Shown here: in pieces, positions 1-64,000 of the stretch
How positions within the stretch are numbered: position 1 is the first letter of the stretch
How the letters are laid out: the number at the start of each line of letters is the position of its first letter
Assembly (NCBI GenBank): GCA_948144175.1
Contig: CANXME010002654.1
Span: 1,302,001-1,366,000, forward strand
Origin: Closterium sp. NIES-65
Lineage: Eukaryota; Streptophyta; Zygnematophyceae; Desmidiales; Closteriaceae
Direction: 5' to 3'
DNA: 64,000 bases
The notes under the pieces: model-generated
What the model saw: the letters and a program-made list of their open reading frames with translations, nothing else
Told to the model about the DNA's origin: nothing
Databases searched by the model: none
Position numbers and translations under genes: made by a program

Positions 1-211
1 GCTTTGCCCCATCTTCGGCAATCCTGTCACTTTCCTTCAATCGCCACCGCAGCAGCAGCCCCACAGTCCAGCGCCGTCACTGCTACCTTACAAGCACGGA
101 CCGCCGTGTCACGTGCTCACCACAGTGCAGCTTGCAGCTGAGCTCCCCCTCGCCAATCATTTTCGTTTCTGCCCTCGCTGCTGTCCTCGCGGTCACCCTT
201 GTTACTCCTGC
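1..211. other. Left flank of the G1 retrotransposon, unassigned
   Basis: Unique-looking, C-rich DNA up to the first base of the G1 LTR. One + frame ends in a short hydrophobic Ala/Val/Leu run just before the insertion point, which could be part of a signal peptide or membrane segment, but no start codon, splice site or homology is recognisable. No 5-bp copy of the bases next to the left LTR was found at the right end of G1. Confidence 0.3.
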
Positions 212-987
212 TGTAACATCTTGACCCACCCGCCTGGTCTCAATACGTCGAACCAGCTGTGAGGGGGAAACAAGGGGAGAAACATGATTGGTTGGAGTTT
301 GATTGGAAGCGAGGAATTTGGGATTGACTTGATTGGAAAACTAGCCAATCAGAACTCTGCTATACAATTGTGACAGAACTTACGCGATAGGTTTGGAAAC
401 AACCCATGTAAGTTCGAACATCACCCTTGTCCAACAAGTCAGAACATACTCACACAAAGTGAGTCGACGGAACTTCCTCCGCTGGTTGGAAATAGAACCA
501 ATCAGAAACAGCCAACCTGAATCCAACTCGACTCATCCTTGAAATTGCATCCAATGCAACAACTCAGGTTTGTGATCAGTGTGCATTGTTATCCTTGCTG
601 TCTATTATCTAATTGGTTGGGAACTCCAACCATTGCCACATGGGCAAAGACCCATGGTGGTGCACCCTTCCTTGCCATGGGAAAGGTGGCTGCACCCCAA
701 GGGGGTCTAGGGAGGGGTCTGAGCCAAGCTAGCTCATTCTCCACTTCCTATCCCGAACTAATCAATTGGGAAATAGGATTTCTCTCTTCTCAACTCACCT
801 TCCACAATTTGTGACAGGGTCATCTAGCACTTTCCAGACTTAGTAATTTCTAGGAGCTGCTACCCTCTGTTTCTTTTAGAACCTATTATTAAATGGGTAA
901 ATGCCCTTTTTATTGGCAGGTCGATTACACCCATGCTCCTCGCAAACCCCGGCGCCGCGCTTCAAGGCGACTCGATAGTGCGAATCT
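212..987 (+). repeat. 5' LTR of G1
   Basis: Starts TGTAACATCTTGACC and matches the copy at 33685-34725 once the two solo LTRs in the latter are removed. The match runs to the bases GTGCGAATCT and then stops. There are several substitutions and a 15-bp length difference near 575-590, so the two LTRs have been apart a long time. A terminal CA is not visible at the end of the match; the true LTR may run a little further and the right copy may be truncated. Confidence 0.85.
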
Positions 988-1377
988 TGGAGAGATTGTG
1001 CTTTTCATTGTAATTTTCTTATTATAAACTTGTGAAGACAACAAGATACTCCAGCTCAAGTCTCCAAATCTGCAAGCTTCTCCAAGTCTTCTGCTCCCTC
1101 CCTCCTTCCCTGTTGGTGGAACTTCTGGAGCCACTGTGAAGAAGTTGGTTATTGGCAACCTATGCGGATTAACCCTTTTTGTTGAAAACAATCACTTTGT
1201 GATTGTTCTTGCCTTATCCACTGCGGTAGTAAGGATATTTTGCAACAGAGTGGTTTTCCACACTGCTGTGGTTGTAAGATCTATTGATTGGAGAAAATCT
1301 TGGTTATTCACTGCGGTGATAACAATTTGCAATAGATCTGTAACTTACTTTTATGATATAATGATTCTGCTCTTAAT
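988..1377 (+). other. G1 leader between LTR and Gag
   Basis: About 390 bases between the end of LTR homology and the first Gag ATG. It repeats the motif ACTGCGGT followed by an A/T-rich stretch three times (near 1219, 1260, 1310). I see no convincing match to the tRNA-Met primer site that the copia-type elements here use. Confidence 0.45.
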
Positions 1378-2834
1378 GGCTTCTACCAACTCCAATGCTA
1401 GTGGTCTTGAAGGCAACAACTCCCATGCTGAACTGGAAGCTTGTGTGCAGAAGATTGACCTGAACAACATGGATGAGGAAATGGCTGAAAAGGAACCTGC
1501 TGAAAACTCCCCTGCTAAAGACCCTCCAGCTGCTGAAAATTCCAAGGAGCAGGAAGAGGAATCTAAGGAGGATGACATTGAGTTGGAAGGGGAAGAGGAC
1601 ATTCTACATGCTGAAATCGCTAACCTGCAAGATCATGCTGCTGAGCAGGATACGCGCATCCAGCAGCAGCAGTCATTCATTACCAACCTCAAGAGGGAGC
1701 TCTCTGACCAGGAAAACAAAATCAAGTACTAGGAAGTTGAGCTTAAAAACGTGAAGCACGACGCATGTGAGCACCTTCATCAGCTGACGAAGGAGACTTC
1801 AAAGATCAACGAGCTGCATGAGGCTTTCAAGGTTCTCCGACGTGAGACCATGTTTCGCCCTGCACCACGAGCGGACATGCCTGCCAACTCTGCTAGCGGT
1901 CGCACCAACCCTTCTCGCTCTGGTGGTGTAGCGGGTGACCCTGGACCTTCTACGCAGCGCGCTGCTGAGCCGAACACGCAGGTTTTTGGCTCTCTGCCAA
2001 TTACCCTGCCGCCATTCATCCATGGCAAGATGGACATGGCTGCGTGGTTGTCGATGATGACAGACCTGTTCAAGGCTCACAAGGTCCATGACGACGCTTG
2101 CGTCGTCGCTGCCACCACCGTGCTGGACTAGAATGCACAGCGAGTGGTGTATGGCAGCAAGATCCAGGCTGAGGAGGATAGGAAGCCGTTTGGGTGGGAG
2201 GAATTCGCCTCTGCACTCAAGCAAGCTTTCCAGGTCTAGCCGATCCAGCTGGAGGTGCGCAGTCACCTTGAGAAGCTGCAGTGCGTGAATTGCACAGTTC
2301 AGCAGTACGCTATGGAGTTCGAGGAGATATGGGTGCTGCAGAAACCGGCGGAACGTATGAGCGAAGGCGAGAAGATCCACCTCTTCTTCAAGGGCCTGCC
2401 TGAGCACCTCCAGAGCATGGACATGACAGATGGGGCTGGGGAGTCGTGGAGGTCCTACGATCACGTGAAGCGCGTGGTGGGGACCACTAATAAGCATTTC
2501 CGTGCTTATGCGAAAACTACTATCCAGCCGCAACAGGCCTCAAGGCCGTCGCCCTGCGGGTCCTAGCGGAAGGCAGCAAGGAACATTGGAAGGGCAGGAA
2601 CCACAAGAGGCCTTTCCAGCAGGACAGCAGGCTGACCACAAGGCCAAGAAGGTCAATGAGGGTGGACCAAGCAATGTCCAGAGCTGCTTCAAGTGTGGCA
2701 AGCCTGGACACAAGAGCTACGAGTGCCGCCACCGCAAGTCGGTGAAGTACTTTGGCAAGCCCAAGACGGACAACAAGCGTCATGATGGCAGTGGCTCCTC
2801 GGACAGCCAGCGGGATTTTGCGAAGCCCAACTAG
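1378..2834 (+). pseudogene. G1 Gag, broken by stops
   Basis: Retrotransposon capsid-nucleocapsid protein. From the ATG at 1378 the reading starts MASTNSNASGLEG, followed by a Glu/Lys-rich probable coiled coil to about 1800, a capsid-like region (1990-2560, including the segment WLSMMTDLFKAHKV) and one CCHC zinc knuckle, CFKCGKPGHKSYEC, near 2680-2725. The frame is interrupted by TAG at about 1730, 2129 and 2237, shifts near 2500-2570, and ends in TAG at 2832. The CCHC spacing C-x2-C-x4-H-x4-C is the standard nucleocapsid form, unlike the copia Gags in this window. Function is lost; it marks the 5' coding end of G1. Confidence 0.8.
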
Positions 2835-3314
2835 GGGGTGGGTACCTAGCGGGCCTAGTAGATCGAGAGGATGAGGAAGTAGTCGTGCGGGATGAGGAGT
2901 TGTTGAAACTCGAGTGCCTTGTTGATTGCGAAATTGCATATGTGTATGCATTGTCTTTTAATGAAAGCTCTTTGTTTGCCTATCGATTTCACCCACTGGA
3001 GAATATCACAGTTGAATCATTACAAAATAAATTCTCAATTATTTTTTGTGATCACCAAAATTTGCCTTGGATAGTGGATGTGGTGGGTCGTTGCACCCGA
3101 GCGCACCCTCTAACTGCGGTTGGAATGGTCATGCGCACAATTCGAGGTAAATTGTTTCAAACACTTCAAGGATGAGCAGTGGGATAAGAGACACCATGTG
3201 TGGTGGATTCAAGCTTGCTCTTTTTGACGTAGCAAGCACAGCATTAAGGCATATTGTTTGCCTCCCACTGATATTACAGCATGTCCTATGTGACCCAAAC
3301 ATCAGCAAAACCTT
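2835..3314 (+). other. G1 Gag-protease linker, unassigned
   Basis: AT-richer than the flanks. A 96-codon open stretch at 2885-3175 starts MRDEELLKLECLVDC; I recognise no domain in it. By position it links Gag to the protease, and it may be a decayed part of the polyprotein or a remnant of something else. Confidence 0.3.
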
Positions 3315-3644
3315 TTGTTTTCGGGTCGCATAAATGGGCGCAGTGCCTCGATCCTGGTTGCTACAGGTGCAACTGCGTCATTGATCGATGAGAAGTGGAT
3401 GGGATATTTGAATGTTCCTGTTCAAGGGCCATCTTGTTCGATCCGCCTGGGGGATGATAGGATCATCCCATGCAGAGGACATGTGTTGGTCAACCTGGAT
3501 ATCCAAGGATATCAGGAGACCATTAGCGTTTTTGTCTTACCCCTCCTAGCAGGCGTAGACATTGTCTTGGGAATGGATTGGCTGCGGCCTAATGAGGTGA
3601 AATTTAATTTCCAAGATAACATACTTTCATTCACAAAGAATTAA
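3315..3644 (+). pseudogene. G1 aspartic protease with mutated active site
   Basis: About 110 residues of a retropepsin-like domain. The active-site loop reads LVATGATASLID where the family has D-T/S-G; the Asp codon appears changed to GCT (Ala). The flap-side and second conserved segment, VLPLLAGVDIVLGMDWL, is clear and typical of Ty3/gypsy proteases (the I-L-G-M-D-W-L motif). The catalytic Asp is essential in this family, so this copy should be inactive whatever the rest of the frame does. It ends in TAA at 3642. Confidence 0.8.
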
Positions 3645-4897
3645 AGTACGTTGCAATGGCAAGTCCCAAAGCACCATGCACTGGACGACAAACCTCAAAG
3701 CTTGGCTCTTGATGTGCGCTTTGCATCGGCTCGCCAATTTAAAGAGCTTGTCAAAGGAGCCGATACACATTTTGTTGTATAGCTAGACTCTTAATCAACC
3801 ACTTCACAGATTATTGAGGATTTCCCTCAAATGAAGGTGTTGGGAGAGGAATATTTTGAGGTTTTTTAGACAATCCCGAACGGGTTACCTCCCAACCGTG
3901 TAGTCGGCCACACCATCCCGGTGGAACCAGGGAAGGCACCACCATTTAGACCTCTGTATCACCTCAGTCGAGCTGAGTACGAGGAGGTTAAACAACAGAT
4001 TGAGGAATACCTTAGGAAGGGATGGATAGAACCCAGGGCGTCCCCATATGGAGCACCTATCTTGTTTGTTCACAAGAAGGGAGGTGGACTCCGCATGCAC
4101 GTCGATTATCGAGTCTTGAAGAAAATTACGATAAAAAAAAGATATCCACTTCCGCGGATAGAAGATCTATTTGATCGACTACAGGGTGCGCGATGGTTCA
4201 GCGCATTGAATTTGGCGCAAGGTTATCACCAATTGCGTATAACAAAGGACGATGTTCCAAAGACGGCTTTCCGTTCGCCGTTCAGACATTTTCAGTGGCG
4301 TGTGTTAAGTTTTGGCTTGACCGACCTCTTTCCAGAGGGCGATGAGCGATGTGTTTCGCTATGCGATAGGCCAGTTCGTCTTGGTCTACCTCGATGATAT
4401 CCTGGTATACTCAAAAACCGAAGACGAGCATACGGAACATCTGAAATGGGTCCTCGAAATATTACGCGAGCATAAATACTACGCACGTTTGTGGAAATGC
4501 AATTTTTACAAACGTGAGCTGGAGTATTTGGGGCACGTGGTGGGGCATAATGGGTTGAAAGTGGACCCCAAGAAGGTAGCAGCTGTCCAGGAGTGGCCCG
4601 TCCCAGCGACGTTGGCCAAGTTCAATCATTCTTGGGCCTAGCGAATTATTTTCGACGTTTCTTGGAAAATTATTTCACGATAGTCGCGCCCCTTACGGCA
4701 TTGACTAGGAAAGGGTGTGCATGGGAGTGGACCTCATAGTGCCAAAAGGCCTTCGAAGAGGTCAAGCATAAATTAACTAACGCACCAGTTTTGGTGTTGC
4801 CAAACCGACAGAAATGATATGAGGTGGTTACGGACGCCTCAACGGTGGGACTTGGTGCATTACTCCTCCAAGAAGGACGCTCTATGGCATTTGAGAG
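3645..4897 (+). pseudogene. G1 reverse transcriptase and start of RNase H
   Basis: Ty3/gypsy reverse transcriptase. Seen in order: the protease-RT linker with YHLSRAEYEEVKQQIEEYL (about 3960), GWIEPRASPYGAPILFVHKK, the finger motif RMHVDYRVLKK, WFSALNLAQGYHQLRI (first catalytic Asp region replaced by N-L-A), FGLT, then after a short deletion and frameshift near 4325-4345 the catalytic VYLDDILVYSK (4385-4415). A second frameshift near 4620 and stops near 4740 and 4817 follow. RNase H begins with VTDASTVGLGALLLQEG and is cut at 4897 by N1. The first palm Asp appears as Asn, a further sign of decay. Confidence 0.88.
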
Positions 4898-4925
4898 TGT
4901 TGAAATAGTAGGCATAGTTAGGACT

Positions 4926-5345
4926 AGGAGCGCGGGCGGGCGGGCCCCTAGGGCGCCACGACGGGCGACGGGTGGGGCGGCGCGCGGGCCCCCAGGGCGC
5001 CACGACGGGCGACGGAAGGGGGGGCGACGCGCGGGCCTCCAGGGCGCCGCGACGCGCGGGTCCCCAGGGCGCCGCGACGGGCGATGGGAGGGGGGGCGAC
5101 GCGCGGGCCCCCAGGGCACCGCGATGGGCGACGGGAGAGGGCGTCGCGCGAGCCCCCGGGACGCCGCGACGGGCGACGGGAGGGGACATCGCGCGGGCCC
5201 CCGGGGCGCCGCGACGGGCGACGAAACCGCTGCGCGCAGCGGGCAGGAAACCGCCACGCGCCCCGAGCGCGTGACGGGCAGAAAACCGCCACGCGCTCGG
5301 GGCGCGTGGCGGGAAGAAAAAACGTCGCGCGCCTCGAGGCGCGCG
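4926..5345. repeat. GC-rich tandem array in N1
   Basis: Imperfect repeats around the core GCGCCGCGACGGGCGACGGGA, about 35-60 bp apart. The array gives long open frames on several strands (Arg/Gly/Pro/Ala-rich), a composition effect rather than coding. N2 (51660-52200) holds a related array, and the copia elements hold other GC-rich arrays in the same place between primer site and gag. Confidence 0.75.
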
Positions 5346-5375
5346 ACAGACAGTACAGCAGCGGAAGCATAGTAG

Positions 5376-5402
5376 GCACATGATCGATGTGCTCTGATAC
5401 CA
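5376..5402 (-). promoter_or_regulatory. N1 primer-binding site and adjoining hairpin
   Basis: On the - strand, directly after the LTR end, comes TGGTATCAGAGC, the classic complement of the 3' end of plant initiator tRNA-Met (5391-5402). It overlaps a 6-bp stem: GCACAT (5376-5381) pairs with ATGTGC (5387-5392) around a 5-base loop. The same arrangement, with other stem sequences, is present in N2, C1, C2, C3 and C4. Confidence 0.8.
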
Positions 5403-5621
5403 TGTTGAAATAGTAGGCATAGTTAGGACTATGAGCTTAGGGTTTAACCTAGGCATGAGAGAGAAGTCCAAGCAAGAAGGGGTTTGCACTATGGAATGTT
5501 AGGTACAAATAGAAGAGAAGCAAGCTAGGAGTGGTGCACCATCACACAGAATACATTTGTGACTATACTACAGCTAGACTACATGCACTTATACAAAACA
5601 TATACAATATGTGTTCTAACA
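5403..5621 (-). repeat. N1 LTR
   Basis: A 219-bp LTR with TG...CA ends (on the + strand TGTTGAAATAGTAGGC to ATGTGTTCTAACA). Length and ends resemble the N2 LTR (218 bp), but the sequence differs, so N1 and N2 are separate families. Confidence 0.85.
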
Positions 5622-5626
5622 GAGAG

Positions 5627-5933
5627 TATAAAACTCTCCCCGGCAACGCAACGCTACACGACTACCGAACAAGAGTTGTTGGCAGTCGAGCATGCGCTAA
5701 GAACATGGCGATGTTTTTTGGAAGGGGTAGAGTTTGTGGTCACTACTGATCATTGTCTGAACAAATATTTTTCTACCCAAGCTACCCTCACTTGCCGTCA
5801 GGCCCATTGGGCTGAACTCCTTAGTGGGTTCAGTTTCGATATTCATTATCGTCCAGGTTCCACGAACCTGGCTGACCCCCTCAGCAGACAGCCGATAGGA
5901 GCAGCAACCGGGCTAGACGATACGGAACATGCG
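5627..5933 (+). pseudogene. G1 RNase H, second part
   Basis: Continues the RNase H domain after N1: YTTTEQELLAVEHALRTWR, FLEGVEFVVTTDHCLNKYF and the C-terminal HYRPGSTNLADPLSRQP, all typical of Ty3/gypsy RNase H and its connection to integrase. The frame then runs to the G2 insertion point (duplication ATGCG at 5929-5933) and resumes at 18457. Confidence 0.88.
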
Positions 5934-6306
5934 TGTGAGGATCTGGGATCGAGCTCAGAAAAGATGATTCAAATTGAATTGAATGATCACCTGGGTACAA
6001 CACGAGGCTATATATAGGCTCGACACAAGGCCCCGTAACCAGGTGTTACGCGAAGGTTCCGCGGGTCGCGAAGCGTCCCGAACAGATCCTTACCGAATTC
6101 GGTAGAAGGCAATTCGGTGGCAACCGAAAAGCCAGAATTCGGTGCACGCAACCTAGCTCGGTGCTATAACTATAATAAAATATAGGAAAGCACCTAGCCT
6201 AGGAAATCAAGCAATTCATGCATGCATATAATTATCCTATGCTAGAAATAGCATGATAAAGTAGAGGCAAGCAAGCATAGCTGGCATAAGCTGTCGTACT
6301 CTCACA
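5934..6306 (-). repeat. G2 3' LTR (left copy)
   Basis: 373 bp with TGTGAG...CTCACA ends. The - strand polypurine tract (GAGGGGGGGACG, + strand 6307-6318) lies directly against it. It is nearly identical to the split right copy. Confidence 0.92.
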
Positions 6307-6316
6307 CGTCCCCCCC

Positions 6317-7152
6317 TCAAAGCTGGGTGGCGTAAGATACACCCTGCTTGACAAGATAGTCCTTGAGAGCACGGCGTGCTTTTCCCATATCAGCTTCTGC
6401 AACCCAACTGTCCTCAGTGGGGTCGTATCCCTTCCAGCGTATCAGGAACTCGAGGGTCTTGCCACCGCGGCGCCGATGGGTGAGAACGCGCTCGATCTCG
6501 TACTCGGGTTCATCCTGTATGAGAACAGGTGGTGGTGGCGGTAGTTGCCGTCCCTGGAACTGTTGGTTGGGGTCCTTGTAGGGCTTCAGTAGCTGGACAT
6601 GGAAAGCGTTGTGAAGCTTCCATGTATCTGGTAAGCGCAAGCGGAATGTAACCGGTGTCACCTGTGCCTCAACGAGAAAAGGACTAAGAAGCGAGGCCGG
6701 AGTTTGGATGGGAGGTGAGACAGGTTCAAGTTGCGCGTGTCAAGAAGCACCTGATCTCCGACTGCTACTGAGTGATCACGTCGCTGACGATCGGCATACT
6801 GCTTCTGGGAGTTTTGCATCGTTGTGAGACGTCGCTGAGTCTTCTCCCATAGCTGCTGCATGGTGCTGACGAAGTCATGTGCGGCTTGGACGTGTGCCGG
6901 TGTAGTTGGCTGCTGTGGTGTGAGTGGTTCCCGTCCGTAACACAGGAAGAAAGGAGTTTTCCCTGTGGCCGCATGTGGTGCGTTGTTGTAAGCGAACTCT
7001 AGGGTCGGTAACTGTGTGTCCCAGTGGCTGACGTCGTCCTTGCAAGCTGTGCGCAGTAACTGTTCAACCACTTGATTGAGTCGCTCTGTCTGTCCGTCAG
7101 TCTGGGGGTGGTATGCTGAAGACATTGCAAGTTTTGTCCCCAACAGTCCCAT
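6317..7152 (-). pseudogene. G2 integrase C-terminus and chromodomain
   Basis: From 7152 down: GLLGTKLAMSSAYHPQTDGQ and TERLNQVVEQLLRT (catalytic Glu region of the integrase core), the GPY/F-type tail, then, after a frame change near 6660, VTFRLRLPDTWKLHNAFHV and a chromodomain with YEIERVLTHR and FLIRWKGYDPTEDSW (6370-6500). The chromodomain of this lineage is thought to target integration to marked chromatin; the aromatic residues Y, W and W of its methyl-lysine cage are present. It is separated from the upstream part by one TAG (about 7163) where the family has Trp. Confidence 0.88.
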
Positions 7153-7161
7153 GAGCTCCTT

Positions 7162-8345
7162 CTAGAACTTACTCGTTAATTTGGGTTCTCTGTCTGAGAT
7201 GAGTGTAGCGGGGATGCCGTGGATGGTGATGATGCGGTCGAAGAAGAGTCGAGCAGTTGCTTCAGCTGTAGCTGTGGCGTTGGTCGGTATGAAGTGACCC
7301 ATTTTGGAGAACTTATCGATCACCACGAGGATGGAATCATGTCCCCGTGAGGTCGAAGGGAGTCCTGTGATGAAGTCGAGGCTAACGACCTGCCATGGCT
7401 GCTCCGGTACGGGTAGAGGCTGAAGTAACCCTGCTTTTTTCTGCTTGCTGCTCTTAATCCGCTGGCACGTGTCGCAAGAGGTGACGAACTGCTGCACGTC
7501 TGCTGCCATCCCGGGCCAGTAGTAATACTTCGCTATCCCTGCTAACGTCTTGTTGCTCCCGAAATGTCCCGCGTAAGGTACGTCGTGAAACTCCTCCAAT
7601 AGGATCTGCCGTAGCGGGGCGTAATTCGGTACCCAAATCTTTCCTGAACCCTTCCTTACAGCTAAGTCTTTCTCCCACTGTAATAGCTTCTTGGTCTGTG
7701 CTGTAGCAATCTCTGCGTCCACGGAGTACCCATGTTGGAATAGACCCTTGAGCAGAGGGTTCATCCCGTCGAGCTGGATGCCTGCTACATGTCCGGGGCG
7801 GCTCAACGCGTCTGCCTTGTTGTGTAGCCCGGGCTTGTAGATGATGTCGTAGTGGAAGTGAGTTTCCAGGAAGTCCACCCACCGCACCTGTCGTCGTGAG
7901 AGTGTCGGCTGTGACTTCAGGTATTTGAGACTGCAGTGGTCAGTATAGACTGTAGTCTTGGCTCCCTCTAGGTAACACCTCCACGCTTTGAAGGCTATGA
8001 CTATCGCTAAGGCTTCCTTGTCATGAATGGGGTAGTTTAGTTCTGCTCTGCGTAGCTTCTTACTGAGGTAGGCGATGGGCTGCAAACCGCGTCCGTGATC
8101 CTGCATCAGTACTGCTCCGACTGCTTGGTCACTAGCGTCTACTTCCACCACGTAGTCCTTGTCTGGATCCGGCAAGATGAGTACTGGCGCTGTAGTCAGT
8201 GCTGTCTGTTTGTTCAGTGCGCGGTAGTCGATGCACATCCGTAAACTACCGTCTGGCTTTGGAGTGAAGAGAACTGGTGCACCGTATGGAGAGGTGGATG
8301 GGCGGATCAGTTGTCTGTCTAGTAGATACTCTATCTGTTTTTCAT
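7162..8345 (-). pseudogene. G2 RNase H-integrase with RT excised
   Basis: The N-terminal RT edge is read as [18 protein letters not shown] and [13 protein letters not shown], and is then followed at once by [19 protein letters not shown], which belongs to the RT-RNase H connection. The whole palm with the catalytic YxDD box is absent: a deletion of several hundred bases with the frame kept. RNase H is complete ([24 protein letters not shown]). Integrase follows with H-H-C-C zinc domain ([26 protein letters not shown]), first Asp in SLDFITGLP and second in [12 protein letters not shown], ending at a TAG in place of Trp. Confidence 0.88.
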
Positions 8346-9167
8346 GCCTCTCAGTTCAGTCGGACTCAGTCGGTATGGTGCACGTGAGACGGGTTTCGCA
8401 CCTGGTTCCTCCACGATCTCGTGCTCGTGGGTGCGTGCTGGAGGTACGCCTGTGGGTAGGTCGTCGGGCATTATATCCTTGTACTGCTCCAAGACCTCCT
8501 CCTCTGCTGCTGCTATAACCAGTGCTAAGTAACCCGTGTTACTCTCGTTCACTGTCCGTTCGAACTGTGCCAGTGTTGTTTCAGGAACGCTCCCTGTATC
8601 CGTCAAGCTTTGCAGCTCCACTCGTTTCCCGTTGTTGTAGATGCACGTTTTCCGGTTGACCCAGTCGATTTTGGGGTTGAACCGCTTCAGAAAATCTTGC
8701 CCCAAGATGAAATCTAATCCCTTGATGTTCGTGATCGGCAACGTCGGCTTCCACCTCAACGCCCCTATCTGCAGCTGCAGTGTTGACTTTCCGTGGATGG
8801 GAAGCTTCGTACCGTCCACCATCGTTGCTGTAAACTGGGTTTCTTCTTAGGATTCTCCAATTTTCTCCAACGTCCCGCGGTCGCACACCGAGTGGGACGC
8901 ACCACTGTCCACCAGGGCCTGGAGGCGACGCCCGTTGCAGATCACCTCGAGTACTAGTGGTTGCTGCTGCTCCGAGTATCCGTAGATGGTATCGCTTATA
9001 GGATCGTAGGGTACGTCGAATATGGTATCCCTAGGTCCTGCGCTCAAAGATGCAGCTTTAGTATCAGTTTTCAACTGAGAAAGGTTAGAAGGATTTATCC
9101 GAGGCCGATTCGGCTTCTCTTGGGCCTGGAACCTTCCACTAAGCCTTTGCAGCTGTGTAGGCTTCAT
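8331..9167 (-). pseudogene. G2 aspartic protease region
   Basis: Active-site segment LQALVDSGASHSVCD near 8885-8935 is intact (D-S-G). One TAA follows at about 8848, and then the frame continues with LPITNIKGLDFILGQDFLKR, the second conserved protease block, to a frameshift at 8331 where the RT should begin ([15 protein letters not shown]). Apart from the stop and frameshift the domain is normal. Confidence 0.82.
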
Positions 9168-9200
9168 CTGTGGGGAACAGGGAGCCTTTAAACAGTGCTG

Positions 9201-10139
9201 CTAGGAGAGAATATTAACTCCTCGGAACGCTCGACCCGTATTAGCGCTCTGGAGTAGGGTCTCCATAATACCCGGTACCGGTTTAATTTCTGACTCTCCC
9301 TTAATAAAGGCTTGAAACCCACGAGAAGTAATATTCTTACTTGTCGGGGTATACGGCTGGAGTTTCCCGGTCGGTGCAGGGTCTTGTTTCGCGGATCCTG
9401 CATTAGTCTCGGCGATTTCCCCTGGTGCCGGCTGGTCGTGACGTTTTAAATTCGCGCCACCATATTCTCCTTTTTTAGCCCTCTCCGAAGTTGCCACGTT
9501 GTCCGTTTTCTGCTTCGGGGGTGCCGCACTGTTCTTGTCCTTTAGCTCCGCACACCTTCTCTTAATTTTCCAACACGCCAAGATACGATGTCCTGTAGCG
9601 CCGCAAAATTTGCACGTCTCATTATTTGCTAGCCGCTGCTCCACATCGCCCTCGTCGTTCTCCATTGGGTCGGCAGTCGTAGGTGGTGCCAATCGCCCCA
9701 TGCCACTAGTTGGCTTGTTGCGTCGTGTTCCGTAGTAGCTACTGTTCAACGTGTCGAACTGTTCGATCAGTGCTGCCGGAAACTGCGCCCACGTCCCCTC
9801 GCCTTGGACTATTATGTTGTTGATCCACTCTAGAGCTGGGCCTCGTAACAGTGTTGCTGCGAGCCGTATGCGCATTGCATCTTTTGTCGGGGTCGTGCAT
9901 CCAACGGCTTCGAAGTAAATTTCGAGTTCAGCTACAAATCGACGAACGTCGTTCCTTTTTACTGTAGGATCGAACGCCTCTGGTAGCCTCAGCTTCACTG
10001 CTTCGAGGTTAACTGTAGCTGCTGCCGTTGTCGCATGTAGAATTGTCGGTGTAGCCGCTGCTGCTGCTGCTACTGTTGTCGCTGCTGTTGTGGCGGTTGC
10101 CGACTGGTTCGCAAGGAGTTTTTCGAGTCGTGGGAGCAC
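9201..10139 (-). CDS. G2 Gag, probably internally shortened
   Basis: 312 codons from the ATG at 10139. It has an Ala/Thr-rich N-terminus, a capsid block (VKLRLPEAFDPTVKRNDVRR, FVAELEIYFEAVGC, LLRGPALEWINNII, FPAALIEQFDTL) typical of Ty3/gypsy Gag, and one CCHC knuckle CKFCGATGHRILAC near 9585-9625. The capsid block passes abruptly into GTRRNKPTSGMGRL, so the C-terminal half of the capsid seems deleted. A Lys-rich tail follows. Confidence 0.8.
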   Translation of the reverse strand: MLPRLEKLLANQSATATTAATTVAAAAAATPTILHATTAAATVNLEAVKLRLPEAFDPTVKRNDVRRFVAELEIYFEAVGCTTPTKDAMRIRLAATLLRGPALEWINNIIVQGEGTWAQFPAALIEQFDTLNSSYYGTRRNKPTSGMGRLAPPTTADPMENDEGDVEQRLANNETCKFCGATGHRILACWKIKRRCAELKDKNSAAPPKQKTDNVATSERAKKGEYGGANLKRHDQPAPGEIAETNAGSAKQDPAPTGKLQPYTPTSKNITSRGFQAFIKGESEIKPVPGIMETLLQSANTGRAFRGVNILS

Positions 10140-10642
10140 TGCACGTATTTGCTTATGCTCAGCACGTAACTCCGCGATTTTCTGTACTTAAATATCTCCT
10201 TTTCCCTCCATTTGGTGATTTACAGGAAGATGCGCGACGAAAATAATCGAATTCTAGGTGCTGGTCGACTTACTGCGAGTCAAATTGACTGTAGAATTGA
10301 CGAGCGCGAATTCTGTAGGTTGCGTAAATCTCCCTTAGGCGAAATTCACGTCCGATCTTGGCCGTTGAGGAGAAAATCGATCCGACGCTCCAAATTCCAT
10401 CGTTTTTTGGGCGAAATTCTCTGGGCCGTTGAGATGAAACTCGATCGAACGGTCGAAACTCCAACCTTTCCACCAGTAAATCTGAGGGGTGTTCGAAAAC
10501 TGAATCGAGGGGGACTTAGAAAAATTGCGCGGAACTGGTTTTAGATACCTGTATCAGTGCTTTCGTCGTCGCCCCCGCGGTTTTTAAAGGCTGGAACTAA
10601 GCGGTTGAAGACCTCGCGTGTAAACCCGCTCTGATTACAAAG
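10140..10642 (-). other. G2 leader
   Basis: 503 bases between Gag start and 5' LTR. On the - strand, four bases after the LTR end, it reads TGTAATCAGAGCGGG; the core ATCAGAGC matches a Met-type tRNA primer site but the first bases do not. No other feature is recognised; open frames here are spurious. Confidence 0.55.
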
Positions 10643-10912
10643 TGTGAGGATCTGGGATCGGGCTCAGAAAAGATGATTCAAATTGAATTGAATGATCACC
10701 TGGGTACAACACGAGGCTATATATAGGCTCGACACAAGGCCCCGTAACCAGGTGTTACGCGAAGGTTCCGCGGGTCGCGAAGCGTCCCGAACAGATCCTT
10801 ACCGAATTCGGTAGAAGGCAATTCGGTGGCAACCGAAAAGCCAGAACTCGGTGCACGCAACCTAGCTCGGTGCTATAACTATAATAAAATATAGGAAAGC
10901 ACCTAGCCTAGG
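10643..10912 (-). repeat. G2 5' LTR, first part (split by C1)
   Basis: Begins TGTGAGGATCTGGG like the left LTR and runs to CCTAGG, where C1 entered (duplication CTAGG 10908-10912). The LTR resumes at 18349. Confidence 0.9.
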
Positions 10913-11041
10913 TGTGAAAAGAATGAACATGAATGAGAATGACTAAGGAAAGATTGGGTACAAATACAACCCTAGAAACCCTGTACCCCATATGTGCTAC
11001 CCCACTATAGCCTACAGCAAATATGTCATATAAATCTGACA
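10913..11041 (-). repeat. C1 3' LTR
   Basis: 129 bp with TGTCAG...TTCACA ends on the - strand. The adjoining - strand polypurine tract (GCCTATGGGGGTG, + strand 11042-11054) is shared with C2, C3, C5 and, with one change, N2. Confidence 0.93.
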
Positions 11042-11262
11042 CACCCCCATAGGCAAAGTGGGGGAGAACAAGGGGTCACAAGACCAGTCAAGTAAAGCAA
11101 AGCAGAGCAAGCTCAGGGTGGATCACAAAGTCACCACACAGTCCGAGCACAAGAGCAGGGCCAGAGGCCAGTTCAGATGCAGGAGTACAGACATATATAT
11201 ATAAAACTAGACAAGCAAGAGCAGGTATATATATGTCACAGTACAAGTAAAGTCAAGAGGAG
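11042..11262 (-). other. C1 3' untranslated region
   Basis: About 220 bases between the end of RNase H and the polypurine tract. No coding content is recognised. Related sequence lies in the same position in C2, C3 and C5. Confidence 0.6.
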
Positions 11263-11854
11263 AGCAAGTGAGGCAAGACAGGCACAAGACCCAGCTGGGT
11301 GCAAAAGCGCTGATGGTCACAAGGCGCGAGTGCCTTGGTGAACACATCAGCAGTGTTGGCCTCAGAGGCCACGTACGCAAGTCGCAACTGACCACGCTGC
11401 TGCAGCTCACGAGCAAGGAAGTAGCGGAGAGCAAGTGCTTCGTTCTGTGCTCCAAGCGCTGCTCTCGACACAAGGCCAGCATGGCCTTGTTGTCTACGTA
11501 CAGCACTGGAGGAGAACGAGGCGGCTCTCCAAGGTCAGTCAGCAGGTAGGTGAGCCAGCGAAGCTCCTGTGCAGCCATGGCCCCGGCGTAGATCTCAGCC
11601 TCACAACTGGAGCCGAGAACCGAAGACGAGCGAGTAGACCGCCACGAGACAGACCCGGAACCAAGGCTGAAGGTGTAACCCTGTGACGACCGCTGCGTAG
11701 CCTGGTCGTCAGCCCAAGAAGCGTCCGCGTGGCCGGTAAGGACCACTGGACTCCGCCCTCCAAGCACTAGCCCCATGCCCGACGTACTGCACAGGTAGCG
11801 CAATACCCTCTTCGCTGCAGCCATGTGCTCTGGTCTGTGTCTCCCAGGAGCAAC
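11263..11854 (-). pseudogene. C1 RNase H end, displaced by two 1-bp deletions
   Basis: Comparison with C5 shows the RNase H tail is complete in content (MAAAKRVLRYLCSTSG, HADASWADDQATQRSSQG, LYVDNKAMLALCREQRLEHR, LRYFLARELQQRGQLRLAYV, ANTADVFTKALAP) but lies in three frames. One base is missing near 11854 relative to GCACGCTATGTTG of C5, and one near 11430 relative to AGCACATTGCTC. Neither is in a long homopolymer. With LTRs 99% identical these are either very recent mutations or sequence errors. Confidence 0.88.
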
Positions 11855-14800
11855 ATGCGTGCAAGAATGCTCAGAGGGTATGCAAGGTCAGGTCGTGTGC
11901 AGGTCATCAGGTACATGAGGCAGCCAACAAGCTCTGCATACGGACCACTCGACTCTACGGACTCATCCGAAGGCAGAGCTGAGAGTGAGTGGCGAGTAGG
12001 CAGAGGAGTGGCCTGAGGCGAGGAGTACGTGAAGCTGAAGCGCTGAAGGACCTGCTGCACCATGTGTGACTGAGTCAAGGTAATGGTGCGGCGTGCTCTG
12101 TCCCGAGTGATCTGCAAGCCAAGGTAGCTGCGCAGTTCACCCAGGTCTGTGCACGTGTGTCTCTTCAGCAGCTCGGACTTCACGTAGGCGAGTCCAGCAG
12201 TGTCCGCTGTGGCAAAGACCAAGTCGTCGACGTACACGAGGATGTAGAACGGCGGCAGGGAAGTGTCGGTGCGAAGAAACAGCGACGGGTCAGCAGTAGA
12301 AGGAGCAAACCCAAGGGCCGCAAGCGTAGTCCTCAGTGTGTCGTGCCACTCACGCGGTGCCTGGCGGAGACCGTAGACTGGCCGTCGGAGGCTCCACTGG
12401 GTGCCAGGAGGGAAAGTCCCAATGAAGCCAGGTGGACGGCGAAGCCAGATCTCCTCGTGCAGGCTACCCTGCAAGAACGCAGTGCTGAAGTCGAGAGAGT
12501 GAAGCTCGTAGTCGCGCTGAGCGGCTATGTGCAGCAGCACCCGAAGAGTAGTCATCTTCGGGGTGGGAGAGAAGGTCTGAAAGTAGTCAACTCCCTGCCG
12601 CTGACTGAAGCCACGAGCGACGTACCGTGCCTTGAAGACAGGTGGAGAGCCCGGCGGCCGCTTCACCCTGAAGATCCACATGCCACTGACGATGTTCGCC
12701 CCAGGAGGGGGAACCGCGTCAACGTAGGTGCCTGTGGACTTCCAGGAAGCCATCTCTGCATCCATAGCTGCCTGCCACTGAGAGGAGTAGGGACCCTCTA
12801 CGGCCTCCGCGTAAGAACGCGGAGTCGGGATGTCTAGTGCATCCGGGTCTCCCTCAGGGGCAAGCAGTACAGACGCGAGATGAGGTGAAGCAGCCGCTAG
12901 ACACTGTAACTCCTCCTGCCTGTCCTCTAGGACGTCCGTGCCAAGAGCACACTCACCCCCGACGGACGGAGGACAGACAGACGCAGACTCAGCAACAAGA
13001 CTAGCAGCGTAGTCGAGGCGACAGCGAGCAGCAAAGTCGACGAGCTCAGCGACTAGAGCAGACGCAGCAGTGGACTCAAAAGAGGGGTCAGTGACGACAG
13101 TAGCAAGCAGACGCGTGACAGTAGGACTGGCAGCACGAAGAGAGTCCGACTCAGGGTCGGCAAGCGCAGGAAGAGAAGACTCAGGAGGAGAAGGCAAAGG
13201 GGCACGCAGAGGAGCAGTGGACGGACGCAAAGACATCCGGTGCGTGCCAGGGACAGGAGGAGGACGCTGACGCGAACTGCGACCACTAGCGCGAGCAGCA
13301 CGAACAGGCGACGCGGGACGAGACGCAGGCTCACGACGCTCAGCAAGACCTCCAGTAGGACCAGTGTAAGGAGAGGGAGCAGGCAGTGGAGAGGAAGGCT
13401 CCAAAAGTGACCGCGACTGGACAGGCTGTGGACACCCTACTGGAGGAGAAAGACCAAGAACCTGCTGCAGGAGCGGAACGAAGTACGGCCAAGGCCGCGC
13501 GGCAGCTCCAGACTCAGCAGGGACAGCACCAGCACCCTCAGCGACAGCACCAGCGCCACCAACACCTCCAGCGGCAGGACCTCCAGTAGTACCAGCAGCA
13601 GAACCACCGCCAGGACAGACAGCAGTAGGCTCAGCACCAACACCCTCAGCAGCTCCAGCTCCAGTAGGACCCGCAGGCCCAGCAGCTCCGGGACCGGCAG
13701 CACCAGCACCCTCGACGGTCGAAGAAGCTCCAGCTCCAGCAGCACGCCTCCAGCGGCGAGCAAACCACTCGCGCAGCTCCTGTGGAGAGAGGGGCTCCCG
13801 GCGAGACGCAGCAGCAGGAGAAACCCCAGGCTCAGCAGCTCCAGACGCAGCACCCCCAGGCTCAGCAGCTCCAGACTCAGCACCCCCAGGCTCAGCAGCT
13901 CCCGACCCAGCACCCCCAGCCCCAGCACCCCCTAGCTCAGCAGCTCCAGGCACAGCACCCCCCGGCTCAGCACCCCCAGGCTCAGCAACCTCCGCAGTAG
14001 CACCCCCAGGCCCAGCACCCCCAGGCTCAGCACCCCCAGTAGCAGCACCTCCAGGCTCGGCACCCCGGTGCACAGCACCCCCAGAGTCAGCACCCCCAGG
14101 CCCAGCACCCGCAGCAGCACCAGAGTCACCAGTAACCTCGACCGGGTCAACTGTGTCTACCTGGGACACACCTGAGGGGGCAGGAACCTGAGGGGGGAGG
14201 GGGTCTACCGGGGGGGGAACCGGCACAAGGAAGTCCGGCGGAGGGGGGAGGGAAGGAGTGCGGTAGGGGAAGAGGCGGTAGAAGGGGACTGACTCGTCGA
14301 ACGTGACGTCCTGGGAGGACAGAACACGACGAGAGGAGGGGTGGTAAAACTGCCACCCTGGGGCGTCAGTGGGGAAGCCAAGGAAGACACAGGGAGCAGC
14401 ACGAGGGGACAGCTTGTCCGCAGACAAGTCGCGGACAAACGCCCGAGATCCCCAGACACGGAACACAGACGCATCGCCAACCTTCCCCGTCCACAGCAAG
14501 GCTGGGGACATCGCAGGCCGAGAGACCCGGGGGTGAAGGTTGAGCTGATGCGCCGCGTACCTCACCGCAAACGGCCACAGAAAATGGGGGGCAGCCGCAT
14601 GCATCATGGACGTACGAGCGACATCCATGACCATGCCAATGCGGCGCTCAGCAATCCCATTTTGCTGTGGTGAGTCCGGAAGCGTGAAAGTCTGGCGGAT
14701 CCCCCGTGCACGACAGTAGTCTCGCAGAAGGCGAGAAGAGAACTCTCCGCCTCTGTCCGAGTGCAGACGCAGAACAGGAAAGTCCGAGCCGAAGCTCTTC

Positions 14801-17196
14801 CTGAGCTGGAGACGAGCCTCGCGGATCCAGTCGATCAGCACCTCAGTGACCGCACCCTTGCTGCGCAAGGGGAGGACTGTGGTGTAACGCGAGTAGTCGT
14901 CAACCACCAACAGGAAGTAGCGCTCGTAACCCTGCCCACGGACGGGGGCTGGGCCCCACACATCCATGTGAAGCGTCTGCAGGGGAGCCTCTGTCGGGGG
15001 GAAGTGGGAGGAGTGAGGAGTAGCCCGGAGGCGACCCTCGACACAGGGGACACAGGAAGGTCCTGGCCCGGAGGGGAGAGGAGGGAGAGACTGGGGAAGA
15101 CCAGAGACAAGGACACGGGAAGCCATGCTCCGAAGACGGGGCAAGGAGGGGTGGCCAAGACGGTGGTGCCACAGGAGAGTCTCGTGAGACAGGAGGCGAC
15201 AAGAACAGGGGGCAGACTCAGGACCTGACCGGGACGCAGCAGCAAGCACCTGACCTGACGCAGCCACCTGACCAGACGCAGGGACATGAGGAGACTCAAC
15301 GGTAAGAGTGTAGAGACTCGACCCCGGCCGACACGAGAACGTGGCCAGGTGTCGGCCTGTGCGTGCCTCCGTGCAGTGGGTCACCCGCTGACTCGCAGGA
15401 GTGAACTGGTGAACCCCCACATCCTGCAGGTCCGCGCCACTCACCAAGTTCGTAGAGAACGAGGGAAGGTACAGACCAGACAGGGTGCCCGCAGGGGCAG
15501 CCGGACACGGGAGGATAGTGGAGAAGTGAGACAGGACAGGACCCCCAGAGGGGTCAGCAAGGGAGACTGCAACCGGCCGGCCGAGCGGCGTAAGGGTAGT
15601 GCGGTCTCGAAAGAAGGAGCGAGAAGCCCCGGAGTCAAGTGTGAAAGTGAGGGAGGACGAGGACGACGCAGTACCTGAGAGCGCAGTCTCACCAGTACCT
15701 GAGAGCGCAGACGCACTGGCACCTAGAGCAGCAGCCTCACAAGCACCTAGCGCAGCAGTACCAATGCCCGGGTCGGGCTGGAAACACCGGTAACCCTCAT
15801 TCTCCTCACTATAAGTCACAGCATACATAGCAGCAAGGATAGCATCAAAATCAAGATCAAAGATCGCTACACCAGCCCTAAGAAGCTCATCCCAGCGAGG
15901 GATCTCACTAGCCCCAGGGAACTGCTGACGCCAAGCGTCCGTCAGGCGGCCAAAGCAGCGCTGGGCGGCGTGGGCACCCCCACACTGCTCACCCGCGCGG
16001 TCGCCGGAACGAAGAACGTAGGTGCAGGGACCAGTACCCCCACCCCTCTGACGCGCAGCGTACCACTCACGAAGCTGCTGAGGCGGAGGGATGTCCCGCG
16101 AGCGCTGCTGCTGCTGCCGCTGCGAGCGCTGGCCACTACCATCGCCGCTACGCTGCTGGGTACCACCCCGACCAGCTCCACCTCCTCCACCACCACCGCC
16201 TCCTCCGCTGCCGCCTCCACCGCCTCCACCTCCGCCGCCTCCACCTCCGCCGCTGCCTCCACCACCACCGCTGGCACCACCACCACCGTCTCCGCCGCTG
16301 CTCCCACCACCACCACCACCCCCGCCACTAGTCCCGCCGCCACCCCCACTCCCTCCGCCGCCACCGCCGCCACCGCCACCGCCCCCTCCGGCTCCACCCG
16401 CACCCTTGCCCCCCTTGCCCTTGCTGGAGCGACGTCTCCCACTGGGGGCAGACGCCGCGCCGACCGACTCAAGACCAAGCAGGTCGGCAGCAGCAGCAGA
16501 GGCAACAGAAGGGAGCAAGGGGGAAGGAGAGCACCCCTCAAAGATGGGGGTGCGAGGGTCACCACGAGAAGCACCTACAGCGACTATGCTCTTCTCCGCT
16601 GCGAGGAGGGCCTTCTCGAGGAGGTCGACGGTGAGGGTGGTGGGACAGACTGCGAGAAAGTGGTCCCTGACGACGCGAAGGGAGTCAGGGAGGCGCGCAA
16701 CTACGTAGTAGAGAGCGATGTACATGGGGGGTGGGTTCTTAGCGCAGAACTCAGCAGGAAGGGCGGCGCGGTAGCGAGTGTCGCTAGTGCGGAGGTGCGT
16801 AATGAGGTCAGCGACAGTGGGAAAGGCAGAGAGGTCAGGAAAGAGGTAGGGAAGCATGAGACGGCTCAGTGCAGCAGTGGCAGGGGAGGAGTAGCGCGCA
16901 ACTACAGCGTCGTACAAGGTCTGAGCACTCTTGTACTGACTAAAGTGCGCACGCTCAGAGGTAGGGAGGTGGCGACGCACAGCAAGACGTGCAGCAGCAT
17001 CGCGGGTGGCCCACTGAGAGCGGACAGTGGGATCAGCATCAGCAGCAGGAGCAGGAGAGGCGCCAGAGGTGAGGTCAAAGAGAGAAAGGCTGTCAGCCCT
17101 GTCGCACTGTAAGAACAGCTGCAGGTCGTCTAACCAGACCTCAAAATCAATGGCGCGACCCTCAGCGTCAAAAGCTAGGACACTAGGGGTAGCCAT
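11767..17196 (-). CDS. C1 Gag-Pol polyprotein (Gag, PR, IN, RT, start of RH)
   Basis: About 1800 codons in one frame from the ATG at 17196 (MATPSVLAFDAEGRAID). Rough positions: copia-type Gag 1-255; Gly-rich tract 260-345; zinc-like motif with CTYVLRSGDRAGEQC and H, C at 390-415; protease FTLDSGAS at about 520; integrase HHRLGHP...C-x2-C at 680-725, catalytic Asp in HMDVWGP (744), Asp in HSDRGGEF (815), Glu in QQNGIAERR (849); low-complexity Gly/Ala/Glu/Pro stretch 1025-1230; RT with DFSTAFLQGSLHEEIWL and ILVYVDDLVFA (1655). Domain order PR-IN-RT-RH identifies Ty1/copia (Pseudoviridae type). The frame is lost in RNase H by a 1-bp deletion. Confidence 0.93.
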   Translation of the reverse strand: MATPSVLAFDAEGRAIDFEVWLDDLQLFLQCDRADSLSLFDLTSGASPAPAADADPTVRSQWATRDAAARLAVRRHLPTSERAHFSQYKSAQTLYDAVVARYSSPATAALSRLMLPYLFPDLSAFPTVADLITHLRTSDTRYRAALPAEFCAKNPPPMYIALYYVVARLPDSLRVVRDHFLAVCPTTLTVDLLEKALLAAEKSIVAVGASRGDPRTPIFEGCSPSPLLPSVASAAAADLLGLESVGAASAPSGRRRSSKGKGGKGAGGAGGGGGGGGGGGGGSGGGGGTSGGGGGGGGSSGGDGGGGASGGGGGSGGGGGGGGGGGGGGSGGGGGGGGGGAGRGGTQQRSGDGSGQRSQRQQQQRSRDIPPPQQLREWYAARQRGGGTGPCTYVLRSGDRAGEQCGGAHAAQRCFGRLTDAWRQQFPGASEIPRWDELLRAGVAIFDLDFDAILAAMYAVTYSEENEGYRCFQPDPGIGTAALGACEAAALGASASALSGTGETALSGTASSSSSLTFTLDSGASRSFFRDRTTLTPLGRPVAVSLADPSGGPVLSHFSTILPCPAAPAGTLSGLYLPSFSTNLVSGADLQDVGVHQFTPASQRVTHCTEARTGRHLATFSCRPGSSLYTLTVESPHVPASGQVAASGQVLAAASRSGPESAPCSCRLLSHETLLWHHRLGHPSLPRLRSMASRVLVSGLPQSLPPLPSGPGPSCVPCVEGRLRATPHSSHFPPTEAPLQTLHMDVWGPAPVRGQGYERYFLLVVDDYSRYTTVLPLRSKGAVTEVLIDWIREARLQLRKSFGSDFPVLRLHSDRGGEFSSRLLRDYCRARGIRQTFTLPDSPQQNGIAERRIGMVMDVARTSMMHAAAPHFLWPFAVRYAAHQLNLHPRVSRPAMSPALLWTGKVGDASVFRVWGSRAFVRDLSADKLSPRAAPCVFLGFPTDAPGWQFYHPSSRRVLSSQDVTFDESVPFYRLFPYRTPSLPPPPDFLVPVPPPVDPLPPQVPAPSGVSQVDTVDPVEVTGDSGAAAGAGPGGADSGGAVHRGAEPGGAATGGAEPGGAGPGGATAEVAEPGGAEPGGAVPGAAELGGAGAGGAGSGAAEPGGAESGAAEPGGAASGAAEPGVSPAAASRREPLSPQELREWFARRWRRAAGAGASSTVEGAGAAGPGAAGPAGPTGAGAAEGVGAEPTAVCPGGGSAAGTTGGPAAGGVGGAGAVAEGAGAVPAESGAAARPWPYFVPLLQQVLGLSPPVGCPQPVQSRSLLEPSSPLPAPSPYTGPTGGLAERREPASRPASPVRAARASGRSSRQRPPPVPGTHRMSLRPSTAPLRAPLPSPPESSLPALADPESDSLRAASPTVTRLLATVVTDPSFESTAASALVAELVDFAARCRLDYAASLVAESASVCPPSVGGECALGTDVLEDRQEELQCLAAASPHLASVLLAPEGDPDALDIPTPRSYAEAVEGPYSSQWQAAMDAEMASWKSTGTYVDAVPPPGANIVSGMWIFRVKRPPGSPPVFKARYVARGFSQRQGVDYFQTFSPTPKMTTLRVLLHIAAQRDYELHSLDFSTAFLQGSLHEEIWLRRPPGFIGTFPPGTQWSLRRPVYGLRQAPREWHDTLRTTLAALGFAPSTADPSLFLRTDTSLPPFYILVYVDDLVFATADTAGLAYVKSELLKRHTCTDLGELRSYLGLQITRDRARRTITLTQSHMVQQVLQRFSFTYSSPQATPLPTRHSLSALPSDESVESSGPYAELVGCLMYLMTCTRPDLAYPLSILARMLLLGDTDQSTWLQRRGYCATCAVRRAWG

Positions 17197-18180
17197 GACG
17201 ACGACAGTGAAGCAGTGCAAGCAGTAGGGGAAGAGCACGCAGTGACAGTGCGACTGTGCTCACCAGGCAGGGCAGGCCGGGAAACTCTGCAGAAGGGCGG
17301 CTCGGCGACTCAGCGACTCGGCTGCTGGGCGGCTCGGCTCCCGGGCGGCTCGGCGGCAGGGCGGCTCGGGTGCAGGGCGGCTCGGCGCCCGGGCGGCTCG
17401 GCGGCAGGGCGGCTCGGGTGCAGGGCGGCTCGGCTCCCGGGCGGCTCGGCGGCAGGGCGGCTCGGGTGCAGGACGGGGCCGGGACAGGGGACGGCGGGGC
17501 CGTCAGGGTGCAGCGGCGGGGCCGGCAAGGTGCAGCGGCGGGGCCGTGACAGGGGACGGCGGGGCCGTCAGGGTGCAGCGGCGGGGCCGGCAGGGTGCAG
17601 CGGCGGGGCCGGGACAGGGGACGGCGGGGCCGTCAGGGTGCAGCGGCGGGGCCGTCAGGGTGCAGCGGCGGGGCCGGCAGGGTGCAGCGGCGGGGCCGGG
17701 ACAGGGGACGGCGGGGCCGTCAGGGTGCAGCGGCGGGGCCGACTGGTGCAGTGGCGGGGCCGTCAGGGTGCAGCGGCGGGGCCGTGACAGGGGACGGCAG
17801 GGCCGTGACAGGGGACGGCGGGGCCTTTAGGGTGCAGCGGCGGGGCCGACAGAGGTGCAGCGGCGGGGCCGGCAGGGTGCAGCGGCGGGGCCGGGAGTAG
17901 GACGGCGGGGCCGTCAGGTGACGGGGCCAGCTGCAGCGACGAAGAGGCCGCGCGGCCGGCGTGAGGGCGGCGCGGCGCGGCAGAGCCGAGAGGGCGGCGC
18001 GGTGCGGCCATAAGGCCAGCGCGACGTGGGGCCCGGGCCGCGCGCGCGAAAAAAAGGAGTCGCGCGCGCGACTCTCGGGGCGCCACAAGGGCAGCGCGAC
18101 AAGCACTAGGGGGAGCGCGCCTCGGGGAGAATAGGGCGCGCTCCGGGCAGGAAAAAAAATCGTGGGTGGGCCCTTAAAAA
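17197..18180. repeat. C1 GC-rich leader array
   Basis: Between Gag ATG and primer site. Two repeat types on the + strand: GGCGGCTCGG-centred units (17300-17470) and units of about 20 bp such as GGCGGGGCCGTCAGGGTGCA (17480-17930), then degenerate GC-rich DNA. The high G content on the + strand means the transcribed strand carries C-rich runs. Long open frames here come from the repeat and are not genes. Confidence 0.85.
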
Positions 18181-18185
18181 AAAAC

Positions 18186-18214
18186 GGTCCTTAGGAGGGA
18201 CCCGCTCTATACCA
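18186..18214 (-). promoter_or_regulatory. C1 primer-binding site and hairpin
   Basis: On the - strand, after the LTR end, TGGTATAGAGC (one base shorter than the plant tRNA-Met site TGGTATCAGAGC) is followed by GGTCC / GGACC (18186-18202, 7-base loop), an oligo-T run of 9 and GGGCCCACC. The same order occurs in C4 at 58756-58802. Confidence 0.82.
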
Positions 18215-18343
18215 TGTGAAAAGAATGAACAGGAATGAGAATGACTAAGGAAAGATTGGGTACAAATACAACCCTAGAAACCCTGTACCCCATATGTGCT
18301 ACCCCACTATAGCCTACAGCAAATATGTCATATAAATCTGACA
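18215..18343 (-). repeat. C1 5' LTR
   Basis: 129 bp; one mismatch to the 3' copy (T/G at + strand offset 18). Confidence 0.93.
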
Positions 18344-18348
18344 CTAGG

Positions 18349-18451
18349 AAATCAAGCAATTCATGCATGCATATAATTATCCTATGCTAGAAATAGCATG
18401 ATAAATTAGAGGCAAGCAAGCATAGCTGGCATAAGCCGTCGTACTCTCACA
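18349..18451 (-). repeat. G2 5' LTR, second part
   Basis: Continues the LTR after C1 from AAATCAAGCAATTCATGC to GTACTCTCACA. Together with 10643-10912 it makes one 373-bp LTR. Confidence 0.9.
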
Positions 18452-18456
18452 ATGCG

Positions 18457-19882
18457 GCTGTTTTTGCGGCCTGTTTTGGCATACTAGCTGCAACGAAATT
18501 GAGCGAGATCGCATTAAGTGGTTTTCTGAAACGAATTCGTACAGGATATCATATCAATTCCTGGTTCCATAACCCACAAAAAACCAAACATCTAACATGG
18601 GAACACGATCTCTGGTGGCGAACAAAAGAGATTGCGGTACCTCATGTAGGCAATCTGCGGAACGATATTTTGGGAGAGGTGCATGCCACTAAATATGGGG
18701 GACATGTGGGCATGAATATGACCCGGTGGGCCCTACGTGATGTCTATTGGTGGCCATGAGTCGATAGTGATGTCCAACAGTTTGTGGCACGTTGTGACAC
18801 GTGCGCACGTAACATACCGGACACACAGAAGCCTGGTGGTTTGCTTCAACCACTTGAAATTCCGAGTGAACCTTGGGAAAGCGTTTCGCTGGATTTCATC
18901 ACCGACCTCCCAAGAACCCGTGATGGGTATACGATGATACTCGTGTTTGTAGATCGCTTTACAAAAATGGTGCACTTCATACCCACGACAACATACGTAT
19001 CAGCAGAGGATACTGCTCGATTGTTCGTGACACATGTGTTCCGCCTACACGGATTGCCACGTGTATTAATGTCTGATCGCGACCCGCGCTTCACAAGCCG
19101 ATTCTGGTGTGAAGTAATCGAGACACTAGGAACGAAGCTTAAGATGTTGTCAGTGTTCCATCCCCAGACAGATGGGCAAACGGAACGTACTAACCGCACT
19201 CTCGAGCAAATGATTCGTTCTTTCATAAGCCAAATACAGGACAATCGGGACAAGTTGTTACCCATGGTCGAGTTTGCGGTTAACAACTCAGTGCATGATG
19301 GCACACATGAGAAACCATTTATCCTGGACTGTGGTTGGCATCCTACAACACCTGCTACGCATGGGATCGGCGGTTTGAAATTACCTGCCGCAAAGAATTT
19401 TGTGGGCAAGCAACGAGAGGCCCTAAAGTCGGCACGTCATTGGCTGCAATTAGCCCAACAAAGGCAAAAAATCCTATGCCGATATGAAACGCCGGGAAGT
19501 CTCATTCTCCGTTGGAGACAAAGTTTTGTTAAGCACGAAAAATATTCGGGTTAAGGTCCCTTGTGCGAGAAAGTTGTTCCCTCGCTAGATTGGGCCCTTC
19601 AAGGTACTTCAACGAGGTAGCTTATAAGCTCCAACAACCTGATACCCTTCAAATTCACAATGTTGTCCATGTATCTCGGTTAAGCAAGTACGTTGCAGAA
19701 GGCTCTAAATTACCATCACCAACAAACGTCCTAAGGGAGGAACTATATTATGAAGTCGAAAGAGTGCTTTTGCATCGTGATCGACAACGCGGCCGCAAAA
19801 TTGTACGAGAGTTCCTCATAAAGTGGAAAGGTTATGGGCCTGAACACAACTCATGGGAGGTGGAAGAACATTTGACTGATAT
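18457..19882 (+). pseudogene. G1 integrase and chromodomain
   Basis: Resumes the G1 frame after G2. Integrase zinc domain HATKYGGHVGMNMTRWALRD and VARCDTCARN; a TGA at 18757-18759 breaks the frame just before the second pair. Core: SLDFITDLPRT, MSDRDPRFTSRFW, HPQTDGQTERTNRTLEQ give the D, D and E. A frame change near 19555 leads into the GPY/F region and a chromodomain with YYEVERVLLH and EFLIKWKGYGPEHNSWEVE (19750-19870). C2 entered right after EEHLTD (duplication GATAT); the last residues of the chromodomain helix lie at 33527 onward. Confidence 0.9.
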
Positions 19883-20006
19883 TGTCAAAGTTGGGAATGA
19901 AGAAGTGACTAGAAACACAGCAGTACAAGGTTTGTATAGGCAAAACCTGATTTGGGCTGTACCCCTTAAGGAGTGCCCCACTATAGCCTAGAGCATAGTT
20001 CTGATA
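19883..20006 (-). repeat. C2 3' LTR
   Basis: 124 bp. On the + strand it starts TGTCAAAG and ends CTGATA, where the right copy ends CTAACA. The polypurine tract complement CACCCCCATAGGC follows. Confidence 0.87.
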
Positions 20007-20229
20007 CACCCCCATAGGCAAAGTGGGTGACAAGCAAGAGAACGAAGCAAGGTCAAGCCCAGGGTGGATAACAACGTCACCACACATTCTGAGCACAAGC
20101 AAATGGCCACAAGGCTAGTTCACATGCAGAGACGAATATATATATGAAGGACAACAAGCAGGAGAGTGATCACAACCTAGCAAGTGTAAGCATGCAGGTA
20201 TAAGTATATAGATCACAGTGCAAGCAAAA

Positions 20230-20494
20230 TCAATAAGTGAGCAAGTGAGGCCAACTAGGCACAAGACCTAGAGCAGTACAGAACCACTGATAATCACAAG
20301 GCTGAAGTGCCTTGGTGAAGATATCAGCAGTGTTGGCCCGAGAGGCCACGTAAGCAAGACGAAGCTGACAACGCTTCTGCAACTCTTGAGCGAGGAAGTA
20401 ACGCAGAGCGATGTGCTTTGTCCTGTGCTCCAGTCTGTGCTCCTGACACAAGGCAATCATGGCCTTGTTGTCGACGTACATAACTGGAGGAGAA
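20230..20494 (-). pseudogene. C2 RNase H C-terminal part
   Basis: Reads YVDNKAMIALCQEHRLEHR, KHIALRYFLAQELQKR and NTADIFTKALQP. It is cut off from the rest of RNase H (27424 onward) by C3. 20007-20229 is the 3' untranslated stretch, with nothing recognised. Confidence 0.87.
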
Positions 20495-20499
20495 CGAGG

Positions 20500-20618
20500 G
20501 GTGAAGAATGAACGAGGGAATGAATCAACTAGGAAACAGGTTGGTACAAATGTGAAAACCTAAAAGAGTTGTACCCCATATTGTTAACCCCACTACATCC
20601 TACTATATGGTTCTGACA
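20500..20618 (-). repeat. C3 3' LTR
   Basis: 119 bp. The + strand first base is G where the right copy has T (GGTGAAG against TGTGAAG); the end is TTCTGACA, followed by the polypurine complement. Confidence 0.87.
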
Positions 20619-20875
20619 CACCCCCATAGGCAAAGTGGGGGACAAACAGGAGAACACGACAACGTCAAACGTAGGGTGGATCACAACGTCACCACACATT
20701 CTGAGAACAAGTTCAAGGCCATAAGGCTAGTTCACATGCAGGATTATCAATCAAGGTGAACAAACAAGACACAGATCTCAGCCTAACAAGAGTAAGCATG
20801 CAGGCGCAGGTATATAAAGATCACAGTACAAACAAAGTCAAGAGGTAAATAAGTGAGGCCCGGTAGGCACAAGAC

Positions 20876-23216
20876 CTAGCATAGTACAGAAACGCTGATG
20901 ATCACAAGGCTGAAGTGCCTTGGTGAAGATATCAGCAGTGTTGGCCCGAGAGGCCACGTAAGCAAGACGAAGCTGGCCACGCTGCTGCAACTCTCGAGCA
21001 AGGAAGTAGCGCATAGCAATGTGCTTCGTTCTGTGCTCCAGTCTGTGCTCCTAACACAAGGCCAGCATGGCCTTGTTGCCGACGTACAGAACTGAAGGAG
21101 AACGAGGCGGCTCTCCCAAGTCATCAGCAGGTAGGTGAGCCAGCGTAACTCCTGTGCAGCCATGGCCCCAGGGTAGATCTCAGCCTTACGACTGGAGCTA
21201 AGAACAGAAGACGAGCGGGTAGACCACCAAAAAAAGAGCCGGAACCAAGGCTGAAGGTGTAACCCTCTGACGACCGCTGCATAGCCAAGTCGTCAACCCA
21301 AGAAGCGTCTGCGTGACCAGTGAGGACAACTCGAGCCCATCCTCCAAGCACGAGCCCCATGCCCGATGTACTGCACAAATAGCGCAACACCCTCTTAGCT
21401 GCAGCCATGTGCTCTGGTCGGTGTCTCCCAGGAGCAACATAGCGCCCCAAGATGCTAAGAGGGTATGCCAAGTCAGATCGAGTGCAGGTCATCAAGTACA
21501 TGAGGCAGCCAACAAGCTCTGGGTACGGGCCACTCGGCTCTACGGACTCATCCAAAGGCAGAGCTGAGAGCGAGTGACCAGTAGACAGAGGAGTGGCCTG
21601 ATGCGAGGAGAACGTGAAGTTGAAGCGCTGAAGGACCTGCTGCACCATGTGTGACTGAGTTAAGGTAATGGTGCGCCGTGCTCTGTCCCGGGTGATCTAC
21701 AAGCCAAAATAGCTGCGCAGCTCACCCAGGTCTGTGCACGTGTGTGTCTTCTGCAGCTCCGAATTCACGTGGGCGAGTCCAGCAGTGTCAGCAGTGGCAA
21801 ACACCAAGTCGTCGAAGTACACGAGGATGTAGAACGGCGGCAGCGAAGTGTCGGTGCGTAGAAACAACGACGGGTCAGCAGTAGAACGAGCAAACCCAAG
21901 AGCCGCAAGCGTAGTCCTCAGTGTGTCGTGCCACTCACGGGGCGCGTGCAGAGACCGTAGACTGGCCGCCGGAGGCTCCACTGGGTACCAGGAGGAAACG
22001 ACCCAGTGAAGCGAGGTGGGAGGCGCAGCCAGATCTCCTCGTGCAGGCTGCCCTGTAGGAAAGCAGTGCTGAAGTCAAGAGAGTGAAGCTCGTAGTCATG
22101 CTGAGCAGCGACGTGCAGCAGAAGAGTGGTCATCTTCGAGGTCGAGGAGAAGGTCTGGAAGAAGTCAACTCCCTGTCGCTGACTGAAGCCTCGAGCAACG
22201 TAACGCGCCTTCAAGACAAGCGGAGAACCCGGCGGCCGCTTCACCCTGAAAATCCACATGCCACTGACGATGTTCGCCCCAGGAGGGGGAACCTCGTCGC
22301 CGTAGGTGCCTGTGGACTTCTAGGATGCCAGCTATGCGTCCATGGCTGACTGCCACTGAGAGGAGTAGGGACCCTCTATCGCCCCTGCGTAAGAGCGCGG
22401 GGTCAGGATGTCTAGTGCATTCGGGTCTCCCTCAGGTGCAATCAGCCTGGACACGAGATGAGGTACAACGTCTGCAAAGCACTCAAAGTCCTCTTGCCTA
22501 TCCTCAAGGATGTCCGTGCCAAGAGCACACTCACCCCCGATGGACGGAGGACAGAAAGACTCAGACTCAGCAACAAGACTCGCGGCGTAGTCTAGACGAC
22601 AGTGGGCAGCAAAGTCGACAAGCTCAGCAACTAAGGCAGACGCAGCAGTGGACTCAAGGGAAGGGTCAGTGACAATAGTGGCCAGGAGACGCGTGACTCT
22701 AGGACTAGCAGCACGAAGGAAGTCAGACTCTGGGTCAGAAAGGGTAGGAAGAGAGGACGCAGGAGGAGACGGCAGAGGGACACGCTGCGGAGCAGTGGAA
22801 GGGCGCAGAGCCGTCCGGTGCGTGCGAGGGACAGGAGGAGGACGCTGACGCGAACCACGAGGACTAGTGCTAGCAGCACGAACATGCGACGCAGGACGAG
22901 ACGCAGGCTCACGACGCTCAGCAAGACCTCCAGTCGGACCAGTGTAAGGAGAAGGAGCAGGCAGTGGGGAGGCGGGCTGCAACTGTGACTGCGACTGGAC
23001 AAGCGGTGGACACTCTGTGGAAGGAGCAGGACTAGTAGAAGGCGGAAGACCAAGAACCTGCTGAAGGAGTGGAACGTAGTACGCCCGCGGCCGCGCAGCG
23101 CCTCTAGAACCAGCAAGGACAGCACCAGCACCCCCAGCGGGAGCTCCAACTCCAGCAGCACCACTAGCTCCAGCAGCACCTCCAGTTGCTCCAGTATGAC
23201 CAACTCCAGTACCCAC
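20876..23216 (-). pseudogene. C3 RT and RNase H, several frames
   Basis: From 23216 down: linker, YSSQWQSAMDA, then after frame changes MWIFRVKRPPGSPLVLKARY, DFSTAFLQGSLHEEIWLRLP, ILVYFDDLVFATADTAG (the catalytic box reads Y-F-D-D where C1 has Y-V-D-D), RSDLAYPLSILGRYVAPGRH, HADASWVDDLAMQRSSEG and the RNase H tail near 20890-21060. At least four frame changes and stops. 20619-20875 holds only the 3' untranslated region. Confidence 0.85.
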
Positions 23217-23890
23217 AGGAGCACCGGCTCAAGCAGCACCTCCAGCTCCAGCACCTCCAGCAGCTCCAGCTCCAGCAGGACCACCAGAAGACCCAGCGGC
23301 TCGAGCAGCTCCAGCTCCATTACCTCCAGCAGTACCTGCTCCAGCAACACCACCAACTCCAGCACCGCCTGCAGCTCCAGCACCTCCAATACGAGCACCT
23401 TTGGGACCCGTGGCTCTAGACCCCAAGCAGCTCCAGCAGCAGCAGGACCTCCAGTAGCAGCAGGACCTCAAGCAGCAGCAGGACCTCCAGCGCCCGTAGC
23501 ACCACCAGCTCCAGTAGCACGGCTCCAGCGCCAAGAAAACCACTTGCCCAGCTGCTGTGGAGAGAGTGGCTCCCGTCGGGACGAAGAACCTGAAGGACCT
23601 CCAGGCGCAGCACCTCCTAACTCCACACGCGCAGGCTCAGCACCCTCAGGCTCCGCACCCCCAGACTCAGCCACCCCGGGCTCAGCACCCCCAGACTCAG
23701 CACCCCAAAGCTGAGCACCCTCAGACTCAGCACCCCCGGGCTCAGCCACCCCAGTCTCAGCACCCCCAGGCTCCGCACGCGCAGGCTCAGCACCCCTAGC
23801 AGCACCAGAGTCAACAGCTATCTCGACAGTCGACTGCGTCTACCTGGGACACACCTGAGGGGGTAGGACCCTGAGGGGGGAGGGGGTCTA
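23217..23890 (-). pseudogene. C3 integrase-RT linker, low complexity
   Basis: Repeats of GGAEPGGAES-like residues encoded by 15-bp units (CAGGCTCAGCACCCC on the + strand). The same linker is in C1 (13500-14120), C2 (29400-30130) and C4 (62850-63430). It lies between integrase and RT and is presumably unstructured. Confidence 0.8.
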
Positions 23891-25577
23891 CCAGGGGAGG
23901 ACCTGGCGCAAGAAAGAGCGGCGGGGGGGGGGGAGGGGGGCAGTGCAGTAGGGGAAGAGACGGTAGTAGGGAACCGACTGGTCAAATGTGACGTCTTGAG
24001 AGGACAAAACACGTTGCGTGGTGGGGTGGTAAAACTGCCAACCAGGCGCGTCAAGGGGGAAGCCAAGGAAGACGCAGGGAACAGCACGGGAGGACACCTT
24101 GTCCGCAGATATGTCGCGGACAAAAGCTCGAGATCCCTAGACACGGAATGCAGACGCATCGCCAACCTTCCCCTTCCACCGCAGAGTAGGTGTGGTCTCC
24201 GGCACGGAGACCCAGGGCTGGGGGTTGATCTGATGCGCCGCGTACTGAACCGGGAACGGCCACAGAAAATGGGGAGCAGCCGCATGGATCATGGACGTAC
24301 GAGCAACGTCCATGACCATGCCAATGTGGCACTCAGCAATCCCATTTTGCTGCGGAGAGGCTGGAAGCGTGGAACGTTTGGCGGATGCCCTCCGCACGAC
24401 AGAAGGCCTGCAGAAGGTGGGAGGAAAACTCTCCACCTCTGTCGGAGTGCAGACGCAGAAAAGGAAGGTCCGAGCCGAAACTCTCGCGTAGCTGACCACG
24501 GGCAGCGCGGATCCAGTCGATCAGCACCTTAGTGACCTCACCCTTGCGGCGCAAGGGGAAGATTGTGGTGTAAAGCGAGTAGTCGTCAACGACCAGCAGA
24601 AAGTAGCACTCGTGACCCTGTCCATGGATGCAGGCTGGGCCCCACATGTCCAGGTGAAGAGTCTGCAAGGGAGCCTCCGTGGGAGGAAACTCGGAGGAGT
24701 TACGGGCGGCGCGCTGCCGCCCCTCGACGCAAGGAACGCAGGTAGGGGCAGGCACCGGGGGAAGGGGAGGGAGAGACCGGGGAAGACTAGTGACAAGGAC
24801 ACGGGAGGCCATGCCTCGGAGACGAGGCAGGGAGGGGTGACCAAGGCGGTGGTGCCAGAGGAGAGTCTGGTGAGACAAGAGGCGACACGAGCAGGGGGCA
24901 GACTCAGGACCAGACCGGGACGCTGCAACAAACACCTGACCCGACGCAGCGAGCTGACCAGACTCAGCAACCGGAGGAGACACGGTAGTTAGGGTGTACA
25001 GACTCGACCAAGGCTGAGGGATGAACGTGGCGAGGTGTCGGCCTGTCCGAGTACACGAACAGTGGGTCACCTGCTGACCTCCAGGAGTGAACTGGTCAAC
25101 CCAAGCGTCCTTAAGGTCAACTCCACTCACCAAGTTCGTGGAGAACGAAGGGAGGTGGAGGCCAGACAGAGAGCCAGACGGGACCGCCGGACACGGCAGG
25201 ACCGTGGAGGAGTGTGCAAGGACCGGACCCCCAGAGGGATCAGCCAGAGAGACTGCCACTGGCCGACTGAGAGGCGAGAGTGTGGTGCAGTCACGAAAGA
25301 AGGAGCGGGAAGCACCCGAGTCAAGGGTGAAGGTGTGTAAGGCCTGAGTCGACGCGGTACCTGAGAGAGCAGACTCACCAGTACCTGGGGCAGCAGACTC
25401 ACCAGCACCTGGAGCAGCAGACTCACTAGCACCTAGACGAGCAGCCTCAATGCCCAGGTCGGGTCGAACACACAGGTAACAGTCACCCTTAGCACTAATA
25501 GATACAGCATACATAGCAGCAAGGATAGTATCATAATCAAGATCAAAGATAGCTACCCCCCGACTTAAGCAGATCAC
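23888..25577 (-). pseudogene. C3 protease and integrase
   Basis: Protease FTLDSGASRSFFRD near 25320; integrase zinc residues HHRLGHPSLPRLRGMASRVL and CVPCVEGRQ; first Asp in HLDMWGPA, second Asp in HSDRGGEFSSHLL. The frame is lost at about 24340 just before QQNGIAE; the Glu segment and SSRAVPCVFLGFPLDAPGW follow in other frames. Confidence 0.87.
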
Positions 25578-26744
25578 CCCAGCGAGGGATCTCAGTGGAG
25601 TCGGGAAACTGAGTACGCCAAGCGGCAGTCAGGCAGCCAAAGCTGCGCTGCGTGGCGTGTGGTCCTCCACACGTCTTTCCACTGCGGTCGCCGGTGCGGA
25701 GTACATAAGCGCAGGGACCAGCACCCCCAGACCTCCCACGCCCAGCGTACCACTCACGAAGCTGCTGGGGCGACAGGGTCTCACGAGGGCGCTGCTGCTG
25801 CTGGCGCTGCCCACCGCCAAAGCCTCCCCGCTGCACAGCGCCATCCCGACCAGCACCACTGCCGCCGCCACCCCCACCGCCGCCGCCGTTGCCGCCACCT
25901 CCACCCCCACTGCCGCTGCCTCCGCCGCCTCCACCTCCACTTCCGCCACCGAAGCCCCCACTCTCGCCACCACCCCCACCTCCACCCCTACCCCCTCCGC
26001 CGCCTCCACCTCCACCACCGCTGCCCCCGCCGTCTCCTCCACCACCCTTGCCCCCCTTGCTTTTGCCGCTGTGGTGCCTCCCACTAGGAGGAGACGCAGC
26101 GCCGACCGACTCGGTGCCAATGAGGTCGACAGCAGCAGCAGAGGCAATAGAGGGCAAAAGGGGAACGGGGGAGCACCCCTCAAAGAAAGGGGCACGAGGG
26201 TCACCACGAGAGGCTCCTACAGCGACTATACTCAACTCAGCTGCTAGGAGGCGCTCCTCGAGGAGGTCAACGGTGAGCCTGGTGGGGCAAAGGGAGAGGA
26301 AGTGGTCCGTGACCGAGCGAAGGGAGTCAGGGAGCCGAGTGACGAGGTAGTAGAGAGTGATGTACATAGGGGGGGGTTGGCAGCGCAGAACTTGGCAAGA
26401 AGTGCAGCTCGGAAGCGGGTGTCACTAGTGCGGAGGTGCGTAATGAGGTCAGCGACTGTGGCAAAAGCGGCTAGGTCAGGGAACAGGTACGGCAGCATGA
26501 GGCGGCTAAGGGCAGCAGTGGCAGGGGAGGAGTAGCGCGCAACAACAGCATCGTACAGAGTCCTAGCGGTCTTATACTGGCTAAAGTGTGCCCGCTCAGC
26601 AGACAGCACGTGACTACGAATTGCAAGACGGGCAGCAGCATCGCCCGTGGTCCACTGCGAGTGAACAGTACTGTCAGCATCAGCAGCAGGTGCAGTAGAG
26701 GCGTCAGACGTAAGATCAAAAAGCAAGACAGTAGGGGCCGCGAT
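25543..26744 (-). pseudogene. C3 Gag, start deleted
   Basis: Aligned to C1, the N-terminus jumps from the first ~10 residues (here IAAPTVLLFD, the ATG changed to ATC) to LTSDASTAPAADADSTV, losing about 40 codons at a repeated TTTGA. A frame change in the C-run near 26370 precedes MYITLYYLVTRLPDSLRSV. Then come the Gly-rich tract (25860-26060) and the zinc-like CAYVLRTGDRSGKTC plus H, with the last Cys replaced by Ser. Confidence 0.85.
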
Positions 26745-27299
26745 GGCAAGGGCCGCGACTGCAGGGGCCGCGATGGCAGGGGCCGCGACTACAGGGCGGC
26801 GCGACAGCAGAGGCCGCGACGGCAGAGGCCGCAACGGCAGGGGGCCTCGACGGCAGGGTCGCGACAGCAGGGGCTTCAACAGCAGGGGCCGCGTGTGCAG
26901 GGGCCGCGATGGTCAGGGGCTGCGACGGCAGGGGGCGCGACGGACAGGGGCCACGACGGCAGGGCCACGACGGTAGGGGCCGTGACGACCGGGGGCCGCG
27001 ACGGCAAGGGCCGCGACGGCAGGGGCCGCGACGACCAGGGGCCGCGACGGCAGGGGCCGCGACGACAGGTGGCGCGACAGCCAGGGGCCGCGACTGCAGG
27101 GTCACGATGGCTCTAGACAGGGCCGCGACAGCAGGGTAGGCGCACAGGGCACAAGGGAGGAAGGCGCACGGGGCGCAGGTAAGGCAGGCGCGAGGCGCTC
27201 GACAGGGCAGGGAGCGCACTTCGGGTAGGACAGAAAAAAAAATATTAAGTGGTGGGCCCTTTAAAAAAACGGTCCCACTAGGGAACCCACTCTATACCA
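26745..27299. repeat. C3 GC-rich leader array, hairpin and primer site
   Basis: About 25 units of roughly 15 bp around GGGGCCGCGACGGCA (26745-27120), a unit different from those of C1 and C2. After 27230 come an A/T run, AAGGGCCC, an oligo-A/T run and the hairpin GGTCCC / GGGAACC with a G-U pair (27271-27287). The primer site (CTCTATACCA, + strand) ends at 27298. Confidence 0.8.
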
Positions 27300-27418
27300 T
27301 GTGAAGAATGAACGAGGGAATGAATCAACTAGGAAACAGGTGGGTACAAATGTGAAAGCCTAAAAGAATTGTACCCCATATTGACAACCCCACTACAGCC
27401 TACAATATGGTTCTGACA
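27300..27418 (-). repeat. C3 5' LTR
   Basis: 119 bp; + strand TGTGAAGAATGAACG to GGTTCTGACA, directly followed by the CGAGG duplication. Confidence 0.9.
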
Positions 27419-27423
27419 CGAGG

Positions 27424-29132
27424 CGCCTCTCCCAGGTCGGTCAGTAGGTAGGTGAGCCAGCGTAACTCCTGTGCAGCCATGGCCCATGCGTAGATCTCAG
27501 CCTCACAACTGGAGCTGAGAACAGAAGACGAGTGGGTAGACCGCCACGAAACAGAGTCGGTGCCAAGGCTGAAGGAGTAACCCTGTGACGACCGCTGCGT
27601 AGCCAAGTCGTCAACCCAAGAAGCGTCTGCGTGACCAATGAGGACAACTCGACTCCGTCCTCCAAGCACGAGCCACATGCCCGACGTACTGCACAAGTAG
27701 CGCATCACCCTCTTAGCGGCCTTCTAGTGCTCTGGTCGGTATCTCCCGGGCGCAACGTAGCGGGCCAGAATGCTAAGAGGGTAAGCAAGGTCAGGTCGAG
27801 TGCAGGTCATTAGGTACATGAGGCAGCCCACAAGCTCTGGATACAGGCCACTCGGCTCTACGGACTCATCCGAAGGCAGAGCTGAGAGTGAGTGACCAGT
27901 AGGCAGAGGAGTGGCCTGTGGCGAGGAGTACGGGAAGTCGAGCGCTGAAGAAACTGCTGCACCATGTGTGACTGAGTCACGGTAATGGTGCGCCGTGCTC
28001 TGTCCCGGGTGATCTGCAAGCCAAGATAGCTGCGCAGCTCACCCAGGTCTGTCTACGCATGTCTCTTCTACAGCTCCGACTTCACTAGAGTCAGTGCCTC
28101 AGTGTCAGCAGTGGCAAAAACCAAGTCGTCAATGTACACGAGGGTGGAGAATGGCGGCAGCAAAGTGTCGGTGGGTAGAAACAGCGACGGGTCAGCAGTA
28201 GAGGGAGCAAAGACAAGAGCCGCAAGGGTCGTCCTCACTGTGTTGTGCTACTCGCAATGCGCCTGGCGGAGACCGTATACTGGCCGCCGGAGGCTCCACT
28301 GGGTACCAGGAGGAAACGACCCAGTGAAGCCAGGTGGGCGGCGTAGCCAGATCTCCTCGTGCAGGCTGCCCTGTAGGAAAGCTGTGCTGAAGTCAGGAGA
28401 GTGAAGCTCGTAGTCACGCTGAGCAGCGACGTGCAGCAGAAGAGTGATCATCTTCGAGGTCGGGGAGAAGGTCTGGAAGAAGTCAACTCCCTGTCGCTAA
28501 CTGAAGCCTCAAGCAACGTAACGCGCCTTCAAGACAGGCGGAGAACCCGGCGGCCGCTTCACCCTGAAAATCCACATGACATTGACAATGTTCGCCCCAG
28601 GAGGGGGAACCTCATCGACGTAGGTGTCTGTGGACTTCCAGGATGCCATCTCTGCGTCCATGGCTGACTGCCACTGAGAGGAGTAGGGACCCTCTATCGC
28701 CTCTGCGTAAGAGCGCGGGGTCGGGATGTCTGGTGCATCCGGGTCTCCCTCGGGGGCAATCAGCTTAGACACGAGATGAGGTACAGTAGCTGCAAAGCAC
28801 TCAAAGTCCTCCTGCCTGTCCTCAACGACGTTCATGCCAAGAGCACACTCACCCTCGATGGACGGAGGACAGACAGACTCAGACTCAGCAATAAGACTAG
28901 CGGCGTAGTCTAGACGACAGCGATCAGCAAAGTCGACAAGCTCAGCAACTAAGGCAGACACAGCTGTGGACTCACAGGAAGGGTCAGTGACAACAGTAGC
29001 TAGCGGGCGCGTGACGGTAGGGCTGGTAGAACGAAGTGAGTAAGACTCAGGGTCCGGACCGTCAGCAAGGGAGGACGCAAGAAGAGACGGCAGAGGGATA
29101 CACAGTGGAACAGAGGAAGGACGAAGTGCCAT
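27424..29132 (-). pseudogene. C2 RT and RNase H N-terminal part
   Basis: From 29132 down: YSSQWQSAMDAEMASWK, VMWIFRVKRPPGSPPVLKAR, a stop, DFSTAFLQGSLHEEIWLRR, a broken catalytic region near 28110-28140 (TLVYIDDLVFA in one frame), then the RNase H segment HADASWVDDLATQRSSQG and MAAQELRWLTYLLTDLGE up to C3. Multiple frameshifts. Confidence 0.85.
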
Positions 29133-30130
29133 CTGGTGCGTGCCGGGATCGGGAGGAGGAAGCGGACTCGGAACACGACAACTAGTGCGAGCAGCGCGAA
29201 CAGGCGACGCAGGGCGAGACGCAGGCTCACGACGCTCAGCAAGACCTCCGGTCGGTCCAGTGTAAGGAGAAGGAGCAGGCAGTGGGGAGGCCGACGGTAA
29301 CTGCCACTGCGACTGGACACGCGGTGGACACTCGAAGGGAGGAGTAGGACTAGTAGAAGGCGGAAGACCAAGAACCTGAAGGAGTGGAACGAAGTACGGT
29401 CGCGGCCGTGCAACACCACCAGAACCAGCAGAGACGGATCCAGCACCCCCAGCTTTAGGGTCTCCAGCTCCAACTCCCGCAGCACCTCCAGCTCTAGCGC
29501 CTGCAGCACCACCAGCAGGAACAGCTCCAGGGCCTCCAGCTCCAACTCCTGCAGCACCACCAGCAGGAACAGCTCCAGCGCCTCCAGCTCCAACTCCTGC
29601 AGCACCACTAGCTCCAGCACCAGGAGCACATCCAGCAGAAACTGCTCCAGCGCCTCCAGCTCCAACTCCTGTAGTACCACCAGTCCTAGCAGCTCCAGTA
29701 CCTCCAGTACGAGCACCTCCGGGACCAGCGGCACCAGCACCTCCAGCAGCTCCAGCAGCAGCAGGACCTCCAGCTCAAGCAGCACGGCTCCAGCGCCGAG
29801 CAAACCACTCGCGCAGTTGCGGTGGAGAGAGTGGCTCCCGCCGGGACAAGACACCCTGAGGAACTCCAGCGGACACAGTGCCTCCAGGCTCAGCACACTC
29901 AAGCGCAGCACCCTCAGACTCAACAACCCCAGGCTCAGCACCCTTAGACTCAGCAACCCCAGGCTCAGAACCCCAAGGCTCCGCACGCTCAGGCTCAGCA
30001 CCCCCAGGCTCCGCACCCTCACACTCAGCAACCCCAGGCTCAGCACCCTTAGGCTCCTCACGCTCCGGCTCAGCACCCCCAGGCCCCGCACCTTCGGGCT
30101 CAGCACCCCTAGCAGTACCAGAGTCGACAG
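29133..30130 (-). pseudogene. C2 integrase-RT linker
   Basis: Low-complexity Gly/Ala/Glu/Pro coding repeats (near 29870-30120, 15- to 30-bp units around CTCAGCACCCC) and Ser/Pro-rich DNA. No catalytic motif. Confidence 0.75.
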
Positions 30131-30853
30131 CTACCTCGCCAGGCTCGACAGGGTCTACCTGGGACACACCTGAGGGGGCAGTACCCTGAGGGGGGAGGGG
30201 GTCTACCAGAGGAGGACCTGGTGCTAGGAAGAGCGGCGGGGGGGGGAGGGGGGCAGTGCGGTAGGGGAAGAGACGGTGAAGGGAACCGACTCGTCAAACG
30301 TGACGTCCTGAGAGGACAAAACACGGCGCGAGGTGGGGTGGTAAAACTGCCAGCGAGGCGCGTCAGGGGGGGAGCCAAGGAAGACGCAGGGAACAGCACG
30401 GGAGGACAGCTTGTCCGCGGAAGAATCGCGGACAAAAGCTCGAGATCCTCAGACACGGAATGCAGACGCATCACAACCCTTCACCGTCTACCGTAGAGCA
30501 TGTGTGGTCTCTGAAAAGGAGGCACAGGGCTGGAGGTTGAGCTGATGCGCAGCGTACTGAACCGCGAACGGCCACAGAAAATGGGGAGCAGCCGCATGGA
30601 TCATGGACGTACGAGCGACGTCCATGACCATGCCAATGCGGTGCTCAGCAATCCCTTTTTGCTGTGGAGAGGCCGGAAGCGTGAACGTCCGGCGGAAGGA
30701 ACGCAGGTAGGGGCAGGCCCCTGGGGAAGGGGAGGGAGAGACCGGGAAAGACCAGTGACAAGGACACGGGAGGCCATGCCTCGGAGACGAGGCAGGGAGG
30801 GGTGACCAAGGCGGTGGTGCCAGAGGAGAGTCTGGTGTTACAGGAGACGACAC
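30131..30853 (-). pseudogene. C2 integrase remnant, core deleted
   Basis: The zinc-domain part (HHRLGHPSLPRLRGMASRVL equivalent, near 30770-30830) jumps near 30690 straight to RTFTLPASPQQKGIAEHRIG. The region with the first two catalytic Asp residues, about 400 bp in C1, is missing. The rest (HAAAPHFLWPFAVQYAAHQ) is recognisable but frame-shifted. Confidence 0.85.
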
Positions 30854-32726
30854 GAACAGGGGGCAGACTCCGTACCAGACCTGGACTCAGCAGCAAACAC
30901 CTGACCAGACGCAGCTAGTGGAGGGGACGCAGTAGTTTGGGTGTACAGGCTCGACCCAGGCTGACGGGTAAACGTGGCGAGGTGGCTGCCCGTCCTAGTA
31001 CACGTACAGTGGGTCACCCGCTGACCACCAGGAGTGAACTGGTCAACCCAAACGTCCTGGAGGTCAGCTCCACTCACCAAGTTCGTACAGAACGAGGGGA
31101 GGTGGAGACCTGACAGTGAGCGAGACGGGACCGCCAGACACGGCAGAACCGTGGAAGATTGTGCAAGGACTGGGCCCCCAGAGGGGTCCGCTAGGGAGAC
31201 AGCAACAGGCGGACTAAGCGGCGTGAGTGTGGTGCAGTCGCGAAAGAAATAGCGGGAAGCACCGGAGTCAAGAGTGAAAGTGTGCAAGGCCTTAGCAGGC
31301 GCAGTACCTGAGAGAGCAGACTCACCAGCACCTGGAGCAGCAGGCTCACTAGTACCTGGAGCAACAGACTCACTAGCACCTCGAGCAGCAGCCTCTATAC
31401 CTGGGTCAGGCGGCACACACAGGTAACAGTCACCCTCAGCACTTATTGTCGCAGCATACATGGCAGCAAGGATAGCAACACCAAACCTAAGTAGATCAGC
31501 CCAGCGAGGGAGCTCAGTAGCGTCAGGAAACTGTGCGTGCCAGGTATCAGACAGGCGGCCGAAACAACGTTGCGTAGTGTGCGGCAGCCCGCACGTCTCC
31601 CCACGGCGGTCGCCTGTGCGAAGAACGTAAGCGCAGGGACCAGCAACCCCAGACCTCCCACGCCCAGCGTACCACTCCCGAAGTTGCTGGGGCGAAGGGG
31701 CCTCACGGGAGCGCGGCTGCTGCTGGCGCTGGCCACCACCAAAGCCTCCACGCTGCACTGCTCTACCTCGACCAGCACCACCGCCGCCGCCACCCCCACT
31801 GCCGCTGCCACCGCCGCCTCCACCTCCACCGCCGCCACCTACGCCCCCGCTCCCGCCTCCACCCTCACCTCCACTCCCACCCCCTCCACCTCCTCCACCG
31901 CCACCACCGCCGCCCCCGCCGTCCCCTCCACCACCCTTGCCCCCCCTGCCCTTGCCATTGCGGCGCCTTCCACTAGGAGCAGACGCAGCCCCGATCGCCT
32001 CGGTGCCAACGAGGTTGACAGCAGGAGCAGAAGCAACAGAGGGCAAAAGGGGGACGGGGGAGCACCCCTCAAAGAAAGGGGCGCGAGGGTCGCCGCGAGA
32101 CGCTCCTATAGCGACTATGCTAGTCTTAGCTGCAAGGAGGCACTCCTCGAGTAGGTAGACGGTGAGCTCAGTGGGGCAAAGGGAGAGAAAGTGGTCCCTG
32201 ACTGAGCGGAGAGAGGCAGAGAGACGGGTGACTAGGTAGAAGAGGGTGATGTACATGGGGGGGGGTTCTTGTCGCAAAACTCGGAGGGAAGCGCAGTGCT
32301 GTAGCGGGTGTGACTAGTGCGGAGGTGAGTGATGAGGTCAGCGACTGTGGAAAACGCGGCTAGGTCAGGGAACAAGTACGGCAGCATGAAACGGCTGAGG
32401 GCAGCAGAGGCAGGGGAGGAGTAGCGTGCGACAACAGCATCATACAGAGACTTAGCAGTCTTGTACTGGCCAAAGTGCGTGCGCTCAGCAGACGGCAGGT
32501 GACTACGAACAGCAAGGCGAGCAGCGGCGTCACGGGTAGTCCTCTGCGAGCGAACTGTACTGTCAGCGTCGGGAGCAGGTGCAACAGAGGCGCTGGACGT
32601 GTGATCGAACAGTGAGACTCCGTCCTTGGAGTCGCACTGAAGATAGAGCTGCAAGTCATCTACCCACACCTCAAAATCGACCGCACGGCCGTCAGCATCG
32701 AAGGTAAACAAAGTAGGACTAGCCAT
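30838..32726 (-). pseudogene. C2 Gag and protease
   Basis: ATG at 32726 (MASPTLFTFDADGRAVDFEV). The frame is lost in a run of nine C (+ strand G, near 32258) and resumes with PPPMYITLFYLVTRLSASLR. Gly-rich tract 31780-31930, zinc-like CAYVLRTGDRRGETC plus H and C, protease FTLDSGASRYFFRD near 31262. It ends in a stop at 30838 at the beginning of integrase. Confidence 0.88.
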
Positions 32727-33397
32727 GGCGGCAGTAGCAGTAGGGAAGGGCGGCACGACACGGCAAGGCGGCGCGGCTCGGCAGGGCGGCGCGGCTCGGC
32801 AGGGCGGCGCGGCTCGGCAGGGCGGCACGGCTCGGCAGGGCGGTGCGGCTCGGCAGGGCGGCGTGGCTCGGCTAGGTGGTGCGGCGCGGCAGGCAGGCAG
32901 GCGCAGCAGCGTGGGGCGGGCGCTTACTAGGGGCGGGTGCAGGGTAGGGCCGCGACCGGCGGGTAGGGCAGGGCCGGTACAGGGCGGCAGCTGGGCAGGG
33001 CTGCAACTGGGCCGATGCGGGGAAGGGCCGCGACGAGGCGGCATAAGGGTAGGGCCGCGAATAGCGGCAGCAAGGCAGGGTCGCGACGGGCGGCAGGGCC
33101 AGGCCGCGGGGGGCGGCTAGGGCTGGCCGCGAAGGGCAGCGTCAGGGCAGGGCCGCGACAGGCGGTTAGGACAAGGCCGCGACGGGCCGCGAAAGGGCAG
33201 GGCCGCGACGGGTCGTTAGGGCAGGGCCGCTACGGGCCAGGAGGGCAGGGCCGCTACGGGCGGCAGCAGAGCAGGGCGCGCGACGCCGCGTTTGAGGCAG
33301 GCGCGAAGCGCGCTTCGGGCAAGGAAGGAAAAAAAAAACTATTCGTGGTGGGCCCTAAAAAAAAAACGTTCCCCCTAGGGAACCTGCTCTGGAACCA
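32727..33397. repeat. C2 GC-rich leader array, hairpin and primer site
   Basis: Tandem GGCTCGGCAGGGCGGCGC units of 15-18 bp (32755-32880), then looser GGGCAGGGCCGCGAC units to 33290. Toward the LTR: AT run, AGGGCCC, A run and hairpin GTTCCC / GGGAAC (33368-33383). The primer site is degraded (CTCTGGAACCA on the + strand). Confidence 0.8.
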
Positions 33398-33521
33398 TGT
33401 CGAAGTTAGGAACGAAGAAGTGACTAGAAACACAACAGTACAAGGTTTGTATAGGCAAAACCTAATTTGGGCTGTACCCCTTAAGGAGTGCCCCACTATA
33501 GCCTAGAGCATAGTTCTAACA
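33398..33521 (-). repeat. C2 5' LTR
   Basis: 124 bp; + strand TGTCGAAGTTAGG to AGTTCTAACA, followed by the GATAT duplication. Confidence 0.9.
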
Positions 33522-33526
33522 GATAT

Positions 33527-33684
33527 TGCGGTTCAGTCTTACATGGAAGACCTGGCTCAACGAGCATTCCCACAACCAGCTGATGGTGTTGACCCTGGTC
33601 GTAATGTGGTTCGTCGTGCTCGTAGCACTCGTCCTAAGAAGCACTCCATAGCAACGAGGATGTTGCCAGTTGGAGGAGGAGGAG
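33527..33684 (+). pseudogene. G1 polyprotein tail and polypurine tract
   Basis: Joined to 19877, the frame completes the chromodomain helix and tail (VQSYMEDLAQRAFPQPADG, then a basic RRARSTRPKKH). It ends in the polypurine tract TTGGAGGAGGAGGAG (33670-33684) directly before the 3' LTR. This piece confirms that 33522 onward is G1. Confidence 0.88.
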
Positions 33685-33910
33685 TGTAACATCTTGACCC
33701 ACCCACCTGGTCTTGATACGTCGAACCAGCTGTGAGGGGGAAACAAGGGGAGAAACATGATTGGTTGGAGTTTGATTGGAAGCGAGGAATTTGGGATTGA
33801 CTTGATTGGAAAACTCGCCAATTAGAACTCTGCTATACAATTGTGACAGACGCTACGCGATAGGTTTGAAAACAACCCACGTAAGTTCAAACATCACCCT
33901 TGCCCAACCA

Positions 33911-34040
33911 TGAGAAAAGAGAACGAGAATGATTGAACTATGAACAGTTGGGTACAAGTACTAACCCTAATTGGGTTGTACCCCTTATGGGCTGCCCCAC
34001 TACAGCCTACACAAAAGTATAAGCTATAATGTTCTGACAA
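33911..34040 (-). mobile_element. Solo copia LTR in the G1 3' LTR
   Basis: 130 bp with TG...CA ends and target duplication AACCA (33906-33910 and 34041-34045). On the - strand it begins TGTCAGAACATTATAGCTTA, the same as the C5 LTR, so it is a recombination scar of a C5-family copia element. Confidence 0.9.
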
Positions 34041-34117
34041 ACCAATCAAAACATACTCACACAAAGTGAGTCGACGGAACTTCCGCCGCTGGTTGGAAAA
34101 AGAACTAATCAGAAACA

Positions 34118-34257
34118 TGTCGGAATTACGAACCACTAGACCATTGGGATAAAAGGGCTTGTTAAGGTAGCGGGTCAGTGCGCCCATAACCCCCCAGGCC
34201 AACATGCCTATAACCCTTCCCTAGGATCAATCGGGGTTCACCAGTGGACCTCTGACA
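34118..34257. mobile_element. Solo LTR of an unknown family
   Basis: 140 bp starting TGTCGGAATTACG and ending GACCTCTGACA, with target duplication AAACA (34113-34117 and 34258-34262). The 5' LTR of G1 lacks it. No internal part of this family is seen in the window; orientation is not known. Confidence 0.85.
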
Positions 34258-34725
34258 AAACAACCAACCTAAATCCAACTCAACTCTTCCTTGAAATTGC
34301 ATCCAATGCAACAACTCAAGTTTGTGATATCCTTGCTGTCTATTGTATAATTCGTTGGGAACTCCAACCATTGCCACATGGGCAAAGACCCATGGTGGTG
34401 CACCCTTCCTTGCCATGGGGAGGGTGGCTGCACCCCAAGGGGTTCTAGGGAGGGGTCTGAGCCAAGCTAGCTCATTCTCCACTTCCTATCCCGAACTAAT
34501 CAATTGGGAAATAGGATTTCTCTCTTCTCAACTCACCTTCCACAGTTTGTGACAGGGTCATCTAGCACTTTCCAGACTTAGTAATTTCCAGGAGCTGCTA
34601 CTCTCTGTTTCTTTTAGAACCTACTATTAAATGGGTAAATGCCATTTTTATTAGCAGATCCGTTACACCCGCGCTCCTCGCAAAACCCGGCGCCGCGCTT
34701 CAAGGCGACTCAACAGTGCGAATCT

Positions 34726-34937
34726 CTGAATTGTTCATCTCCAACCCTTATGCTTTTGATACCCAGTGCGTGAATTCGACGTTGCCAAGTGGCACATATG
34801 ACGCCGAGATCACGTGGGGCTATTATCCTGGCCAGCCAACGTGCTTCAACATGTCCTTCTATTCCTTCCCAAGCTGCGTGGGAGTTTCCTTTCTGTCGAA
34901 ACTGTGCCCTTTATCCAACACTAATACCAAGTGGTGA
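34726..34937 (+). other. Possible host exon fragment next to G1
   Basis: About 70 codons open to TGA at 34935-34937, reading SELFISNPYAFDTQCVNSTL, then a Cys-containing stretch (CFNMSFYSFPSC, KLCPLSN). Composition looks like a secreted, disulphide-bonded protein, and G1 may have landed in its gene. No start codon or homology is recognised; it could be chance. Confidence 0.3.
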
Positions 34938-35340
34938 GCTTGCACCTGCCGCTCAACAATAGTGCCGCCTTTCTTTGGCGGCACTTGGACCACAAAGGTT
35001 CTCACCTGCCGCTCAGTTTGTTTCTTTTGTTGAAACAGTTGGTTAATTTCTGTTGTTCTGCCACGTGTCTAAGTTCTTATTGTTTCCTGTGCTCCCCTGC
35101 CGCCCCCATGTCCTGGCTGCTGCTGCTCCCAGGACGCTCTCCCAGAAGCCAGCGTCAGTGTTTTGCCAGGGTAAGGTTGCACGACTGGCCCCACAGTCAC
35201 TTCCAAGTTGTGACACTTGCTTGCCCATCATGCTAGCGCAATGCACATACCAAGGCCCCTCGCATACAACGTGCCGCTGGGACTCATGGGATGTGTGCTG
35301 TGGTGTGGTGTGTGATGTCCAGTGGGAAGGCCGATGCTGA
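34938..35340. other. Intergenic, nothing recognised
   Basis: Mixed sequence without convincing coding signal. A 27-bp stretch is repeated around 34955 and 34995 (GCACCTGCCGCTCA / TCACCTGCCGCTCA). Confidence 0.4.
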
Positions 35341-35856
35341 GGTTCATTCAGCATCACACACGCCGTGTTTGACACGCACTCACATGCATCACACACGCCG
35401 TGTTTGACACGCACTCACATGCATCACACACGCCGTGTTTGACACGCACTCACATGCATCACACACGCCGTGTTTCACACGCACTCACATGCATCACACA
35501 CGCTGTGTTTCACACGCACTCACATGCATCACACACGCCGTGTTTCACACGCACTCACATGCATCACACACGCCGTGTTTCACACGCACTCACATGCATC
35601 ACACACGCCGTGTTTCACACGCACTCACATGCATCACACACGCCGTGTTTCACACGCACTCACATGCATCACACACGCCGTGTTTCACACGCACTCACAT
35701 GCATCACACACGCCGTGTTTCACACGCACTCACATGCATCACACACGCCGTGTTTCACACGCACTCACATGCATCACACACGCCGTGTTTCACACGCACT
35801 CACATGCATCACACACGCCGTGTTTCACACGCACTCACATGCATCACCGCGACATC
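35341..35856. repeat. 35-bp minisatellite
   Basis: About 15 head-to-tail copies of a 35-bp unit (GCATCACACACGCCGTGTTT followed by CACACGCACTCACAT), nearly perfect; the first three copies have TTTGAC where the rest have TTTCAC, and one copy has CGCTG. Because 35 is not a multiple of 3, all three + frames are open through the array, which mimics a gene. Confidence 0.95.
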
Positions 35857-36503
35857 ACTGCCTTGCTGTGTTCTTGTAAAACTATTATCGGCTTCTCATC
35901 AATTGCACGCACACCATTCTGCCATCTCGTATACGACTCTCGCTACCGGTATGTATAACGAACATATCTAGCCCAATAATTCTACGAAGCATTTTTTCCC
36001 CATTGTGCGTTTCCCTCCCTGTACCTCCACCCTCCCCTTTTCGGTGCAAAGGGGCTGAAGGGTTAAGCAAGGCAGCAGCACCGCCATTCTCGAGCCCAGC
36101 ATGCTCGGCGGCACATCAAGCCTTCCTTGGCTGCTGCCTTCTCACCACCAACGCTGCTGCAAGGCTTCATGCTCTCAACTTTCTGGCTTCGTTTTGCTTT
36201 GTCAATGTGGCATTTGCTTCGTGGGTTTGTCTTCAAGTGCTTGTTGACTGTATTGTACTGTACACACTGTAATCATTAGGGGAATTGTGCTTGCGCTTTG
36301 TTGTGGCATCTGATTTGAAAACTTTTTCCAACTTCTTCCAAATATTGTCATCCACGGACGGAATAGTAGCACAGCCATTACCATGGAACCCCCCTATATA
36401 GCATGACGCCCCTCGTACCCTAGAACTTCTCCGCATGGTATATTCAAGCGAAAATTTCAGCAACAAATGGATGAAAACCAAAGCTGGCAGACTATGGCGC
36501 CAC
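35857..36503. other. Region 3' of the pectin acetylesterase
   Basis: AT-richer DNA that should hold the 3' untranslated region and terminator of the - strand esterase. No defined polyadenylation signal was picked out and no other gene is visible. Confidence 0.4.
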
Positions 36504-39500
36504 TCAAAAGAACACAGCTGGCTCTCTAAACTCAGGCCGATCAATGCTGCATTCGTTACAAGGATACGCACAGTCAACCGATTTGGCTTCTGCCCCATCA
36601 TTATCCTCTTCGTGAAGCCAGAGACTGAAGGCCTGCGCCAGTGTCTGTCACAGGAAACCCAACACAGTTACTTGGCTGGAAACTACACTAGGTAAGTTAA
36701 CCATAACAAACCAAGCAGGAAATCAACTCACATGATTGGCAACGGTTAACTGCGACCAGAGGTCACTGTGGTACGCGGCGCAGTGGGCTAAACAAAGTAT
36801 ATGTTGAAGCGCCTCAAAAAGTGACTCACGTGATTGGCGACAGTGAGCTGCGACCAGAGGTCACTGTGGTACACGGCGCAGTGGGCTAAACAAAAGTATA
36901 TCTTGAAGCGCCTCAAAAAGTGACTCACGTGATTGGCGACAGTGAGCTGCGACCAGAGGTCACTGTGGTAGGTGGCGCAGTGGGCGAAGCAGGAGTAGAA
37001 GAACGCCCCGTGGGGGTCACTTGCTGCTAGGAACGGCTGCCACGACTCAAGAAGCGCTTGGCGGAAATCTGGAGGTTATAGCAAAGAATGGGTGTAGCAA
37101 CAGTGGAAAAGTGGGTGTAGCAAGAGGGGAAGAGTGGGTGTAGCAAGAGTGGAAGAGTGGGTGTAGCAAGAGTGGAAGAGTGGGTGTAGCAAGAGTGGAA
37201 GAGTGGGTGTAGCAAGGCGTGAGTGGAGCTGCTGCGAAAACGTTTTTGCCAGTCAGAGGAATGGCTTGCACTCGCCTTGGTGGACACACCTTGAATGATG
37301 GCCAGCTGAGCAGCTGTGCACGAGCGCACTCGATACAGGCAGTTCCGCAGCAGGTCACCAGAAGGGTCCGCATCCTCATTGGCTAGCAGAGCCAGTAGCT
37401 GTGGCAAAGGGAAGCGGCATACGTGTTCACATGTTTGCAGCCGCAATTTAGGCACTTACTATGATGGAGAGAGTTTGGGTAAGGAGAGGTGAGGGGAAGC
37501 AAGATAAAGGGTTGAGGACCAGTGGGGCATGTATGGCAGAGCAGTGGGGCATGTATGGCAGAGCAGTGGGGCATGTATGGCAGAGCAGTGGGGCATGTAT
37601 GGCAGAGCAGCGGGGCATGTCTGGCAGAGCAGTGGGGCATGTCTGGCAGAGCAGTGGGGCATGCATCGCAGAGCAGTGGGGTATGTATGGCAGAGCAGTG
37701 GGGCATGCATGGCAGAGCAGTGGGGCATGTATGGCAGAGCAGTGGGGCAAGTATGGCAGAGCAGTGGGCATGCATGGCAGAGCAGTGGGGCATGCATGGC
37801 AGAGCAGTGGGGCATGTCTGGCAGAGCAGTGGGGCATGCATGGCAGAGCTGTGGGGCATGCATGGCAGAGCGGTGGGGCATGCATCGCAGAGCGGTGGGG
37901 CATGTTGGCAAGTCTATTGGCAGAGTGGCAAGGGATAGTACAGAAGGGAAACCAACTAAGGGTGGGAAAACTGAGAAGATAAAGGATGGGAGAGTGGTTG
38001 GGTGGGTTGGAGGGCGGTGCGTGCGTACATTCCAGGAGTCATAGTTGCTGTTGACCATGAACACTCTGCTGCTCACATACGCCATGGCGTGGCGAGCAAA
38101 CACGCACTACAGCACACATGCACACACACCCACACACATGAAACAGGAAACCCTTGAGTTAACTCGAGTCACAGCATGGACTGCGGATGAAAACAGATTT
38201 GCGGAGGGAAACTGTTAGTTGTGAGACGCATGCTCTCTCACCTCCTCCCACATGTGACACGCATGCGCTCTCCTTGTACTGCCCGTGCTCACCTCGTACT
38301 GCCCGTCCTCACCTCGTACTGCCCGTGCTAACGTCGTACTGCCCGTGCTCACCTTGTACTGCCCGTGCTCACCCCTTTACATTCATACCACATGTGACAC
38401 ACATGCTCTCTCACCTCGTATTGCATGCTCTCTCACCTCGTATTGCATGCTCTCTCACCTCGTATTGCATGCTCTCTCACCTCGTATTGCATGCTCTCTC
38501 CTCGTATTGCATTCTCTCTCACCTCGTATTGCATTCTCTCTCACCTCGTATTGCATTCTCTCTCACCTCGTATTGCAGGTGCAGTGGGCGGGCGTTGATG
38601 CAGTGCTCACTCACTCCCCCGGCCATGTGCTGCACCGCACCACACCGCACCAAACCCTACCCCAACTCCACGTTAATAACCATTGTTCCCATACACACAC
38701 GGAGCATGGGGCTATGGCAGAGATAGGCGAGGCGAGGGAGGGCGCAAGGAAGAGGGTTTCGAGCAGAAAGGGTCGAGAGGGGCACACACTGATGACTAGG
38801 GTCGGCTAAAGACACTGTTTAAATGCCCAAACGAGGAACATTGAGGGATGAAGGCGAGAAAGCTGTCAAAATGAGTGACGGGAAGATGGACACTTGCTGG
38901 TGTGAGGGGGCAAGAGGTTGCGAGGGGGGGAAGAAGGCTGAGAGGAAGCAGAAGGGTTCGAGAGGAAAAGACGGGTGCAAGGGAAGCAGAAGGGTGCGAG
39001 GGAAGCAGAAAAATTGGAGGGAAGCAGAAGGGTGGGTGGCAGGGCATGACATGGAATTGGAAGACAGCCTGAAAGAGCTCCCTCGCTGTTGCCTTCCCAC
39101 CCAGGTCCTTCCTGGAAGAGGCAGACACAAGGGAGAGTGGAACGACGAAGAAGGTAGGTGGTACTCGTAAATGAGATTCCACCGATCATCATTCAAAACC
39201 CTGTAACATTTATAATCACATGAGCAGCCCAGGTGTGACACCCTCTACATACTAAGAAAGTATCTTATTTGCAAAGTACACCAATAGAATGATTAGATTA
39301 AGCATTTCTTGTGTGTTGTCTGTGGAAGGAAGGAAAGCAGCTGAGAAGGTGGGGAGGCGCATGTGAGTGCCAGGGAGGGGGGCATCTGTCAAGGTAAATG
39401 GGGGCATCTGTCAAGGTAAATGGGGGCATCTGTCAAGGTAAATGGCGGCATCTGTCAAGGTAAATGGCGGCATCTGTCAAGGTAAATGGCGGCATCTGTC

Positions 39501-42500
39501 AAGGTAAATGGCGGCATCTGTCAAGGTAAATGGCGGCATCTGTCAAGGTAAATGGCGGCATCTGTCAAGGTAAATGGCGGCATCTGTCAAGGTAAATGGC
39601 GGCATCTGTCAAGGTAAATGGCGGCATCTGTCAAGGTAAATGGCGGCATCTGTCAAGGTAAATGGCGGCATCTGTCAAGGTAAATGGCGGCATCTGTCAA
39701 GGTAAATGGCGGCATCTGTCAAGGTAAATGGCAGCATCTGTCAGACAGGCGAAGGCCGAGGGCGTGAGGGCAGGATGGATGTGGTCGCAGTGCAGAGGGA
39801 GACGAGGGGGGGAGAGGGAGGAGGGGGGGCGGTGGGTGTGTGGGTGTGTGGGGGAAGGGCGCGTGGGTGTGGGGAGGCACCTGTCGAGGAAGATGGCAGC
39901 ATCGGGCAGGCAGGCGTAGGCAGAGGGGGGCAGGGCGGGGAAGAAGGCGGCTCTGATGTGGTCGCAGTGCAGCAGCGCTGCTAGCCCCCCGGCAGAGCAC
40001 CCCGACACCACCACCTGCCGGTGGGTGGGATGGGCTTGGTGGTGTATGTTGCGTGTGCAAGCTTGTGAGTGTGAGTGTGCGAGCGAGTAAGCGTGCTTGT
40101 GGGCATGTGTGCGCGTGTTGGCATGTTGGCATGTGTCTGTGTGTTGGCAAACATATGTGGGTTACTGCATGGTACTGCATGTAAGTGCACGTGCACTCAA
40201 ATGTGTGTGCACGGAGCAGAGCACACCCACGTCCTCCGTGCTTGCCTGCTGTGCGTGGGCCAGTCGGTGCTGCAGGTGGTCAAAGATGGCATCGCGAATG
40301 GCTCGCCCGCGAATGAAGATGCTGCCCCCCTGCAGGTCGTGGAAGTAGCGGTGGGCAGCAGCGGTGGGCAGCAGCGGTGGGCAGCAGCGGTGAGTGGTGA
40401 GAGGAGAAAGAGAATGAAGATGTTGCCCCCTTGCCCGTGGAAGGAGAGATGAGCGGCGAGAGGAGGAAGCGAATGGATGGATGAAGGAGAGAAAGGGATA
40501 GCAGATGCACATGAAGCGTCGCAGAGGGTTGCATGAGCAGATGATGCATGGATCGAAGGCATGGATCGAAGGCATGGATCGAAGGCATGGATCGAAGGCA
40601 TGGATCGAAGGCATGGCTCGAAGGCATGGATCGAAGGCATGGCAAGAATTGCTCGTCAGCACTCACCCGCACTGAATCTCGCTGACCTGCACTCACCTGA
40701 ACTGAACCACACTGAACCGCACTGACCTGCACTGACCTGCACTCACCTGCACTCACCTGCACTGACCTGCACTGACCTGCACTGACCTGCACTGACCTGC
40801 ACTTACCTGCACTTACCTGCAGTTACCTGCACTGACCTGCACTGACCTGCACTTACCTGCACTTACCTGCACTCACCTGCACTCACCTGCACTCACCTGC
40901 ACGGGAAGAGGGTGGGTGCGGTGGCCAGCAAAGGACCCGCCATCGCAGTAAGCGAGCTTCACCATGTTCCACTCGTGCATGCCTGCCGTGGTGCATACAT
41001 GCATGCATGCACGCCATCATGGGTACATGCCACGGTGCATGCATGCATGCACATGGGTGCATACACACCATCGGGTTCTTCCGTGCACATCGATTGGGTG
41101 GGTGCAGAAACGGGTAGAGCCACGTGCATGCTCAAATCACAGCAGGCGGGAACAGCGACGTGCGCAAGTGGCGGGCAGGCCATAGGAGTTCAAGGCGTGG
41201 GGAACAAAAGGGTATTATGTAGGTGTGGTATGGTGTGCACGTGGGTAGGAACAGTGCATGCGAAGGGTTGTAAAGCAGGGAGAGCGTCAATTGGTCGGTA
41301 GTGGGCGGCACATGGGGTGGTGCGTGGGCACATGGGGTGGTGCGTGGGCACATGGGGTGGTGCGTGGGCACATGCATGGGTTGGCGGAGCAACGCACCTG
41401 GGTTGATTGCGGGGTCGTCACTGAACACGCCCTCAGCGTCAGCAGTGGCGGGTAGCAGGCGGGACGACCCCAGTGCTGTGAGGCTGCGCTGCCGACACTC
41501 CTCCCCGCTGCTGCACCACGCCCCGCCCTGTGCACACCCATACCCCCCACACTCCACGCCCATACCCCCCACACTCCACGCCCATCCCTCCCCCCTCCAC
41601 GCCCATGCTACCCCCTCCCCACATGTGCGAACAAGCAAGCATGTGAGAGAAAGTGGAGTGAGTTGAAGATGGGGTGACTGGAACTCAACTAACGTTCCCA
41701 GAAGATCAAATCTCGACTAAAGTGCGTTGCATACATGCCGGTGAATTCCCACCATGGCAGGTCCAGCAAGGCCAAGCAGCACGGAAGGCATGGCATGGCA
41801 TGGCATGGCATGGCATGGCAATGGCATGGCATGGCAATGGCATGGCATGGCATGGCCAGCAGCCGTTAAGAACGGGCAGCGGGGAAGTGACGGAGGGGAA
41901 AGAGAGGGAGGAGAGGTGAAAGAGAGGGGGGAAGAAGGAGAGAAAGAGGGAGGGGAAAAGAGGAGGGGAGTGGGAGAGAAAGAGGAGGAGAGAGGTGAGG
42001 AGAAAGGGGGAGAATGGGGGAGAGGGGGCGAGTGGGGGGGAGAAGGGTGGAGCGGGGGGGAGACGGGGGGAGAGGGGAGGAGAAAGGGGGAGAGGGCGGG
42101 AGAAGGGTGGAGAGGGGGGGAGAAGGGGGGAGAGGGGGGAAGAAGGGGGGAGAGGGGGGAAGAAGGGGGGAGAGGGGGGCGACCTGGAAGTGGAAGAACC
42201 ACTTGTGGGCGCCGCCTGCATGGCCCGGGCGGAAGTAGTAGGCCGGTGGTGACCTGTCCAAACACACTGTGGGGCAGGCAGGACGCGGGGGTGAGGGGAG
42301 GCCGTGGCACGCACACGGGTGTGTGTGAGGGGAGGATAGTGCAGTGTGTGTGAGGGGAGGATAGTGCAGTGTGTGTGAGGGGAGGATAGTGCAGTGTGTG
42401 TGAGGGGAGGATAGTGCAGTGTGTGTGAGGGGAGGATAGTGCAGCGACTGCGGTGCACTGCACCTCACACGCATGCACCTCACACGCATGCACCTCACAC

Positions 42501-43192
42501 GCATGCACCTCACACGCATGCACCTCACACGCATGCACCTCACACGCCATGCACCTGACAGCACAAGGGAGCGTCTCACCAGCCCCCACGGCCGCTGCCC
42601 CGTGCACCACCACCAGCCTCAGTGGCCTCGCCACCACTCCTGCTGCTGCTGCCGCCGCCGTCGTCGCCGCTGCTGCTGCTGCTACCGCCCGCGCCCGAAG
42701 TTCCTCCTTCGCGTTGCTCTCTGCTGCATTCTCGCCGCCCGCGTTCTCTCCGCCATTCTCGCTGTCGCCTTCCCCACGCCCAACTTTCGCCCCTTCCGCT
42801 GTCACCGCACTCCCCCCTCTGCTCTCCTCCCCCTCCCCCTCACTCCCCTTCCCCCGCACCGGTCGTTCCGCCGTGCCGTGCAACCCCTCGCTCGCACCGT
42901 CGCCCGCCTCCCTACCGCGCACGCCTGCGCGCTGCTCCCCCAGCCCGCCTGGCGCAGGTTCCGCCACCAGCAGAGTTGGCGCGGAAAGCGCGCGCCATCG
43001 GGAAAGGGCGAGCGCAAGGGCGAGGGCGAGCGCCGCAAGGACGAGGAGCAGTGTGGCGGGGGGACGGAGGGCCGTCGCCGAGGGACACGTGGCGAGCGAC
43101 TGCGATCGAACGTATCGCACATGGTGTCGCATGGCATCGCAGAGTGGTTCAGGCAAGCATGCCGACGCTCGAGTGTGGTGTCTCTGTTCCAA
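36504..43192 (-). CDS. Pectin acetylesterase (Notum/PAE family), 12 exons
   Basis: Predicted 573 residues. Exons: 42580-43192, 42184-42266, 41398-41527, 40897-40982, 40246-40329, 39881-40014, 39051-39111, 38567-38629, 38029-38106, 37290-37398, 36929-37068, 36504-36644; every junction keeps frame. Removes acetyl groups from pectin in wall or Golgi. Family blocks in order: VCLDRSPPAYYFRPG, HKWFFHFQGGAWC, INPGMHEWNMVKLAYCDGGS, IFIRGRAIRDAIFDHL, SGCSAGGLAALLHCD, ARHAMAYVSSRVFMVNSNYD, GAFFYSCFAHC, CAYPCNEC. Catalytic triad by family comparison: Ser339, Asp441, His510. A basic N-terminus, a hydrophobic segment (46-63) and a 130-residue Glu/Gly/Ala-rich stem precede the domain, suggesting a type II membrane protein; Met21 is an alternative start. 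Intron 5 uses a GC donor and introns 7 and 9 have weak donors (GTCATG, GTACGC). Confidence 0.93.
36732..37027 (-). repeat. 3' half of esterase exon 11 in three tandem copies
   Basis: Segments beginning at 36732, 36830 and 36929 (+ strand) are 98-99 bp apart and nearly the same. On the - strand each holds the coding end of exon 11 (residues AHCATYHSDLWSQLTVANH or close) with the donor GTGAGT. The two downstream copies are preceded by a plausible acceptor (TTTGTTTAG), so they could act as extra exons. Confidence 0.88.
37091..37225. repeat. 23-bp repeat in esterase intron 10
   Basis: About six copies of GTGGGTGTAGCAAGAGTGGA (+ strand) with length variation, in the short intron between exons 10 and 11. 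Confidence 0.88.
37515..37905. repeat. 22-bp minisatellite in esterase intron 9
   Basis: About 17 copies of a unit such as GTGGGGCATGTATGGCAGAG plus CA. Variants TATG, CATG, TCTG and one copy lacking a G are interspersed. It creates long artefact frames on both strands (His/Ala/Cys/Pro-rich or Gly/Ala/Gln-rich). Confidence 0.93.
38275..38580 (-). repeat. Esterase intron 8: tandem copies of the exon 8 splice donor
   Basis: On the - strand exon 8 ends TGCAATACGAG with donor GTGAGAG. The next ~160 bases repeat TGCAATACGAGGTGAGAGAG as 22-bp units (about 8 copies, one shortened). After a short gap come five 20-bp units of the related AGTACGAGGTGAGCACGGGC (38275-38375). Each unit contains exon end plus donor. 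Confidence 0.9.
39383..39805 (-). repeat. Esterase intron 6: copy of exon 6 end, its last 22 bp amplified
   Basis: Around 39725-39805 the - strand encodes LHCDHIHPALTPSAFACLTD followed by AAIYLDR, a diverged copy of the exon 6 end (PSAYACLPDAAIFLDR). The final 22 bases of that copy (GATGCCGCCATTTACCTTGA + CA) then repeat about 17 times, almost perfectly, down to 39383. Confidence 0.9.
40540..40645. repeat. 13-bp repeat in esterase intron 4
   Basis: About eight copies of GGCATGGATCGAA (one with GCTCGAA). A separate 13-bp repeat, GCGGTGGGCAGCA, lies at 40350-40392 just upstream of exon 5. Confidence 0.88.
40690..40902 (-). repeat. 10-bp array of splice-donor consensus in esterase intron 4
   Basis: Exon 4 ends GTGCAG with donor GTGAGT. 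On the - strand the following ~210 bases are about 20 tandem 10-bp units GCAGGTGAGT, GCAGGTAAGT or GCAGGTCAGT. The unit is exactly the exon end plus donor; at least four units match the full consensus CAG/GTAAGT. Confidence 0.93.
41286..41375. repeat. 20-bp repeat in esterase intron 3
   Basis: Four copies of CACATGGGGTGGTGCGTGGG. A related smaller unit (CATGCATG) lies near 40990-41060 at the far end of the same intron. Confidence 0.88.
41788..42180. repeat. Simple repeats in esterase intron 2
   Basis: 41788-41856 is (GGCAT)n/(ATGGC)n; 41895-42180 is a GA-rich tract with 12- to 14-bp units such as GGGGGGAGAAGG. On the transcribed (-) strand the latter is a very long pyrimidine tract. Confidence 0.88.
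42310..42555. repeat. Two minisatellites in esterase intron 1
   Basis: 42310-42440: five to six copies of 25-bp GTGTGTGAGGGGAGGATAGT + GCAGT. 42466-42550: six copies of 15-bp CACCTCACACGCATG. They lie between exon 1 and exon 2 of the esterase. Confidence 0.9.
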
Positions 43193-43885
43193 ACCTCGCC
43201 TGGGTCTTATACGCGTCAGAGAACGATGGATTCGATAGCGTAATTGTCTCCATGTATTATAGTTGAAGTACGTATGGACCTCTTGGGCATCGGGAGTTGG
43301 GTCGCTAAAAATAAAATAAACTACCGGTAATAATAATAAAAATAAAAAGCAGGGAGAAACAAAAATTGCAGCGCTTCCTATATTTTTCTAAGAAGAAATT
43401 CGTGAGGTGCATGGCGTGTGCATTGCTGGTAGGCATTTTCTAAAAGAAAGGCGCCTAATCCGTTATGTCGCTTTGCACAACTTTTGAGGGCTCTTGTGTT
43501 AATAAGCAAGAAAGTGTAGAGATTACACAAATTCAGTTCTGTAAAGCAGACAAGAATCTTAACACGTTATCGAAGCAGCTTTATGTGCATTGACGTCAAA
43601 CCTCCTCCCTGTCGACCAGCGCATTCATCGCGACATTCACTCTCGCATATCGCTCCACCGCCCTCGTTAGCTCTCGCCCCTCCGCACTCGCGACTGCCCC
43701 CTCCTCCTTACCGTCGCGCTCCTCGCACGTCCCCTCCGCCCGCCGTCGCCAGCCTCGCGCGGCACCTCCGCGGCAGGCGCAAGTTGGCCAGAAGCCCGCT
43801 TGCTGACCGCTCTGCGAAACGCCGCACTACCAGGTTGGTGGCCCCTCCCTAGCGCGCCACCTCTGCGTCTTGTAAGATTCTCGCG
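43193..43885. other. Divergent intergenic region, esterase side
   Basis: Between the start codons of the esterase (-) and eIF4E (+). 43260-43570 is AT-rich with A-rich runs and is a good candidate for core promoter DNA of the esterase; 43590-43880 is C-rich. No TATA box can be assigned with confidence. Confidence 0.4.
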
Positions 43886-44252
43886 CCCGCTCATTCCCCG
43901 CCCGCTCATTCCCCGCCCGCTCATTCCTCGCCCGCTCATTCCCCGCCCGCTCATTCCCCGCCCGCTCATTCCCCGCCCGCTCATTCCTCGCCCGCTCATT
44001 CCCCGCCCGCTCATTCCCCGCCCGCTCATTCCCCGCCCGCTCATTCCCCGCCCGCTCATTCCCCGCCCGCTCATTCCCCGCCCGCTCATTCCCCGCCCGC
44101 TCATTCCTCGCCCGCTCATTCCCCGCCCGCTCATTCCTCGCCCGCTCATTCCCCGCCCGCTCATTCCCCGCCCGCTCATTCCCCGCCCGCTCATTCCCCG
44201 CCCGCTCATTCCTCGCCCGCTCATTCCTCGCCCGCTCATTCCCCGCCCGCTC
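43886..44252. repeat. 15-bp minisatellite upstream of eIF4E
   Basis: About 24 copies of CCCGCTCATTCCCCG, some with CCTCG. Since 15 is a multiple of 3 it keeps frames open on both strands (IPRPL or MSGRG / NERAG repeats). A looser 15-bp family, CCCTCTCATTCGTCG, follows at 44285-44390. The position suggests promoter or 5' untranslated DNA. Confidence 0.95.
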
Positions 44253-44551
44253 GATCGCGCCCTTCCCCCTCCCCCCCCCCCACCCGCTCATTTGTCGCCC
44301 TCTCATTCGTCGCCCTCTCATTCGCCGCCCTCTCATTCGTCGCCCTCTCATTCGCCGCCCTCTCATTCGCCGCTCTCTCATTCCCTCCCGCTCATCCGCT
44401 CTCGCAGAATGCCACACTACGCGTGCAGCGTTGTGTTTTGAGTTCTAGGAGGGCCACCCGCCCGTACGGCGTGCTCACTTCTCTCATGCGTCCGTTGTTC
44501 ATGTGCTCATCTTCTCTCTCGCTCTCTGCACCGCCCTCTTCCCCCACAGCT

Positions 44552-47500
44552 ATGACGGTTGACCCCGCCCCCCTCGCTCCCTCCCCCGCTCCACCCTCTG
44601 CCGCCGTGCCTGCACAGCCCGCCACAGGCCCAGGCGCTGCAGAGCAAGGGGGCCCCGAGGCAGAGGGCAAGGGGAGCGCGGCAGCAGCTGAGAAGGGCAC
44701 GGATGAAGCATGGGGGCCCAAGGGGGAGGTGGCGGGAGCAGAGGGAGAGGAGGAGGAGGGAGGAGAAGCAGCCGGAGGAGCAGCGGGGACAGCAGCAGCG
44801 GCGGCGGAATCGGCAGCAGCAGCAGTAGCAGTGAAGCACCCGCTGCAGCAGCGGTGGACGCTGTGGTTTGACAACCCGCACCAGCGCGGCAAGAGTGGCG
44901 GGTGGGGCACGTCCATGCGCCTCATCTACACCTTCGGCACCGCTGAGGACTTCTGGAGGTGACGCCCGCTTAGCTTACCACATGCCATGCCACACCTTAA
45001 AGCCCAGCTGGAGGTCTCTGCTTCACTCCACGCATGTGCTGGTATGCCTTCTCTGAACGCCACGCATGTGCTGGTATGCCTTCTCTGAACGCCACGCATG
45101 TGTGATACAAGAGTGGCGGGTGGGCCACATCCATGCGACAGCCTGCAGGTCCACACCTCCGGCACCGCCTAGGGCTTCTGGAGGTGCGGGGGTGCCGGCC
45201 CGGCCATGCCACGCGTGAGTCGTGTGGAGATGCGATGCCATGGTTGAGTGTTGTTGAGATTGAGGGCGCGTCGCGCCTTGAAGCGTGTGTGAGAATGCCT
45301 TCACTCCACTCTAGGCTCGAGCAACACCCGGGAGGGACCGTGTTCTTTCATGGCACCCGGCACCGTCACGACTTCCTGCCGTGCGACGCTTGAGTCGTCT
45401 CGATATTGAGGGCGAGTCATGGGGCTGAAACCATGTGTCCGTATGCCTTCTCGCTACTCCATACGCATGTTCAGAACACTTCCTACTCTTGTTTCTTCCT
45501 TGCCATGCCTGGTCTCTAGCTTCACAACCTGTGCCTCTCTCTCAAGCTCATCTGACACGTGCTCTGAAATCCGCTTCATCTCTTACTCCCCTCTTCCTTT
45601 TGATCTTGCAATGTCTCTCACCCACCCTCTCATCTCCAGACTGGGCACCAACCAACACACCGTTTTCCGCGTGCATTGCAACCTTCTCCATGACCTAACC
45701 TGCCTCAACCCAAAGTCCCCCTCCATCCCCTCCTCCCCTCCCCGTTCCTTCCCCCCTCCCTCCCTCCTGCTCCCCTCCCCCTTTCCCCCTTCCCTCTCAC
45801 AGCTTGTACAACAATGTGACGTCAGCAGCAACACTGCCCCCCAGGATGGACATGCATCTGTTCAAGGAGGGCATCGTGCCCAAGTGGGAGGACCCGCAGT
45901 GCGAGAAGGGCGGCTCCTGGACCGTCTTCTGCCGCACCAAGGACATGTTTGACCACGTGTGGCTCAATGTGGTGAGTGTGGCTCAATGTGGTGAGTGTGG
46001 CTCAATGTGGTGAGTGTGGCTCAATGTGGTGAGTGCTGCACCAACGACATGTTTGACCAAAATGTCCAAATCTCCAATTGAGGATTTGAAGGGACTGTGT
46101 TGTTGGCATCTTCCCTGCAGTTCCTTTAGAATAGGTTTTTAGCGAGTTAATCCCATTCCCTTAAACACCAACAGCTGTGCCCACTCCTTGTTCTCCCACT
46201 ATGTTGCCCGCTGTGTGTGTGGCTGCCCCCCTTCCCCCCCCGCCCCTCATGGAACGGCTATTGGCAGTGATAGGCGAGCATGTCACAGAAGCGGGCGACA
46301 TGTGTGGGGTGGTGGCCAATGCCCTCTCTCTCTGTTGTCACACCAACACCTCTGTGGCCCATTTCTTGTTTTTCCTCCACTGTGTGGCCTGCTGTGTGTG
46401 TGGCTGTGCTCCCCTCTTCTGCAGCTGCTGGCGCTGATAGGAGAGCAGTTCACAGAGGCGGGCGACATCTGTGGCGTGGTGGCGAACGCTCGGCCCAACA
46501 AGGACCGAGTGGTGCTGTGGACCAAGACTGCCAGCAACGAGGCAGTGCAGGTGGGTGGCAATGGTCAACTCATGTCCATCCACGCACGATGCGTACTAGA
46601 TGGCAGGGAGTTTCTGAGGATTCTCAGATTCACCTCGGAACCAGAAAGGTCAAAGGTAGCCTCAGCCTTGATACTCCTGTTCCCAGGGCGCTGCAAAGGC
46701 ATCTGCCACCGGGCGGAGTGGGAGGGCTGAATGCAGCTGCGTTGTAACTTGACTTGGCTGGCTCAATGGCTGTCGACGATGTTGACTTGGCAGTGATTGC
46801 TACTGCTGCGAGTGCTACTGCTGCGAGTGCTACTGCTGCGAGTGCTACTGCTGCGAGTGCTACTGCTGCGATTGCTACTGCTGCGAGTGCTACTGCTGCG
46901 AGTGCTACTGCTGCGAGTGCTACTGCTGCGAGTGCTACTGCTGCGAGTGCTCCTGCTGCGAGTGCTACTGCTGCAATTGCTACTGCTGCGAGTGCTGCTG
47001 CTGCGATTGCTACTGCTGCGAGTGCTACTGCTGCGAGTGCTACTGCTGCGAGTGCTACTGCTGCGATTGCTACTGCTGCGATTGCTACTGCTGCGAGTGC
47101 TACTGCTGCGATTGCTGCTGCTGCGATTGCTACTGCTGCGACTGCTGCGATTGCTACTGCTGCGAGTGCTACTGCTGCGATTGCTACTGCTGCGAGTGCT
47201 ACTGCTGCGATTGCTACTGCTGCGATTGCTACTGCTGTGATTGCTACTGCTGCGAGTGCTACTGCTGCGATTGCTACTGCTGTGAGTGCTACTGCTGCGA
47301 TTGCTACTGCTGCGAGTGCTACTGCTGCGAGTGCTACTGCTGCGAGTGCTACTGCTGCGATTGCTACTGCTGCAAGTGCTACTGCTGCGATTGCTACTGC
47401 TGCGATTGCTACTGCTGCGATTGCTACTGCTGCGATTGCTACTGCTGCGAGTGCTACTGCTGCGATTGCTACTGCTGCAAGTGCTACTGCTGCTAGTGCT

Positions 47501-48560
47501 ACTGCTGCGATTGCTACTGCTGCGATTGGTAGTGCTGCGATTGCTACTGCTGCGAGTGCTACTGCTGCGATTGCTACTGCTGCGAGTGCTACTGCTGCGA
47601 GTGCTACTGCTGCGATTGCTACTGCTGCGAGTGCTACTGCTGCGAGTGCTACTGCTGCGATTGCTACTGCTGCGAGTGCTGCTGCTGCGAGTGCTACTGC
47701 TGCGAGTGCTACTGCTGCGAGTGCTACTGCTGCGAGTGCTACTGCTGCTGTGCTACTGCCACTGCAGCAACGCTGGAGCAGGACATCATATCATGCCCTG
47801 CTGGTGGGGCCATGCCCTGGTGGTGGGGCCATGCCCTGCTGGTGGGGCCATGCCCTGCTGGTGGGGCCATGCCCTGCTGATGGGGCCATGCCCTGGTGGT
47901 GGGGCCATGCCCTGCTGGTGGGGCCATGCCCTGCTGGTGGGGCCATGTCCTGGTGCCTCTGCTGACGGAATCCTTCCGTGTTGCTAAGCTTAGCCTCCCA
48001 CTCTGACTCTCCCTCTCACTCCCCCTCTCACTTCCCCTCTCACTCACTCTCTTCTCGTGCAGGTGAGCATCGGGAGGCAGCTCAAGGAGATCAGTGGCAT
48101 TACAGACAAGATTTCATATTCCTCCTTTGTAAGACCCCACCTCGCCCCACGCATTCTCACTTTCCGAGTCTTCTCACGAGCACCTAAACCCGAAACCCTT
48201 GTCCGATGCCTTTCTTACAGTTGACTCCTTCCGTCCTTCTCTTTGCTTGCTGTTGCTGGCCATGAGGCTTGTCAAGTCCCGTATCTGCCATTCATGTGCC
48301 TTATTTACATGTCCTCTTCATTCGACAGCCTTTCAACCTGCTTGGCACCACAGGCTGCACCACAGGCTGCACCACACAAAGCCATCGCGTCACTCAGCAT
48401 CGCACTGTCGCATTTCCTTCACCTCTCATCGTCCCTCATTACTGCAGTGTGTCATATCACATCCCCCATCTGCTCTCTGTTCATCTTGTTTGTGCATTCT
48501 GGTCATTCTCAGAACGATCAGAAGTTTTCATCGAAAGCCAGCCAGGGATATGTTGCTTGA
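44552..48560 (+). CDS. eIF4E: Translation initiation factor eIF4E (cap-binding), 5 exons
   Basis: Exons: 44552-44958, 45803-45971, 46425-46550, 48063-48128, 48513-48560; donors GTGACG, GTGAGT, GTGGGT, GTAAGA and AG acceptors, frame kept throughout, 271 residues. It binds the mRNA 5' cap and eIF4G to start translation. Family landmarks: HPLQQRWTLWFDN (first conserved Trp), IYTFGTAEDFWSLYNN, GIVPKWEDP (cap-stacking Trp and the Glu that contacts the base), GGSWTVFC, LLALIGEQF, VVLWTKTASNE, NDQKFSSKASQGYVA at the C-terminus. Residues 1-95 are a Pro/Ala/Glu/Gly-rich tail, longer than usual. An upstream in-frame ATG at 44486 would add 22 residues; a 5' intron ending CCCCCACAG just before 44550 is possible. 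Closer assignment to eIF4E or eIF(iso)4E is not certain. Confidence 0.93.
45107..45192 (+). repeat. Partial copy of eIF4E exon 1 end within intron 1
   Basis: AAGAGTGGCGGGTGGGCCAC followed by ATCCATGCG ... CGGCACCGC ... CTTCTGGAGGTG closely follows the last ~75 bases of exon 1 and its donor (44886-44962). It has gained a stop (TAG) and substitutions. A weaker trace may exist near 45355-45390. Between them, 45030-45100 repeats ACGCATGTGCTGGTATGCCT. Confidence 0.82.
45957..46060 (+). repeat. eIF4E exon 2 splice donor in four tandem copies
   Basis: The 19-bp unit GTGTGGCTCAATGTGGTGA, which spans the last coding bases of exon 2 and its GTGAGT donor, occurs at 45957, 45976, 45995 and 46014. Directly after, 46034-46060 repeats the preceding exon segment (TGCTGCACCAACGACATGTT). 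The first donor gives the frame that joins exon 3; use of the second or third would add 19 or 38 bases and shift it. Confidence 0.93.
46166..46335 (+). repeat. Partial copy of eIF4E exon 3 upstream of the real one
   Basis: CTATTGGCAGTGATAGGCGA and the following bases encode LLAVIGEHVTEAGDMCGVVA, close to the true exon 3 start LLALIGEQFTEAGDICGVVA. The intron DNA before both copies is also alike (ACACCAAC ... GTGTGTGTGGCTG). The copy lacks a good acceptor and diverges after VVANA, so it is more likely a relic than an alternative exon. Confidence 0.87.
46797..47757. repeat. 15-bp minisatellite in eIF4E intron 3
   Basis: About 64 copies of TGCTACTGCTGCGAG / TGCTACTGCTGCGAT over ~960 bp. The alternation of GAG and GAT copies is irregular. 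It keeps + frames open (Ala-Thr-Ala-Ala-Ser/Ile or Leu-rich) and should not be taken for a gene. Confidence 0.95.
47795..47950. repeat. 19-bp repeat in eIF4E intron 3
   Basis: About eight copies of CTGCTGGTGGGGCCATGCC with CTGGTGG variants. Confidence 0.9.
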
Positions 48561-48750
48561 AGCACCACTGTGCCACTGACCACAAGCGTATAGGATTGCA
48601 ATGATGCATTGCATGTTGACATACCGTAGTTGCTGTTGCTGCAATCTACAAGCAGGTTTTATTTATGTTTTTTGCAAGGCCAAGGCCAACGGTTCTTATT
48701 CATGAGATGGACCAATATTCGTCATTAAAATGTTTATGTTCACACTGAAA
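48561..48750. other. 3' flank of eIF4E
   Basis: AT-rich sequence after the stop codon, presumably the 3' untranslated region. It runs to the TA target site of the pogo/Tigger element. Confidence 0.45.
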
Positions 48751-48752
48751 TA

Positions 48753-48776
48753 CCGTCATCGCCCGGATATAAGACA
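48753..48776 (+). repeat. Left terminal inverted repeat of the pogo/Tigger element
   Basis: CCGTCATCGCCCGGATATAA followed by GACA; exact inverse of 53975-53998. The inner flank also repeats TAAGACATATATGTCTTAT near 48824-48842 and 53964-53982. Confidence 0.93.
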
Positions 48777-48961
48777 GTGTTGAATAGTAGCCTTTTTATA
48801 TGACACCTATTTGTGTGTACGAGTTAAGACATATATGTCTTATAATCAGAACCGGGGTTTAGGGGTTTTCTTATAAACAGGGGGTGTCTTCTAAACGAGC
48901 CTTGCTTACTTTAGGGGGGTACATGCATACATTCATGAATCTCTACTTCTACCTAACCCCC

Positions 48962-50549
48962 CTAAGTCACCGCCTCCTCGCCTGCGCTAACAACAGGCTC
49001 CACATCTAGGTCTGGCACTCGCCAGGCATGCCTAGTCGTCTCCCTAGGCTCGATCATGCGGTCAGCCTCGGCCGCCGCCCCGCGGTAGTTGGGGGTCTCC
49101 TGGTACAGCACCTCCAGGCCGGTTGCCACGGCCACCTCCCGCACGCCCTCCGCCTGCATCGCCTCCTCCTCCTCCTCTGGAGCCCGACCGAGCAGGCGCG
49201 TGTTGTCGCCTGTGGTCCCCCCGAGGGACATGTTCGCGGAGACATCGGTGGTGCTCCTGGCGCGCAGGTGAGACATCACCAGGTGGTTCTCCGTTCCGTC
49301 CAGCTTGCTTGAGATCCCACAGTGGCGGAACGCGTCGATGATGATCTGCTTCGGGACTTGATCCCAAGCCTTCGCGATCCACTGCAGCACCACGGGGTGC
49401 GGCGGCCTCCGCAGGTTCCCTGCGGGTGGGTTTGAGGATGGGCAGCGAGATGTTAGAGAGACGGACATGAAGGAGCATGTTTAAGACAAGGACAGGAAAC
49501 AGAACAGGAATAATATCGTAAATGAAGGACCAACTCACCCTTCTTCGTCTTCAGGTGAATCCCCTCACGCATGAACCACCTGGCGTAGCGCGCTCGCACA
49601 GCAGCCTTGAAGCACCGGTTGATTGAGACGTCCGGGGGTTGAATCTGGCTCGTACAACCCGCTGGGATGACTGCAGGGGTGATGCTGTGCGTGCGGTACG
49701 ACTGAAGCATGGTCTGGGTGATGTGACCGCGGTAGGAATCCAACACCAGCATCGCACGCCTCGCGTTCTGGCCGCGCTGGGGGTTCAGAAGGGGCAGCAC
49801 CTCCTTGGACAGCCAGGTCTGCACAGCACTCTCGTCCGTCCACCCGTTGTCCTGTGCTTGGACCACGATTCTTGCCAGGCACACAAGGGACAGACGGGCT
49901 TCAACACAGTGGGGCACGCTCATCAGGCAGACGCACGGTTGAATTCATTACGCTTACCTTCCGGAATCTCACAATTGGGGACGTTCTTCATCTTGAACCA
50001 CACCCACGGCCGCAGCTTCTCCCCGGATGCAGTGCACGCGAGCATCACCGTCAAGCGCGTTTTCTGGTAGCCTGCAGTGCGGATTGGGACCGAGCGCGCG
50101 CCGCGGTGCTCGATCGTCCGTTCGGCTGGCATCTCCACGAATAGTGGAGTCTGGTCCGCGTTGATGATGCGGGCCAGGTCGATGTTGTGCCGCGCCCTGT
50201 TGATGCGCACGAACTTCCAGAAGGACTCGCAGTCCTTCGGGCACTCTGCAAACGGTACACGCGCAACGGAAACACGGGATGGTTAGACACTGGGTGAGGG
50301 ACATGCATTCAATAGCCCGCGCGAGACACGAATTCCTTCAACACGCACCCGCCGACAGTCGTTGGCCGACCTTGGTCTTCACCCGCATCACCAGGTTCCA
50401 GCGGTCACGGAAACGCTGGCTCTAGTGAGAGCTCGCGTTCCAGTTCTTGCCGGCGTGATGCTTCTTCATCCACTCGCAGCTCCACTTCTGAGTGTCCTTC
50501 ACCGAGATGGCCACCCCGTTAGCGCGCTGAAGGCAGATGTGGCAGTACA
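48962..50549 (-). pseudogene. Transposase, C-terminal part with DDE domain
   Basis: From 50549 down: YCHICLQRANGVAIS and WSCEWMKKHHAGKNW, a TAG at about 50422, then FRDRWNLVMRVKTKVGQRLS. After a probable small intron: CESFWKFVRINRARHNIDLA, INADQTPLFVEMP (first Asp), TVMLACTASGEKLRPWVWFK; after another: MLVLDSYRGHITQTML (second Asp), IPAGCTSQIQPPDVSINRCF (third Asp, the pogo/Tigger signature), and a last part VPKQIIIDAFRHCGISSKLD with a Glu-rich tail ending at 48962. All three catalytic Asp are kept. This is the DDE_1/CENP-B-related family. Confidence 0.87.
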
Positions 50550-50767
50550 TGTCAAATATAGGAGGAGTACGGCCTAGGCTTAGTAGCCTAGGCCACAGTA
50601 GGACTAGAACGAGGAGGCGCCAAGTACAAGCTAGGAACGTGTGCACGAACAGAATTGAGAAGAGATGATTGAACTAGCAAGCAGCAGGATACAAATAGCA
50701 AACCTTAAGGGGCTGTACTCACTATTGAGTGCCCCATTGCAGGCTACACAAACAACATATTCTGACA
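50550..50767 (-). repeat. N2 3' LTR
   Basis: 218 bp; + strand TGTCAAATATAGGAGG to CATATTCTGACA. Confidence 0.93.
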
Positions 50768-50786
50768 CACCCCCATAGCCAAAGTG

Positions 50787-51637
50787 GGGTGTAATCAGCA
50801 CAATGAGCAGGCAGTGCAATAGTTCAAAATTATGAGCAAAGCTAGTGGTAGTCACAGCAGGCAAGTGATGACAAGGAGGGACTGTGAGAGGAGAGAAGAT
50901 GGGAGACGACGGCTGAAGCTGCAGACACACGGGCAACAGGAGCGGCTGGCACAGTGGCTAACGGGACAGCGCCTCAGACTATTAGAGTAACTGGCTCACG
51001 GGCTACGAGGAGCTACACGAGCAACGGACCCATGGGCGATAGGCGCAGCAGGCTCTCTGGGCTACCAGGACAGCGCCCCGGACTACAGGTGTTGCCGACG
51101 ACAAGACGGCTGCCTCCACTCAACCTCCCCCAACTGTCCCACACCCCCCTACACACACCCCCAGTTTCACCCCTAGCTCCACTCCCACATCACCCCCCTA
51201 GCTCCACTCCCCACAGCTCCCACACCTCCACCCCCCTCAGCGGCAGCTGCAGCAATGGGAGACGAAAAAGGGGGAGGGGAGAACCCACACCTCTCACCCC
51301 CATGCTTGCCACCCCACACCCCCACCACCGCGGAACGCACGGCGGAATGGGAGCAATGGGCAGCACGGGGGGGGGGAGGGGGAACGGGACGGGCTTCCGC
51401 AGGGGCGGCTCGCGCGGGTCCTGGGGCGGCTGCTGCAGGCACGGGCTGCTCCAGGGGCGGCTGCTGCAGGCACGGGCTGCTCCAGGGGCGGCTGATGCAG
51501 GCACGGGCTGCTCCAGGGGCGGCTGCTGCAGGTGCGGGCTGCTCCAGGGGCAGCTGCTGCAGATGCGGGCTGCTCCAGGGGCGGCTGCTGCAGTGGCGGG
51601 CGGCTCCAGGGGCGGCCGCTGCAGGTGAAAGGTAGGA

Positions 51638-51640
<3 letters not shown>
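50787..51640. other. N2 internal region, non-coding
   Basis: 50787-51240 has no recognised content. 51425-51630 is a 24- to 30-bp repeat built on GGGCTGCTCCAGGGGCGGCT (about 7 copies), followed by a run of more than 30 G with one exception at 51640-51671. No gag, pol or tRNA-like gene is seen. Confidence 0.65.
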
Positions 51641-51671
<31 letters not shown>

Positions 51672-51672
<1 letters not shown>

Positions 51673-52200
51673 AACTCACGGCCCCCAGGGCGCCCCGAGG
51701 GGCGACGAGAAGGGAACCGCGCGGCCCCCCCCTGGGGCGCCGCGACGGGCACCAGGGAGGGCGCCGCGATGGGCCCCCAGAGCCGCCTCGACGGGCGACG
51801 GGGAGGGCGCCGCGCGGGCCCCCCGAAGTCGCCTCGACGGGCGACGAGGAGGGCGCCGCGCGGGCCCCCCAAAGTCGCCTTGACGGGCGACGGGAGGGGA
51901 CCGCGTGCGGCCCCCGTGGTCGCCACGACGGGCGATTGGTGGGGAGGCCGCGCGGGCCCCCAAGGTCGCCTCGACGGGCGACGGGAGGGGAGGCCGCGCG
52001 GGTCCCCAAGGTCGCCTCGACGGGCGACGGGAGGGGAGGCCGCGCGGTTCCCCGAGAGCGCCTCGACGGGCGCTTCGACGGGAGGAGACCGCGGAGGCCC
52101 CCCCAAGGGCACCACGACAAGCGCCACGGAAGGGAAAACCGCCAGGCGCCCCGAGCGCGCGGCGGGCAGAAATTAGGGTTTCGCCGCCGCGCACCACGGG
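51672..52200. repeat. N2 GC-rich leader array
   Basis: About ten imperfect 45- to 60-bp units with core GTCGCCTCGACGGGCGACGG. The core CGACGGGCGACGG is shared with the N1 array although the LTRs are unrelated. Confidence 0.85.
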
Positions 52201-52254
52201 GCGCGCGGCGGACACTGCGGCAGCGGAAGCGGGTGGTGGGCCCATACACAGGAA

Positions 52255-52283
52255 GGCGGCAGACATGCCGCCCTCTGATACCA
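52255..52283 (-). promoter_or_regulatory. N2 primer-binding site and hairpin
   Basis: On the - strand TGGTATCAGAG (52273-52283) abuts the LTR and is followed at once by GGCGGCA / TGCCGCC (52255-52272), a perfect 7-bp stem with a 4-base loop, then by GGGCCCACC a little further on. Confidence 0.85.
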
Positions 52284-52501
52284 TGTCAAATATAGGAGGA
52301 GTACGGCCTAGGCTTAGTAGCCTAGGCCACAGTAGGACTAGAACGAGGAGGCGCCAAGTACAAGCTAGGAACGTGTGCACGAACAGAATTGAGAAGAGAT
52401 GATTGAACTAGCAAGCAGCAGGATACAAATAGCAAACCCTAAGGGGCTGTACTCACTATTGAGTGCCCTACTGCAGGCTACACAAACAACATATTCTGAC
52501 A
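52284..52501 (-). repeat. N2 5' LTR
   Basis: 218 bp, nearly identical to 50550-50767. Confidence 0.93.
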
Positions 52502-52506
52502 GTACA

Positions 52507-53382
52507 ACGCTGCCTCCATGTTGGGGTAGTGTGAGTGGCGCCCCCCCCCCCGTGCATCTGCTTGCGGCGCGCCCTTGTAGACGCCCGCAGCCGCCTCCGC
52601 ACTCCAGCGACTGATGCAGGCGATGGACGCGGTTGACTCCACGTTCGTCTTCTTCAAGGAGCCAAGCTCCGGATAGCAGCGCGCCCACTTGCTTCTCACG
52701 TACTGTCCAACCACGGCGCTTCCTCGTAGTGTCCTTGCTGCGAGGGGAAGGGGCCTTAGCAGGGGCTTTAGCAGGGGCTTCCGCAACTTTGGCTTTTCCC
52801 TTCTCCGCAGCGGTGAGTTTCGGGCGACGCTCCTCCCCCGGACTGTCGTCGTCAGAGAGCACCACGCGGGCCCGCTTCGACTTGGACTATAAGCGATGGC
52901 GCAGCCTCCGCTTCAGTAGCGGAACGTCGTCGTCTGTCCCAAGGCTCCATGGGTCGTCGTCGCTGCTTTCACCGTCAAATAAGACGGCATCCGCAGCAAC
53001 CGTGTCCGACTCTGCCACAGCATCCGCATCCGCAACTGCGGCCGCGCCGTCTTAAGCCTCCTCATTCGCATCCATCGCCGCTTCCTGTGAATCCGCCGCT
53101 GCCTCTGCGTTGTCACTATTCGCATTTTCACCTCCGTCGTTGTCCGAATCTCTAGCCCGCCACTCTTCCACCTTGTCGTCGCTCCCGACCGGCCGATTCC
53201 ACCATTCGTCCTCCTCGATGTCGGCAGGACCTAATTCGTCACCCGAAGTGCTGTCGTCGTGGCCGTTCCCCGGCCAATCCTCCTCAGCGTCGTCGCCGTT
53301 CGCTTCTTCTCCGTAGTCCCCGTCACAGCTCGCACCGGAGGCCGCGGTAGGACTTCCCGCCTTACTCGCGTTCTTTGCCATG
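52507..53382 (-). pseudogene. Transposase, N-terminal acidic and DNA-binding part
   Basis: From the ATG at 53382 (MAKNASKAGSPTAASG) runs a very acidic region (EEANGDDAEEDWPGNG, DDSTSGDELGPADIEED) to a stop at 53052. The same style continues to about 52920 (SSDDDPWSLGTDDDVPLL), another stop, then a basic segment SKDTTRKRRGWTVREKQ and, in another frame, a helix-turn-helix-type end GRHSHYPNMEAALY that leads into the N2 insertion site. The family normally has such a CENP-B-like domain before the DDE region. The stops and frame change indicate decay. Confidence 0.72.
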
Positions 53383-53974
53383 GCTACACGAATGTCATCG
53401 CCGGGCGAGTTAATTCGCCCGTGGTTATTCACCTGCACGTGAGGACGAGGAGAGGACGAGCCTGGGGGTACTTTGCTGCGCATGGTTAGAAAGCCTGCCG
53501 AGAGCAAGGTTGAGACGAGTATTCCTAAACCCTTGAGCACCAAATGAAGTGAGAGGCCGACTACCCCCCCCCAGCCAGAGTGCCCCATCCACAAGTGCCG
53601 AGCCGCTCCTCTACGCGGCATCTCCTCGTAGAGGACAGCCCTCACGCTGCCAACGTGCTGCTAGCAGCGTTCTGGAAGCATCCCTGCGCTGCTGGCAGCA
53701 AAACGACGCTGGCAGCATCATTAGATGCTGCCAGCACAGAGGAATATTGCCAGCGGTGGCAGCTCCCTCACGTGGCAAGTGTGGGCGCTGCATGCATCAC
53801 CACCGAGGTCGGCCTGTTTCAATGAATCTGGTCTCTGGGTGTTTTCTACACACTTTGCAAGTGTTACAGTCAACTTAAAAAATTTTCCATTTATAAGACT
53901 TATAAGACACCCTATACCATCCCGTTTACAAGATAACTCAAGCATTTTTGCCCGTGTATGAGATAAGACATATA
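53383..53974. other. Pogo/Tigger 5' non-coding end
   Basis: Sequence between the transposase start and the right inverted repeat. 53640-53740 repeats CTGCCAGCA / CTGGCAGCA several times. No other feature. Confidence 0.5.
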
Positions 53975-53998
53975 TGTCTTATATCCGGGCGATGACGG
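53975..53998 (-). repeat. Right terminal inverted repeat of the pogo/Tigger element
   Basis: TGTCTTATATCCGGGCGATG then ACGG, exact inverse of the left end, followed by TA. Confidence 0.93.
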
Positions 53999-54000
53999 TA

Positions 54001-54845
54001 TCATACTGTAACCCCTCCGCATAAAATACCTCCCATAAAGAGTCATATCCATTCAAGTAAGTAAAAAAGTGTTTTGAAATCAGACCATGAACTCTTATGA
54101 TAACAAGAGCCCTGTTTTTGGCGACTTCAAGTTCAAAAATCTTGAACTTGAATAATACCATGTTGTTTTCGGGCTTTAGGCATTTCAAGAATACTAATGC
54201 CCGTACTACCCAGTCCAGGCATTTCGAGATAAGCTTTTCTCAGGATTCGGATGAGCAGCTTCATTCATTGCGATTGTTCAAAGTCCATTCTCTCGCGTGA
54301 GTTGAACTCCGTTTCACTCCTCATCCCCCACCTTGTCCACCTTCTCCTCCCCCCCGTCCGCCCGACCACACATTTCTTCTTCCTCCTCCCTTCTTGCATT
54401 CCCATCTCTGCCACCCACTCCATACCCAAACCCCAGTCCGCACGTGAAACAACTCACTAGCCCTGCCTTGGTGCGCACATAGTGCACCTGGGTTGATAGG
54501 GCTTCCAGATGCTGCCACACACACGCCGGGAAATGTTGGATGGACATGAGTGAGGCGGGGGTAATGAAAAAGAGGGAAGAGTGGGTGGGAAAGACCGGGC
54601 AGAAAAGTTGGGATGACTAAGATTTGGTGGGAAAGAGTGGATGGCAGAAAGGGACAAGATTGGGAGGAGCGATGGGAAAGAGTGAGGACAAAAGGGGGAC
54701 AGAAATAGAGAGGCTCAAATGCTTCGCCGTAGTGAGAAGGTGAGGGAGAGGAGAGTGGGTGAGAACGAAATAGATGGAGTGGAAGCTGAAAGGGGTGGGA
54801 AGTGACGCTTGCAGCATGAGTTGTGGGAAGGATATTGTACGCGAG
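54001..54845. other. Intergenic, nothing recognised
   Basis: AT-rich to 54290, then pyrimidine- and purine-rich tracts. A few words (CACCTGGGTTGAT near 54487) resemble the edge of esterase exon 3, too short to call a copy. Confidence 0.4.
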
Positions 54846-54849
54846 GAAG

Positions 54850-55155
54850 GGGGAAAGCAAGTAAAGGGGAAATCAAGGTAAGGGGAAATCAAGGAAAGAG
54901 GAAATCAAGGAAAGGGGAAATCAAGGAAAGGGGAAATCAAGGAAAGGGGAAATCAAGGAAAGGGGAAATCAAGGAAAGGGGAAATCAAAGAAAGGGGAAA
55001 TCAAGGAAAGGGGAAATCAAGGAAAGGGGAAGTCAAGGAAAGGGGAAATCAAGGAAATGGGAAATCAAGGAAAGAGGAAATAAAGGAAAGGGGAAATCAA
55101 GAAAGGGGAAATCAAGAAAGGGGAAATCACGGAAAGGGGAAATCAAGGAAACGGG
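54850..55155. repeat. 16-bp purine minisatellite
   Basis: About 19 copies of GGAAAGGGGAAATCAA, slightly irregular, all purine-rich on the + strand. Confidence 0.93.
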
Positions 55156-55273
55156 AATGAAAGGAAAGAGGAAAGCAGCAAGGAGGCAGGGAATGGAGAT
55201 GGAAGAGAGAGTGACGGAAGGAGAGAGGAAGTGATGGAGGACAGGAGGGGAACAGAGTACAGAAAGGGCACGG

Positions 55274-55405
55274 TGTCAGAACATTATAGCTTATGCTGTT
55301 GTGTAGGCTATAGTGGGGTATCCCATAGGGGGTACAACCCAATTAGGGTTTCATATTTGTACTCACTTCATTCATAGCTCGTTCATTCTCGTTCACTTCT
55401 TCTCA
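55274..55405 (+). repeat. C5 5' LTR
   Basis: 132 bp, TGTCAGAACATTATAGC to CTTCTTCTCA; matches the solo LTR at 33911-34040 in family. Confidence 0.92.
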
Positions 55406-55406
55406 T

Positions 55407-56261
55407 GGTGACAGAGCACGCCGCACCATTACCCTGACTCAGTCACACATGGTGCAGCAGGTCCTTCAGCGCTTCGGCTTCACGTACTCCTCGCCTCAGG
55501 CCACTCCTCTGCCTACTCGCCACTCGCTCTCAGCTCTGCCTTCGGATGAGTCCGTAGAGTCGAGTGGCCCGTATGCAGAGCTTGTTGGCTGCCTCATGTA
55601 CCTGATGACCTGCACACGACCTGACCTTGCATACCCTCTTAGCATTCTCGCACGCTATGTTGCTCCTGGGAGACACCGACCAGAGCACATGGCTGCAGCG
55701 AAGAGGGTGTTGCGCTACTTGTGCAGTACGTCGGGCATAGGGCTAGTGCTTGGAGGGCGCAGTCCAGTGGTCCTCACTGGGCACGCGGACGCTTCTTGGG
55801 CTGACGACCAGGCTACGCAGCGGTCGTCACAGGGTTACACCTTCAGCCTTGGTTCCGGCTCTGTTTCGTGGCAGGCTACCCGCTCGTCTTCTGTTCTCGG
55901 CTCCAGTTGTGAGGCTGAGATCTACGCCGGGGCTATGGCTGCCCAGGAGCTTCGCTAGCTCACCTACCTGCTGTCTGACCTTGGAGAGCCGCCTCGTTCT
56001 CCTCCAGTCCTGTACGTAGACAACAAGGCCATGCTGGCCTTGTGTCGAGAGCAGCGACTGGAGCACAGGACTAAGCACATTGCTCTCCGCTACTTTCTTG
56101 CTCGTGAGCTACAGCAGCGTGGACAGTTGCGACTTGCGTACGTGGCCTCTGAGGCCAACACTGCTGATGTCTTCACCAAGGCACTTGCGCCTTGTGATCA
56201 TCAGCGTTGCTGCATGCAGCTGGGTCTTGTGCCTGTCTTGCCTCACTTGCTCACTTCTTGA
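55407..56261 (+). pseudogene. C5 RT end and RNase H
   Basis: One frame with a single stop. RT end: MVQQVLQRFGFTYSS, ELVGCLMYLMTCTRPDLAY, ILARYVAPGRHRPEHMAAAK. RNase H: HADASWADDQATQRSSQG, then TAG at 55957-55959 where C1 has TGG, then YVDNKAMLALCREQRLEHR and NTADVFTKALAP, ending in TGA at 56261. It preserves the ancestral frame in the region where C1 has two 1-bp deletions. 56262-56467 is 3' untranslated DNA. Confidence 0.92.
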
Positions 56262-56467
56262 CCTTGCTTGTACCTTCTCCTATATATACTCTTGCTTGCT
56301 TGACTCTTGTATATCTCTATATATGATCTTGCATGTGAACTGGCCTTCTGGCCTTTGAACTTGTGCTCGGAATGTGTGGTGACTTTGTGATCCACCCTGA
56401 GCTTTGCTTTGCTTTGCTTGACTGGTCTTGTGACCCCTTGTTCTCCCCCACTTTGCCCATGGGGGTG

Positions 56468-56599
56468 TGTCAGAATATTATAGCTTATGCTGTTGTGTAG
56501 GCTATAGTGGGGTATCCCATAGGGGGTACAACCCAATTAGGGTTTCATATTTGTACTCACTTCATTCATAGCTCATTCATTCTCGTTCACTTCTTCTCA
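56468..56599 (+). repeat. C5 3' LTR
   Basis: 132 bp, preceded by the polypurine tract CCCATGGGGGTG. Confidence 0.92.
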
Positions 56600-56604
56600 C
56601 ACGG

Positions 56605-57251
56605 AGGGGGGATTAGGAAGTGAGAGAGGAGAGTGGGAAGGGTCGACATCAAGCGGGTGGTGGGGAGGGACGGATGTAAGGAGAGAGGGAATGAGGGAAC
56701 GACGGAGCCAAAAAGGAAGGGCGGGAGGAGGGGGGAGGGGGCAAGGGGGGGGTGGGGGGAGAGGGAGGGGGGGTGAGGGGGAGGTAGGAGAAGCAGGGAG
56801 GGTCGGAGTGAAAATTGGAGGGAATATAACGCCTTTCTAAGCCACAGCGGCAAAACAGGGGTTGTTTAAAGGAACGGCGGTTGCCGTTTAACCCCTTTTG
56901 TATAAGGCCGCAGGACTTACACCCGTCCGTCCTCGTTGGCGCCTTCGCAGGCGCTGTGCCTTGGAGTTCTTGCTATGACCATTTGGTTGGAGGCGGAGAA
57001 AATGACCTATCGAGATTCGGACTCCAGGTTCTGATTCACTCTGAACACTAAACCCTAAACGGTCTGCAAGACCACTGGGCCAGAATAGGGGTGCTTCAGA
57101 CGCGCAGCGGTCCCATTCTTCGTGTAAGCCCGGAGGCGTTACACAGAGAGAGGGTGGAGAAAAGGAGGGAAGGATTGGAAGAAAGTGCGACCGAGTAAGA
57201 GTGAAAAAAGGTAGACGGGTAAGTTGCGAGGAGACGGGGACGCCCACTCAC
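56605..57251. other. Region 3' of the coiled-coil exon
   Basis: 56605-56830 is purine/GC-rich simple sequence. 56880-57110 has normal composition and may contain further exons or untranslated DNA of the - strand gene; a - strand frame (SEAPLFWPSGLADRLGFSV, then an Arg-rich end) is open but has no confirmed splice site. Confidence 0.35.
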
Positions 57252-58124
57252 CCCCGTCATGCGTGCAGCCGAGCCATCTGATGTGCGAGCTCGCTTGCAC
57301 CTTTCCGTCCGCCGTGCTTGCAACTCGAGCTGCACATCTTCCTGCCACGCCTTTCGAATCGTCCTCAGCAAGGCCAGCAACTCCTCGGCCGCGTCGTTCA
57401 ACTCCCTCACCTCCTCCCTCGCCCTCGCATTGTCGCCCTGCAAATCCATCAGCTCCTCCTCCTGCGCCTCTGCCCTCGCCACAGCTACAGCAACTTGCTT
57501 CTCCATATCCCTCATCGTATTTCTGTCTTCCTCTCTCAACCTAGTAATTGCTTCCTCCCTCTCCCTCGCTTCCTCTCTCAATATCTTTTCCCTCTCCGCC
57601 ATTCTCGCCGTTTCCTCAACCTCCACGGCGCGCAGCACGCACCATCGGCTCACACCCATCAGCTGCTCCAACGACAGCTCCTCCGCACTCCCCGCCCCTC
57701 CGCCCATCATGCTGCTCCCCGTCCCTCCGCCCATCATGCCGCTCCCCGCTCCTACTCTTATCATGCCGCTCACGCGCATCGCCACATCGGCTTGCCGCGG
57801 CCGCGTATGCCTTCCGCCTTCGCCCTCTTGTCTCGATTCCGCACCTCCCGCCTCCGCGCCTTCAGCATTCTCCGCTGTCGCGACCTCCTCCACCAGCATC
57901 TGCGCCTCTCCGCCATTCTGCGGTTCTTTGCCTTTCTGAGGCTCTTCGCCTTTTTGCGCTGCCTCTCGCCGCCTGCATTGCCGCAAGGGATCAAACCGTT
58001 TGCCATCTATCGTTAGACGTTGCTGCTGCTCCGGGGTAACAGGACAAAACATTTGCTGACATTCTCTCTGCGTTTGTAAAGCCTCTCTTTTCTGCTTTAC
58101 CGCCCCCGTACGTGCTGCTTCCAT
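57252..58124 (-). CDS. Coiled-coil protein, first exon (unknown function)
   Basis: 291 codons from ATG 58124 to a good donor (GGG/GTGAGT at 57251). N-terminal basic and Gln-rich segment (VKQKREALQTQRECQQMF, PVTPEQQQRLTIDGKRFDPL), a Lys/Glu-rich stretch with EEPQKGKEPQNGGEAQ, a Gly/Met-rich repeat (GSGMMGGGTGSSMMGGGAGS), then a long Glu/Arg heptad-type coiled coil from about residue 170 to 275 (ETARMAEREKILREEAREREE). I do not recognise the family. Codon pattern and length argue for a real exon; the 3' part of the gene is unresolved, and a captured or element-derived protein cannot be excluded. Confidence 0.55.
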
Positions 58125-58618
58125 TGCACCTCACCCTACCAGAGCCGTGCCAAGGCCGGAAAGGCGGCCCTGAAACGCGACTCTGAAATGCTATCGAGCG
58201 GTGAGAATGAACTAGGAGTAACGATCAGAGACGAAGCAAACGAAATTACAAAATACTATTGCCATAGAAACACGAACTCGGGAAAATGGGATGCCAACAG
58301 TGCTAACGGCATGTGATAATGGCGCTTGTAGAAATTGGAGGGAATGGAAACTGAGAAGGTGCGGAACTGGGGGAGGGAGGGAGGGGAGGGGCAATGCGGG
58401 AATTGGCGCTTGAATTTTCGAACATTCAGAACTGCAGAATTTAGGAGCGCCTGTATTCGTTTTGAGGATAGCGGAGCTGAGAAATTAGAGTCCTGACAAA
58501 AAAGCGCTTCTAAAAAAAATCGCGTCATACACACGTGTAGATGGAGATTATGAAGTTCCATAACATACAAAATGAAATAGTTATATGGGCCTAATCAACG
58601 AATGCGGGGTTCTTTGCA
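58125..58618. other. Upstream region of the coiled-coil gene
   Basis: AT-richer DNA between the - strand start codon and the C4 copia element. It should contain the promoter; no element is assigned. Confidence 0.4.
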
Positions 58619-58623
58619 GTTTC

Positions 58624-58755
58624 TGTCAGAGTATTATAGCTGATGCATGTTTGTAGGCTATAGTGGGGTAGCACATATGGGGTACAGCTTTCTAGGGTTG
58701 TATTTGTACCCAACTCTGACTTAGTCATTCCCATTCCTGTTTTCCTTGCTTCACA
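58624..58755 (+). repeat. C4 5' LTR
   Basis: 132 bp. Alignable with the C1 LTR (shared GTAGGCTATAGTGGGGTAGC and TTTCTAGGGTTGTATTTGTA) but with clear differences. Confidence 0.9.
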
Positions 58756-58802
58756 TGGTATAGAGCGGGTCCTGCCTTAGGACCGTTTTTTTTAGGGCCC
58801 AC
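58756..58802 (+). promoter_or_regulatory. C4 primer-binding site, hairpin and T-run
   Basis: TGGTATAGAGC (58756-58766), then stem GGTCCT / AGGACC with a 5-base loop (58768-58784), a run of 8 T (58786-58793) and AGGGCCCACC. The 6-bp stem differs from that of C1 in loop and closing pair and keeps pairing. Confidence 0.82.
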
Positions 58803-59783
58803 CGAAGCGCGCCCCGAGGCGCGCCCTTTTTTTAGCGACCCCTCGGGTCGCCTTTTCCCTCGCGGCCCCGCTGTCCCTCAGACGCGGCCCCGCCACCTCT
58901 CCTGATCGCGGCCTCGCCGCCTACTTGACGCGGCCCCGCCGCCTCCCCTGACGCGGCCCCGCCGCCTCCCCTGACGCGGCCCCGCCGCCTCCCCTGACGC
59001 GGCCCCGCCTCTACTGCCGCGGCCCCGCCGCCGCCTCTGACGGCCCCGCCGCTGCACCCTACGGCCCGCCGCTGCACCCTACGACCCGCCGCTGCTCCTG
59101 CCGGCCCGCCGCCTCACCTGACAGCCCCGCCGCTGCTCCTGCCGGCCCGCCGCTGCTCCTGCCGGCCCGCCGCTGCACCTGCCGGCCCGCCGCTGCACCC
59201 AGCGGCCCGCCGCCTCTGACGGCCCCGCCGCTGCACCCTACGGCCCGCCGCTGCTCCTGCCGGCCCGCCGCCTCACCTGACGGCCCCGCCGCTGCACCTG
59301 CCGGCCCGCCGCTGCACCCTACGGCCCGCCGCTGCACCCTACGGCCCGCCGCCTGCACCTGCCGGCCCGCCGCTGCACCTGCCGGCCCGCCGCTGCACCT
59401 GCCGGCCCGCCACTGCACCGGTCGACCCGCCGCTGCACCTGACGGCCCCGCCCCTGCATCTCCCGGCCGAGCCGCCCCAGCAGCCGAACCGCCCGGGAGC
59501 CGAGCCGCCCAACGCCGAGCCGCCCGGGGCCCGAGCCGCCCTGCAGCCGAGCCGCCCTGCACCCGAGCCGCCCAGCAGCCGAGCCGCCCGGGAGCTGAGC
59601 CGCCCTGCGCCCGAGCCGCCCAGCCGCCGAGCCGCCCGGGAGCCGAGCCGCTGTGCACCCGAGCCGCCCGGTCGCTGAGCCGCCTTTCTGCATAGCTGCA
59701 CGACCTGCCCTGCCTGGTGAGCACAGTCCCACTGACACTGCGAGCTCTTTCCCTACTGCTTGCACTACGTCGCTGTCGTCGCC
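58803..59783. repeat. C4 GC-rich leader array
   Basis: 58880-59010: units of ~20 bp around GACGCGGCCCCGCCGCCTCC. 59040-59450: ~20-bp units CCGGCCCGCCGCTGCACCTG. 59460-59690: GAGCCGCCCGGGAGCC units. The same three-part order, inverted, is seen in C1, so the array architecture is shared although copy numbers differ. Confidence 0.87.
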
Positions 59784-62700
59784 ATGGCTACCCCTAGTGT
59801 CCTAGCTTTTGACGCTGAGGGTCGCGCCATTGATTTTGAGGTCTGGTTAGACGACCTGCAGCTGTTCTTACAGTGCGACAGGGCTGACGACCTTTCTCTC
59901 TTTGACCTCACCTCTGGCGCCTCTCCTGCTCCTGCTGCTGATGCTGATCCCGCTGTCCACTCTAAGTGGGCCACCCGCGATGCTGCTGCACGTCTTGCTG
60001 TGCGTCGCCACCTCCCTACCTCTGAGCGTGCGCACTTTAGTCAGTACAAGAGTGCTCAGACCTTGTACGACGCTGTAGTTGCGCGCTACTCCTCCCCTGC
60101 CACTGCTGCACTGAGCCGTCTCATGCTTCCCTACCTCTTTCCTGACCTCTCTGCCTTTCCCACTGTCGCTGACCTCATTACGCACCTCCGCACTAGTGAC
60201 ACTCGCTACCGCGCCGCCCTTCCTGCTGAGTTCTGCGCTAAGAACCCCCCCCCCATGTACATCGCTCTCTACTACGTAGTCGCGCGCCTCCCTGACTCCC
60301 TTCGCGTCGTCAGGGACCACTTTCTCGCAGTCTGTCCCACCACCCTCACCGTCGACGTCCTCGAGAAGGCCCTCCTCGCAGCGGAGAAGAGCATAGTCGC
60401 TGTAGGTGCTTCTCGTGGTGACCCTCGCACCCCCATCTTTGAGGGGTGCTCTCCTTCCCCCTTGCTGCCCTCTGTTGCCTCTGCTGCTGCTGCCGACCTG
60501 CTTGGTCTTGAGTCGGTCGGCGCGGCGTCTGCCCCTAGTGGGAGACGTCGCTCCAGCAAGGGCAAGGGGGGCAAGGGCGCGGGTGGAGCTGGAGGGGGCG
60601 GTGGCGGTGGCGGCGGTGGCGGCGGAGGGAGTGGGGGTGGCGGCGGGACTAGTGGTGGAGGTGGTGGTGGTGGTGGCAGCAGTGGCGGAGACGGTGGTGG
60701 TGGTGCCAGCGGTGAAGGTGGAGGCAGCGGCGGTGGTGGAGGCGGCGGAGGTGGAGGCGGTGGAGGCGGCAGCGGAGGAGGCGGTGGTGGTGGAGGAGGT
60801 GGAGCTGGTCGAGGTGGTACCTTGCAGCGTAGCGGCGGTGGTGGTGGCCAGCGCTCGCAGCGGCAGCAGCAGCAGCGCTCGCGGGACATCCCTCCGCCTC
60901 AGCAGCTTCGTGAGTGGTACGCTGGGCGTCAGAGGGGTGGGGGTACTGGTCCCTGCACCTACGTTCTTCGTTCCGGCGACCGCGCGGGTGAGCAGTGTGG
61001 GGGTGCCCACGCCACCCAGCGCTGCTTTGGCCGCCTGACGGACGCTTGGCGTCAGCAGTTCCCTGGGGCTAGTGAGATCCCTCGCTGGGATGAGCTTCTT
61101 AGGGCTGGTGTAGCGATCTTTGATCTTGATTTTGATGCTATCCTTGCTGCTATGTATGTTGTGGATTATAGTGAGGAGAATGAGGGTTACCGTTGTTTCC
61201 AGCCCGACCCGGGCATTGGTACTGCTGCGCTAGGTGCTTGTGAGGCTGCTGCTCTAGGTGCCAGTGCGTCTGTGCTCTCAGGTACTGGTGAGACTGCGCT
61301 CTCAGGTACTGCGTCGTCCTCGTCCTCCCTCACTTTCACACTTGACTCCGGAGCTTCTCGCTCCTTCTTTCGAGACCGCACTACCCTTACGCCGCTCGGC
61401 CGGCCGGTTGCGGTCTCCCTTGCTGACCCCTCTGGGGGTCCTGTCCTGTCTCACTTCTCCACTGTCCTCCCGTGTCCGGCTGCCCCTTCGGGCACCCTGT
61501 CGGGTCTGTACCTTCCCTCGTTCTCTACGAACTTGGTGAGTGGAGCGGACCTGCAGGATGTGGGGGTTCACCAGTTCACTCCTGCGAGTCAGCGGGTGAC
61601 CCACTGCACGGAGGCACGCACAGGCCGACACCTGGCCACGTTCTCGCGTCGGCCGGGGTCGAGTCTCTACACCCTGACCGTTGAGTCTCCTCCTGTCCCT
61701 GCGTCTGGTCAGGTGGCTGCGTCGGGTCAGGTGCTTGCTGCTGCGTCCCGGTCAGGTCCTGAGTCTGCCCCCTGTTCTTGTCGCCTCCTGTCTCACGAGA
61801 CTCTCCTGTGGCACCACCGTCTTGGCCACCCCTCCTTGCCCCGTCTTCGGAGCATGGCTTCCCGTGTCCTTGTCTCTGGTCTTCCCTAGTCTCTCCCTCC
61901 TCTCCCCTCCGGGCCAGGACCTTCCTGTGTCCCCTGTGTCGAGGGTCGCCTCCGGGCTACTCCTCACTCCTCCCACTTCCCCCCGACAGAGGCTCCCCTG
62001 CAGACGCTTCACATGGATGTGTGGGGCCCAGCCCCCGTCCGTGGGCAGGGTTACGAGCGCTACTTCCTGTTGGTGGTTGACGACTACTCGCGTTACACCA
62101 CAGTCCTCCCCTTGCGCAGCAAGGGTGCGGTCACTGAGGTGCTGATCGACTGGATCCGCGAGGCTCGTCTCCAGCTCAGGAAGAGCTTCGGCTCAGACTT
62201 TCCTGTTCTGCGTCTGCACTCTGACAGAGGCGGAGAGTTCTCTTCTCGCCTTCTGCGGGACTACTGTCGTGCACGGGGGATCCGCCAGACCTTCACGCTT
62301 CCGGACTCACCACAGCAAAATGGGATTGCTGAGCGCCGCATTGGCATGGTCATGGATGTCGCTCGTACGTCCATGATGCATGCGGCTGCCCCCCATTTTC
62401 TGTGGCCGTTTGCGGTGAGGTACGCGGCGCATCAACTCAACCTTCACCCCCGGGTCTCTCGGCCTGCGATGTCCCCAGCCTTGCTGTGGACGGGGAAGGT
62501 TGGCGATGCGTCTGTGTTCCGTGTCTGGGGATCTCGGGCGTTTGTCCGCGACTTGTCTGCGGACAAGCTGTCCCCTCGTGCTGCTCCCTGTGTCTTCCTT
62601 GGCTTCCCCACTGACGCCCCAGGGTGGCAGTTTTACCACCCCTCCTCTCGTCGTGTTCTGTCCTCCCAGGACGTCACGTTCGACGAGTCAGTCCCCTTCT

Positions 62701-64000
62701 ACCGTCTCTTCCCCTACCGCACTCCTTCCCTCCCCCCTCCCCCGGACTTCCTTGTGCCGGTTCCCCCCCCGGTAGACCCCCTCCCCCCTCAGGTTCCTGC
62801 CCCCTCAGGTGTGTCCCAGGTAGACGCCGTTGACCCGGTCGAGGCTACTGGTGACTCTGGTGCTGCTGCGGGTGCTGAGCCTGGGGGTGCTGACTCTGGG
62901 GGTGCTGTGCGCGGGGGTGCTGGGCCTGAGGGTGCTACTGCGGAGGGTGCGGAGCCTGGGGGTGCTGAGCCGGGGGGTGCTGTGCCTGGAGGTGCTGGGT
63001 CTGGGGGTGCTGGGTCGGGAGCTGCTGAGACTGGGGGTGCTGAGCTGGGAGCTGCTGAGCCTGGGGGTGCTGCGTCTGGAGCTGCTGAGCCTGGGGTTTC
63101 TCCTGCTGCTGCGTCTCACCGGGAGCCCCTCTCTCCACAGGAGCTGCGCGAGTGGTTCGCTCGCCGCTGGAGGCGTGCTGCTGAGTCTGGAGGTGCTGCT
63201 GGAGCTGGAGCTGGAGCTTCTTCGACCGTCGAGGGTGCGGGTGCTGCCGGTCCCGGAGCTGCTGGACCTGCGGGTCCTCCTGGTGCTGGAGCTGCTGAGG
63301 GCGCTGGTGCTGAGCCTACTGCTGTTGGTCCTGCCGCTGGAGGTGTGGGTGGCGCTGGTGCTGTTGCTGAGGGTGCTGGTGCTGTCCCTGCTGCGTCTGG
63401 AGCTGCCGCGCGGCCTCGGCCGTACTTCGTTCCGCTCCTGCAGCAGGTTCTTGGTCTTTCTCCTCCAGTAGAGGGTCCACCGCCTGTCCAGTCGCAGTCC
63501 GTGCTGGAGCCTTCCTCTCCACTGCCTGCTCCCTCTCCTTACACTGGTCCTACTGGAGGTCTTGCTGAGCGTCGTGAGCCTGCGTCTCGTCCCGCGTCGC
63601 CTGTTCGCACTGCTCGCGCTAGTGGTCGCAGTTCGCGTCAGCGTCCTCCTCCTGTCCCTGGCACGCACCGGATGTCTTTGCGTCCGTCCACTGCTCCTCT
63701 GCGTGCCCCTTTGCCTTCTCCTCCTGAGTCCTCTCTTCCTGCGCTTGCCGACCCTGAGTCGGACTCTCTTCGTGCTGCCAGTCCTACTGTCACGCGTCTG
63801 CTTGCTACTGTCGTCACTGACCCCTCTTTTGAGTCCACTGCTGCGTCTGCTCTAGTCGCTGAGCTCGTCGACTTTGCTGCTCGCTGTCGTCTCGACTACG
63901 CTGCTAGTCTTGTTGCTGAGTCTGCGTCTGTCTGTCCTCCGTCCGTCGGGGGTGAGTGTGCTCTTGGCACGGACGTCCTAGAGGACAGGCAGGAGGAGTT
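59784..64000 (+). pseudogene. C4 Gag-Pol with one nonsense codon, partial
   Basis: ATG 59784 (MATPSVLAFDAEGRAID). Gag, Gly-rich tract (60590-60815), zinc-like CTYVLRSGDRAGEQC with H and C, protease FTLDSGASRSFFRD (about 61340), integrase zinc region HHRLGHPSLPRLRSMASRVL, then TAG at 61887-61889 where C1 has CAG (GLP-Q-SLP). After it the same frame continues without stop: HMDVWGPAPVRGQGYERYF, HSDRGGEFSSRLLRDYC, QQNGIAERRIGMVMD, the Gly/Ala linker (62850-63430) and the start of the RT region at the window edge. A single C-to-T change appears to be the only defect seen. Confidence 0.92.

Follow-up and report, generated by a model that had tools for sequence, protein, structure and literature searches.

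The window, the whole 64,000-nucleotide stretch of Closterium sp. NIES-65 DNA analyzed here, contains two adjacent genes with open models. The pectin acetylesterase (PAE) gene (PF03283; 36504..43132, reverse strand) has 12 exons (exons 1 to 6 at 43132-42580, 42266-42184, 41527-41398, 40982-40897, 40329-40246, and 40014-39881; exons 7 to 12 at 39111-39051, 38629-38567, 38106-38029, 37398-37290, 37068-36929, and 36644-36504) and encodes 553 amino acids with a Pfam PAE domain (E = 1.5e-94). The eIF4E gene (PF01652; 44552..48560, forward strand) has five exons (44552-44958, 45803-45971, 46425-46550, 48063-48128, and 48513-48560) and encodes 271 amino acids with a Pfam IF4E domain (E = 1.4e-50). 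The PAE of the window is a close match to the NIES-65 gene model and matches the NIES-64 model P0076 at 99%, and the eIF4E model matches P0001 of Closterium sp. Naga37s-1 at 98% over 94%. The sole match of the Closterium eIF4E in genome contigs, L001 (a MAG labelled Euryarchaeota; 48% identical), was set aside.

Annotated PAE proteins of NIES-64, NIES-65, and Yama58-4 use the first donor at exons 4, 6, 8, and 11, as do the eIF4E proteins of three Closterium at exons 1 and 2, and these gene models suggest that the first donor is also the one used in mRNA. The joins at the exons bearing border arrays match those of Yama58-4, NIES-68, and other Closterium proteins, with no sign of a new intron in this protein-level comparison. 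The three PAE models disagree at exon 1/2 and at the exon 2 donor, where P0076 (NIES-64) is joined differently and P0078 (NIES-65) runs through intron 2. The NIES-64 model of PAE exon 1 uses a different donor, 25 nt farther downstream and on the margin of a 15-bp array. The exon 1 join retained here gives the family-conserved “VCLD”; the 25-nt alternative, which would have added one more donor-crossing array, was left out.

Tandem arrays are present in all 15 introns (25 arrays once overlapping TRF rows are merged); arrays take up 51% of intronic bases and 5.5% of exonic ones. Outside the gene pair, coverage is 13.5% of window positions 1-36500 and 17.9% of 48560-64000. Given their presence in every intron and their coverage of half of the intronic sequence, arrays are a general feature of these introns, and most are not border derived.

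Copies of exon-intron borders

Border copies were detected with TRF, BLASTN of exons against genes, and/or direct alignment. All seven repeats listed by a first-pass annotation of this DNA (esterase exons 4, 6, 8, and 11 and eIF4E exons 1 to 3) were found again by these methods, with BLASTN E values within gene regions of 1e-5 to 1e-36, save for one array at PAE exon 8. That annotation described exon ends plus donors tandemly copied into introns. This describes six of the seven cases, with the qualifications that the eIF4E exon 3 copy comes from the acceptor side, that BLASTN covers just 3 intronic bases of the eIF4E exon 1 copy, and that the exon 6 units carry AT in place of GT. Its further statement that introns were lengthened by duplication, leaving many donor-like sites behind, is also supported.

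In PAE, all of these repeats lie on the reverse strand. The exon 4 donor array (40659..40902) consists of 24.4 copies of a 10-bp unit that joins the final 6 coding bases to the first 4 of the intron, and GT is retained in 20 of 23 downstream units. At exon 6, a 67-bp copy of the exon end and donor (39708..39774; 79% identical) has GT changed to AT, and on this copied, dead border stands a 22-bp array of 16.5 copies (39381..39743), exceeded in copy number among donor-derived arrays only by that of exon 4. Its donor position is AT in 16/16 matched units; a working donor was therefore not needed as a trigger for expansion. The exon 8 donor array (38402..38577; 22-bp unit, 8.1 copies) reaches 11 bp across the donor and retains GT in 6 of 7 downstream units. 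A second, donor-like array at this exon (38267..38373; 20-bp unit) gave BLASTN matches weaker than 1e-3 and is assigned on the basis of 18/21 positions matching the junction, with GT retained in 4 of 5 matched units. The exon 11 donor array (36726..36985) has a 98- to 99-bp unit in 2.6 copies, counting the real exon end; the nearer of the copies downstream spans 105 bp at 92% and the farther 69 bp at 87%, and both retain GT.

The eIF4E repeats are on the forward strand. A downstream copy of the exon 1 end with its donor (45108..45186; 79 aligned columns, 82%) retains its single GT, and a possible third, older copy near 45350-45390 (score of 15 over 39 columns) was not counted. The exon 2 donor array (45957..46035) comprises 4.2 copies of a 19-bp unit, 100% identical, reaching 15 bp across the donor with GT retained in 3/3. 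It is followed by a 26-bp copy (46034..46059; 92%) of the exon 2 sequence that adjoins the 19-bp unit upstream in the exon, which is a remnant of a longer duplication predating the 19-bp array.

Two copies derive from acceptor borders, and both lie upstream of the original. The eIF4E exon 3 copy (46182..46322, forward strand) takes in intron end and exon in similar amounts, about 65 bp each; BLASTN recovers 66 bp at 82% (46257-46322), and gapped alignment adds the stretch of about 65 bp from the end of intron 2. The PAE exon 5 copy (40412..40457, reverse strand; 49 columns, 78%, E = 1.7e-5) was absent from the first-pass list. The homologous AG has become GG in the former and AA in the latter, so that AG is lost in both acceptor copies (n = 2 only), whereas most donor copies other than those of exon 6 still have GT.

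Donor and acceptor borders compared

Border-derived cases number eight, six donor and two acceptor, among the 30 coding-intron borders of the two genes. A strict flag, requiring a BLASTN match with at least 4 intronic and 3 to 4 exonic bases, marked five donors and one acceptor, all in direct orientation; the eIF4E exon 1 and exon 3 copies failed it (3 and 1 intronic bases, respectively) and were included after alignment. Left out of the count were C-rich or alanine-codon-rich low-complexity matches (in PAE, those of exons 1, 2, and 6 to the array of intron 2; in eIF4E, those of exon 1 to the array of intron 3, to intron 1, and to itself), an inverted, 65%-identical match (E = 5.5e-4) over the acceptor of PAE exon 3, and matches confined to intron sequence close to exon 11 of PAE and exon 3 of eIF4E.

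By our own classification, 6/15 donors and 2/15 acceptors were copied (Fisher p = 0.21; binomial p = 0.29), and duplication is thus not confined to donors. Four arrays cross donors (by 6, 11, 15, and 57 bp), against 0.74 to 0.92 expected under random placement in introns (P = 0.004 to 0.009), and none crosses an acceptor, against the same expectation per side (P of zero = 0.38 to 0.46); donor and acceptor crossings combined give P = 0.042 to 0.091. Iterated border arrays number five at donors and none at acceptors (Fisher p = 0.042). These donor-excess tests are post hoc and were made on two genes picked for showing the pattern. The 25 intronic arrays as a whole have no donor-proximal bias (13 nearer the donor and 12 nearer the acceptor; sign test p = 1). 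Iterated arrays are limited to donors in these two genes. The border copies themselves exceed chance; a donor preference of border duplication is only suggestive.

The first-pass annotation had proposed a directional duplication process at 5' splice sites. As worded, this is not supported: acceptors are copied too, arrays in general do not favor donors, and the exon 6 array grew where GT was dead.

Origin of the border copies

The repeats are probably “mirage”-type minisatellites, produced by ordinary local duplication and minisatellite expansion and filtered by splicing. The copies, their positions, and their surviving GT or AG are read directly from the DNA; from these we infer a mutational step, slippage or microhomology-mediated duplication, and a selection filter. 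Where a genome tends toward local tandem duplication and minisatellite expansion, segments straddling borders would be duplicated now and then. A copy wholly inside an exon would alter the protein and be lost, and one crossing a border could be tolerated as intronic sequence. After duplication at a donor, the original exon end and splice site would remain foremost, allowing normal splicing despite many identical downstream donors, and the array could then grow freely via unequal exchange or slippage. After duplication at an acceptor, the upstream AG, if intact, would probably be chosen first, spoiling the mRNA, such that only AG-decayed single copies would last. This explanation is favored by the presence of border copies on both sides, the spread of arrays through every intron, the exon 6 array on its dead GT, the contrast between lost AG and mostly retained GT, and the first-donor joins of the annotated proteins. 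It is also favored by published amphioxus mirages, which are described as spliced normally and as having the same anatomy at 5' and 3' borders alike (PMC3087553). Against it, a pure model of random duplication plus filter does not by itself predict the excess of donor crossings, the PAE models of the three strains conflict at exons 1 and 2, and AG loss is based on two copies.

That excess, like that of iterated arrays, would be explained if duplications started preferentially at exon/donor borders and introns grew outward from the donor, for example, because of the repeat-like AG|GT sequence or of transcription- or splicing-linked breaks. Hints of polarity point the same way: in PAE exon 11 the nearer copy is the more similar, and identity of exon 4 units to the junction unit drops with distance (rho = -0.41, p = 0.050). 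The eIF4E exon 2 border has also undergone at least two rounds, leaving the 19-bp array and the decayed copy of the adjoining exon piece. We nevertheless regard such a donor-directed process as unlikely, if possible, in view of the two acceptor copies, the lack of donor proximity among all arrays, and the expansion at exon 6 on a dead border. Strand skew is mixed (9 of 26 arrays G rich and 17 C rich on the sense strand), with no R-loop-type G-skew to support a cause of that kind, and tandem-repeat density in green-algal introns is reported to be U-shaped, rising at both ends (PMC3887541).

The repeated donors could themselves be functional, as alternative 5' splice sites, as sources of new in-frame exon sequence, or as parts of nested introns resembling stwintrons. 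Many of the donors copied downstream remain intact, the next one at PAE exon 11 follows after 99 nt, in frame and with no intervening stop (33 residues), and in Lipomyces, [D] stwintrons have been proposed to arise by duplication of the donor (PMC7138796). We consider this improbable, as unit lengths of 10, 19, 20, and 22 bp are mostly frame-shifting and the annotated proteins of three strains take the first donor at the border-array exons. It is very improbable that an assembler made or miscounted the copies, even though they were viewed in one assembly and minisatellites are prone to miscounting, since mis-joining reads of a single locus cannot yield copies diverged to 78 to 92%, with GT or AG decayed; the intronic stretches of the NIES-65 protein P0078 also equal the window in all four strings compared, although these may come from the same assembly and are not independent.

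Comparison with known systems and significance

The minisatellite explanation places the Closterium repeats beside the amphioxus mirages, described in Adh3, globins BflGb6 and BflGb9, TnC, and PGBD5. There, units are 10 to 72 bp (Adh3) and 150 to 160 bp (globin), 5' and 3' borders are both hit, many copies carry AG/GT, and undisturbed splicing is proposed (PMC3087553; PMC3902484). Both systems involve minisatellite-like tandem duplication with a unit spanning the exon-intron border (in Closterium, four donor-crossing arrays plus displaced border copies), the amphioxus unit sizes bracket the 10 to 99 bp of Closterium, both border types are copied, and many but not all copies keep their splice signals. 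The lineages differ, a chordate versus a streptophyte green alga, and Closterium has iterated arrays at donors only, whereas BflGb6 is described with one at an acceptor border. Length polymorphism and somatic instability are amphioxus traits, Closterium being known from one assembly and gene models.

In the Rogers model, introns are gained by AGGT-bearing tandem duplication, with examples given in vertebrate ATP2A1, fission yeast (24-bp units), and potato RdRp (PMC4974935). Splice-site sequence is likewise tandemly duplicated there, across an existing intron-exon border in the potato case, but in Closterium existing introns are lengthened and there is no sign of a new one, the original donor holding the frame in gene models. 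Lipomyces [D] stwintrons share a donor sequence duplicated at the intron 5' end; their duplications of 4 to 7 nt lead to nested introns, whereas the Closterium border segments are 10 to 99 bp and known from DNA alone. In Chlamydomonas and Volvox, tandem repeats are densest in introns, near intron-exon junctions, although that survey counts repeats by position and, in its available part, leaves any origin of units from borders unstated. Among the literature matches listed, which mostly exclude subscription papers, none reports border-derived minisatellites in an alga by title or abstract. The Closterium case is a dense new example of the published mirage anatomy, not a new process.

Were donor-biased border duplication pervasive in Closterium, which we hold to be doubtful, introns would be lengthened by repeated copying from the exon/donor border, giving intron alleles that differ between strains, tandem arrays of intact 5' splice sites in competition, and now and then an exon extended in frame (as at PAE exon 11, by 33 residues), and the genus would be a natural test of spliceosome choice among identical donors. 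As natural arrays of near-identical 5' splice sites, the repeats described here offer a setting in which splice-site choice could be measured. They also serve as a warning to annotators, because gene models of these strains take intronic repeats for protein. Mirages were described in lancelets and offered there as raw material for and a route to new introns; the idea of raw material for introns or exons is therefore already in print for amphioxus (PMC3087553). With such copies now seen at 8 of the 30 splice borders of a neighboring gene pair, in an alga that stands close to land plants, mirages would seem to be a consequence of introns rich in minisatellites and not something peculiar to lancelets.

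Host genes and neighbouring elements

The pectin acetylesterase gene (PAE; 36504..43132, minus strand) was rebuilt from sequence as 12 exons encoding 553 aa (Pfam PAE match, E=1.5e-94), and the adjacent, divergent eIF4E gene (44552..48560, plus strand) as 5 exons encoding 271 aa (Pfam IF4E match, E=1.4e-50). Among the matches listed, the closest proteins are from Closterium: P0076 of NIES-64 for PAE (99%) and P0001 of Naga37s-1 for eIF4E (98% over 94%). PAE matches P0077 of Yama58-4 at 81% and P0078 of NIES-65 at 100% over 62% of the query; no NIES-65 protein was named among the eIF4E matches listed. P0076 and P0078 differ from the rebuilt model near exons 1 and 2. P0078 reads through PAE intron 2 and into an upstream 15-bp array (33.7 copies, 43884-44395) that separates the two genes; the model takes this array as the protein N-terminus, so it is probably misannotated at its 5' end. 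The four P0078 strings tested are exact translations of the window, which therefore comes from NIES-65 or something very close to it; they carry no weight as an independent assembly check. The modelled PAE exon 5 donor is GC (CAGCAG/GCAAGC, 40245-40246), and this join is common to the NIES-64, NIES-65 and Yama58-4 proteins. In P0009, a second Naga37s-1 eIF4E model considered alongside 45108-45186, exon 1 is missing; the model opens with a short unrelated peptide, which might stem from a decayed exon 1 copy, joined to exon 2, and it overruns the exon 3 donor.

Beyond the PAE 3' end lies a near-perfect 35-bp array (14.2 copies at 99%, 35351-35847), and a run of 31 G (51641-51671) adjoins a GC-rich 31-bp array. 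A Copia-type retrotransposon (11767-17259) contains an 1830-aa open frame with RVT_2 and integrase domains; it has an inverted relative at 59097-63096 (94% over 4 kb) and more diverged relatives at approximately 20-33 kb (80-86%). Other retrotransposon fragments encode RNase H and H2C2 integrase domains (7162-8355) and an integrase core (18760-19554).

Tandem arrays and copied borders

After merging of overlapping TRF rows, PAE and eIF4E contain 25 intronic arrays and one exonic array, with at least one array in each of the 15 coding introns. Arrays cover 50.8% of intronic versus 5.5% of exonic bases, and 13.5% (1-36500) and 17.9% (48560-64000) of sequence outside the genes. Several reading frames are open on each strand of the eIF4E intron 3 array (15 bp, 64.6 copies, 46798-47759), with ORFs of up to 405 aa, which makes the array a trap for gene prediction.

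Every exon with 40-bp flanks was searched against its own gene and matches were aligned; low-complexity and inverted matches were left out, and the eIF4E exon 1 and exon 3 copies were counted only once aligned. Donor borders are copied into the neighbouring intron at PAE exons 4, 6, 8 and 11 and eIF4E exons 1 and 2, and acceptor borders at PAE exon 5 and eIF4E exon 3. The first-pass annotation had listed seven such repeats; its eIF4E exon 3 copy is present but of acceptor-side origin, which was not indicated, and the PAE exon 5 copy was missing.

The 10-bp unit at PAE exon 4 comprises six exon and four intron bases, and GT is intact in 20 of 23 downstream units. At PAE exon 8, 22-bp units (GT intact in 6/7) are followed by 20-bp units (4/5). 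Three more exact copies follow the eIF4E exon 2 donor, and after them comes a 26-bp duplicate of the exon stretch directly upstream of the array unit; at least two rounds of duplication therefore occurred at that border. Of the two copies at PAE exon 11, the closer one is 92% identical and the more distant one 87%, and the next donor lies in frame, 99 nt downstream. At PAE exon 6, the exon end has been copied as a 67-bp segment (79% identical) with AT in place of GT, and a 22-bp array is built on this segment. As AT is common to all 16 matched units, this copied border was most likely already dead before amplification. In both acceptor copies, alignment shows that the homologous AG is gone (AA and GG).

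Possible donor bias

The counts are no more than suggestive of duplication directed to 5' splice sites, with P values that are optimistic because the window was chosen for showing the pattern: homologous copies occur at 6/15 donors versus 2/15 acceptors (Fisher p=0.21), iterated arrays (2.5 or more copies) at 5/15 versus 0/15 (p=0.042), and arrays physically cross four donors and no acceptors, against 0.74-0.92 crossings expected per side from random placement of founding units (P=0.0039-0.0093 for four or more donors, 0.0073-0.019 for four or more on either one side and 0.042-0.091 for four or more in total). Array position overall is even (13 closer to the donor, 12 to the acceptor), with eight arrays ≤25 bp from a donor and five from an acceptor. 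Sense-strand skew of the 26 arrays is mixed (17 C-rich, 9 G-rich).

Splicing as a proposed filter, and known repeats

On the most economical reading, local tandem duplication and minisatellite growth happen everywhere, and selection on splicing determines which copies survive. With a donor-side copy, the original donor keeps its place in front. An acceptor-side copy retaining AG would be reached by the splicing machinery before the original acceptor. This would explain why donor copies remain intact and are able to iterate and the two acceptor copies are single and dead. In annotated proteins, the exon join falls at the first donor of the border-array exons in three strains for PAE and three for eIF4E. 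Annotation of the C. psl complex genomes drew on RNA data (PMC10407611). Duplication plus filtering does not wholly cover the excess of donor crossings, and a donor bias in duplication is possible.

Intron tandem repeats of Chlamydomonas and Volvox cluster towards both intron ends (PMC3887541). Given this and the 'mirage' minisatellites described at amphioxus exon-intron borders (PMC3087553, PMC3902484), the Closterium border copies are a dense case of an already described phenomenon, and what is new is the lineage.
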